The notes beneath the pieces are model-generated. The model was not told where the DNA came from, did no database searches, and was given only the letters and a program-made list of their open reading frames with translations. Shown here in pieces: positions 1 to 45,683 of a DNA stretch of 45,683 bases (position 1 is its first letter; each line of letters begins with the position of its first letter). This stretch comes from Candidatus Altarchaeota archaeon (GTDB lineage Archaea > Altiarchaeota > Altiarchaeia > IMC4 > SCGC-AAA252-I15). The DNA lies in assembly GCA_028712125.1 (NCBI GenBank), contig JAQTQS010000003.1:1-45683 (forward strand). Reading direction: 5' to 3'. The position numbers and the translations under genes were made by a program.

Positions 1-66
1 GCGGGCTGGAGTAGGTAATATCAATACGGAAATATGCTGGAAGAATGCAGGAGCGCCTGAAAATAA

Positions 67-681
67 TTACCTGTTGTCAAGTTCGGCCTTTGCCTTGTAC
101 AGCCTCGACAGGACTTTCTTCGGGTCATTGCCTATCAGGCATTCGACCGCGCTCTTCAGTCTTTTCGTCTCGCTGTTGTAGGCCTCCTCGCTGACGTCGC
201 CCCTGACCTGGAGGGTGTCGTTCCTCATGTTCTCGACCATCACAAGAAGCTTCTCCCTCTTTTCCCTTATCTGGCTGTATTTCTCGATGAAGCCGGTGTT
301 GAAGGCCTTTAGTATGTTGTCATGCGTCTGGCTGTTCCGAAACGACGGGAGGTATCTCAGGTTCTCCAGCTCGCAGGCCGCGATGTCCTGCGTGTAGGAG
401 TCGCCGTCTTCCAGCGTCTGTTCCGGGTTCTTCGGGAGGTATAGGAAACGCTCGTTGTCAATCCGCGTTATCGTCTTCGACTCAGCATCGAAGAGGTAGT
501 TGGTCTGATAGCCGTCCTTGACTCCGAAGACGTAGCTGAACGCCGTGTGCATGCCGAGCTGGAAGGCGATCCTGATGCCGTTCTCTACAAGCACGTCGGG
601 ATTCATGTACGCAAGCTCGGTCAGCGTCTTGCCCCGCACCAGTTCCATCAATGCGTACGCCCTGTGCTCAGCCATCTTCAA
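67..681 (-). CDS. C-terminal half of a divergent protein/lipid-kinase-like protein (split from the upstream ORF 678..1094)
   Basis: Hinge-like AYALMELVRGKTL, catalytic-loop/metal-like GVKDGYQTNYLFD...ITRIDNERF; TTG start overlaps the stop of the upstream ORF. Confidence 0.5.
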   Translation of the reverse strand: MKMAEHRAYALMELVRGKTLTELAYMNPDVLVENGIRIAFQLGMHTAFSYVFGVKDGYQTNYLFDAESKTITRIDNERFLYLPKNPEQTLEDGDSYTQDIAACELENLRYLPSFRNSQTHDNILKAFNTGFIEKYSQIREKREKLLVMVENMRNDTLQVRGDVSEEAYNSETKRLKSAVECLIGNDPKKVLSRLYKAKAELDNR

Positions 682-1094
682 CGCCTTTTACGCAGGCCGT
701 CGCCGCCGAGGCGAAACGCCCTAAGGCCCAGTTCCGCATACAGCGACGGCGCCATAAGCTCGTTCACTATCCCAGACTGGCCGGTCGGCGGCTTCTCGAC
801 TTTGAGAACCCGGTCGCCCGCGGTAGTCTTGATGAGCGCGACCGCCGGGTGCTCGAGCCTCCAGCCTTCGTCAAAGCCCTTGACCTGAAGCTGGGCATCA
901 ACCCGCCAAATCCGGTTCAGCGTCCTTTCGAGCGCCGGTACTGGGACGTCCCTGACGGCCGGGCCGCTCCTGAACGACGCCTGCTGGTCTGCGGGAATCA
1001 CGCCCGGCATCCTCCGGCTTAATGTCGAAATCCCGTCCTCGAATTCCGTCCGAAGGCGCCTGGCCTCGACGGAAGGTAACGTTGCGGTAACCAT
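678..1094 (-). CDS. N-terminal half of the kinase-like protein (GDRVLKVEKPP...NELMAPSLYAELGL)
   Basis: N-lobe-like Lys/Glu motifs; ends at TGA overlapping the start of the next ORF in the -1 frame. Confidence 0.45.
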   Translation of the reverse strand: MVTATLPSVEARRLRTEFEDGISTLSRRMPGVIPADQQASFRSGPAVRDVPVPALERTLNRIWRVDAQLQVKGFDEGWRLEHPAVALIKTTAGDRVLKVEKPPTGQSGIVNELMAPSLYAELGLRAFRLGGDGLRKRR

Positions 1095-1139
1095 CTCATT
1101 TAATATACGCCGCTACGGGAATAAATATACGGTGTCTTT

Positions 1140-1721
1140 ATGTACTCGAAGAGGGTGTTAGAGCATTTCCAATCCCCCAGAAACCAGGGCGAGCCCGCCG
1201 ACTGGGACGCGGTCGGCAAGGTCGGAAACCCCATATGCGGCGACGTCATGTACATCTACATCAAGGTAAAGGAGGATAAAATCGCAGACATAGGCTGGAA
1301 GACCATGGGCTGCGCCGCAGCAATAGCGACGACGTCGATGATAAGCGAACTAGCTAAAGGAAAAACATTAGATGAAGCCCTCGCCATAACAAGACAGGAC
1401 GTAGCCGACGCCCTGGAAGGACTGCCGCCCATAAAGATGCACTGCAGCAACCTCGCAGCAGACGGTCTGCACAAGGCCATCGAAAACTACCGGAAGGGCA
1501 GCCGTGAAGGCGAGTCCAAGGAGGAAGTGCTGGCGCAGTTCATCCGTATTCCAGGCGTGGACGAGAAAACCGCAAACATCCTCTGGGAGCAGGGAATCCT
1601 CAGCCTCGACGAACTGTTAAGGCTGCACCCTGAAGAACTCGCCCAGATTAAAGACCTAGACGAAAACAAGATAGCCAGCATACTGAAATACGCGGAAGAA
1701 CAGGCAAAGACATGCGGCTGA
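1140..1721 (+). CDS. IscU/NifU-N Fe-S scaffold protein with C-terminal helix-hairpin-helix domain
   Basis: Three conserved Cys contexts (GNPICGDVM, GCAAAIATTSM, MHCSNLAADGLHKAI); C-terminal IPGVDEKTANILWEQGILSLDELLRL...LDENKIASILKYAEE HhH-like. Confidence 0.88.
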   Translation: MYSKRVLEHFQSPRNQGEPADWDAVGKVGNPICGDVMYIYIKVKEDKIADIGWKTMGCAAAIATTSMISELAKGKTLDEALAITRQDVADALEGLPPIKMHCSNLAADGLHKAIENYRKGSREGESKEEVLAQFIRIPGVDEKTANILWEQGILSLDELLRLHPEELAQIKDLDENKIASILKYAEEQAKTCG

Positions 1722-1870
1722 ATGCTTCCAAGAACGCAGGCTAACAAGCATTCAAGATAGCAGGCAAGAAGGCAAGCTATTAGGCAAGCAAGCTAGAAGG
1801 CAAGCCAACAGCATACCATCGGGCAAGCAAGCTGACAACCTGTCAAAACCATAAAACCAGGCCTTCAAAC

Positions 1871-2086
1871 CTAAGGCTTCTTCTCGGCCAGCTTTATCGC
1901 ATTCGTCGGGCATGTCGCGACACAGGCCCCGCACTCGATGCAGGCTTCGGGATGCACGACATGGGATTTTGAGCCCTCCTTGGTGTCCTTCAGCTCGAAA
2001 ACCTTCGGGTCGGCAGGGCACACCGAAGCGCAAGCCCCGCAGCCGATACACTTTTTCTGGTCAACAATAGGAGGCATAACAAACAC
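1871..2086 (-). CDS. 2x[4Fe-4S] ferredoxin
   Basis: [15 protein letters not shown] and [17 protein letters not shown] motifs. Confidence 0.92.
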
Positions 2087-2152
2087 CTCACAAAATATGA
2101 GAATTAGAGCTTAAAAGACGAATATAGTCATCTAGGTGGAGGGTGGGCAACA

Positions 2153-2401
2153 TTAACTGGTCAACGCGCCTTCTATCGCTTCTTTGTCGAATCCTACGAT
2201 GATTTTTCCGTCTATGTCGAGGACTGGCACGCCCATTTGGCCGCTTTTGGTTATCATTTCTTTGGCTGCTTCGCGGTTTTTGCCGACGTCAAAGTCGGTG
2301 TAGGGTAGGTTTTTTGAGGCTAGGTATTCTTTGGCCATTTTGCAGTAGGGGCATGTCGGCGTCGAGTAGAGCAGTATTTTTTTGTCCATGTGTTTATTCA
2401 C
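2153..2401 (-). CDS. Glutaredoxin-like / NrdH-like protein
   Basis: STPTCPYCKMAKEYL active site; GVPVLDIDGKIIVGFD. Confidence 0.9.
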   Translation of the reverse strand: MNKHMDKKILLYSTPTCPYCKMAKEYLASKNLPYTDFDVGKNREAAKEMITKSGQMGVPVLDIDGKIIVGFDKEAIEGALTS

Positions 2402-2437
2402 CTGTGGATTTTATTTGATTATGTCTTTATAAGACAG

Positions 2438-2800
2438 TCATGCTGTTTCGATTTCTACGGGTTTTCCGGCCTGGTCGTAGGCTGCGATGTCGTTGATGGT
2501 CTGGTAGGGGCGGGCGATTATGAGGTTGAGCTTTCCTTTGGCGAAGAAGTTGATGTCCTGTTGGGAGGGCCGGTTGTTTGCGCTTGGATGGCTGTGGACC
2601 GAGCCGATGAGGGTGCTGTCGATGGGCATTAGGTATTCCTGGTGGCTTGCGAATCCATGGCCGTAGAGTGCTGCGGGCGGGACGATGATTTCGGTTATCA
2701 AATCGCCTTCGGCCCTTAGGAATCCGATGAATTCGCGGGGGTGGAGGCTTCGTGAGGCTCCTAGCATGAATTCAAGGGCTTCTTTTCTTATGCGGTGCAT
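2438..2800 (-). CDS. JAB/MPN (JAMM) metalloprotease-like protein
   Basis: HSHPSANNRPSQQD matches HxHx7SxxD. Confidence 0.85.
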   Translation of the reverse strand: MHRIRKEALEFMLGASRSLHPREFIGFLRAEGDLITEIIVPPAALYGHGFASHQEYLMPIDSTLIGSVHSHPSANNRPSQQDINFFAKGKLNLIIARPYQTINDIAAYDQAGKPVEIETA

Positions 2801-3224
2801 TTTTCTTCTTCGCTGCCTTGCGGCCGCAGTAGGGGCAGTATGTGCCGACGGCTGGCATGTCCTTGCCGCAGTTTTGGCAGCGTTTGACTTTGATTGATTT
2901 TATCTTCCGGACTTTGTTTGCCGCCCATCTGAAGGGCGTTAGTTGTGTCAACAGGAGGAGGAAGGGGGCGAGGATGGGCGTGAGGACTGGGGCTAGTAGG
3001 GGATATAGGAATGCGTATATCGTCGAGATTACCGGCAGTGCCAAAAACCAGGAGTAGAACAAGGTGAGGATGTATATGAGCAGCGCGAGGAGGCCGCTGA
3101 TGTATGCAAGGATGAGCGCGCCTGAGATGCCTGCGGCTGCGTCATGGCTTTGGTACCAATAGGCGATGAGGAAGAGCCCGATGATGAGTATTGCGGCCGA
3201 AAGGAGCTTGCGGTTTCTTTCCAT
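2772..3224 (-). CDS. Membrane protein with C-terminal zinc ribbon
   Basis: Several hydrophobic segments, then CQNCGKDMPAVGTYCPYCGRKAAKKK. Confidence 0.75.
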   Translation of the reverse strand: MERNRKLLSAAILIIGLFLIAYWYQSHDAAAGISGALILAYISGLLALLIYILTLFYSWFLALPVISTIYAFLYPLLAPVLTPILAPFLLLLTQLTPFRWAANKVRKIKSIKVKRCQNCGKDMPAVGTYCPYCGRKAAKKKNAPHKKRSP

Positions 3225-3230
3225 GTCCTT

Positions 3231-3929
3231 TTATTTTTTCGGGTTGACGTCTTCTATCAGCTTGATGAGGTCGCCCAGCGCGCGTATGACATAGTCCGGC
3301 GTCTCGGAATCGTCCTTCGGCTTTATCCTGGAATACCTAGGGGTCATGACGAGGACGGTCATCAGGCCGGCTTTGCGTGCCCCTGCGATGTCCTTGTCGA
3401 TGCGGTCGCCGACCATCATGCACTCCGAGGGCTTGAGGCCCGCTTTCGCGCATGCTTCATGGAAGAGCTGGGGGGTCTTTCCAGCAGCGTCTTCGGAGAT
3501 GACAACGACGTCGAAGAAGTGCTGGACGCCGAGGCGTATGAGCTTTTCCCACTGCTTGACCGGCACGCCCTCGGACACGATGCCGAGCTTCAAACCCATG
3601 CGGGTGAGGTCTATGAGCGTCGGCACTGTCTCGGCATACGGGGTTATGTAGGCGGATTTCGCGTTGGCGTAGGCGACGAGGCCCGCGCTTACGATTCTTG
3701 GGCTTATTTCAAGGCCGAGCGATTCCATCAGGCGGTCGTAGTGGAAGCGGTAGTTTGAGCCGTACTTTTTTACTATTTTCTTAAGGCGTTCAAGAGCGAC
3801 TTTCTCCTCGACGGGCAGGCCCGCTTCTATCATGGCTAGTACGACGTTCCTTCGCGCCGACTCGACCTGCATCGCGGTGTCGTACAGGGTGTTGTCAACG
3901 TCGAAAAAAACGGCTTTTATCCGGCTCAT
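3231..3929 (-). CDS. HAD-superfamily hydrolase
   Basis: FFDVDNTLYDT motif I, GIVSEG, MVGDRIDKDIAGARKAGL motif IV. Confidence 0.9.
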   Translation of the reverse strand: MSRIKAVFFDVDNTLYDTAMQVESARRNVVLAMIEAGLPVEEKVALERLKKIVKKYGSNYRFHYDRLMESLGLEISPRIVSAGLVAYANAKSAYITPYAETVPTLIDLTRMGLKLGIVSEGVPVKQWEKLIRLGVQHFFDVVVISEDAAGKTPQLFHEACAKAGLKPSECMMVGDRIDKDIAGARKAGLMTVLVMTPRYSRIKPKDDSETPDYVIRALGDLIKLIEDVNPKK

Positions 3930-3986
3930 TGTAATTAATACTACGATTGTTTAGGTATTTCAACGCTAATCTTAAAAAACATCAGA

Positions 3987-5279
3987 ATGGACGCGTCTGA
4001 CAGGGTAGTATTGAAGTGCATCGACTGCGGCAGGGAGTATCAGCCGATAGACGTCTATGAGTGCGAGTGCGGAGGCCTTTTGGACGCGCACATCAACCTT
4101 GACTGGGCGGGGTCTGTCGTCTCAAAGGCATTGTTCGACAAGCGCCTTGGCAGCAGGGAGAAGATTCTGAGAAGCGGCATCTGGCGCTACAAGGAGCTTG
4201 TGAACCCGATGGCCGATGATTTGTGCATAATAACGAGGCCCGAGGGCAATACCGGCCTTTACGAGAACAAGAGGCTTCTGGCTTACACCGGCCTTTCAAG
4301 CGTCATGCTAAAGCACGAGGGCGAGAACCCGACAGGCAGCTTCAAGGACAGGGGCATGAGCCCGGGAGTGAGCGAGGCCGTCAGGTTGCGGATGAAGGTC
4401 GTCGCCTGCGCATCCACCGGGAACACTTCGGCGTCAATGGCGGCTTATGCGAGCATGGCAGGCCTCAAGCCCGTCGTCTTCATACCCGAGGGCAAGATAG
4501 CCTACGGGAAGCTCGCCCAGGCATTGGCCTACGGCTCGAAAGTCATCCAGGTAAGGGGCAATTTCGACGACGCGATGAAGCTCGTCCGGGAGTCCTCGAG
4601 AAAGCTCGGCATGTACCTCCTTAATTCCGTCAACCCCTGGCGCATCGAAGGCCAGAAGACCATCATGATAGAGCTCATGCACCAGCTTTCATGGAATCAG
4701 CCGGACTGGGTTTGCGTTCCCGCAGGCAACCTCGGAAACACGTCGGCCTTCGGGAAGGCATTGGAGGAATTGAAAGCACTGGGTTTCATAGAAAAGATGC
4801 CGCGCATCGCGTCCATACAGGCCGATGGCGCGAACCCGTTCTACCTGCTTTGGAAGAAGAAGGCAGGGAGCTTGACGGCCGTCGAGCATCCGGACACTAT
4901 AGCGACCGCAATAAAGATAGGCAATCCTGTTTCATGGAAGAAGGCCCTGCGCTCAATTAACGCGACGAACGGCGTGGTCGAGCAGGTCTCGGACCAGGAA
5001 ATCATGGACGCGAAGGCCATCATCGACGGCTGCGGGATATGCTGCGAGCCTGCGTCGGCCGCATCGCTCGCAGGGGCCAGGAAGCTCGTGAAATCCGGCG
5101 TCATAAAGAGGGATGAGAGCGTCGTGTGCGTCATAACGGGAAACATACTAAAGGACCCCGAGGCGACTGTCAAATACCATCTGAGCGAGCTTGAGGGGAT
5201 AACGCCCAAGTACGCCAACGCGCCGACGGTCATCGATTCCAGACTGGAAGAGGTCGAGCGCGCCATCAACGCGCCGTAA
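3987..5279 (+). CDS. thrC: Threonine synthase
   Basis: N-terminal CIDCGREY...CECGG zinc-ribbon-like segment, PTGSFKDRG PLP-Lys motif, ACASTGNTSASMAAYAS. Confidence 0.93.
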   Translation: MDASDRVVLKCIDCGREYQPIDVYECECGGLLDAHINLDWAGSVVSKALFDKRLGSREKILRSGIWRYKELVNPMADDLCIITRPEGNTGLYENKRLLAYTGLSSVMLKHEGENPTGSFKDRGMSPGVSEAVRLRMKVVACASTGNTSASMAAYASMAGLKPVVFIPEGKIAYGKLAQALAYGSKVIQVRGNFDDAMKLVRESSRKLGMYLLNSVNPWRIEGQKTIMIELMHQLSWNQPDWVCVPAGNLGNTSAFGKALEELKALGFIEKMPRIASIQADGANPFYLLWKKKAGSLTAVEHPDTIATAIKIGNPVSWKKALRSINATNGVVEQVSDQEIMDAKAIIDGCGICCEPASAASLAGARKLVKSGVIKRDESVVCVITGNILKDPEATVKYHLSELEGITPKYANAPTVIDSRLEEVERAINAP

Positions 5280-5292
5280 GAGAAAAATTTTT

Positions 5293-5712
5293 ATGAAATA
5301 CAAGGCCGCGCTCGGATTGATTGTCCTCCTCGCCCTCCTTGAGACGGCGCTCATATTCATGGGAGTTCTTCCGCCGCTCTCTGAGAACAATACAGGCAAT
5401 GCCGCGTTCATCATTGCGAAACTAGGGGTCATCGCATACGCCGCATGGACTAACGCAAGAGAAGGATTTAGGACGTCATTCACCGCAGGCTTTACAGTAT
5501 CGGTCGCTGACATAACGCTGATGTGCATGGCGATAGGGATGATAGGGCTTGCGAACATCCAATCTCTAGGACTGCCTTTAGATTCGGCCGGCCGGCTCCT
5601 TGCTATGCTCGCAATCACATTCGCGGCGAATGCGATGCTGATGGCGTTGGTTGTAGGCATTATAGCATTGGCCGCGACGAAAGTGCGCAAGGCGAAAAAA
5701 GCCAGATATTAA
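5293..5712 (+). CDS. Integral membrane protein, unknown function
   Basis: ORF with about four hydrophobic helices and a Lys/Arg-rich C-terminus. Confidence 0.6.
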   Translation: MKYKAALGLIVLLALLETALIFMGVLPPLSENNTGNAAFIIAKLGVIAYAAWTNAREGFRTSFTAGFTVSVADITLMCMAIGMIGLANIQSLGLPLDSAGRLLAMLAITFAANAMLMALVVGIIALAATKVRKAKKARY

Positions 5713-5804
5713 AAGGCGAAAACCAAATTGCTAGCATGGACGCCCGCAAGCACATTCTAGGACTGCCAGACGGCACGGCGGATTTCGATAAAGGAGGCGC
5801 GTGA

Positions 5805-7559
5805 ATGGCCCGCTACCGCTGCACCGTTTGCAACTTCGTCTATGACGAGGCGAAGGAAGGCAGGAAATTCTCGGACTTGCCTGAAGGCTGGAGATGCCCG
5901 GTGTGCAACGCGGAGAAGAGCGCATTCATCCTGCTCTCGGACTCTGCCAAGATTGCCCCAGAGTCGACGACCGTCTCGGACGTCCTCATAGCCCAGCTTG
6001 CGGCATGGGGCGTTAAATACGTATTCGGAATACCCGGCACGTCATGCCTCGGAGTCGTGGACGCGCTCCGAAAGAACGACGAGATTAGATTCATCCAGGT
6101 CCGGCACGAGCAGACCGCCGCCTTCATGGCGTCGGCCTATGCGAAGCTCACAGGCAACGTCGCGGCCTGCCTGACGGTTGCGGGCCCCGGCGCGACCAAC
6201 CTTGCGACCGGGCTTTACGACGCGAAACTCGACCGCGCGCCGGTAATCGCGCTCACAGGCCTTGTGAAACGCCAGTCCATCGGGCCCGGTTCTTTCCAGG
6301 AGATTGACCAGCATTCCTTCTTCGAGCCGATATGCGTTTTCAACAAGGTGCTGATGTCCGAAGACCAGACTACGACGCTTGCAACGCTCGCGGTAAAGCA
6401 CGCGCTCGTGGAGCGCGGAGTCTCGCACTTAAGCATACCCAACGACGTGCAAAAAATCCCGTATTCTGCGAAGATACTGCCCATGGAAGGGCGCATCCCG
6501 AACAGGGCGATAACGCCATCGCCGGCACTAATGCAAGCGGCGGCCGATGCGATAGACGCCTCAACGCGGCCGGTCATCATCTCGGGCTTCGGGGCGTTAA
6601 GCCAGGGGGAGGCCGTTATGAGATTCGCGCGTAAAATCACCGCCCCGATAGTGACGACATTCCGCGGCAAGGGCGTCGTGGACGAATACGACGAGCAGTA
6701 CATGGGAAGCCACGGGACGATAAGCTCGACATCCGCAGCCGAAGTTGTTCGAAAATCCGACCTGCTGATTGTCGCAGGCGCCTCTTACTCTGACATGACG
6801 CAAATCCCTGAAAAAAAGACCGTGCAAATAGACATAGACCCCATGATGCTCGCGAAAAACCATCCGGTCGCGGTTGGCTTGTGGGGCAATACGTCCGAAG
6901 TGCTGCCGGCCCTGCTAGCCAAAGTGAAGGAGCGCAGGGACGAAGATTACCGGGAGGAGATGCGAACGCTCAAGGCCGCATGGCTGAAGCAGCTTGAGAA
7001 GGAGTCTGAAAGCAGGCAAAAGCCGCTACGGCCGCAGTACATCATAAGCGTCCTGAACCAAAAGCTTGCAGACGACGCGGTTATCGCGCTAGACATCGGC
7101 GAGAACGGATGGTGGTTCGGAAGAAACTTCCTTATGAAAACGACACAACAATTAGTGATGTCCGGCTACCTCGCATCCATGGGAGCGGGACTTCCGGGCG
7201 CGCTCGCAGCGAAAATTGCGTACCCCGCCAGACAGGTGGCCTGCATCACGGGCGACGGCGGTTTTGCGATGGTCATGGGCGATTTCATGACCGCAGTCAA
7301 GCAGGAGCTGCCTGTGAAATTATTCCTCATGAACAACCGGCAGCTTGGCATGATAATGCAGGAGCAGAAGGTGGAAGGCTACCCCAACTGGCAGACGGAA
7401 TTATACAACTGCGACTTTGCAAGATACGCCGAGAACTGCGGAGGAATAGGCATAAGAGTGGAAGAGCCGGGAGAACTTCCGGCTGCCGTTGACAAAGCGC
7501 TCTCATCCAAAAAGCCGGCGCTTGTGGACATAGCAACCGACCCAAGAAGGTTCATTTAG
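5805..7559 (+). CDS. Rubredoxin domain fused to an acetolactate synthase/pyruvate-oxidase-like TPP enzyme
   Basis: N-term [16 protein letters not shown]...[13 protein letters not shown] (rubredoxin) followed by a full TPP enzyme ([62 protein letters not shown]); AAGGAGG Shine-Dalgarno at 5791-5797. Confidence 0.92.
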
Positions 7560-7560
7560 A

Positions 7561-7977
7561 TTAACTTAGGATGAGCGTCACCCTAACGGGAGCGCCTTTC
7601 TGCAGTTCGCGCACCAGAGCCCTGTCGAAGTCGCATGCCGCCTTGCCGGCCTTTATCGCGAGCGTGCGGCCGTCTATGAAGCCGCTTTTACGCACGACCA
7701 AATCGGTGGGATGAGAGAGTATGAGATTTCTCGAGCCGGACGCCCTAATGACTTCCGAGAGGCCGTTGCATTCGACGCGTATTTCAAGCACTGCGTCATC
7801 ATCCTTCAGATGTCTCTTGAACTCTTCCGGGAGCTCTTCCATCGCCTTGTCGGCATCGACGGCTATGATGCAGTCCCCCCGGGGGGTTAGATGATTTTCC
7901 ATGGTGACTTCGAACGTGGTTCCGTGCTCGGACCGGACGTTCGGATGCCCGCGGGCGTTGATGACGAATTCCATCAT
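7561..7977 (-). CDS. DUF371-like archaeal conserved protein
   Basis: Recalled family pattern: GHPNVRSEHGTTFEVTMENHLTPRGDCIIAV, with C-terminal LVRELQKGAPVRVTL. Confidence 0.75.
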   Translation of the reverse strand: MMEFVINARGHPNVRSEHGTTFEVTMENHLTPRGDCIIAVDADKAMEELPEEFKRHLKDDDAVLEIRVECNGLSEVIRASGSRNLILSHPTDLVVRKSGFIDGRTLAIKAGKAACDFDRALVRELQKGAPVRVTLILS

Positions 7978-7994
7978 GAGAATAGAATAAAACC

Positions 7995-8336
7995 TTATAC
8001 AATCCCCTTCAGATAGCCCTTGCTCTCAAGCCAGCCGGACTGCTGGGGCGTGTAACGCCAGAGCACGTCGCCCTTCTTGGTGGCTTCCACAGTCCATGGC
8101 TCCAAAAGGACGATGTCGCCCTCCTTGATCCAGATGCGCCTCCTCACCTTCCCGGGAATCCTGCAAATCCGGGTAAACCCGTCAGTGGCTTTCACGCTCA
8201 TCCGCCGGTCGCCCAGAAGCTGCTCGACCTCGCCGAGAAGCTGCTTGCCCCTCGGCACGCGAACCCTGATAATCTCGGTGTCGCCCGACGTCTGGCCCCC
8301 GCGGGGCTTCTGGCCGTGCGGTCTTGGATGGTACAT
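7995..8336 (-). CDS. eif1A: Translation initiation factor aIF-1A
   Basis: S1/OB fold pattern: GEVEQLLGDRRMSVKATDGFTRICRIPGKVRRRIWIKEGDIVLLEPW. Confidence 0.93.
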   Translation of the reverse strand: MYHPRPHGQKPRGGQTSGDTEIIRVRVPRGKQLLGEVEQLLGDRRMSVKATDGFTRICRIPGKVRRRIWIKEGDIVLLEPWTVEATKKGDVLWRYTPQQSGWLESKGYLKGIV

Positions 8337-8376
8337 GAGGTTTATTATTAAGGTTTAAGGCTTAATAATAAGATTT

Positions 8377-8781
8377 ATGGCCGACGGGAAGCTCGTATGG
8401 CGCGCGCTTAAAAAACGCTCGGTAGACGGCGTTAAGGGGCTGGTGCTGTCTGTCGCGCAGGATTATGAGTCCGGCGAGGTGCTCATGGCGGCGTTCATGG
8501 ACAGGCAGGCGTTTCTAAAGACGCTGGACACCGGCAGGGTGCACTATTACTCGACGTCGCGCCGCAGGGTATGGCTTAAAGGGGAGTCCTCGGGCAACAC
8601 ACAAAGGCTCAAGGCCTTGAAAGTGGACTGCGACGGCGACGCGCTGCTGGTCTTTGTCGCGCAGAAGGGCGGCGCATGCCATGACGGTTACAGAAGCTGC
8701 TTCTACAGGAAATTTTCAGGAGGCATGCTCGTAAAGGCGGGAAAGAGGGTATTTGACCCGGTCGAGGCGTACAAGAGATGA
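8377..8781 (+). CDS. hisI: Phosphoribosyl-AMP cyclohydrolase
   Basis: AQDYESGEVLMAAFMDRQAF, YYSTSRRRVWLKGESSGN, DCDGDALL, GGACHDGYRSCFYR. Confidence 0.93.
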   Translation: MADGKLVWRALKKRSVDGVKGLVLSVAQDYESGEVLMAAFMDRQAFLKTLDTGRVHYYSTSRRRVWLKGESSGNTQRLKALKVDCDGDALLVFVAQKGGACHDGYRSCFYRKFSGGMLVKAGKRVFDPVEAYKR

Positions 8782-9059
8782 ACACCGACGTGCTTGAAAA
8801 ACTGTGGGCGACCATACAGGACAGGAAGAGGAGCCCTTCCAAGGAGTCTTACACCTGCAAGATGCTCGCAAACCCGGAAAAACTGGAGGGTAAGATACGC
8901 GAGGAATCAGGCGAGCTGATAAAGTCAAAAAAGGGAGACGGGAAAGACTCGACTCGATGGGAGGCCGCAGACTTAATCTACCATCTCATGGTATACCTCG
9001 CGGCCAAGGACGTGGAATTCGACGAAGTGCTCCTGGAACTCAAGAGAAGGATGAAGTAG
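8778..9059 (+). CDS. hisE: Phosphoribosyl-ATP pyrophosphatase
   Basis: SYTCKML, EESGELI...WEAADLIYHLMVYLA; ATGA overlap with hisI. Confidence 0.9.
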   Translation: MNTDVLEKLWATIQDRKRSPSKESYTCKMLANPEKLEGKIREESGELIKSKKGDGKDSTRWEAADLIYHLMVYLAAKDVEFDEVLLELKRRMK

Positions 9060-9071
9060 GGCCTGCCCCTT

Positions 9072-10628
9072 TTAAGATTTGGCGGGCGGTATTGTAGGAG
9101 GGATGGCCGCGCCGCCTGTCCGGTTCCTTATGTCGTCTATGACGAGCTGCGGGTCGACGTGGTACTTGTGCAGCATGCTCACGACCTCGTCGTTCCCGGT
9201 TATGTTGTTGTTGACCATGTACTGCAGGACCTTCTCCCGGACGAGCAGCTCGGTCTGGATGCGCTTCTTCGGGATGTTGCACCGCTCGGCCAGCTTGTCG
9301 ATGAGCATCACCGGGAACTCGGTGCGCGATATCTTGTCCAGGTTCATGTTCCATGTGTAGATGTCGCCTATCTGGACGACCTCGCCCTCGATGCCGGATA
9401 TCTCGGACACCTGAGTCACACGGCGTATCATGCCCCTGCGGCGGTCGTATATCCGGTTCATGACGACTATGACGTTGATGAGCGGCATCATACGGAGAGG
9501 CACGGCCATCGGCTGGTCCAGCAGGCGCAGCGTCGTGTCCCGGGCGTTGTTAGCGTGGATGGTACCCATGCTCCCGCGCATGCCGATGTCCATCGCGACC
9601 ATCAATGTCTGCGCCTCCTCGCCCCTCACCTCCCCGACAATCACCCGGTCTGGACGCATGCGCAGCGCGTTCTTCAGCAGCATGTCCATGTCAAGCCGGG
9701 ACCTTGACGCCTCCAAAACGGACGGCATGGCCTCCATGGGCACCCAGTTGTCCATGAAGTCGAAATTAAGCTCGAGAGTGTCCTCGACAGTCACGATGCG
9801 CTCGGTCTGCGGTATGAACATGGCCAGCGCATTCATCAGCGTGGTCTTCCCGCTGCCCGCACCCCCAGAGACGAGCATGTTAATCGGGTGAATCCCCAGG
9901 CCCTCTATGCACAGCCACAGGAATGAGGCAAGCTCCGGGGTAAGGCTGCCTATCTTGATGAGGTCGATGACGTTGTATGGAACCTTCTTGAACTTTCTGA
10001 TGGTGATGGCCGGTCCGTAGGGGGCGGCCGGCTGGACTGCGATGTTCGCCCGGCTGCCGTCCGGCATCTGGGCGTCGAGCAATGGCGACGTTTCGCTTAT
10101 CTCCCGCTGGACGTAGTTCGAAAGCCACTTGATGATTGCCATAAGCGACTCCTTCTCCTCGAAGAGCAAATTGCTCTCGCACATCCCGTGCTTGCGGTGG
10201 ACGACGAAGATACGGCGTCCCACGCCGTTAATCATAATCTCCTCAAGCTGCTCGTCCCGCATCATCGGACCGATGCGGCCGTAGCCGAGGAACATGTTGT
10301 CCAGTATGTTTTCGATTATATATGTCTCGTTTGCGGGAGACACGCCCTTCTCCCTCAGCTGGGTTTCGAGATAGCTCTTGATGTACGCCTCTTTTTCGGA
10401 CGGCGACTGTATTGCGTCAACGCTCCTCATGAGGTCCTTGTAGTTCTTGACGACCGCGGAAGGATCCTTCAATATCAGCTTCTCAGACTCTGACATCTCC
10501 GGGTATATAAGCCTGTACTCCGGCAGTATGTCATGGCCACGGTGGACTATCTTGACGCTGTCGTAAGAATCGATTATTTCCTCGGCCATCTTGCGTGTTA
10601 ATCTATCGAAAAACCGGTAAATAAACAA
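9072..10628 (-). CDS. Type II/IV secretion-system ATPase (FlaI/ArlI, CpaF/TadA-like)
   Basis: Walker A GGAGSGKTTLMNALAMFIP, VTVEDTLELNF, Walker B RMRPDRVIVGEVRGEEA. Confidence 0.92.
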   Translation of the reverse strand: MFIYRFFDRLTRKMAEEIIDSYDSVKIVHRGHDILPEYRLIYPEMSESEKLILKDPSAVVKNYKDLMRSVDAIQSPSEKEAYIKSYLETQLREKGVSPANETYIIENILDNMFLGYGRIGPMMRDEQLEEIMINGVGRRIFVVHRKHGMCESNLLFEEKESLMAIIKWLSNYVQREISETSPLLDAQMPDGSRANIAVQPAAPYGPAITIRKFKKVPYNVIDLIKIGSLTPELASFLWLCIEGLGIHPINMLVSGGAGSGKTTLMNALAMFIPQTERIVTVEDTLELNFDFMDNWVPMEAMPSVLEASRSRLDMDMLLKNALRMRPDRVIVGEVRGEEAQTLMVAMDIGMRGSMGTIHANNARDTTLRLLDQPMAVPLRMMPLINVIVVMNRIYDRRRGMIRRVTQVSEISGIEGEVVQIGDIYTWNMNLDKISRTEFPVMLIDKLAERCNIPKKRIQTELLVREKVLQYMVNNNITGNDEVVSMLHKYHVDPQLVIDDIRNRTGGAAIPPTIPPAKS

Positions 10629-10668
10629 GCAGGATGGCGGGCAGCATGCGTTTATAGCGCGATGAATG

Positions 10669-11025
10669 CTATTTAAGGCCTGACTGCTGCGAGCCGATGA
10701 GCGCCTGCAGCTCCTTCTTCAGTTCGTCATAGCGCTCTGAAAGCTTCTTCTCCTGGCGCTCCATGACCTTCATGCGGGTGGCGTTCAGCTCCTTCTCCTC
10801 GTTGAGGGCCTTCTCGCTCTCTGCCTTGGAGGACTCTATGAGAAGCGCGCCGGCGGAACGGTATACCTTTTCCCCCCCGGCAAGCTTTGTCAGCTCCGAG
10901 AGCGCGTTGTCCACGTCGCTGCCGTGGGCCATCAGCTGCTGCTTCTGGAGGGAGGTAAGCTGAAGCTGCTGCTGGAGCGTCTGGAACTGCGCAAGCTTGT
11001 CCTGAACCTGTGGCGATAAGTCCAT
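10669..11025 (-). CDS. pfdB: Prefoldin beta subunit
   Basis: Coiled coil-hairpin-coiled coil: QDKLAQFQTLQQQLQ...GEKVYRSAGALLIESSK...ERQEKKLSERYDELKKELQ. Confidence 0.88.
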   Translation of the reverse strand: MDLSPQVQDKLAQFQTLQQQLQLTSLQKQQLMAHGSDVDNALSELTKLAGGEKVYRSAGALLIESSKAESEKALNEEKELNATRMKVMERQEKKLSERYDELKKELQALIGSQQSGLK

Positions 11026-11069
11026 CTCCTAAGCTATTGGAGTGCCGCAATAAAAACCGTCGCCGAAAT

Positions 11070-11309
11070 CTACTCTGAAAGCTGGCCGCACATGGCAATC
11101 CACTTCACGTAGGTGTTGACGGCGGCGCGCAGTGCGTGCAGGTCTGGCGCAGAAATCCTGAGGATGAGGAATTCGCCTTCGGCAGAGACGGTAGTCTTGG
11201 AGCGCTCGTGGCCGCCCTCTCCCGCCCCCGCGGACTCGGGCATGAGGCAGTCAGCAATGAGCCTGGACTTTTCTATGCCAAACGTGAATGACGCCTCGAA
11301 GACGTTCAT
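11070..11309 (-). CDS. pcc1: KEOPS complex subunit Pcc1
   Basis: MNVFEASFTFGIEKSRLIADCLMPES...LRISAPDLHALRAAVNTYVKWI; start placed at ATG 11309, overlapping the rpoP stop (ATGA). Confidence 0.82.
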   Translation of the reverse strand: MNVFEASFTFGIEKSRLIADCLMPESAGAGEGGHERSKTTVSAEGEFLILRISAPDLHALRAAVNTYVKWIAMCGQLSE

Positions 11310-11455
11310 CTGGCGTAGACGGTCTTGGTTATCGGCGGCCTTTTTTTCACCCAGATGTTCGAACGCTTTTCCTTGCATTTGGTGCACTTCAGCTTGTTCT
11401 TCACAAGGTAGTCGTAATCCACCTCGTGGCCGCATTCAATACAGACGTAGGTCAT
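11306..11455 (-). CDS. rpoP: DNA-directed RNA polymerase subunit P (Rpo12), 49 aa
   Basis: Read by eye, absent from the ORF track: MTYVCIECGHEVDYDYLVKNKLKCTKCKEKRSNIWVKKRPPITKTVYAR; CxxC...CxxC plus conserved KRPP context and operon position. Confidence 0.93.
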   Translation of the reverse strand: MTYVCIECGHEVDYDYLVKNKLKCTKCKEKRSNIWVKKRPPITKTVYAR

Positions 11456-11865
11456 TTTTCAGTGTCGGTGGCGTCTTCTACCGCCTCCGGTGATTCTATT
11501 TTGGGCTTCCTTTTCGCTTTGCGCTCGGCCGGCTGCTCTTCGGATTGCTCCTCAGAGCGCTCTTCAAGCTCTTCCTTGGCCGCCCTCTTGAATTTTGAGC
11601 GTTCGGTCTTCGCTTCATGGGCAACCTGCTCGACTGCCTTTTTCATGACGAACGGCGTGTATGCGCCGCCGGCGAACGAGAGTTTGCACGAGCAGCACAG
11701 CCATATGCCCGCAGCCTTCCTCTTGACGTGGGTCTTCCCGCACTTCGGGCAGTGCTTGGGCTTCTTCATCTCGTCCTCTATCTTCAGGGCTTCGTGCCTT
11801 ACCTTCCTACCGACGCGCGGGCCGTAGCGGCCCATGCTCCCGACTTTTTTAGTGTGGCTGTACAT
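11452..11865 (-). CDS. rpl37ae: 50S ribosomal protein L37Ae (eL43) with acidic/basic C-terminal extension
   Basis: KKVGSMGRYGPRVGRKVRHEALKIE...CPKCGKTHVKRKAAGIWLCCSCKLSFAGGAYTP. Confidence 0.93.
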   Translation of the reverse strand: MYSHTKKVGSMGRYGPRVGRKVRHEALKIEDEMKKPKHCPKCGKTHVKRKAAGIWLCCSCKLSFAGGAYTPFVMKKAVEQVAHEAKTERSKFKRAAKEELEERSEEQSEEQPAERKAKRKPKIESPEAVEDATDTEK

Positions 11866-11909
11866 TCTGAAATGTTCTAATCAATAGGGAATTTGCGCAT
11901 AAAAACGGT

Positions 11910-12689
11910 CTACGCCCCCTCCACGAGCTTGCGCAGCTCTGCCGACTTTCTGAACGCGAGGTCGACCGCCTTCTCGATTTCTTCCATCTTGAGCGAGCCT
12001 GAGCCGCCCTTTTGCATTGCGTTCACCGTGTCGGTCGTCGTTACGGTGAGGCGCGTGTCCATCGCGTACTCCTCGTCGAGGCACGGGTCCAGGAGCATCC
12101 TGCCGGCAATCTTTGCGCTTGTGCAGGATATGGGAGTGCATCGCGTCGGAAGCTTCCCCTGGTACTCACCGCCTACAATCCTGCCTTCTTCGCACTTCGG
12201 CAGGCGGGCATTGAGCAGCGCCGTGACTGCCGCAAGCGTGGACGCGTCAAACAGGTTGCCGTCGTGGTCGAGCATGTGTATGTCGACGAAGACCGCCCAC
12301 ACCTTCTCGTCATCGATGGAAAGGCTGTCAAGGTCTATCATACCGGACTCGCGGATTCCGCGGTCGACGACGCGTGCGACCTCTATGGACTCCTCCCTCG
12401 GAGGGCCGATTTCAAAGTCGGGCGATGCTATCGGACGGAACTCGACGCTTGTCGAGAGGATGCCTGAATGAGGGCTGTCGGGATAAGGCGTGCCTACCTC
12501 GACGCTCACGCCCGCAAGCACCTTCGTGTTGCCAAGCTCCACATATGCCGAGCCGTCGGCCTTGCCTTCGACGTAATCCTTGGTTATCCTGACTGGCCGG
12601 AAGTCTTCGTCGCTTCGCGCATCCAGGCGCCTTCCCTCGCTTGTTATCTTTGTTACGTAATCCTTACGCAGGTAGTGTTCAATGTTCAT
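11910..12689 (-). CDS. rrp42: Exosome complex protein Rrp42
   Basis: RNase PH fold; start refined from 12767 to ATG 12689 (MNIEHYLRKDYVTKI); SGMIDLDSLSIDDEKVWAVFVDIHMLDHDGNLFDAS. Confidence 0.92.
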   Translation of the reverse strand: MNIEHYLRKDYVTKITSEGRRLDARSDEDFRPVRITKDYVEGKADGSAYVELGNTKVLAGVSVEVGTPYPDSPHSGILSTSVEFRPIASPDFEIGPPREESIEVARVVDRGIRESGMIDLDSLSIDDEKVWAVFVDIHMLDHDGNLFDASTLAAVTALLNARLPKCEEGRIVGGEYQGKLPTRCTPISCTSAKIAGRMLLDPCLDEEYAMDTRLTVTTTDTVNAMQKGGSGSLKMEEIEKAVDLAFRKSAELRKLVEGA

Positions 12690-12690
12690 T

Positions 12691-13413
12691 TTAAATCCTC
12701 CCCCCGGCGCCTTCAAGTATCGCCTTTTTCTGGATCTCGTAGACCTGCATCGCGCCCTCGACCGCAAGGTTTAATGCCTTCGAGAATTCCTCCCGCGAGA
12801 GTTTGCCGTCCATCTGGAGCAGCACGACCTCCTTCCTTCGCGGTATGACCGCGACCGGCAGGTCGCTCTCGCCGAAATTGTCCTCCTCCTTCATCAGGTC
12901 GAGCACTATCTGGCCCTGCACCTTGCCTGCCGCGCACGCCGCGACCATGTCCTTCATCGGGATGCCGGCGTCGGCGAGCGCGAGGGATGCGGCCGTAAGG
13001 CCGACGCACCTTGTCCCGGCGTCAGCCTGCAGCACCTCGACGAAGATGTCTATCGTCGCGTTCGGGAACTTCTCGGCCAAAATGACGTTCTCCAGTGCTT
13101 CGGTAGAGACCTTGGATATCTCCATTGACCTCCGGTCCGGCCCGGGCTTCTTGCGGTCGTCCACCGAGAACGGCGCAAGGTTGTATATGCAACGGACCAT
13201 CGCGCGTGTAGGGTTCTGCATGAACTTCGGGTGAAGCTGCCTAGGCCCGTAAACGCCCGCAACGACCTTGTTCTTGCCCCATTCAACATACGCGGAGCCG
13301 CTGGCCCGCTTTAGCACGCCGGTCTTCATGGTTATCTTTCTCAGTTCGTCAGGTTTCCTTCCATCAAGCCGTTTACCATCCTTCATCAGCTCAATACCGT
13401 TCGTGTTCTTCAT
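12691..13413 (-). CDS. rrp41: Exosome complex exonuclease Rrp41
   Basis: [74 protein letters not shown]. Confidence 0.94.
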
Positions 13414-14161
13414 TTTTCATCAACTCGTGAACTTGATTCCTCCTTTCGTCGAGCAGCGCGCTGACCCGATCAGTCAGGCCGGGTATCTCCGCCTCCAGCT
13501 CTATCTTCTGAACTACCTCGGCCACTAGGACCGCCTGCTCGCCCTTGACCCCCCCCAGCCCGTTCTGGCCGGTCACTATCTTACAGCCTGTCTTTTCCTT
13601 TATCATGCTCAGCATGGACTGCTTTTTCCCGATAAGCCTCGGGATTCGCTTCGGGTTCATGGAGAGCATCATGCCGTCCGAAAGATTCCACGGACGCGTC
13701 AGGTTGGCGTTGTAGACCTCGTCGACCGAGAGCACCTTCGCGCTGATGATATCGCCTATCGCAAGCTTCACCTCTTCATGCGGCCCGTGGTCGTCGCGGA
13801 AATCGCGCCCGCGCATGGGAGGTCCGCGCCTTCCGCCGCCCCTCCGGTCCCGGCCGCCGTCGCGCCTCGGCCCTTCGGTCTCGTCCTTGCGAAGGAAGCA
13901 GCTGTATGCGGTGTTGATGTCGATGACCCAGCCTGCGCTGTTCGAGTCCGTGACGATTCCTATGACAGTGTCGTCGGCCTTCGGCGTGTAGCCGCCCCTT
14001 GCGGGTATGACTGTTATGCTCTCGCCGTCAATCCTTGCAAGCCCTTTGACGAGCGAGTAGACCTGGGAGCCTTCAGTGTAGCAGTTCATGTCGTGCCTTA
14101 CGTCTGCGCCCAAAAGCTGCCCCGGGGACACAATCTCCCTGTCTTTGACATGGAACATCAT
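13391..14161 (-). CDS. rrp4: Exosome RNA-binding protein Rrp4 (S1 + KH) with an RG/RD-rich insertion
   Basis: [20 protein letters not shown]...[29 protein letters not shown]...[36 protein letters not shown]; start refined from 14281. Confidence 0.92.
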
Positions 14162-14163
14162 TT

Positions 14164-14856
14164 TTATTTCACAAGTTTCGTCTTTACTTCGCCGTGTGTG
14201 AGGCTGTTGAGCTTGTCGTACAGCTCGTCCTGCGAGCCGCCGGGTATCTCGACGAGGCAATACTGCTCGCCTCCGACCCACTCTTCCTTCTTGACCTCCC
14301 CGTACTCCCGAATCACGCCATGAAGCCTTGCGCTGTGGGCTGCGGGGATTTTAATCGCGACCTGCACCTTCTCGAACCTTATCGGTATCAGCGGCTGCAG
14401 CGCCTTTACTATCTTTTCAACCTGCTCGTTGGCGCTGCGGTCCAGCGTTACGTGGACCTTCGCCTCTTCCATCGCGCTTTCTATCCGCGCGGGCGGGTGG
14501 GGCGTCTTGGTCTGGGGGTTGATTGCGTTGCGCGCTATTATCGCGATAATCTGCTTCCTTCGCGCCTCAAGCATCAGCCGCTTCTGCTCCGTAGTCAGAT
14601 GCAGCTCGCCCTTCTTCAGGATGGCGTCGGCTATAACCGCGACATCCGACGAGTTGAAGACCTTCTTCAGGGACTCCTCGGACGCCCTATCGCCCGCCTT
14701 CGCGTCCTTGAAGACATCCTCCACCGCAAGAACATCCTTCAAACCGACCTTTTCGCCCTCCTTATAACGCAACGCCAAATCCGGGTCGACGTATATCTCG
14801 AACGTATGGCCGAATGTCTTTAGGACGGCGATGACGGCGTCATCCAGACTAACCAT
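14164..14856 (-). CDS. Ribosome maturation protein SBDS homolog
   Basis: [86 protein letters not shown]. Confidence 0.95.
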
Positions 14857-14886
14857 TTTACAGGTGAATGCGTGAACGTGATGCGA

Positions 14887-15660
14887 TTATTTCTCGCCCT
14901 CTTCTTCCTTCGTCTTCTTGCGCTTGACCTCAAGCTCCTTCTTCAGGCCGTTGAGGGCTTCCCCTATCTCGCCGGTCGTGATTTTCTTGAACTTCTGCTT
15001 GGACTCGATGATAATCATGTCGATGTTCTCCTTCTTGAGCTTGCCCTCGGAAACGCTGTTCAGGCCGATTAGCGCAAGGTCCATCGCCTCCTTCCTGCCC
15101 ATGCCCTCCTTGTAGCGCTCCTCGAAGACCTTCTCGACGTCGCGCTTGCCCATGCCGATGGAAGTCGCGGTGTACTCGGTGAACGCTCCGCTCGGGTCCG
15201 TCTCGAAAAGGTGCGGCTCCTTGTTGAGGCCTGCTATGAGAAGTGCGGTGCCGAACGGCCGCGCGCCGCCGTACTGCGTGTAAGCCTGCTTTACGTCGCA
15301 AATCTGCTTTGTGATTTTGGCAACGCTTATCGGCTCGTTATACGCTATGCGGTTTCGCTGGGCCATGACGCGGGCATCCTCGATGAGCCTGCGGGCGTCT
15401 GCCACGAGGCCGGACGTCGCGACGGCTATATGCTCGTCTATCTGGAATATCTTCTCGATTGATTTCGGCACTATCAGCGGGGTGGCGACGTTCTTGTCCA
15501 CCGCGAGAAGAATGCCCTTGTCGTATGTGATGCCGACCGCGGGAGTGCCCCTTTTGACGGCTTCCCTTGCGTACTCTACCTGGAACAAGCGCCCGTCAGG
15601 ACTGAAAACCGTTATCGCCCGGTCATAGGCGGAAGGACCCTGTGGATACATTTTAACCAT
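14887..15660 (-). CDS. psmA: Proteasome alpha subunit
   Basis: AYDRAITVFSPDGRLFQVEYAREAVKRGTPAVGITY...ATSIGMGKRDVEKVFEERYKE. Confidence 0.96.
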   Translation of the reverse strand: MVKMYPQGPSAYDRAITVFSPDGRLFQVEYAREAVKRGTPAVGITYDKGILLAVDKNVATPLIVPKSIEKIFQIDEHIAVATSGLVADARRLIEDARVMAQRNRIAYNEPISVAKITKQICDVKQAYTQYGGARPFGTALLIAGLNKEPHLFETDPSGAFTEYTATSIGMGKRDVEKVFEERYKEGMGRKEAMDLALIGLNSVSEGKLKKENIDMIIIESKQKFKKITTGEIGEALNGLKKELEVKRKKTKEEEGEK

Positions 15661-15990
15661 ACCTTTTTGGATTCTGGATATAAAAGCTGTTCCGAAAAAA
15701 AGCGGCGCGGCTAATGACGTGCAAAATTCCGGAATGATGCATAGGCGCCGGCTTTAGCCGCTTTGCCCGGATAGAGGACACCTTCTTACAGGGTATGATA
15801 AAAGAGCTAGTAACTGTTGAAATCAGAATTCTTTTCGACTAACTGCGCATTGCCGAGAACGCCGCCAACCTCCCGGAATAGTGTTAAAACCAGAAACACC
15901 CCATTAAACAAAAAAAAGAAAAACCCGCATCATCCAAAATCCTGGATAACCATCTTAGATTCACAAAAACCCAAAAGCCGAAAAACCCGC

Positions 15991-16455
15991 CTACTTCCCG
16001 CCCTCGGCAGGCTCCTTCGGCAAGGAAACAGTATCAGGCGTGACAAACTTCCTGTTCACATCGCGAATCAGCGAATCACAATCCTGCTTGACCTTCTCGA
16101 GCGTCGCCACGATACGATGCCTCTCGCCCTCAACATCGTCAATCAGCTCATAAGGCTCGATAGCAGTCTTAAAATCATCCAACTCAACGACAGTATACTC
16201 GCTCTGGTTCATCTTCTTAGCGACCTTGCGGCACAGCTTCTCAAGCCAAAGATTCATCTCCTCCTTCACACGACGCCGCACAATCTTGTCGTTATCAAGC
16301 TCCTCCTTGATAACCCTCACAATCGGAGACATAGCAAACGCAAACTTGGCCGCCTCCTCCTCGGAAATCTCCTCCTCAACAGCCTCGACTGGAACAGCAA
16401 CAGGTTTCTCCTCAACAACATCCCCGGAATCCTTTTTCTTAGCCATCGTGAACAA
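15991..16455 (-). CDS. Conserved-looking small alpha-helical protein, possibly with a divergent histone-like fold
   Basis: Clean ORF; helical core IVRRRVKEEMNLWLEKLCRKVAKKMNQSEYTVVELDDFKTAIEPYELID resembles alpha2-L2-alpha3 of a histone fold (weak). Confidence 0.5.
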   Translation of the reverse strand: MFTMAKKKDSGDVVEEKPVAVPVEAVEEEISEEEAAKFAFAMSPIVRVIKEELDNDKIVRRRVKEEMNLWLEKLCRKVAKKMNQSEYTVVELDDFKTAIEPYELIDDVEGERHRIVATLEKVKQDCDSLIRDVNRKFVTPDTVSLPKEPAEGGK

Positions 16456-16670
16456 AACTTATAAACACAACGCCCTATAATAATACTCTATAATAATAGT
16501 CCCAAGCAAATAAAAACCCTAGAACGCCTTTCTTTCTGTGCCCACGAAGGGGGCATGCCCCCACTGGGAACAGAAGAAATAAAGTAGGTACATACCCAAA
16601 AAAAAAGAACAAAAAATCACGCTCAACAACAAGCGGGGGTGGCCAAGCCTGGTTAGGCAGTCGCCTGCAG

Positions 16671-16793
16671 TGAAACCCTTTTCTTTCTTTTGCGAAAGAA
16701 AGAAAAGTGTTTTCATCCCCAAAAGAAAGAAAGCCGGATATACGGCTTATCCCTCAGGGGGTGAAGCATTCGATATTACGAATGCTCTCAGTA
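16671..16793 (+). other. tRNA intron (~123 nt) at canonical position 37/38
   Basis: Removal restores the 7-nt anticodon loop CTGCAGA; 3' splice side TA^A fits a bulge next to the CTG/CAG pairing; contains three strong hairpins. Confidence 0.75.
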
Positions 16794-16817
16794 AGCGACC
16801 AACGGGAGTTCAAATCT

Positions 16818-16828
16818 CTCCCCCCGCT
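16818..16828 (+). repeat. Direct repeat copy 1 (CTCCCCCCGCT) = 3' end of tRNA-Cys; possible attL
   Basis: Exact 11-bp match to 17383-17393; 14/15 when extended upstream (ATC[T/G]CTCCCCCCGCT). Confidence 0.55.
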
Positions 16829-16993
16829 ACTCTCAACTCAGATAGAACGCAGTAGTGCGATTTCAAGGGTCGGAGTTTGAATCGCACTTGCCGATTTATG
16901 TAAGAGTAGAAAATCTTCTATCAATAGAGTAAAGGGTATGCTAAAAAGCAATTTGAATTTGTCTTTAAAATTGAATATAATAACATACTCAGT

Positions 16994-17320
16994 ATGGACC
17001 TAATTTTTCATTGGATGATTATCACACCCATAATGCTGTTTTTTGTATTTTGTGTAATCTTGGTTAGTAGTATTGCACGAAATACTTCAAAGGAAAGAAA
17101 TTTTACTAAAGGAGAATTTGAATCTATATTAAAGTCATATTTTCATATTATAATTGTAGTTGAAGTTTCTTTGCTATCTCTCTATCTGGCAGCTGAGGTA
17201 TATACAAATTTATGGAATAATTTTCTTATTTATCTGATAACACTTTTGATATTTCAAAGCATATTTTTATATGTTTATGGGAAAACAAGTATACATAGAA
17301 AACTAACCCATAAATCCTAA
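16994..17320 (+). CDS. Small AT-rich membrane protein, unknown
   Basis: 108-aa ORF with several hydrophobic helices; composition very different from its surroundings. Confidence 0.5.
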   Translation: MDLIFHWMIITPIMLFFVFCVILVSSIARNTSKERNFTKGEFESILKSYFHIIIVVEVSLLSLYLAAEVYTNLWNNFLIYLITLLIFQSIFLYVYGKTSIHRKLTHKS

Positions 17321-17382
17321 TATTTGAAGATTATCATCAAATATCTATTCAATTGTGGGATATGGAACTCTTGCGGTCATCG

Positions 17383-17393
17383 CTCCCCCCGCT
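17383..17393 (+). repeat. Direct repeat copy 2 (CTCCCCCCGCT); possible attR
   Basis: Exact 11-bp match to the tRNA-Cys 3' end. Confidence 0.5.
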
Positions 17394-17411
17394 TCCATCA
17401 TCAAGCCTGTA

Positions 17412-19025
17412 TTAAGGGTTTGTAGCCCCATAAATCTCGATTCCCTTGCACGATGAGACGTCGGTTATGTTCTGCCATCTCAGGGGCGGGAAGCCCTTCC
17501 CGTCGCAGGCTTTGCTCCAGGTCTTGTTGAAGTCCCACTTGTCCATGGGCGGCGAGCTTGTGTTGAAGAAGTAGGATAGGCCGCCGTTATTGTTGTTTAT
17601 GGTGTTGCAGTCGGAAGAGCCGCCGCCGTAGTTGTAATAGCATTTAGTGGCATTGTCATTTGTCCAGTTGTACCAATAGCAGTTTGAGACGCCGCCGTAT
17701 ATTTCTTCCACTCCGCCCCCCGCGTAGGTGTAGGTGTAGGTTATGAAGGAGGCGCTAAAAGAATCAGCCAGGAGATACCAATTGTTATAGTCGGCAATAC
17801 CGCCGATATGGGACTTTGCGTTGATGTATCCGGCGGAATAGACCCGTTCCATGGGCCCGTCTTGGTATCTCGTCACCCCGCCTACGTATCCGGATGTAGA
17901 GTTAATCCGGCCGATGAAGTACGAGTCGTACATGTAGCTTTCGTCGAGGTTGCCGGCTAGTCCGCCGGTGAATGTTCCGCTGCTGTGGATGTTTCCGGTT
18001 GCGAAGCAGTTGTGCATACTGTGGTACATGAGATAGCCCGCGAAGCTTCCGGTGTTGCCTTTTCCGCGGATGTTCATGTTTACAAGGCCGGTATTGTTTA
18101 TAGTGCCGATGCCGCGCACATACCCGAACAGTCCGGTGTATGGGCCGGTTGAGTTTATGTAAAGGTTGGTTATGGTGTGGTTGTTGCCGTTGAGTGACGC
18201 GTAAAAGGCGTTGTTGGCGTCTTTTCCTATTGGGATGAAGCCGGCGCCATTGTTCCAGTTCACGCTATCGCTGCAGTCGATGTCGTTAGCCAGGGCATAG
18301 TTTAAACTTGTGTTGAGTTGTATGTTTTGCAGCTGGGTGCAGTTTGTCACCAGACACCCGTCTGTGGAGGGCGCCATGTTGTCCGGGCATAATGTTGTGG
18401 TTGTTGCTATAATTGAACTGCTGGAACTGCTGCTGCTGGAGGAGGCGTAGATGCTGCTGCTGGATGAGCTCGTAGATGCCTCTGATGAGGCATTCGATGA
18501 GCTCGAAGAGCTCATTCCGCTAACAGCGGAACTGCTGCTTGAACTCATGCCGCTAGATGCGGCACTGCTTGCCATGCTGCTGGAGGAGGCGTAGATACTG
18601 CTGCTGGAACTGCTGCTGGAGGATGTGTAGATGCTGCTATCGGAGGGCGGAATCGTGGTGGAAACACTGTTCTCAGGAGTCAAGTTGGCGTCAATCTTAT
18701 TATCTTTGCTCTTTGTGGTTACTATAAACTCACTGCTCCAGGTCAAATAGCCCGGTTTCGTGAGAAAGATGGTGTGTCTGCCAGTTGATGCGTTAATCAC
18801 ATTGTTGGTCTCCCCTATTTGGTTGTTCATGTCGTCCAGAAAAATCGACGCGCCGGAGGGGGTGGAAGTAACAGAAACCTCAATCAAAAGACCACCCTTA
18901 AACAAACCCATGGGAGCTTCAACATACCACTGGTTAACAAGCAAACCAAAAACCAAAAATAAAAAAAGAGCCAATAATGCAAAAAACGGCTTATTAGCGC
19001 CAATCTGAGACATGATTCTATTCAT
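17412..19025 (-). CDS. Membrane-anchored surface protein: PEGA-like domain, Ser-rich linker, C-terminal GLUG-like repeats
   Basis: N-terminal TM; SVTSTPSGASIFLDDMNNQIGETNNVINASTGRHTIFLTKPGYLTW (PEGA); long Ser tracts; repeats such as TGLFGYVRGIGTINNTGLVNMNIRGKGNTGSFAGYLM and TGGLAGNLDESYMYDSYFIGRI. Confidence 0.85.
   Translation of the reverse strand: MNRIMSQIGANKPFFALLALFLFLVFGLLVNQWYVEAPMGLFKGGLLIEVSVTSTPSGASIFLDDMNNQIGETNNVINASTGRHTIFLTKPGYLTWSSEFIVTTKSKDNKIDANLTPENSVSTTIPPSDSSIYTSSSSSSSSSIYASSSSMASSAASSGMSSSSSSAVSGMSSSSSSNASSEASTSSSSSSIYASSSSSSSSSSIIATTTTLCPDNMAPSTDGCLVTNCTQLQNIQLNTSLNYALANDIDCSDSVNWNNGAGFIPIGKDANNAFYASLNGNNHTITNLYINSTGPYTGLFGYVRGIGTINNTGLVNMNIRGKGNTGSFAGYLMYHSMHNCFATGNIHSSGTFTGGLAGNLDESYMYDSYFIGRINSTSGYVGGVTRYQDGPMERVYSAGYINAKSHIGGIADYNNWYLLADSFSASFITYTYTYAGGGVEEIYGGVSNCYWYNWTNDNATKCYYNYGGGSSDCNTINNNNGGLSYFFNTSSPPMDKWDFNKTWSKACDGKGFPPLRWQNITDVSSCKGIEIYGATNP
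18415..18640 (-). repeat. Low-complexity Ser-coding tract (AGC/TCC-type codon array)
   Basis: Plus strand reads repeated gctgctgctgga units, coding SSSSSIYASSSS. Confidence 0.85.
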
Positions 19026-19145
19026 TATATCTATCAGATGATATCTATTGGGGCTTCAATTAATTAAAAAGCTTACTGACGCCAAACCCAGCTAACCTTT
19101 TTTTCCCTATTTGCGTTCTAGCCTAATAAAAAGAATGCCAGGTTT

Positions 19146-20696
19146 CTATGCGATTATCTTGTACGCCACTTCCCCGTTGCGGTGGTAGAACACCATCAGA
19201 GGCGTCGCATTGGCGAGCTCGTAGCTTCTGGCCACGAGAAGCGTTTTGCCGTCCATTGGGTATGAGCTGACGTTGTCCAGAACGTATTTTGCGTCATACG
19301 CGCATCTTTTCGCGTAGAACAGCTGGTAGTCCTCAATGGCCAAATCAGAGGTCGTGTAGACCTTTTCAGGGCTTATCAGCACGTCGTTCTTTAACGCGAA
19401 GTCTTTTGTGAAAACGATTTTATCGTACCTGTCCTTGACCGATTCCGTATAGGCGAATACGTCTTTTGCAGGAGTCATGAAAGCTGTCTCGGTTTCAATC
19501 AGGTAGGGCTGGTATATGAAATAACTCGCATAAAACTGGCATGCCCCCAGGGCCAGGCTGATGGTTATCAAAGCCGAAAGGAACAGTAGTATTTTCCTCC
19601 GGCTACGGTAGTAGAGTAGAATACGGTATATGCCGTATGCGGCGATGATGTCCAGGACAGGCCCTGCGGAGGTGTAAAACCGCCTCAGAGCGCCGTGCGA
19701 TGTGTCCGAAACAAGGGCGGACAGCACGAGGGACAGTATCAGCCAGTAGAGTATTAGCGTGCTTTCCATGCGCCTATCCTTCAACAGGAGCAGGATTCCG
19801 GCCAGTGACAGCGGGATGTAAACGTAGTAGTATGTGTAGGATACGTTTGACTGGGGCAGCATTTCAAGATTGCCCGATGGGATGAATATCGTGTATGCTA
19901 AACCCCGGATATTACGGGCTAAATCAGATATTGACTCCGACGTTGGCGGCCCCGGGATTCTTTCGAGGTCTATGCCGCTGATTTTGGTTATGAGCAGGCT
20001 CAGGAGGAACATCATGATTATTGCGGAAATGAAAAGCCGGTAATGCTTGGTATAATTGAGTTTCTTTACCCGGCTGTATACGAGGTAGTGGAATCCAAAG
20101 ATGAAAAAAGGGACGAAAAGGTGCGCCAGAAAGTAGCTGAAGAATCCCATGCCGGCGGCAAATCCGCTGTAAACCAGGTATCTGGGGCTTCCCTGCAATC
20201 CCTTTAGGAACAGGCACATTGAGAGCATTAAAAAAAGCGTTGGCTGGAAGGTGTGCACAAAGCCGATTCTGCTGTAGACGATGTGCCATGGCGATACTGC
20301 GACCAGCAGCGAGGAAATCAGGCCGATGATGTTGTTGTTAAACAAAAGTCGGGCCAGGAAGAAGGTGGACAGCACGATTAGTATCCCTACTGCGGCCGGT
20401 ATTATGCGGACTGCGAACTCGTTTGGCCCGAACAGGAAAACAGAACCCGCTACGGGGTACATCTGCAACGGCAGGACGAATGCCAGATGGCTGTATGAGA
20501 CCAGCGGGAGGAGAGCGCCGTTGAGGTCCTTGCCTGTCGTCAGGAGGCAGTAGCCAAGGTTTCCGAAAAAGGCTTCGTCATAGAACAGGCCGGGGGGAAT
20601 CTCGCCTAGCTTGTACAACCTAAAGAAACCGGCTAAAAGCAGGATGCATGACAGCATGCAAAAAGTCTGGCGGTTGTTCAAACTGGATGAACCCAT
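19146..20696 (-). CDS. Multi-spanning glycosyltransferase, GT39/PMT/ArnT-like
   Basis: GEIPPGLFYDEAFFGNLGYCLLTTGKDLNG (acidic first-loop motif), PNEFAVRIIPAAVGILIVLSTFFLARLLF, many TM segments. Confidence 0.85.
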   Translation of the reverse strand: MGSSSLNNRQTFCMLSCILLLAGFFRLYKLGEIPPGLFYDEAFFGNLGYCLLTTGKDLNGALLPLVSYSHLAFVLPLQMYPVAGSVFLFGPNEFAVRIIPAAVGILIVLSTFFLARLLFNNNIIGLISSLLVAVSPWHIVYSRIGFVHTFQPTLFLMLSMCLFLKGLQGSPRYLVYSGFAAGMGFFSYFLAHLFVPFFIFGFHYLVYSRVKKLNYTKHYRLFISAIIMMFLLSLLITKISGIDLERIPGPPTSESISDLARNIRGLAYTIFIPSGNLEMLPQSNVSYTYYYVYIPLSLAGILLLLKDRRMESTLILYWLILSLVLSALVSDTSHGALRRFYTSAGPVLDIIAAYGIYRILLYYRSRRKILLFLSALITISLALGACQFYASYFIYQPYLIETETAFMTPAKDVFAYTESVKDRYDKIVFTKDFALKNDVLISPEKVYTTSDLAIEDYQLFYAKRCAYDAKYVLDNVSSYPMDGKTLLVARSYELANATPLMVFYHRNGEVAYKIIA

Positions 20697-20822
20697 TTTT
20701 TGTAAAAATTGTATTAAAATGGGATTTGGGGGTTATTAAGCCGGAAGGATGTTGAGCATGTGATTTGCCTGATGTCTGGCGGGGCGGGTGAGTTTTGGAT
20801 TTGAAATCTTTCCGGCTGTTGT

Positions 20823-21662
20823 TTGGCGGTTTTCGGGCTATTTAAAGACCTTATTCATATATTTGAGTCCGTTAGATTGTTTTATGCAGTTCAGGGGTTT
20901 AAGATGGTGTTGAAGCGCACGTTCTCCACGCTTTTTCAGTGGAGCATGGTTTTGGTTCCGTTGGCTGCGTCGTTGACGAGCATTGTTTACACTTTTTATT
21001 ATATTAGCGTGCTGGAGAGCAACAGCTCGATGAGCAGTTCCATGATGAGCAGCAGCAGCCGTTTTGAGAGCAGTTCGAGCAGCAGCCAGGTCGTTAGCAG
21101 CAGCAGTTCGAGCTCCAGCAGCAGCAGCAGCAGCGTTCTTTTCCAGTCGAGCAGTTTTGAGAGCAGCAGAAACAGCGCGATTAGCAGCAGGATGGGAAGC
21201 AGCAGCGTCTTGAGCGCCCTGAGCAGCAGTTCCAGCAGCGCGAGGAGCAGCAGTTCGAGCGCCGGGTCGTCCCTTGAGAGCAGTCATGTGAGCGCGTTGT
21301 CCAGCTTTGCGAGGGGCGTTTCCAGCAGCATCGAGAGCAGTGCAGAGAGCAGCCGGCAGAGCAGCAGCATCGCCTCGCGTCTCGGGAACAGCAACAGTTT
21401 CATGAGCAGTTTTTTAAGCAGCATGAGCAGCAGTTCGAAGGCCAGCAGCAGCAGTTCGAAGGCCAGCAGCAGCGTTTATGGCGAGGCGTCTACTTCGAGC
21501 AGCGTTGCGAGCTCGAGCACAGTTGCGAGCTCGAGCACCGCTGCGAGTTCTAGCACCGCTGCGAGCTCTACTGCGGCGAGCACCAGCGCGCCTGAAACGA
21601 CTGTGGCTGTCTCAAGCTCGTCTGATTCTTCGACGACTGAACCGTCCAGCAGCGCGGCTTAG
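20823..21662 (+). CDS. Membrane-anchored extreme Ser-rich low-complexity protein (start possibly ATG 20904)
   Basis: Hydrophobic segment WSMVLVPLAASLTSIVYTFYYISVL followed by ~200 aa mostly Ser. Confidence 0.7.
   Translation: MAVFGLFKDLIHIFESVRLFYAVQGFKMVLKRTFSTLFQWSMVLVPLAASLTSIVYTFYYISVLESNSSMSSSMMSSSSRFESSSSSSQVVSSSSSSSSSSSSSVLFQSSSFESSRNSAISSRMGSSSVLSALSSSSSSARSSSSSAGSSLESSHVSALSSFARGVSSSIESSAESSRQSSSIASRLGNSNSFMSSFLSSMSSSSKASSSSSKASSSVYGEASTSSSVASSSTVASSSTAASSSTAASSTAASTSAPETTVAVSSSSDSSTTEPSSSAA
21010..21660 (+). repeat. AGC/AGT trinucleotide-rich tract
   Basis: Long runs of agcagcagc / agcagttcgagc. Confidence 0.88.
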
Positions 21663-21671
21663 ACTCTGGCG

Positions 21672-22541
21672 TTATTGCATGCTTTCGCAGTCTATCCTGG
21701 TCTCCCTTCCCCAGATTTCAGCGCAGAGGGAGATGTCATTTAGGCTTATCCTGACGGCCATGTAGCATTCGTCCCTTTTCGGGCGGTTTATTATCGGGCT
21801 GCAGATTGTCGCGTTGTTTTTCTGGGTTGCGACGATTTTATAGCAGTCGTCCTTCTCGTCCTGCAGGTCGGATTCGGTGTGTATATTGTCGCATAGCACT
21901 ACGTTGCCTTGGGAGGTGGCCATCGACAGGTAGCATGCGTTCCGGTCGGAGTAGTGGCGTGTAGCGCCGCACATTGCCGGGTTCTGGTTCGCGATTGCGG
22001 TGTCCCGGTAGCAGTCGTCGCGGTAGGACGGCATGCTCAGCCTCTGGCATATGTATGATTCGTTCAGCATCCTGCTGAGGTTGATGTAGCAGTAGTTGGA
22101 CGAGAGGTGCTGCTTGTTTTCTATGAGGCCGCATATGTACGGCTCTTTTAGGTCTATTGCGAGATTGCTGTAGCACCAGTAGCGGTCGGTTTCGTTTATG
22201 GTGGCGTTGCATGCTTCCAGGCGCTCTGTTCGTTTGTTGTCGAGGGTTGTCGTGGTCGTGGCAGGGGCTTTTGATGTTGTCGGTGCGGTTGTCGCCGGGA
22301 TTATTGTGGTGGTTGTCGGGTCTTGTATTGTCGTGATGGCGTCTAATATTGTGGTTGTCGTTTCGTCTTCGTCGCATAGCTGGCTGGCGTCGGCGTCGAG
22401 GCAGCATTCGCCGCCCGCCCGCTCAAGGTAGGGCGTCTCGCATCGCGCTCTTTCCTCGGAGAATATCATGGCGACTGCAACCACTGCGGCGATGCACGCG
22501 ATGACCGCAAGCCATGATACGGCTTTAATGCTAGTTTCCAT
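21672..22541 (-). CDS. Membrane-anchored protein with Thr-rich stalk and about six Cys-containing helical repeats
   Basis: N-term TM; TTTTIL...PTTTTIIPATTAPTTSKAPATTTTT; repeats of type (D/N)xCYxxxA....xxxC. Confidence 0.8.
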   Translation of the reverse strand: METSIKAVSWLAVIACIAAVVAVAMIFSEERARCETPYLERAGGECCLDADASQLCDEDETTTTILDAITTIQDPTTTTIIPATTAPTTSKAPATTTTTLDNKRTERLEACNATINETDRYWCYSNLAIDLKEPYICGLIENKQHLSSNYCYINLSRMLNESYICQRLSMPSYRDDCYRDTAIANQNPAMCGATRHYSDRNACYLSMATSQGNVVLCDNIHTESDLQDEKDDCYKIVATQKNNATICSPIINRPKRDECYMAVRISLNDISLCAEIWGRETRIDCESMQ

Positions 22542-22593
22542 GTGGATTTGTTATTGGATAGTCTAGTTTAAATTATGATTCCTATTGTTATTT

Positions 22594-23526
22594 ATGGACC
22601 CTGACGAGTATGACGCAGAGTCTGCAAGGCTTAGAAAGAACCTTGCAGAACTCTCGGGGGGCAAGTGCGAGAAGTGCGGCAGGCCCATCACGGGCGGCGG
22701 CTGGCGCATGCACCGCCAGGGCGGTACGAACCTTATGGTCCTCTGCGAGGAGTGCCACGGCCGGATGGACAGGTCGGAGGCGAGGTTCAGGAGGAGGGAC
22801 GTCTTCAAGGAGGCGGTATCCGGGCGCAGGCAGGAGGAGTATAAGATGCTCAACGGGATGGTGTTCCTCGTATTCGTACTGCTGGCCGTGATTGCGCTGT
22901 TTGTCGGCCTGCCTGTGGATTTCTTCTACCGGCTCGTCGTGGTTTGGGTTCACGAGGCCGGCCACGGGTTTTTTTGTCTCGGGGGGGAGGGGGTGTTGTG
23001 CTCGTTCGGGGGTTTTTTGATGGAGATGCTGTTTTCGATTGTTCCTGCTATGATTTGCCTTACGAGGAGGGAGATGCGTCTTGCCGGTTTTGTGATGCTC
23101 ATGTGCGCGGGCTTTTCCGTTATGCATAACGGCGTTTACATGCAGAGCTCGGAGCATCCCATGGGCACTTCATTTGCCGGCGCGCTGACTGGCAGGTATG
23201 ACGATATCAGCGTCGCCTCGCATGACTGGACTATGTTTTTCAGCGAGTACGGTCTGCTCGATGATGCTGCCGAGATAGGCTTTTTGACTGAGGGATTCGG
23301 CCGGGCGGTTTCTCTGGTATTCTTATCGGCTGCCTTATTTTACTTCCTGCCGGCGGTTGCGGGCAGGGACGTTTTGGACCATGCGGGGGCTGCCGCGCTT
23401 TTTTCGGCGGTTTATTTCACCGCCTCGGAGGCGAGGGGCGTAGAGCTTTATACGTGCATCGCCATTGCCGCGCCCGCCGTGCTGAGGGCTGTTAGGGACG
23501 CGGTTAGGTGGGGATTACGGCGGTGA
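22594..23526 (+). CDS. N-terminal HNH-like zinc domain fused to a membrane protein with HEAGH motif (M50-like metalloprotease candidate)
   Basis: CEKCGRPITGGGWRMHRQGG...VLCEECHGRMD; VVVWVHEAGHGFFCLG in a hydrophobic context; start taken as ATG 22594 (track uses TTG 22585). Confidence 0.7.
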   Translation: MDPDEYDAESARLRKNLAELSGGKCEKCGRPITGGGWRMHRQGGTNLMVLCEECHGRMDRSEARFRRRDVFKEAVSGRRQEEYKMLNGMVFLVFVLLAVIALFVGLPVDFFYRLVVVWVHEAGHGFFCLGGEGVLCSFGGFLMEMLFSIVPAMICLTRREMRLAGFVMLMCAGFSVMHNGVYMQSSEHPMGTSFAGALTGRYDDISVASHDWTMFFSEYGLLDDAAEIGFLTEGFGRAVSLVFLSAALFYFLPAVAGRDVLDHAGAAALFSAVYFTASEARGVELYTCIAIAAPAVLRAVRDAVRWGLRR

Positions 23527-23567
23527 TGGGAGTGTAGTGCCTGATTGCGTTTATTCCGGCGCCCTTC

Positions 23568-24728
23568 TTATTGCCTTGCGCCGTCTCTTTTTGCGGCGTA
23601 TACGTATAGGTCAATGCCGTCGGTCTTTGCCAGCATGTCGTCGACCGACTTTTGTTTCCTGCTGTTGCGCGGCTTGCCCATCAATATCATCGTGACCGCG
23701 TTCTGGACCGCGAAGCTTGTTATCTTGGCCGTGACGTCGTTGCTGTTCAGGCGGATGGCTCTCACCCCGAGGCTGCCCGCGGTATCGAACGCGTCCTTAA
23801 GCCATTTTTTCTCGTCTTCATTGAGAGACTTGTCATCTCCGGTCTCGACGTGGATGGCAATCAGTTCCGCTTCATGTTCCGCCGACAGCCGGTATGCGGA
23901 GCGCAGTATGTCCCCGGCGTTGGGGCTTGGACTGATGCATACAAGAAATTTTTCCGACGTTCTCCTCCCGGTTTCAATACTGCCGGCGCCGCCGCACCTT
24001 TCCATCTGCCTGCCTATGTGGAGTGCCATCTGCTGCATCGCGGCCTGGCGCAATGCGAGCAGGTTGCCTGGCCGGAAGAACTTTTGCACCGCTTCTGTTG
24101 CCATGTCCCGCGTGTAGACTTTTCCTTCCTTCAGCCTGTTCAGGAGCTGGTCGATGGGGAGGTCGACGAGTTTCACGTTTTCTGAGTTTAGGAATATGGA
24201 ATCGGGGACGTTTTCCTTCACGAGCGTTCCGGTAATGTTGAACACGACTTCTTTAAGGCTTTCGATGTGCTGGACGTTCAATGTCGTGTACACGTCTATT
24301 CCGGCGTTAAGGACGTCTTGCACGTCCTCGTACCGCTTGGCATTCTTCGTTCCCGGCGCGTTGGTGTGCGCCAGTTCGTCCATGAGCGCTATGCGCGGAT
24401 TCCTTTTTATTATAGCCTCGGTATCCGGTTCTGCTAGCGTCAGGCCGTGATATTCGATTTCGGCCGGTTTTATCGTTTCGAACTCGCTTGCAAGCGCTTT
24501 GGTTTCCGGACGCTTGTGCGGCTCGACGTAGCCTGCAACCACATCCAGCTTGTCGTCTTTCTTGCGGGATGCGGCATCGCAGAGCATTGCGTAGGTCTTC
24601 CCGACTCCGGGGGCGTAGCCGAAGAATATCGTCAAAGAGCCTGTTCCCTTTGTTTCATCCTTCTGGCCGGCGCTAATCCTCTTCAAAAGCTCCTCCGGGC
24701 TGGGCCGTATGTACTCGTCTTCTGCCAT
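23568..24728 (-). CDS. KdpD N-terminal domain + Usp domain, lacking the histidine kinase
   Basis: FFGYAPGVGKTYAMLCDA, VAGYVEPHKRPET, ALMDELAHTNAPG, KRYEDVQDVLNAGIDVYTTLNVQHIESL; ends after the Usp-like region at 386 aa. Confidence 0.92.
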   Translation of the reverse strand: MAEDEYIRPSPEELLKRISAGQKDETKGTGSLTIFFGYAPGVGKTYAMLCDAASRKKDDKLDVVAGYVEPHKRPETKALASEFETIKPAEIEYHGLTLAEPDTEAIIKRNPRIALMDELAHTNAPGTKNAKRYEDVQDVLNAGIDVYTTLNVQHIESLKEVVFNITGTLVKENVPDSIFLNSENVKLVDLPIDQLLNRLKEGKVYTRDMATEAVQKFFRPGNLLALRQAAMQQMALHIGRQMERCGGAGSIETGRRTSEKFLVCISPSPNAGDILRSAYRLSAEHEAELIAIHVETGDDKSLNEDEKKWLKDAFDTAGSLGVRAIRLNSNDVTAKITSFAVQNAVTMILMGKPRNSRKQKSVDDMLAKTDGIDLYVYAAKRDGARQ

Positions 24729-24730
24729 TT

Positions 24731-25345
24731 TTATTGCGCGTCTTCTAGCGCGTCTAGCGCCTTGTTTAGCATTAGGATATTTACCCTGTTTGTGCCTATA
24801 ATGCCTAGTATCGGTTTTTCTGCCTGCTTGTCTATGAGTTCGTTTATCTCTTCAGTTTCTATTCCGCGCTCTTTGGCGATATTTGGCGCCTGCAGGTAGG
24901 CTGATTCGACGCTTATGTGCGGGTCGAGCCCGCTTGCCGAGGCCGTCACGAGGTCGGATGGGATTACGCTCGCATTGCTTGCGTTCTTCCAGTATGACGC
25001 CCTGTCCGAGAACGCTTCTACAAGGCCCTTGTTTGTGGGGCCCATGTTCGAGCCGCCTGATGCCATCGGGTTGTACGGGCGGCCGGCTGTTGCGGAAGGC
25101 CGTGGCTGGAAGTATTTCGGGCCGGTGAAGTATTGTCCTATGAGCTCCGAGCCTATTGTATTGTTGTTCTTGTCTTTTATCAGGCTGCCTTCGGCCTGCT
25201 GCGGGAATAATTGCTGGGCGGCCGCGTATACGGCGAGGGGGTAGGCTATCCCGGTGAGGAGCCACATGGCGGTGAAGAATGCGGCTGCCCGTTTTAACCG
25301 TATGTTAACGCCTTTTGTTTCGGCCGTTTCTCCAGCATCTTTCAT
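24731..25345 (-). CDS. kdpC: K+-transporting ATPase C subunit
   Basis: GSLI, GQYFTGPKYFQPRPSATAGRPYNPMASGGSNMGPTN; ASASGLDPHISVESAYLQAPNIAKERG. Confidence 0.95.
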   Translation of the reverse strand: MKDAGETAETKGVNIRLKRAAAFFTAMWLLTGIAYPLAVYAAAQQLFPQQAEGSLIKDKNNNTIGSELIGQYFTGPKYFQPRPSATAGRPYNPMASGGSNMGPTNKGLVEAFSDRASYWKNASNASVIPSDLVTASASGLDPHISVESAYLQAPNIAKERGIETEEINELIDKQAEKPILGIIGTNRVNILMLNKALDALEDAQ

Positions 25346-27381
25346 AACAGTCCTCCTATTATGAGGTCTATGATTTTTATCCCTGCGAATGGGGCTATTA
25401 TGCCTCCGAGGCCGTATATCAGCATGTTCCTCCGGAATATCTGTTCGACGGACATCGGCTCGTATTTCACTCCCTTGAGCGCGAGAGGTATCATCAATGG
25501 TATGATTATTGCGTTGAATATCACGGCTGAGAGTATCGCGCTTTCCGGCGTTGACAGGCGCAGTATGTTAAAGGCTTCGAGTTCAGGGTATATTCCGTAC
25601 AGCGCCGCCGGGACTATCGCGAAATATTTTGCCAGGTCGTTTGCGATGCTGAATGTGGTGAGCGCCCCCCTTGTCATGAGTATCTCCCTTCCGACCTTCA
25701 CTATTTCTATAAGCTTGGCCGGGTGGTTGTCGAGGTCTATCATGTTGGCGGCTTCCTTTGCGACCTGCGTGCCCTCGCTCATCGCCACCGCAACGTCGGC
25801 TTGCGCAAGAGCGGGTGCGTCGTTGGTTCCGTCGCCGGTCATTGCAACCATGAAGCCTTGCTTTTGCTCGTCGCGTATTATCCTCAGCTTGTCTTCCGGC
25901 TTTGCCTGCGCCATATAGTGCTCGACGCCGGCCTCCTTTGCTATATGGGCCGCCGTCAGCGGGTTGTCGCCGGTTATGATTACTATCTTTATGCCCATCC
26001 TGGCGACCTCTGCAAGGCGCTCCTTGATGTTCGGCTTCAGCACGTCTTTTAGGTGTATCACGCCCAGGATTTTGTCGTCGACCTGCACCAGGAGGGGCGT
26101 GCCGCCGCTTTCTGCGATTTTGTCCACCTCCTCGTTTACGCCTTCGGGCGTCATGCCTCCGAGCTTGGCCGCGTTCTCGATTATTGAATCCGCCGCGCCC
26201 TTCCTGTACGAGCGGCCGTCGTAGTCCACGCCGCTTATGCGCGTGTGGGGGGTGAATGGTATGACCGTCATTTTTTGCTCGTAGGCGTTGAACTGTATTC
26301 CGTATTTGTCCCTTGCGAGGGCCAAGATGCTCTTGCCTTCGGGCGTATCGTCTCCGACCGACGTTATCAGGGATGACAACGCCAGCTCTTTTTTAGTGAG
26401 TCCGCTGAAGGGTATGAAATCAACGGCCTGCCTGTTGCCGTATGTTATGGTACCGGTCTTGTCGAGGAGTATCGTGCTTACGTCACCGGCCGCTTCGACG
26501 GCCTTGCCTGAGAGTACGACCACTTTTTTGTTGAATAGGCGGTCCATGCCTGCTATCCCTATGGCCGGCAGCAGGGCGGCGATGGTGGTCGGCGCAAGGC
26601 AGACGAACAATGAGATGAGGACTGCGAGTTCTACGGCTGAGCCGCGTCCTATCGTGTTTGCGCTGTAGTATGACAATGCCCAGAGGTTTGCGACCACGAA
26701 GAGGAATATCCCGGTCAGCCATAGCAGGAGGGTGTCCAATGCTATCTCGTTCGGGGTCTTCGGCCTCTTGGCGGCGTCTATCATGTTAACCATCCTGTCG
26801 ACGAAGGTCTCGCCGGAATTTACGGTTATTTTCACCATGCACGTGTTTGCTATGACTTTGGTTCCCGCGACGACGCCGCAGCGCTCCCCGCCGGATTCCC
26901 TTACGACGGGGGCGGACTCCCCTGTGACCGCGGACTCGTCCATGAGGACCGAGCCTGCGAGCACCTCGCCGTCTGAGGGGACGATGTCGCCTATGGCCAA
27001 AAGCACTATGTCGCCGCGCTTGAGGTCTGATGCGCTCACTATGTCGTACGCCGCGTGGAAGTCGGGCGCATCAAGCCTCTTGGCAGTCACGTCCTCCCGC
27101 CCCTTCTTCAACTCGTCGGTCCTGGCCTTCCCCCTAAGCTCGGCGAATGACTCGGCGAAGGTGCTGAACAGGACGGTAAGCCAGAGCCACACTGTTATTC
27201 CCAGTATGAACCTTGCAGGCCTGCCTGAGAGCATGGCGTCGAGGAGGCCGAGCGTGGTTATAACGCTCCCTATCTCGACCGAGAACATGACCGGGTTCCT
27301 CCATAGCCTCCAAGGGCTCAGCCTCTTGAACGCGTCTTTGCATGCGGCAGCCAAAATTTCCGGGTTGAAAATGCCTGGCAT
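25342..27381 (-). CDS. kdpB: K+-transporting ATPase B subunit (start refined to MPGIFNPEIL)
   Basis: ILLDKTGTITYGNRQA, MDESAVTGESAPV, MTGDGTNDAPALAQADVAVAMSEGTQ. Confidence 0.96.
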   Translation of the reverse strand: MPGIFNPEILAAACKDAFKRLSPWRLWRNPVMFSVEIGSVITTLGLLDAMLSGRPARFILGITVWLWLTVLFSTFAESFAELRGKARTDELKKGREDVTAKRLDAPDFHAAYDIVSASDLKRGDIVLLAIGDIVPSDGEVLAGSVLMDESAVTGESAPVVRESGGERCGVVAGTKVIANTCMVKITVNSGETFVDRMVNMIDAAKRPKTPNEIALDTLLLWLTGIFLFVVANLWALSYYSANTIGRGSAVELAVLISLFVCLAPTTIAALLPAIGIAGMDRLFNKKVVVLSGKAVEAAGDVSTILLDKTGTITYGNRQAVDFIPFSGLTKKELALSSLITSVGDDTPEGKSILALARDKYGIQFNAYEQKMTVIPFTPHTRISGVDYDGRSYRKGAADSIIENAAKLGGMTPEGVNEEVDKIAESGGTPLLVQVDDKILGVIHLKDVLKPNIKERLAEVARMGIKIVIITGDNPLTAAHIAKEAGVEHYMAQAKPEDKLRIIRDEQKQGFMVAMTGDGTNDAPALAQADVAVAMSEGTQVAKEAANMIDLDNHPAKLIEIVKVGREILMTRGALTTFSIANDLAKYFAIVPAALYGIYPELEAFNILRLSTPESAILSAVIFNAIIIPLMIPLALKGVKYEPMSVEQIFRRNMLIYGLGGIIAPFAGIKIIDLIIGGLL

Positions 27382-29111
27382 CAGAAGACACCTCCGGTAA
27401 TCATCAGCAGGTGTTCGACTATCGGGCCCAGGGCGAGGGCCGGCAGGAATGATATCGTGTCGACCAGCACGATGACCATGATGAGCCATATTATGAACGT
27501 CATGGTGCTTGTCCGAAGGACGTCCGGGGACTGGTAGACTTTTTTCGCCGCGAGCGAGCCGGCCAGCGCTAGCGCCGCTATCGCTGGTATGAACCTTCCG
27601 GCAAGCATGGCTATGGCCCCCATCAGGTTGTAAAACACCGTATTGGCATTAAGGCCTCCGAAGGCGCTTCCGTTGTTGTTCGCCATTGAGGCGAACGCGT
27701 ACAGTATCTCGCTTACGCCGTGCGGCCCCATGTTGTATATCGAGGATGCGCCTTCAGGCAGCAGTATCGCAATGGCTGAGAACAATAGCACGAGCATGGG
27801 CGGTATGAGCACGATGATGACCGAGCATCTCATGTCGATTGCTTCTATCTTCTTTCCGAGGTATTCCGGCGTCCTGCCGACCATTAGGCCGGCGACGAAG
27901 ACCGCGATTATAACGTAGGGGAGCATCGTGTATAATCCGGAGCCTATGCCGCCGGGGCAGACTTCCCCGAGCATGATGAGGGCCATCGGCATCATCCCCC
28001 CGAGGGGTGTCATCGAGTCGTGCATTGAGTTGACTGACCCTGTCGAGGTCCCGGTCGTGGCTGCGGCGTATAGCACGCTCCCGCCTATTCCGAATCTGGT
28101 TTCCTTGCCTTCCAGGTAGTCGCCGCTTATGCCCGCATTTTCCAGCAGTGGATTGCCTTTCAGCTCGAAGTAATAGCCGAATGCGTATGCGGCAGCAAGG
28201 AATAGCATCATCACGGCGAAAATTGCCCATCCCTGCCTCGTATCCTTTGCCATGCGCCCGAACGTGTAGGTCAACGAGAAGGGTATTGCGAGTATCATGA
28301 GTATCTCAAGGATGTTTGTGAGCGGCGTGGGGTTTTCGAACGGGTGGGCTGCATTGGCGCCGAAAAATCCGCCGCCGTTGTTGCCAAGCTCCTTAATCGC
28401 CTCCTGGGACGCCACGGGCCCCATCGGTATCTCCTGCGTTGTGACGTTTCTCCCGTCGGACGCGACGTACGGCTCCATCAGATTTGAGTTCACGTAGGGA
28501 CTGAAGTTTTGTATCACGCCCTGGGATGCGAGCAATAGCGCGCCGGCAAAGGCGGCAGGCAATAGTAGGTATACCGTGCCGCGGGCCATGTCGGCCCAGA
28601 AGTTGCCGAGCGTGCGGCTGGACTGCCTTGTTATGCCGCGTATTAGCGCGATGGCTATGCAAAGCCCGGTCGCGGCCGAAAGGAAGTTCTGGACCGCGAG
28701 GCCGGCCATTTGGGTGAAGTAGCTTGCCTGCGATTCGCCGGAGTAGGCCTGCCAGTTGGTGTTTGTCACAAAGCTTACGGCGGTGTTTACCGCGAGGTCC
28801 CATCTGAACCCGCCGTAGTTCTGGGGGTTTAGCGGGAGGTATTGCTGGAACAGGAGGATTGCAAGGAGCGCGGCTATTCCGATGATGTTGAAGAGCATCA
28901 TTGAGACTGCGTAATCCTTCCAGTCCATCTCCTCGCTGGGGTTGATGCCGCAGGCTTCGTATGCCGACTCCTCCAGAATCCGGAGGAACTTGCACCGCCC
29001 TTCAAAGACCCGCGCTATGTACAGGCCGAGCGGCTTGGCTATTAGTAGGACTGCCAGCATGCACAGGCCGAATACGGCGGTGTCGGCGGCGACGTTTGCC
29101 ATATACATCAC
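27381..29111 (-). CDS. kdpA: K+-transporting ATPase A subunit
   Basis: FVTNTNWQAYSGES, NNGGGFFGANAAHPFENP, GTSTGSVNSMHDSMTPLGGM, ANNNGSAFGGL. Confidence 0.96.
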   Translation of the reverse strand: MMYMANVAADTAVFGLCMLAVLLIAKPLGLYIARVFEGRCKFLRILEESAYEACGINPSEEMDWKDYAVSMMLFNIIGIAALLAILLFQQYLPLNPQNYGGFRWDLAVNTAVSFVTNTNWQAYSGESQASYFTQMAGLAVQNFLSAATGLCIAIALIRGITRQSSRTLGNFWADMARGTVYLLLPAAFAGALLLASQGVIQNFSPYVNSNLMEPYVASDGRNVTTQEIPMGPVASQEAIKELGNNGGGFFGANAAHPFENPTPLTNILEILMILAIPFSLTYTFGRMAKDTRQGWAIFAVMMLFLAAAYAFGYYFELKGNPLLENAGISGDYLEGKETRFGIGGSVLYAAATTGTSTGSVNSMHDSMTPLGGMMPMALIMLGEVCPGGIGSGLYTMLPYVIIAVFVAGLMVGRTPEYLGKKIEAIDMRCSVIIVLIPPMLVLLFSAIAILLPEGASSIYNMGPHGVSEILYAFASMANNNGSAFGGLNANTVFYNLMGAIAMLAGRFIPAIAALALAGSLAAKKVYQSPDVLRTSTMTFIIWLIMVIVLVDTISFLPALALGPIVEHLLMITGGVF

Positions 29112-29451
29112 TTCTGCATTAATTTCGTTTATGGCGCCCTAACGCTGCAAGATTGGGGGAGTAGGATTCGCCAATAGTGTATAGTTGTATTTGTGTTTAA
29201 AACTTGGCCCATTTTATGAGTATATCATATATTTAATGAGCTTTTAAGGCGGGTTTTATCCCACATTTCTGCGAATCAGCTGGAGGAATCACGATTTCTA
29301 TTAGGGGAGTAGGTTGTACGATAAAATGCAGGACAGCAGGTATAATGCCCATAATTTGTATCATGGAAGTTCGGTCTTCATCCTGACGCGATGTTTAACA
29401 AGGCAAACAAATCCGCAGGACTTCCGGCTTAACCCGCCTTACAGTGCGCTC

Positions 29452-31992
29452 TTAGAGGTCGTTTCTTGCGTAAAATATCCTTTTCGTGATTTCCACGCAC
29501 ACGAGGTAGACTAGGACGATGCCCGCCAGGGCGGCGAGGATTGGCAGGGACAATGGCGCAAAGCCGAAATACTTTGCCAGCGGGGTGTAGGGCAGCAGCC
29601 AGCCTAACGCGACGCACAGTATGCTGCTCGCCAAAAGAGACCTGCTTGCGTTGCTCTGTATGAAGGGGATTTTCTTGGTCCTTATGACGTGTATCACCAG
29701 CGTCTGCGTCGCGAGCGATTCCATGAACCAGCCGGTCTGGAATGCGGCCTGCGAAAGGCCGAATATGCCGTAGAGCACGATGAATGAGATGATGTCGAAC
29801 ACGGAGCTGACCGGGCCGAAGACTATCATGAATTTCCTTATGAATTTCATGTCCCAGCGCTTGGGCTTCTGGATGAATTCCTTGTCCACGTTGTCGGTCG
29901 GTATCGTTATCTGCGAGAAGTCGTAGATGAAGTTGTTGAGGAGTATCTGGACGGGCAGCATCGGTAGGAACGGCAGGTATACTACGGCGCCGAGGACGCT
30001 GAACATGTTGCCGAAGTTTGAGGAAAGGCCCATCATTATGTATTTCAGGGTGTTGCCGAACGTTTTCCTGCCTTCCAGTATTCCGTGGCGTAGGACCCGG
30101 AGGCTCTTTCTCGTGAGGATTATGTCGGCCGACTCCCTTGCGACGTCGACTGCGCTGCTCACCGAGATTCCGATGTCCGCCGCCTTTAGCGACGGCGCGT
30201 CGTTGATGCCGTCGCCCATGTAGCCGACGACGTGGCCGTTGGCCCTTAGGGCGTTTATGACACGGTTTTTCTCGTCAGGGGAGAAGCGTGCGAAGATTGT
30301 GGTCTTTTCGGCGCGGACGCGCAGCGCGTCGTCTGTGAGGTGGTCTATCTCGGCTCCCAGCAATATTCCCTTTATCGGCAGGCTTATGTCGTCGCATATC
30401 TTCTTTGTGACGAGCTCGTTGTCGCCGGTGATGATTTTTATTTCCACTCCCGCGTGGTGGAGCTCCTGGAGGACTTCCTTGACGTCGGATTTTGGGGGGT
30501 CGAGGAACGAGACGAAGCCGAGCAATTTCATGTCCTTCTCGTCGTGCTTGCTGTAGGACTTTGCCTCGGGCACTTCCCGGACTGCGACTGCAAGGACGCG
30601 ATAGCCGTCCATGCTTAGGCTGTGGTACTGTTCGCGCACCTTCTCCTTGGCTTCGTGAGTGAGAGGCATGGGTTTTCCGTCGTGCTCGTATGTTTCGCAC
30701 GACTTGAACACCTCTTCAGGCGCGCCCTTGGTTATGAGAATCCTCTTTCCAGACCGTCCTGCGACGACGCTCATCTTCTTCCGGACGAAGTCGAACGGAA
30801 TCTCGTCGACCTTCTCGTAGGCGGAGATGTCCATCGCCTTGAACTCCAGTACTGCGGTGTCCAGCGGGTTCTTGATTCCGGTCTGGTATGAGCTGTTGAG
30901 GTATACGTGCAGCAGCACGCTCTCTGAATGCCTGCCTACGGCGTCCGTATATTTGACAAGCTGTATCTTGTCCTGAGTCAGGGTCCCGGTCTTGTCGGTG
31001 CAAAGCACGTCCATGCTGCCGAAGTTCGGTATCGAGGCCAGCCTTTTCACGATGACCCCCTCCTTCGCCATGCCAAGGGAGCCCTTGGCCATCGTAACGG
31101 ACATTATCATCGGCAAAAGCTCTGGAGTAAGCCCGACCGCGACGGCGAGCGCGAACAGGAAGGAGTCAATAAGGTCTCGCTTCATCATCGCGTTGAAGAG
31201 GAATATCAGCAGGACCAGGAAGAACGTCGCCTTCATCACGAGATGGCCGAAGTCGTTTATCCCCCGGTCGAAGTCGGTCTCTTCGGACGGAGACGAAAGC
31301 TTTGAAGCTATCTTCCCGAACTCTGTATGGCTTCCGGTCTTCAGCACGATTGCCGTGGCCGAGCCGCTTATGACGTTTGTCCCTAGGAATACGATGTTGT
31401 GCATCTCGGAGACCGAGTGCTCGGCTTCGTGAAGTTTTGCGGCGGTCTTCTCGGATGGGAAGGACTCGCCTGTCAGCGAGGACTGGTTGACGAAGAAATC
31501 CTTGGCGGATATGATGCGGGCGTCCGCGGGCACCATGCTGCCCGCGCTCAGGAACAGGACGTCGCCCTCGCAGATGTCGGAATGGAACACTTCCTTTCTT
31601 GCGCCGTCCCGGCTTACGGTGACCTTGGTGCGGACTATCTGCTTCAGCTTCTCCGAGGCCTTGCCGGCATTGTATTCCAGGAAGAAGTCCAATATGACGC
31701 CGAGCAGCACCATCACGGCGATGATGATTGCGTCTGCGAACTCCCCCAGAAAGGCCGACACGCCCGCCGCTATCAGCAGGATGATGACCAGCGGGCTCTT
31801 GAAATGCGAGAGGAACTCGAAAATCACGTTCAGACGCTTCCGCTCGGAAATCACGTTCGGCCCGTAGGCGGCAATGCGCCTCTTGGCCTCGCGCTCTGAA
31901 AGGCCGTTTGCGGATGTCTTCAGCTCGGCGGCCACGTCATCCGCTTCGCGGCTGGCGAAGTATGCGAGGGTCTTTTCGGTGAACGGCATCAT
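29452..31992 (-). CDS. mgtA: Mg2+-transporting P-type ATPase (MgtA-like)
   Basis: VLCTDKTGTLTQDKIQL, NQSSLTGESFPSEK, GYMGDGINDAPSLKAADIGISVSSAVDVARESADIILT. Confidence 0.9.
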   Translation of the reverse strand: MMPFTEKTLAYFASREADDVAAELKTSANGLSEREAKRRIAAYGPNVISERKRLNVIFEFLSHFKSPLVIILLIAAGVSAFLGEFADAIIIAVMVLLGVILDFFLEYNAGKASEKLKQIVRTKVTVSRDGARKEVFHSDICEGDVLFLSAGSMVPADARIISAKDFFVNQSSLTGESFPSEKTAAKLHEAEHSVSEMHNIVFLGTNVISGSATAIVLKTGSHTEFGKIASKLSSPSEETDFDRGINDFGHLVMKATFFLVLLIFLFNAMMKRDLIDSFLFALAVAVGLTPELLPMIMSVTMAKGSLGMAKEGVIVKRLASIPNFGSMDVLCTDKTGTLTQDKIQLVKYTDAVGRHSESVLLHVYLNSSYQTGIKNPLDTAVLEFKAMDISAYEKVDEIPFDFVRKKMSVVAGRSGKRILITKGAPEEVFKSCETYEHDGKPMPLTHEAKEKVREQYHSLSMDGYRVLAVAVREVPEAKSYSKHDEKDMKLLGFVSFLDPPKSDVKEVLQELHHAGVEIKIITGDNELVTKKICDDISLPIKGILLGAEIDHLTDDALRVRAEKTTIFARFSPDEKNRVINALRANGHVVGYMGDGINDAPSLKAADIGISVSSAVDVARESADIILTRKSLRVLRHGILEGRKTFGNTLKYIMMGLSSNFGNMFSVLGAVVYLPFLPMLPVQILLNNFIYDFSQITIPTDNVDKEFIQKPKRWDMKFIRKFMIVFGPVSSVFDIISFIVLYGIFGLSQAAFQTGWFMESLATQTLVIHVIRTKKIPFIQSNASRSLLASSILCVALGWLLPYTPLAKYFGFAPLSLPILAALAGIVLVYLVCVEITKRIFYARNDL

Positions 31993-32139
31993 TAGGAAAT
32001 TTGATTACGGCAATATATACAAGCCGCATGCGTTTCACGACGGCCCAGTATGAGACAATGATACGTCCGGGCAAGACCGCGGGCCGATTTAGAATGAGAT
32101 GATTCCTTGTTTTGCCCGCCTTCAGAAGGAGGAGGGGGC

Positions 32140-32149
32140 ATATAATATA
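32140..32149 (+). promoter_or_regulatory. TATA-like element (ATATAATATA) upstream of the giant-protein pair
   Basis: Centred about 27 bp upstream of the GTG at 32172, consistent with a leaderless archaeal transcript. Confidence 0.45.
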
Positions 32150-32171
32150 GTATCCTGCGTATTGATTAAAT

Positions 32172-35100
32172 GTGTCTAAATTAAATCCGCCCGGCCGCCG
32201 TCATGGCAAGCATGTGGAAGTGGTCATCAACAAGGACGGCCTTACAGCTCCCGTTCCTAATGGCATCGGCCAAAAAGAAGCGGCTAAAGAGGTGTTCTCG
32301 GATGTAATATTGAACGCCTCGTCCATCAGGGAGAAATTCGTCTTCCAGCGGCTGATACATGAAGCGAAGTCGGCAGGCTTGGACAGCGCCGCAGGGCGCA
32401 GGACGGTGGAGGAACTGCTCCGAGGCAGGAAGCCGATGGGTGTCGCATCCCCTGCTGAAGTGGACGGCAAGGGTGAGGTCGAGGCGGTTATAAGGGACGG
32501 AAAGCCGCATACCGTAGTGACCACCGCGAACCCTCAAGAGTTCGTTGATGACAAGAGAACCATCGAGATTGAGCGTGGCAAAAAAGATACCGACTATACA
32601 AAAATAAGTCGGATACTCAGGAAGATATACTACGGCGAGCCATACCCGCCAAGTCCGGAAGTCAGGCTGCTCGGCCCGAAGGAAGACACTGCCGGCAGGG
32701 TTGTCATCAGGCTGAAAGATTCTACAATATCTGTTGAGGGTCTTCCCTCAGGATTGGGCGCGGTCATGCCATTGGCCGGCGCGTCAGCAGTCGGCGCCGA
32801 GTCCAAAGACCGTGTCTCTGTTGTAAGGTTCAAGCCTGGCGTAGCCAGGGAATTTCTTAATGAAGACGAGCTGATGTTCTTCACTGGATGGGCTAGAAAC
32901 ATGTTGGAGGCGAGGGGCCTTATCCCTGAGAAAGGAGCCAAGAAGCCTGAGGGGAAGGCCCCCACGCGGAAGCCGGGGAAAAGCCAGGAACAGCTTCGGC
33001 CTGCTGGTCTTGACGAGCTTATTGGTCTTATTAATGAAATCGAGGCGAATCCCATGCTCCGTAGGGATAAGGAGGCTAAGGGGCTGACACAGGTGGAGTT
33101 GGGCGTCGTCGACAGGCACATTGGCCTGCTTGACGAGGACAAGAGGCTCCAGTGCTGGGTTGCTCTGGACTACATGTCGCCTTCCGGCAGGGAGAACGTC
33201 GTGAAACGGCTTGCTAGAATCGGCATCTCAAACATGCCAGCAGCCGATAAGAAGGAGGCTGTTGTGGACGTTTTCGGGAGGTCGATCCGCTTCGACGCAC
33301 AGAGGGAGATGCTAAGCTGGATTGATGACGGGCTTGTCATGACAATTGACCAGAAGCCGGAATTAAGGCAGATGAACAAGGGCTTGAAGACAATTGGGCT
33401 GCTGGGGGCGGGCGAGAAGGCGGAATCTGTCGAAGAGGTCTCCTCAGGCAAGAACAGGAGATGGTCTATTAGGACGAACAGAAACAAGGCATGGCTTCTC
33501 GCATATGACAAGGTCCGGGGTAGGGTCGCGTTTTATGAGGGGGCCGAAGGACCGAAAAACCTGCGTGCGACCGTGCTTGCTGACATTGATGCGCATAACG
33601 CCTCGACGTTTCACCTCTATGACGAGAAGATGCCTGCCGAGTTCATGAGGAAGTACTGCGCGGTCGGCGGCCTTTTCTGGAGCAAGGTCGGTCTGCCAAA
33701 GGAGCAGCTTGAAAAGGCAAAGGAAATCGTCGACAAAGTGGGGGGCGACCACAAGATAACTTTCCTTAAGGTTGTCAGCAGAATGTCTTTGAGGTCGAAT
33801 GACGACCGTGCGGGACTCATCGAAAACATTCTGGAGAAGGCAAGGGCGTATGAGAAAGACCCGGCAAAGATGTGTGTCGAGCTTACCGGCTCCCTACACA
33901 TCAACCTGGCGAGGCTCATGATAAACTCAACGGTGTTCGAGATGGACTGCATACGGCAGGCCGAGAAACCCGCCTTCATAGACGGCATCTTCAGGCTAGT
34001 GGAGGACACGAGCGAGGGATTAGACAAACGTAGGAACAGGTTCGCGAACGCCTACGCCATCTGCGACAGGGCTGACGCAGTGGAAGTGCTGCACTCCACA
34101 CCGACCTACATTCTGGCGAAAGAGACGCTCGCGGCCATGACCGCAAAGAAGCCAACGGCGGATTTCCTAAACTTCATGTTCCTGACTTCGATAAACGCAG
34201 ACTTCATGAGGATGTCATTCGAAGCGCTAGCCAAGGCGGACGACGTATCGGACCATGCGCAATACCTCCATGAAAAGTCCGCCCAGACCATCAGCGTGCT
34301 TGACGACATAAGGACCGACGCCAAGTTCAGGGAATACTACGAGCCGTTAAAAAGGGGTGACGCTCATATCCCAAACGTCGATGACGCCGACATGGACGGG
34401 CTTAGAGGGGCGGTCAGGCTGTTCGATGCCGCGGCGTCGGACACGGACTATATAGCGAAATTCACGGGACCCCTTGCCAGGATGGCTAAAGAGAGCCCTG
34501 AGGCGGCCATTGAATATGCTGCAAGGTACACGCCAAGGACCGCCGCCGGGTGGGACGGCACCGTCGTGCAATACGAGGGCCTTGCCGAATCCGCAGGCAA
34601 AGTCGCCAGAATCGCTGATGACGACGCCTACAGGAGTCTTTTCATCCAGAGGCTCGAACGCGTCAAGAAAATCCGCGACTTCGACAACACGAATGTAAAA
34701 GGGATAAAGGACAGGTCCCTTGCCGAGGCGATCTCGCTTACCATGGCCAATGGACCCAATCAGATGGAATTCCTGACCCGCTCCGGCGTCCTTGAGGCTG
34801 CCGAATACTGCGCAGACTTGAAGCCGGACAGGGATTACCTCCTAAGGGAGTTCCTAGCGTGCCTGGGGGATAATCCGCAGCTGAACGTCGCAAAGGCCTA
34901 CACCATCCTCTTCAGGGTGGACGATATGCAGTCTATGAACGATGCGAGAGCCTTCCTTCGGAGGAGTGTGCTTAACGACGACGACTTGAAATCGATAAGC
35001 GCTGAGCAGTGGAAGGAAATGGAAGGCGAGCCAAAAAAGATACTGGCTGCCTTCAGAGGTCTTGAAACGAAAAAGAGGGAGTACCAGAACGCGCTAGTCG

Positions 35101-35756
35101 AACTGCCCGCCGGAATGAAATCCGAGTATGAGAAGCTCGCAGAGAGAATTCCAAAACTGAAGGACGCAGAATCGGCGAGAAAGCTTGCGGCGATTACATC
35201 AGGCCACACGCCAGAAGTGCAGGCAGCGGTCCTCGCTCTCATAGGCGATGTCTCGACGACAGCCGACCCGGCCGAAACGCAGACAGCAATGGACAGAGCA
35301 GCCGGCATGCTGGACTCCAAGGCACTTGTTAGAAGGCTTGGAGAAATGCTGTATGCGCCCTACTCCGCAGGAAGGTTCACCGCCCTCTTGAGGGGTAAGG
35401 TTGACAGGTTCAGGATGAGGGAGCCGGAGGCGGTCGTAGAGTCAGCATTCAAGGACAGAACCTTCCAGCTCGAATACGCCATCGAACAAGGGACGGGAGA
35501 CTGGTCTTCCCACGAGGGAGACCGGGGCAGAACGATACAGATGATAGCCGAAGCACCCGAGGGCTACCGGCCTTATGTCATGGCAATCGGGGCCGGCAGG
35601 CTCCAGAGGGAAATAACCTCAAATCCAAACTACCTGAATGACTTGTACATGTATCTCTATCAGAATCCTGACGTCACCGCCCTTGCAGGACCATTATGCG
35701 TGCGGGCGGAGAACGACGGCAGGCTTGAAGTGCTCAGGGGCGCAAAAATAACATGA
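32172..35756 (+). CDS. Giant predicted alpha-helical protein, 1194 aa, unknown function
   Basis: Long uninterrupted ORF with GTG start; no motif recognised; ATGA overlap with the next gene. Confidence 0.85.
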   Translation: MSKLNPPGRRHGKHVEVVINKDGLTAPVPNGIGQKEAAKEVFSDVILNASSIREKFVFQRLIHEAKSAGLDSAAGRRTVEELLRGRKPMGVASPAEVDGKGEVEAVIRDGKPHTVVTTANPQEFVDDKRTIEIERGKKDTDYTKISRILRKIYYGEPYPPSPEVRLLGPKEDTAGRVVIRLKDSTISVEGLPSGLGAVMPLAGASAVGAESKDRVSVVRFKPGVAREFLNEDELMFFTGWARNMLEARGLIPEKGAKKPEGKAPTRKPGKSQEQLRPAGLDELIGLINEIEANPMLRRDKEAKGLTQVELGVVDRHIGLLDEDKRLQCWVALDYMSPSGRENVVKRLARIGISNMPAADKKEAVVDVFGRSIRFDAQREMLSWIDDGLVMTIDQKPELRQMNKGLKTIGLLGAGEKAESVEEVSSGKNRRWSIRTNRNKAWLLAYDKVRGRVAFYEGAEGPKNLRATVLADIDAHNASTFHLYDEKMPAEFMRKYCAVGGLFWSKVGLPKEQLEKAKEIVDKVGGDHKITFLKVVSRMSLRSNDDRAGLIENILEKARAYEKDPAKMCVELTGSLHINLARLMINSTVFEMDCIRQAEKPAFIDGIFRLVEDTSEGLDKRRNRFANAYAICDRADAVEVLHSTPTYILAKETLAAMTAKKPTADFLNFMFLTSINADFMRMSFEALAKADDVSDHAQYLHEKSAQTISVLDDIRTDAKFREYYEPLKRGDAHIPNVDDADMDGLRGAVRLFDAAASDTDYIAKFTGPLARMAKESPEAAIEYAARYTPRTAAGWDGTVVQYEGLAESAGKVARIADDDAYRSLFIQRLERVKKIRDFDNTNVKGIKDRSLAEAISLTMANGPNQMEFLTRSGVLEAAEYCADLKPDRDYLLREFLACLGDNPQLNVAKAYTILFRVDDMQSMNDARAFLRRSVLNDDDLKSISAEQWKEMEGEPKKILAAFRGLETKKREYQNALVELPAGMKSEYEKLAERIPKLKDAESARKLAAITSGHTPEVQAAVLALIGDVSTTADPAETQTAMDRAAGMLDSKALVRRLGEMLYAPYSAGRFTALLRGKVDRFRMREPEAVVESAFKDRTFQLEYAIEQGTGDWSSHEGDRGRTIQMIAEAPEGYRPYVMAIGAGRLQREITSNPNYLNDLYMYLYQNPDVTALAGPLCVRAENDGRLEVLRGAKIT

Positions 35757-38700
35757 CGCAGGTTTACATTATCGAAGGCGGTAGGATGAGGCAGGTGGAG
35801 CCTCAGAAGGTGGCGTACGCGGAAAGCGCGCGAGTCAGCCTTCCGCTCCCGAAGAGCATCGAGCTTTCATCTGGAAAAAAGCTTCAGCCGGAAGCCGTCC
35901 TTAGGCTCGAGGCGGCAAGGCAAAAAGACCTCAAGCTTGCGGTACTCGCGCAGGACATGAGCGTAAAACACGCGGAAGCGTACGGATTCCTGAAGTCGGA
36001 GCTCGCGGGAGGCCGGCCCGAAACGGCGGAACTGATGCTCAGGATTTACGAACGTGACCCGGGCGAGATAGACAGGGCTGCGATAGCATTGCACCCGGAA
36101 TTGAAGCCCGACCACGCGAAAATGAGCCAGCTCGCCGGAAAACTAAGGCGCGGAGAACCTGTCGAAGACATGGCCAAGGAACTTGACGACATGATACCAA
36201 TTCCAGAGCGGCCGAAGATAGTGCCCCGTCCAGAGCCGAAGACCGAACGGCCTCCAATCCCAAGGCCGGCGGATAGGCCTCCAATACCAGAACCGCATCG
36301 AAGGCCGATAGCAAGCGCCGTAGTGCCGGGGACGCCGCCGTCAGAAGCAAAGCCTTCGGTTTCCCTCACCGAAGCCCAGTACATTGACCAAAATCACATA
36401 GAAGAGAATATAAGGCGTGACTTCCCGCCGGCTTTGCGTGATTCGGCCATAGGGGCTTACAAGGCCTTTTGGGGGGGTGGCGGCAGGCTGACTGTAGTCC
36501 AGTCAAGAAGCCTTTTCCACATTCTTGGGGATTTAAGAGGCAGGTATGAGAAACCAGAGTGGATGCTCCTCTACTTCCAGCACGCGCTGTCAGAACCGAA
36601 GGACGCAGAAGGCAGGATAGGCATGATGACAGACTCGACCCGGTTCGGAAACGCAACAGACCTTATGGGCAGCGTTCTCATGTTCAACAGACTCGGCCGC
36701 GACGTCATCAAATCCGAAGCCGGGGAAGCCGCATTCAGGGCGATATTCCTGTCGGGTGTGCATGAATACGAGTTCATGACCGGTAATGATACGGCAAGCC
36801 TGGCCAGGGCGGTGCGCTCAGTTTCCAGGAACATGGCGGGCACACCATTTGACGTGGAAGAAGGGAGGAGGGAATATAGGAATGTATACGACAACCTGCT
36901 GTTCCTAACCCACCTAGCCAGCACGCCGGACTGCAGGGAAATTGGAATGGATGATGCAAGGATCACCCGTGGGAACAGGGCATTCGACAACCTATTGGAA
37001 TTCGCGATAGACAACGGCATGGAAGAGACTTCCGCCCTAAAGAGAAGTCTTTTTGCACGCATCTTCATACGCGACCGAAGCGCGCTAGAGCTCACAACAA
37101 GCGAGGATGCGAGGAACGCCACCATATGGCTCACAGGCAAGCGGATGGCAGACATTGCAAGACTTGAGCCGGAATTTTCAGAAAAATATCTTCGGCTCAT
37201 ACTAGGCCGGCCTGAAATCCTGCCTAACATAGAGCGCACTGGCGGGACGGCTAACGCAGGGTTTGCCGCGATACCAAGCGCAATTAACTCAATCATGGCC
37301 ATACAGGACCTGCCGGACCGAAGGGGAACGGCCGGGAGGATTCTGGACAGGATGCTCGACGACGAGGAAACGGCCCTGAGGCTTTCCGAGCCCGGAAGGC
37401 TGCATCTGGCCCTGGAGCTTGTCAACACCTGGGCGTATTATGTCAAACCTGCGGACCTGCTTGACGTTAATTTCCTCATGATGGCTGATGCGGCGCAACA
37501 GAGCAGCCTGGAGGTGGTGAAACGCCTTAAGGACGACCCGCATCTTGTAGAAAGGAGAAAATCACCGGATGCGGGGCCGGCGGAATCTAAATCAGTCACG
37601 GGAGGTAAACCGGAGGAGCACGAGCCCAGGGCCAGCCTGACGACGTACGTGCACGACATCAGGATTCCGGCAGACCTGAGCTATCCAGGCGAGGACCCGA
37701 TGTTCAGCACCCTCAACGCCCAGTACCTGCTCAGGGCCGAACTCGGCAGGATTAACAGGCTCCCGGCCCACCAGAGGAGGATTGTGAACTACCTTAGCAA
37801 CCTCAGTTCCCCTGACGAAGACTTCCAGATTGGCAGGGACAACCTTTTAGACAAGCTTAGGGGCCATAGGAATCTCGCACGGCTTTACCTTGGCGGTGAA
37901 GGAATGCAAAACCTTGACAGGGACCTTGCAGCCCTAGGTTCCGGAACCGACAAGGTTGTGGACTACCCCAAAGCCGGCGGTGCGGTCAGGCTGGCCGACG
38001 CCGTCAGAAAAACCGGCGGGACCGTGGAACTCCAGCCGCAAGACGAAGCCGAGGCGACAGCGCAACTCGTCGGAATCCTGGACGAAACACGATACGGCCC
38101 GAGGAGGGAGAAGGAGTTCAAGACCGACTTGGCCATTGTAATCGCCCTTGCGCGCTCGCAAAACTATGTCGCAGAAAGGAAAACGCTGGTCAGGGCCGTC
38201 CATACGGGCCTTGCGGGGGAGAACGTTTCTGAGGACAGGATTAGCGCGAGGATAAGCCACCTCATTACCGACAGGGACATCATACGAAGGACCGACCCGA
38301 CCGGGACGACGGTGATGATGAGCCCGAACGTCATATCCCAAGTTGACAGGATGAGGCTTCCGGAAGTTTACAGGACGACTTACATGGACGCGACAGATCC
38401 CCTGAGGAGGATGCGCCGGATGTACGAGATGACCATAAGCGACGACCGGCCGCCGAACAGGCACTTCTCCCCGGACTTGACGGCGGGGCGGGTTGACGAC
38501 ATATACCGGGCTGTCGCGACTCTGACTACGGGCGGCGATGCAATGGAGGAGCCCAGGATGGCGGATGCCATAGAGAGGAGGCTTGCCGTAGTAATGACGC
38601 TGTCGAACATGGGCCTGAGCCTCGAATACGGGGCGAAAAGGCAAAGCATAATAGAAGAGACAGGCATGGGCGAAAGCACTGTGCAGGGACTGCTCACGGA

Positions 38701-39169
38701 CATGGTAAGATCTGAGATGGTGGAGAGGGTCTCCCAGGGGTATTACAGGATAAGCCCGGATTACAGGCACACCCAGCAGCCTGACCTTGCAGGACAGACG
38801 CACGCGCCATCCCGGCCGGGAGCGATGCACGAGAACATAAACGAGGCGAAAGTTCAATTGGACATTGCCGCAAGCGGCAGGCTCAAGACAGCGACAAGAA
38901 AGGCGCAGGCAACGGCTATAATGGCATACCTGTCAGATTCCCACATGACCCTACCGCACTGCGCAAGGGCCAACGACGTGCTGGAGCTGAACAGGACATT
39001 CGGCGGGAAGAACACCGAAGGCCAGAACAACGGGGACTTGGAGGCGCTGATGGCGGAGACGAGCGCTAAATACGGCCCTGTGGTAGAAAGGCTGAAGATA
39101 GCCGGCAGGGACGTCTTCTACAGGATAACCGACAGGTACGCCGGCGGAGCCGCGGGCGAAACACAATAG
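35753..39169 (+). CDS. Giant protein, 1138 aa, with Pro-rich linker and two C-terminal winged-helix-like segments
   Basis: PRPEPKTERPPIPRPADRPPIPEPHRRPI linker; wHTH-like RQSIIEETGMGESTVQGLLTDMVRSEMVERVSQGYYRIS; ATG overlaps the preceding stop. Confidence 0.87.
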   Translation: MTQVYIIEGGRMRQVEPQKVAYAESARVSLPLPKSIELSSGKKLQPEAVLRLEAARQKDLKLAVLAQDMSVKHAEAYGFLKSELAGGRPETAELMLRIYERDPGEIDRAAIALHPELKPDHAKMSQLAGKLRRGEPVEDMAKELDDMIPIPERPKIVPRPEPKTERPPIPRPADRPPIPEPHRRPIASAVVPGTPPSEAKPSVSLTEAQYIDQNHIEENIRRDFPPALRDSAIGAYKAFWGGGGRLTVVQSRSLFHILGDLRGRYEKPEWMLLYFQHALSEPKDAEGRIGMMTDSTRFGNATDLMGSVLMFNRLGRDVIKSEAGEAAFRAIFLSGVHEYEFMTGNDTASLARAVRSVSRNMAGTPFDVEEGRREYRNVYDNLLFLTHLASTPDCREIGMDDARITRGNRAFDNLLEFAIDNGMEETSALKRSLFARIFIRDRSALELTTSEDARNATIWLTGKRMADIARLEPEFSEKYLRLILGRPEILPNIERTGGTANAGFAAIPSAINSIMAIQDLPDRRGTAGRILDRMLDDEETALRLSEPGRLHLALELVNTWAYYVKPADLLDVNFLMMADAAQQSSLEVVKRLKDDPHLVERRKSPDAGPAESKSVTGGKPEEHEPRASLTTYVHDIRIPADLSYPGEDPMFSTLNAQYLLRAELGRINRLPAHQRRIVNYLSNLSSPDEDFQIGRDNLLDKLRGHRNLARLYLGGEGMQNLDRDLAALGSGTDKVVDYPKAGGAVRLADAVRKTGGTVELQPQDEAEATAQLVGILDETRYGPRREKEFKTDLAIVIALARSQNYVAERKTLVRAVHTGLAGENVSEDRISARISHLITDRDIIRRTDPTGTTVMMSPNVISQVDRMRLPEVYRTTYMDATDPLRRMRRMYEMTISDDRPPNRHFSPDLTAGRVDDIYRAVATLTTGGDAMEEPRMADAIERRLAVVMTLSNMGLSLEYGAKRQSIIEETGMGESTVQGLLTDMVRSEMVERVSQGYYRISPDYRHTQQPDLAGQTHAPSRPGAMHENINEAKVQLDIAASGRLKTATRKAQATAIMAYLSDSHMTLPHCARANDVLELNRTFGGKNTEGQNNGDLEALMAETSAKYGPVVERLKIAGRDVFYRITDRYAGGAAGETQ

Positions 39170-39236
39170 CAGGCTGCAAGAAAGCTTTTATTGCATGCAT
39201 TCAATAGGATAACACAAGACACCGGAGGCATGAAAG

Positions 39237-39719
39237 ATGAACCTAGCTGGAAAAGACCTGAAGGAATATATTGACGTGTTAAAGATACCGATAGCCGTAA
39301 GCATAGCACTCTACATAGTGGGAGCGGTCATAAGCATTGTAAACGGCGTAATGGGCGTCGCCCTCGGACCCTTAGGCGCCTGCGTGGGCGTCTTCACCGG
39401 ACTCGGCTTCTTTGTCATCTCCATAGTCCTGGGCATCGCACTGGCAGTATACGTAGGCCAGCAGATGGCCAAAAAGAAGGCGGCAAACCTCATGCAATGC
39501 GCGGCCGCAGGAGCCGTCTTCGGCCTGATAGTCGGAATCATAGGCGGCCTTGCGAACGTGTTCGGCGCCGTGGTCAACATAGCGACATCTATAGGAACCT
39601 TCGGGATAAACGTAGTAATCGCGCTGCTGGCGCTGTTCGTAGGCCCGGTACTCTCGATAATAATCGGGGCCGCATGCGCGGCGTTGGGAGGGCACCTTGC
39701 GGGGGCGAAGGGCAAATAA
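39237..39719 (+). CDS. Small Gly/Ala-rich integral membrane protein
   Basis: Multiple TM segments; KKKAANLMQCAAAGAVFGLIVGIIGG. Confidence 0.65.
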   Translation: MNLAGKDLKEYIDVLKIPIAVSIALYIVGAVISIVNGVMGVALGPLGACVGVFTGLGFFVISIVLGIALAVYVGQQMAKKKAANLMQCAAAGAVFGLIVGIIGGLANVFGAVVNIATSIGTFGINVVIALLALFVGPVLSIIIGAACAALGGHLAGAKGK

Positions 39720-39794
39720 CCCGGCATGGCATGACTTGATTTTCAGAAGCCGGGATTCGGGATATTTATCCCCCATCTGCCATAGATATTGAAC

Positions 39795-40826
39795 ATGAAA
39801 AGAGAGTGGGCTTTACTTTGCATACTGCTGTCCCTTGTCCTTGCCGGCGCATGCCTCAACGAAAAGAGGCCGGAAGGAACCAATGGAGGCATCGACGAAG
39901 AGCCGCAGGCGGGCGCGCAGACTGATTATTTCAGGATAGTCTCAACACAACCCTACAACAAGTCGCTCTGCGGCGGCACCGGCTTTCACCAGCATGAGAA
40001 CGGATTTGATACCGGATTAACGATAACGCTGATAGACGAGGAAACGGACCTCCCTATGGACGGCCGTATCGTGCTCACTTTCCCTGACGGTAGCGGCGGC
40101 GCGACGAATGCCGTAAACTTCACGACATGCGAGGAGCAGTTCAACTTCACAACAATGGCCGTGTCGGTCAGCGCCGCAGGCAGGACGCCGACAGTCCTCA
40201 TCCTAAAACCGCCGGTAAACCAGATAGCCGCGATACAAGTCCCATTAGTCAAAAGCTGCACAAGCGGCCCGACCGCGTTCGAAAATGCCAAGGCGCTGGC
40301 AACCGCGCTCTCAGGCGGCAATGCGACAATGCAGGAACAGCTGGAGGAGGAGACGCGCAGCCAGATTACGGATTTAATCAGTCAGCAGTTCAACCTGAGC
40401 GGTGAGGACTACAGTCTGTCATGCATCGAGGCCGACCTTTCGCGCGGCGGATTCATCAAGGCTAAGGGAACATACAGGCAGGAAACACCATTCGAACTGT
40501 ACTACCGCTGGGGCTGGTGCAGCCCCGGCGGCGGAGACTGCGGCTATCGCACGTGCTTTACGACAGGCTCTGAAACGCTCATGGAAACGGCCGGGAACGC
40601 CATATGCCCGAAACTAACCTCAATCAACACGACCGAAGACCTGTCAGTGCCCGGCGTCTACAGCCAGATAATAACAAGCGACACGACAAACCAAACAAGG
40701 GAAAAATGCCTGAACGAAGGCTACACCAAAACGGCCGGGACGGTAAAAACCCTGTCAATAATCCAAAACGCAAACAGGTACGAATCATACGTGACAGAAG
40801 GCAATCCCGACTGCATGGAAAACTAG
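39795..40826 (+). CDS. Predicted secreted lipoprotein, unknown
   Basis: Signal peptide with lipobox-like LAGAC; start ATG 39795 or 39789. Confidence 0.65.
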   Translation: MKREWALLCILLSLVLAGACLNEKRPEGTNGGIDEEPQAGAQTDYFRIVSTQPYNKSLCGGTGFHQHENGFDTGLTITLIDEETDLPMDGRIVLTFPDGSGGATNAVNFTTCEEQFNFTTMAVSVSAAGRTPTVLILKPPVNQIAAIQVPLVKSCTSGPTAFENAKALATALSGGNATMQEQLEEETRSQITDLISQQFNLSGEDYSLSCIEADLSRGGFIKAKGTYRQETPFELYYRWGWCSPGGGDCGYRTCFTTGSETLMETAGNAICPKLTSINTTEDLSVPGVYSQIITSDTTNQTREKCLNEGYTKTAGTVKTLSIIQNANRYESYVTEGNPDCMEN

Positions 40827-41104
40827 ATAAACCGAATGCATGCGTTAGAAAAATACTTCAAATCTTCTACAATCGGGCATCATATAAAAACCGTCGACAT
40901 GGAGCCGGTAATCCATCCGGCAAAGAAAACTGACAAGAGACAGGCAAACAAAACGAACCAGGGATACAGTCTACTCCTTAATTTAGAGTTTTTTCTGAAG
41001 TGGAAGAGTACAAAAGATGAAAACCCAACCATGACCCAGATGATGAGGACTACTTGAAATCTCTGGAACATTATCAGGTCTTCCACTTTTGACCGGGCTC
41101 AAAA

Positions 41105-43378
41105 CTATCTTTTGATTAGGATGTATGGAACCCCCATGAGGAGCGACACTGCCACAGCCAGCACGGCCGGCAGCGCTGGAAGGCATCCCTGGCTTTGGCC
41201 TGAGTCCTTCGGAGTCTCCTCCTCGCCGGCCGCGGGAGCTGCCGTCGTCGTCGGCTGGGTCGTTACGCCATCTTTCTGCTCGAGCGTTGTTTGCGCCGGC
41301 TCGCTCGGTTTTACGACTGCTGCGCCGTAGCCCTTTATCTCCTCCTGAAGCGCCTTCAGCTGCGTCAATGCCAACCCGCACTTGCCTTCGCCTGAAAGAG
41401 CCTGCGCAGAGGATAATGTTGCACCCCATGTAGCCTTCACGTCAGACGCAGCGCCTGACTTTGAGATGGCGTCCTGGATGTCCTTTACAGCACTCGAAAT
41501 CGCGGCATCCTGCGGGGCCGCTATTATGGAATAAGGCTCGGTCAGCTTTGACACCACCTCCTTGAAATTGCTGAAGTTCTCGGCGGCAATCTCGTCAGGC
41601 TTGAACTTTATCAAAGCGCTGGTGTAGAGGGTGTTTGACTCCTTCATGTAAGACAGGCTGTCTTCAACGCTGATGAAAGACTCGTCCACGCTCTTGGACG
41701 GGGGGAGCTCTTCGACCGCATAGCACGACGGCAGCTTTATGCTCCCGTTTATGTAAAAGATAATCTCGTAGGGTATGAGTATCGGGAACCTCCTCTTGTC
41801 CTTGCTGATTATGTCCGAGAACGCGCTAAGGCCGCCGGAGCTGTCGCTGCCCGCGCTCAGTATGAGCTTGTCGCCGGACTTCGTCGCGTACCTCTTGCAG
41901 GTCGACGAGAATGAGAAGTTGGTGTTAAGGTCGCCGAAACTCATCGTGAAGTTGCTGACCTTGCCCTCGCCGCACTCCGCGGTGACCAGCTCGTCCATGC
42001 CTTCCTTGAGGATGGCCTGGATGGAGTCCAGCCCCTTCTTTCGTATCTGGTACTGGTAGGCGTAAGCGGTCTCATCGTACATCCTTACCGCAGTGTCAAT
42101 GGTTGCAGACCCGTCTTTTGACAGGACATCGTCCTCTGAGGATATGCTCATGGCTATCTTCTCGGCCGGGAGGCTCATCGTCGGCTTGAAGCCCTTTTCC
42201 CGGTCCAGCAAAGTCAGCGAATACATGTTCTGGTAATCCGAAGGCAGGTATCCCGCGGGGCAGTAATAGCACGTCGTGTCAAGCCACATGCCCCCGTCGA
42301 CGTCAGGGACGTGCACCACGGCGTGGTAGAAGCTGTACGGGCCGGGCACGTCCCTTGTGATGTCCCGGTAGCTGATTATCACGGGATTGGACTTTATGCC
42401 GACAGACTCAAGCATCGTGACAAGCAGCGCGGCCTGCCCCTTGCAGTCGCCGGCCTGGTCGCGCAGTATGTCGTCGAGCTCCCTCGGCTTGTAGCCTGAG
42501 AGGAACGTGAGCCCGTACTGCTGGTAGGTTATGTTGTCCCGGACCCAGTTGTAGAGGCTCTCGACCTTCTCGCGGTCTGTTGATGCGCCCCTCGCAACCT
42601 CCGCGGCCTTGACCTCCACGTACTGCTTCTTCATGACTTCGGTGAACAGGCCTTCGAACCATTCCTCGACTTCGTCCCATGACTTGAAGGTCGTGAATGA
42701 GACGCGCGAGAGGCTGTGCCTGAGGGGGGGCATGAGCGACTCTTCCTCGTAGTACGGCACGTTCTCCACGTGCCATGAGTAAAGCCGGTTCACCGCCGTT
42801 TCTGAGATTTCCGGCTCCTGCTTGCTAGCGTAGTACTGGAAGTCGAGGGCTTTGGGCACTTCTATGGTGAGGTCTTTTTTCTCTATCGGGGACTCGGACT
42901 CCAGGTAGATGTCTGACGTGCTCCAGACCTTGTCCAGCGGGAACTTTATGTCGTTCTGGTATGAGAATTCCATCGAGTCGCCCTTCTTCATCTCCGGGAG
43001 GTAGAGTATTATGCCGTCGAGGTAGGTCTCGATGAGCTTCTTGTCGCACTCTTTTCTCACGCCGTTCTTGATGATGGTGCAGTTCAACAGCCCGATGGTC
43101 TCATACTGCTGGTTTATCAGCAGCAGGAAGCGGTAGTCCTTCTCCTCTATGTCCTTGCAGTACTTGATGCGCTTGTCGACCGTCACAACGTCCCTTCCTG
43201 CGGTAATCTTGTGGCTCTCGCCGATGTAGGTGAGGATGGACATGCCCGTCTTCGGGTTTATGTCGTCGCAGGTGAACGCGGAACAAAAAGCAGGAAGCAG
43301 GAAAAACAGAACCGCAAAAGACGCGAAGACGTTTTTATTAGACGTTGCAACACACCCAAAAACATTTTTATTAGACAT
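41105..43378 (-). CDS. Secreted/anchored transglutaminase-like (papain-fold) protein
   Basis: Cys-His-Asp triad contexts: DQAGDCKGQAALLVTMLESVGIKSNPVII, FYHAVVHVPDVDGGMWLDTT; signal peptide and C-terminal TM (LPALPAVLAVAVSLLMGVPYILIKR). Confidence 0.85.
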   Translation of the reverse strand: MSNKNVFGCVATSNKNVFASFAVLFFLLPAFCSAFTCDDINPKTGMSILTYIGESHKITAGRDVVTVDKRIKYCKDIEEKDYRFLLLINQQYETIGLLNCTIIKNGVRKECDKKLIETYLDGIILYLPEMKKGDSMEFSYQNDIKFPLDKVWSTSDIYLESESPIEKKDLTIEVPKALDFQYYASKQEPEISETAVNRLYSWHVENVPYYEEESLMPPLRHSLSRVSFTTFKSWDEVEEWFEGLFTEVMKKQYVEVKAAEVARGASTDREKVESLYNWVRDNITYQQYGLTFLSGYKPRELDDILRDQAGDCKGQAALLVTMLESVGIKSNPVIISYRDITRDVPGPYSFYHAVVHVPDVDGGMWLDTTCYYCPAGYLPSDYQNMYSLTLLDREKGFKPTMSLPAEKIAMSISSEDDVLSKDGSATIDTAVRMYDETAYAYQYQIRKKGLDSIQAILKEGMDELVTAECGEGKVSNFTMSFGDLNTNFSFSSTCKRYATKSGDKLILSAGSDSSGGLSAFSDIISKDKRRFPILIPYEIIFYINGSIKLPSCYAVEELPPSKSVDESFISVEDSLSYMKESNTLYTSALIKFKPDEIAAENFSNFKEVVSKLTEPYSIIAAPQDAAISSAVKDIQDAISKSGAASDVKATWGATLSSAQALSGEGKCGLALTQLKALQEEIKGYGAAVVKPSEPAQTTLEQKDGVTTQPTTTAAPAAGEEETPKDSGQSQGCLPALPAVLAVAVSLLMGVPYILIKR

Positions 43379-43390
43379 GTCAACACACCC
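43329..43390. repeat. Imperfect tandem duplication, 29-nt cores with 33-bp period, spanning the 5' end of the transglutaminase gene
   Basis: acgtttttattagacgttgcaacacaccc (43329-43357) vs acatttttattagacatgtcaacacaccc (43362-43390); gives SNKNVFGCVA/SNKNVFASFA. Confidence 0.9.
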
Positions 43391-43405
43391 TTTTACAATT
43401 TAAGT

Positions 43406-43417
43406 ACATATATAAAA
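43406..43417. promoter_or_regulatory. TATA-like element (acatatataaaa) in the divergent intergenic region
   Basis: AT-rich box between divergent genes 41105..43378(-) and 43486..44052(+). Confidence 0.4.
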
Positions 43418-43485
43418 CAGTATAATAAATATGGGGGGCAGCCAATCGTCAAAAAGAAAGTCAAACTGATGAAAAAAAACACAAA

Positions 43486-44052
43486 ATGACAAAAAACACC
43501 ATAATCCTGGGCTTCGCAGGCAGCCTCAGAAAAGGCTCGTACAACAAGTCCATATTAAAAGCGGCAGCGGAACTTACACCCAAGGACTGCGAAATCGAGA
43601 CATTCGACCTTGATGGAATCCCCCCGTACAACGCCGACCTCGAAAGTGAAATGCCGGCCAAAGTAAGGGAATTCAAGGCGAAAATACGGTCCGCCGACGC
43701 GATACTAATCGCGACACCGGAGTACAACTATTCCATACCCGGCGTGCTGAAGAACGCGATGGACTGGGCGTCAAGGCCTTATACCGACAACTCCTTCGAG
43801 GGAAAGCCGGTTGCCATAATGGGCGCCTCCGGCGGCATGCTCGGCACAGCACGCGCGCAATACCACCTGCGCCAGACCTTCGTATACCTCGACATGCACC
43901 CGATAAACAGGCCCGAGGTGTTCGTAACGTTCGCCAAGGAGAAGATTGATGAAAACGGGAACCTGAAGGACGAGAAGACGCGCGAGCTGATTAAAAAACT
44001 CCTCGAAAACCTGGCGGCATCGGCCAGAAAGATTAAAAATCAGGGAACGTGA
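43486..44052 (+). CDS. NADPH-dependent FMN reductase (flavodoxin-like)
   Basis: GFAGSLRKGSYNKSILKAA, ATPEYNYSIPGVLKNAMDWASRP, GASGGMLGTARAQYHLRQ. Confidence 0.92.
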   Translation: MTKNTIILGFAGSLRKGSYNKSILKAAAELTPKDCEIETFDLDGIPPYNADLESEMPAKVREFKAKIRSADAILIATPEYNYSIPGVLKNAMDWASRPYTDNSFEGKPVAIMGASGGMLGTARAQYHLRQTFVYLDMHPINRPEVFVTFAKEKIDENGNLKDEKTRELIKKLLENLAASARKIKNQGT

Positions 44053-44104
44053 AGATTGGACTGACGTCCCTGCCTTAATTACCCTGTTTTTCCCATAATA
44101 CTCT

Positions 44105-45511
44105 GTGCAACTTGAGAACAGGAGGATGGTGGCTGATCGGGTTCTGGCCATTGTAGAACAGGATAACCGGCTTTTTACTGCGGATTACATGCCTCCGTTG
44201 AAGAGGATTTACGACTTCAATTCCTTCCCGCTGGCCGCCGAGGCGATCGGGGAGCGCCTGAAGCCGCTGAATGTAACTCCGACCAAGATGGAGCTCCAGC
44301 AGTCCCTCGCCGAGACGATGCTCCTTAATCCGAACGCAGACCTGAGCCAAAGAGGCAGGTTCATGGTGAAGCAGGAGCACAAGGGGATGCTGCTCGAGTC
44401 GCTCGTGAAGGCCGTAATCGGCAACAACGAAACGCTGTCTCCAAAGGACTTTGACCGGGTTGCTGGCGCGCTATCAGACGGCCAGCTCTTTGAAGACGGC
44501 AGGCCTTATCCAGTAGACAAGATACTTACGCCTCTCCCCAACGTCCCGGGCATGGAGGCTGGAGACATGCAGGGCAATTACTGGGGCGCAGGGCGCGTTG
44601 AGAGGCCTTCGGAAATGGGAGACCACCGGCCTTCGCTTTGGGCTGCGGAGCACAACCTGATTACAAGGATTCTTGGGCAGTATGCCCTTCCAGCCGGAAA
44701 GGGCGAGAGCCTGGAGGTCGGAGCCGGATGGGGCGACTTCTACTGGATGGCGCCGGATGATTTCAGGAGGAGCATGGTCAGCGTCGAATGGGACCCCAAT
44801 TACCTGCCGGAGTACAAACAGCGATTCCCGGAGGCCGACGTCAGGGTCGGGAACATTTACCGGCTCGGCGTCCCTGACGGCTCGTACAAGAACATAGTCG
44901 GTTTCACGCCGTTCTCGTCGCTGGACTACCTTGACCACGCAGTCGCCGAACTATGGCGGGTCATGCAGCCCGGCGGCAGATTTTTCTCATTCCAGGACCT
45001 CCTCCCGAACGACGAACAGGTCGTCAACAGGCTGCTCGCAAGAGGCCTCGTCCCGGACCCAACACGAGTGCTGTTCTTCCGTACTCCGAAAGACCGCAAG
45101 CAGGTGGCCGACGCCCTCACGAAGGTAGGCGAGGAATTCGGAGGACAGGCATGGAAGGAGTACAAGAAGGTGTTCCACCGTAACACTGCGGTGCAAAACC
45201 TCTACGAGTACCACGAGACATGGCTTGCAAACGAGCTGAAATACCGGGGCTTTAAAATCCTCCATCAAAACGACGACATGGAAGTGCACATCGGCCCGAG
45301 GGAGAGACGGCATGCCAGTTTCTGCGGGCACTGCGGGATGGACCACAACGCCGACATAGCGATGTTCCACTACGGCAACCCGAGAGGCCCGTTCATGGAG
45401 CCGCACCCGTCGAACGTGACGATACCCGGACGCCTGATTGGAAGCGACGTCGTGGAAAAGGCCATAATCTGGACGACAGTCGCTGAAAAGCCGAAAGACG
45501 CCAAAGCCTGA
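44105..45511 (+). CDS. SAM-dependent methyltransferase with extra N-terminal domain and C-terminal CxxC/His region
   Basis: SLEVGAGWGDFYW (motif I), VSVEWDPNYLPEYKQRFP, VMQPGGRFFSFQDLLP; C-term FCGHCGMDHNADIAMFHYGN; GTG 44105 or ATG 44126. Confidence 0.7.
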   Translation: MQLENRRMVADRVLAIVEQDNRLFTADYMPPLKRIYDFNSFPLAAEAIGERLKPLNVTPTKMELQQSLAETMLLNPNADLSQRGRFMVKQEHKGMLLESLVKAVIGNNETLSPKDFDRVAGALSDGQLFEDGRPYPVDKILTPLPNVPGMEAGDMQGNYWGAGRVERPSEMGDHRPSLWAAEHNLITRILGQYALPAGKGESLEVGAGWGDFYWMAPDDFRRSMVSVEWDPNYLPEYKQRFPEADVRVGNIYRLGVPDGSYKNIVGFTPFSSLDYLDHAVAELWRVMQPGGRFFSFQDLLPNDEQVVNRLLARGLVPDPTRVLFFRTPKDRKQVADALTKVGEEFGGQAWKEYKKVFHRNTAVQNLYEYHETWLANELKYRGFKILHQNDDMEVHIGPRERRHASFCGHCGMDHNADIAMFHYGNPRGPFMEPHPSNVTIPGRLIGSDVVEKAIIWTTVAEKPKDAKA

Positions 45512-45559
45512 AAAGTTTCTTCCAAATGCTTAAATAGACCGCATCAAAAATACTGTTGC

Positions 45560-45683
45560 ATGAAAGCCTTAATTGCGTTACTCGCGGCGGTTGTATTGCT
45601 GTCCGGCTGCACAGGCAATACAGGAGAAACCAAGGCGACATCAACTGTCCTAGAAGCAACCACTACAACAAGCCTTGAACCCG
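45560..45683 (+). CDS. Lipoprotein, N-terminal fragment truncated by the window edge
   Basis: Read by eye: MKALIALLAAVVLLSGCTGNTGETKATSTVLEATTTTSLEP; lipobox LSGC and Thr-rich stalk. Confidence 0.75.
   Translation, partial: MKALIALLAAVVLLSGCTGNTGETKATSTVLEATTTTSLEP

Follow-up and report, generated by a model that had tools for sequence, protein, structure and literature searches.

A conserved pair of large overlapping genes in one Altiarchaeota family, and its possible role as a two-subunit scaffold

Two adjoining genes that together fill seven kilobases, and whose products recall no characterised protein, raise the question of whether they form a functional unit and, if so, of what kind. 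Such a pair lies in a 45,683-nucleotide stretch of DNA from a Candidatus Altarchaeota archaeon (hereafter the window), which is contig C18 of a 1.41-Mb, 97-contig Altiarchaeota MAG. The original prediction, made from the letters of the sequence, saw here two translationally coupled, scaffold-like proteins and the strongest candidate in the stretch for an undescribed system. In this report, we examine the coding reality of the two genes, their conservation and limits, and the features of their products. The two proteins make up a family not described before, and their operon arrangement is conserved; their function can be proposed with graded confidence.

The gene pair and its counterpart in a relative

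The two genes and the elements around their starts are the following.

32141..32149, + strand: TATA-like box (TATAATATA block), centred ~27 nt 5' of the GTG of gene 1
32172..35756, + strand: gene of protein 1 (GTG start; 1194 aa, 133 kDa; predicted cytoplasmic, mostly helical, no family)
35753..35756, + strand: ATGA start/stop overlap of genes 1 and 2, read from the sequence (8 nt in the counterpart described below)
35753..39169, + strand: gene of protein 2 (ATG start; 1138 aa, 127 kDa; predicted cytoplasmic, no family)

Both open reading frames and the ATGA that they share were confirmed in the sequence. With pI values of 7.0 (protein 1) and 6.2 (protein 2), the products range from neutral to slightly acidic, and neither contains transmembrane-like segments. 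A pattern scan for Walker A, HExxH and zinc-finger motifs returned nothing in either protein, and no family exceeded its cut-off, in agreement with the earlier reading that no enzymatic motif is recognisable. The TATA-like box announced ~27 bp ahead of the GTG is indeed present as the TATAATATA block and, on inspection, no Shine-Dalgarno (SD) motif precedes that GTG, a configuration that fits a leaderless transcript. Such a start would be ordinary in this genome, because its upstream regions are richest in A/T at -25 to -28, and only ~23% of 188 such regions have an SD-like motif. Leaderless genes are described as abundant in archaea (PMC3160421). Judging from sequence, the transcript of the two genes is probably leaderless, and their products are probably co-expressed.

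The nearest relative that carries the pair is JAPKXP01 ('Candidatus Altiarchaeota archaeon isolate LacPavin_0920_SED5_MAG_52_7', here G003), a member of the same family. On the minus strand of its locus L005, the first gene (3328..4641) and the second (3..3335) overlap by 8 nt: 437 codons from the C-terminal end of a protein 1 homolog lead directly into a full-length protein 2 homolog, with the order kept. The N-terminal part of that protein 1 homolog, 571 codons long, is found on a separate short contig. The two fragments align to residues 1-722 and 737-1192 of protein 1 and thus almost abut; they therefore probably represent a single gene split by assembly. Since G003 carries homologs of both, side by side, the two open reading frames of the window are genes and not chance frames. 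Divergence is considerable: identity reaches 34% over 1,100 aa for protein 2 and 26-30% for the protein 1 fragments, which places the pair in the fast tail of orthologs between the two genomes (G000 and G003), whose median identity is 56% for 48 reciprocal best hits drawn from samples of both. The flanks, moreover, have changed: a P-type ATPase and kdp genes accompany the pair in the window, while the gene beside the N-terminal fragment in G003 was read by eye as a YfcE-like phosphoesterase. The genome-context comparison proposed at the outset thus returned an adjacent, same-order, overlapping pair within different surroundings.

It is conceivable that the two genes are simply fast-evolving large orphans, adjacent without any special partnership. 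The genome's further soluble orphans of 640-1156 aa (at least seven, see below) and the place of the pair in the fast tail would suit this explanation, but adjacency and overlap have been kept in both genomes at ~30% identity while the neighbours changed, and we regard mere adjacency as improbable. That the genes form a translationally overlapping unit conserved in G003 is, by contrast, well supported by the sequence comparison. Because order, adjacency and overlap persist despite the changed flanks, we favour a reading in which the two products act as one complex.

Limits of the unit and its distribution

Two further genes follow the pair on the same strand: a 160-aa membrane protein ORF starts 67 nt past it and a 345-aa lipoprotein ORF 619 nt past it. 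The original prediction had mentioned both; the ORFs exist, but their membership in the unit is not supported. Relatives of the lipoprotein occur in four other Altiarchaeota genomes (G006, G009, G020 and G007), all without the pair, and in the three cases that were fetched (G006, G009 and G020) no other gene of the window lies alongside; conversely, G003 has the pair and lacks the lipoprotein. Neither the P-type ATPase upstream nor the transglutaminase downstream is associated with the pair elsewhere, and no conserved neighbourhood of the ATPase, transglutaminase and lipoprotein was found in relatives. As these genes are unlinked to the pair elsewhere, the unit consists of the two genes alone, probably without the membrane protein and the lipoprotein.

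Two other loci of the window deserve mention in their own right. The kdpABC genes (24731-29111) adjoin an ORF (23568-24728, - strand) that encodes a KdpD-type N-terminal sensor and a USP domain without the histidine kinase part. At 5805-7559 (+ strand), an acetolactate-synthase-like TPP enzyme combines an N-terminal rubredoxin domain (PF00301, E 2e-10) with three TPP-enzyme domains.

Rather than being commonly unlinked, which would have spoken against a partnership, both partners turned up together in profile searches, in 2 of 29 Altiarchaeota genomes, the window genome and G003, with no further copy of either protein in this set. The two genomes represent two genera of one Altiarchaeota family, and a same-genus MAG is without the pair; at MAG completeness of 70-90%, some of these absences are explicable by incompleteness. 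A profile search with protein 2 found no homologs in 397 archaeal genomes, nor in plasmids; the genome itself holds no paralogs of the pair, and a literature search returned nothing on either protein. A match to Arthrobacter phage Wollypog (E 4e-3) was rejected, as the matched frame runs antisense to annotated genes. Taken with the homolog in G003, these null searches indicate a genuine, linked pair that evolves fast and is confined, so far, to one family.

Such a patchy occurrence, with absence from a same-genus MAG and neighbours that differ between the two genomes, is what accessory or mobile cargo, for instance defence or virus-derived genes, might display. PADLOC returned no core-protein family and hence no membership in a known anti-phage defence system; its sole line was a weak AbiEi-type winged-helix match (E 0.005, 14 bits, one segment), which would lean the same way. 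On the other hand, PHROGs and PADLOC yielded no family of weight, plasmids gave no match, the one weak phage match looks antisense, and incompleteness accounts for some absences; no integrase was seen among the scanned ORFs and no tRNA gene, and GC and GC3 are ordinary. We consider a mobile origin decidedly unlikely. On the reading that we prefer, the pair would specify a lineage-restricted, co-translated, probably stoichiometric cytoplasmic complex, of which the genetic coupling is the one visible basis.

Folds of the two proteins and the winged helices of protein 2

With both proteins, searches of Pfam, NCBIfam, PHROGs and PADLOC stayed below cut-off, so that the claim of no characterised family for either stands. 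No solved structure matched either of them above threshold, by sequence or by fold; the AF2 alignments consisted of two rows, the models are poor (mean pLDDT 43 for protein 1 and 39 for protein 2), and a Foldseek comparison of both with the PDB gave no match at E<=1e-3. That proteins 1 and 2 are homologous was rejected: the hhalign probability was 0.1%, a short N-terminal motif (..KIS.I...I..GEP) had P 0.11, and local profile scores did not exceed those of reversed sequences. The similarity of protein 1 to a 1175-aa protein of another genome (G002), which has a PEP-utiliser domain, was not significant (E 0.13-0.19). The regions that could be delimited within the two proteins are listed here.

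35001..35663, + strand: run of short helix pairs, protein 1 residues ~944-1164 (AF2; its best-predicted part)
35888..36196, + strand: conserved N-terminal helical domain, protein 2 residues ~46-148 (identity 43% at 101-150; pLDDT ~60)
36200..36352, + strand: proline-rich linker, protein 2 residues ~150-200 (from sequence; pLDDT <50)
36371..37537, + strand: helical middle, protein 2 residues ~207-595 (AF2 helices, low confidence)
38108..38323, + strand: predicted winged helix (H-H-s-H-H-s-s), protein 2 residues ~786-857 (AF2, pLDDT ~67-79)
38570..38761, + strand: putative winged helix, protein 2 residues ~940-1003 (resembles DUF7343/TrmB and the archaeal MCM C-terminal winged helix)

Protein 1 had been described as wholly alpha-helical. 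Its model is indeed mostly helix, with a run of short helices at residues ~960-1110 (pLDDT ~72-81), but strands appear at low confidence near 130-220 and 1175-1189, and 'mostly' is the better word. For protein 2, the anticipated proline-rich linker and helical middle are both visible, and the middle may harbour an internal duplication (294-378 and 400-482; suggestive, P 0.0014 before correction). Two winged-helix-like segments in the C-terminal part are likewise supported, each by a different route: sequence points to ~940-1003, and AF2 supports 786-857, the sole confidently modelled stretch of the protein, and not 940-1003. Two extra winged helices suspected by eye, at ~668-750 and 1047-1126 (pairwise P 0.01-0.02), are not claimed. 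As for the nucleic-acid-binding-type ends foreseen for the pair, winged-helix segments were seen in protein 2, but no such end was seen in protein 1.

Several sub-threshold matches converge on the same part of protein 2. The weak Pfam matches at 960-997 are archaeal helix-turn-helix domains, all below cut-off (DUF7343, 18.3 bits for a cut-off of 27.6), and TrmB matches the G003 homolog at 15 bits, below its curated cut-off. With the protein 2 profile, other archaeal genomes yielded only winged-helix matches, one to an MCM-like helicase at its C-terminus (E 7e-4 per genome), the other to a TrmB-like regulator of small size (E 0.0015). From the PDB came a single, weak match, again an MCM winged helix (2m45, E 0.055). 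Residues 851-1000 are also the most conserved part of protein 2 relative to G003 (39-44% identity). Since the profile, PDB and Pfam matches are all of MCM, TrmB or helix-turn-helix type, and AF2 adds a winged helix, docking on nucleic acid is favoured; the case for DNA is weakened in that every family match is below cut-off, the winged-helix region is not markedly basic, and just two sequences are available.

Winged helices also make protein-protein contacts, as in the PCI, cullin and ESCRT-II families. The pair might accordingly be a structural or adaptor complex that works away from DNA, with its winged helices serving as protein-protein modules. A helical, solenoid-like protein carrying a winged helix and a near-neutral C-terminal half would suit such a complex, and importin, catenin and cullin solenoids top the Foldseek list of protein 2, at TM values (~0.1-0.2) that are not meaningful. 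The nearest winged-helix matches, however, are DNA-associated (the MCM C-terminus, the TrmB-like regulator and DUF7343); we hold an adaptor off DNA to be possible but on the unlikely side.

The reading that we prefer, tentatively and at somewhat less than even confidence, is a two-subunit scaffold docked on DNA or RNA through the winged helices of protein 2. The two-gene operon would yield one, probably leaderless, transcript and from it two large cytoplasmic proteins, which translational coupling would keep in near-equal amounts. They would join in one complex, with protein 1 as a long helical scaffold and protein 2 as a helical subunit in which a proline-rich stretch would act as a flexible hinge and two or more winged helices would be arrayed towards the C-terminus; through this array the complex would dock on nucleic acid, DNA being the likeliest kind. 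Protein 2 may contact nucleic acid, or partner proteins, by its winged helices, and a regulatory or chromosome-organising role of the pair can be envisaged.

Large orphan proteins of the lineage and comparison with known systems

Is the pair exceptional in its genome? Long ORFs listed from 1.18 Mb of that genome include at least seven more soluble proteins of 640-1156 aa without a Pfam family, none of them a paralog of the pair. One is a 951-aa protein (L061:5705-8560, contig C36), carried by 7 of the family's 8 genomes and absent from the other Altiarchaeota genomes, and thus more widely spread than the pair. In six relatives (homologs L164, L162, L156, L165, L166 and L167), it adjoins aspartate-semialdehyde dehydrogenase and/or aminotransferase genes, as read by eye. 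Further orphans of 641-1156 aa, without Pfam family, are these.

L045:6943-10410 and 4074-6743
L098:15113-17095 and 17249-19774
L057:1824-3857
L102:1532-3457

In the relative G002, three consecutive same-strand ORFs of 2108, 854 and 1270 codons (G002:C12:274642-287382, L153-L154) encode, for the second, a protein with TPRs and, for the third, one without Pfam family. Large soluble orphans are therefore a feature of the family, and the pair is one example and not a singular system: of the original prediction, the undescribed nature stands, but the exceptional status does not. The family encodes many large soluble proteins (~600-1200 aa, up to ~2100 in G002), mostly without Pfam family, and the chromosomal position of some is conserved; this suggests that part of the cell biology of these archaea has yet to be explored. 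As an undescribed family with a conserved operon arrangement, the pair offers a clean target for structure work. A more specific proposal, that it is a new archaeal DNA-associated scaffold of two subunits without ATPase, confined to one Altiarchaeota family and one of a larger class of giant soluble orphans that serve a cellular process, is speculative and has a low probability.

Other large proteins were noted during this survey. The 1175-aa protein of G002 (G002:C12:302339-305866; L155:2339-5866) has a divergent PEP-utiliser C-terminal domain, the rest being unmatched. Tandem, Cdc48-like AAA ATPases are encoded at L115:2649-7452 and L098:12088-14031, and a third copy elsewhere in the genome has the same unusual N-terminal region. 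In another Altiarchaeota genome, a whole contig (L168, G018:C33:1-10200) is one open frame of 3400 codons.

SMC-kleisin/ScpB-type and Wadjet/MukBEF systems also consist of large helical proteins co-encoded with winged-helix proteins. Unlike them, the pair has no P-loop or Walker A and no Pfam SMC match, and entries of these systems appear among its Foldseek lines at non-significant values (E 0.1-3.7). PCI proteins and cullins are alike in plan only, a long helical part followed by a winged helix; there is no Pfam or sequence match, and Foldseek TM is ~0.1-0.2 on a low-confidence model. The archaeal MCM C-terminus (2m45), TrmB (PF01978) and DUF7343 (PF24034) align with protein 2 over one putative winged helix of ~60 residues. 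The remaining ~95% of that protein and the whole of protein 1 are unrelated to them, and neither an AAA+ helicase nor a sugar-binding part is present.
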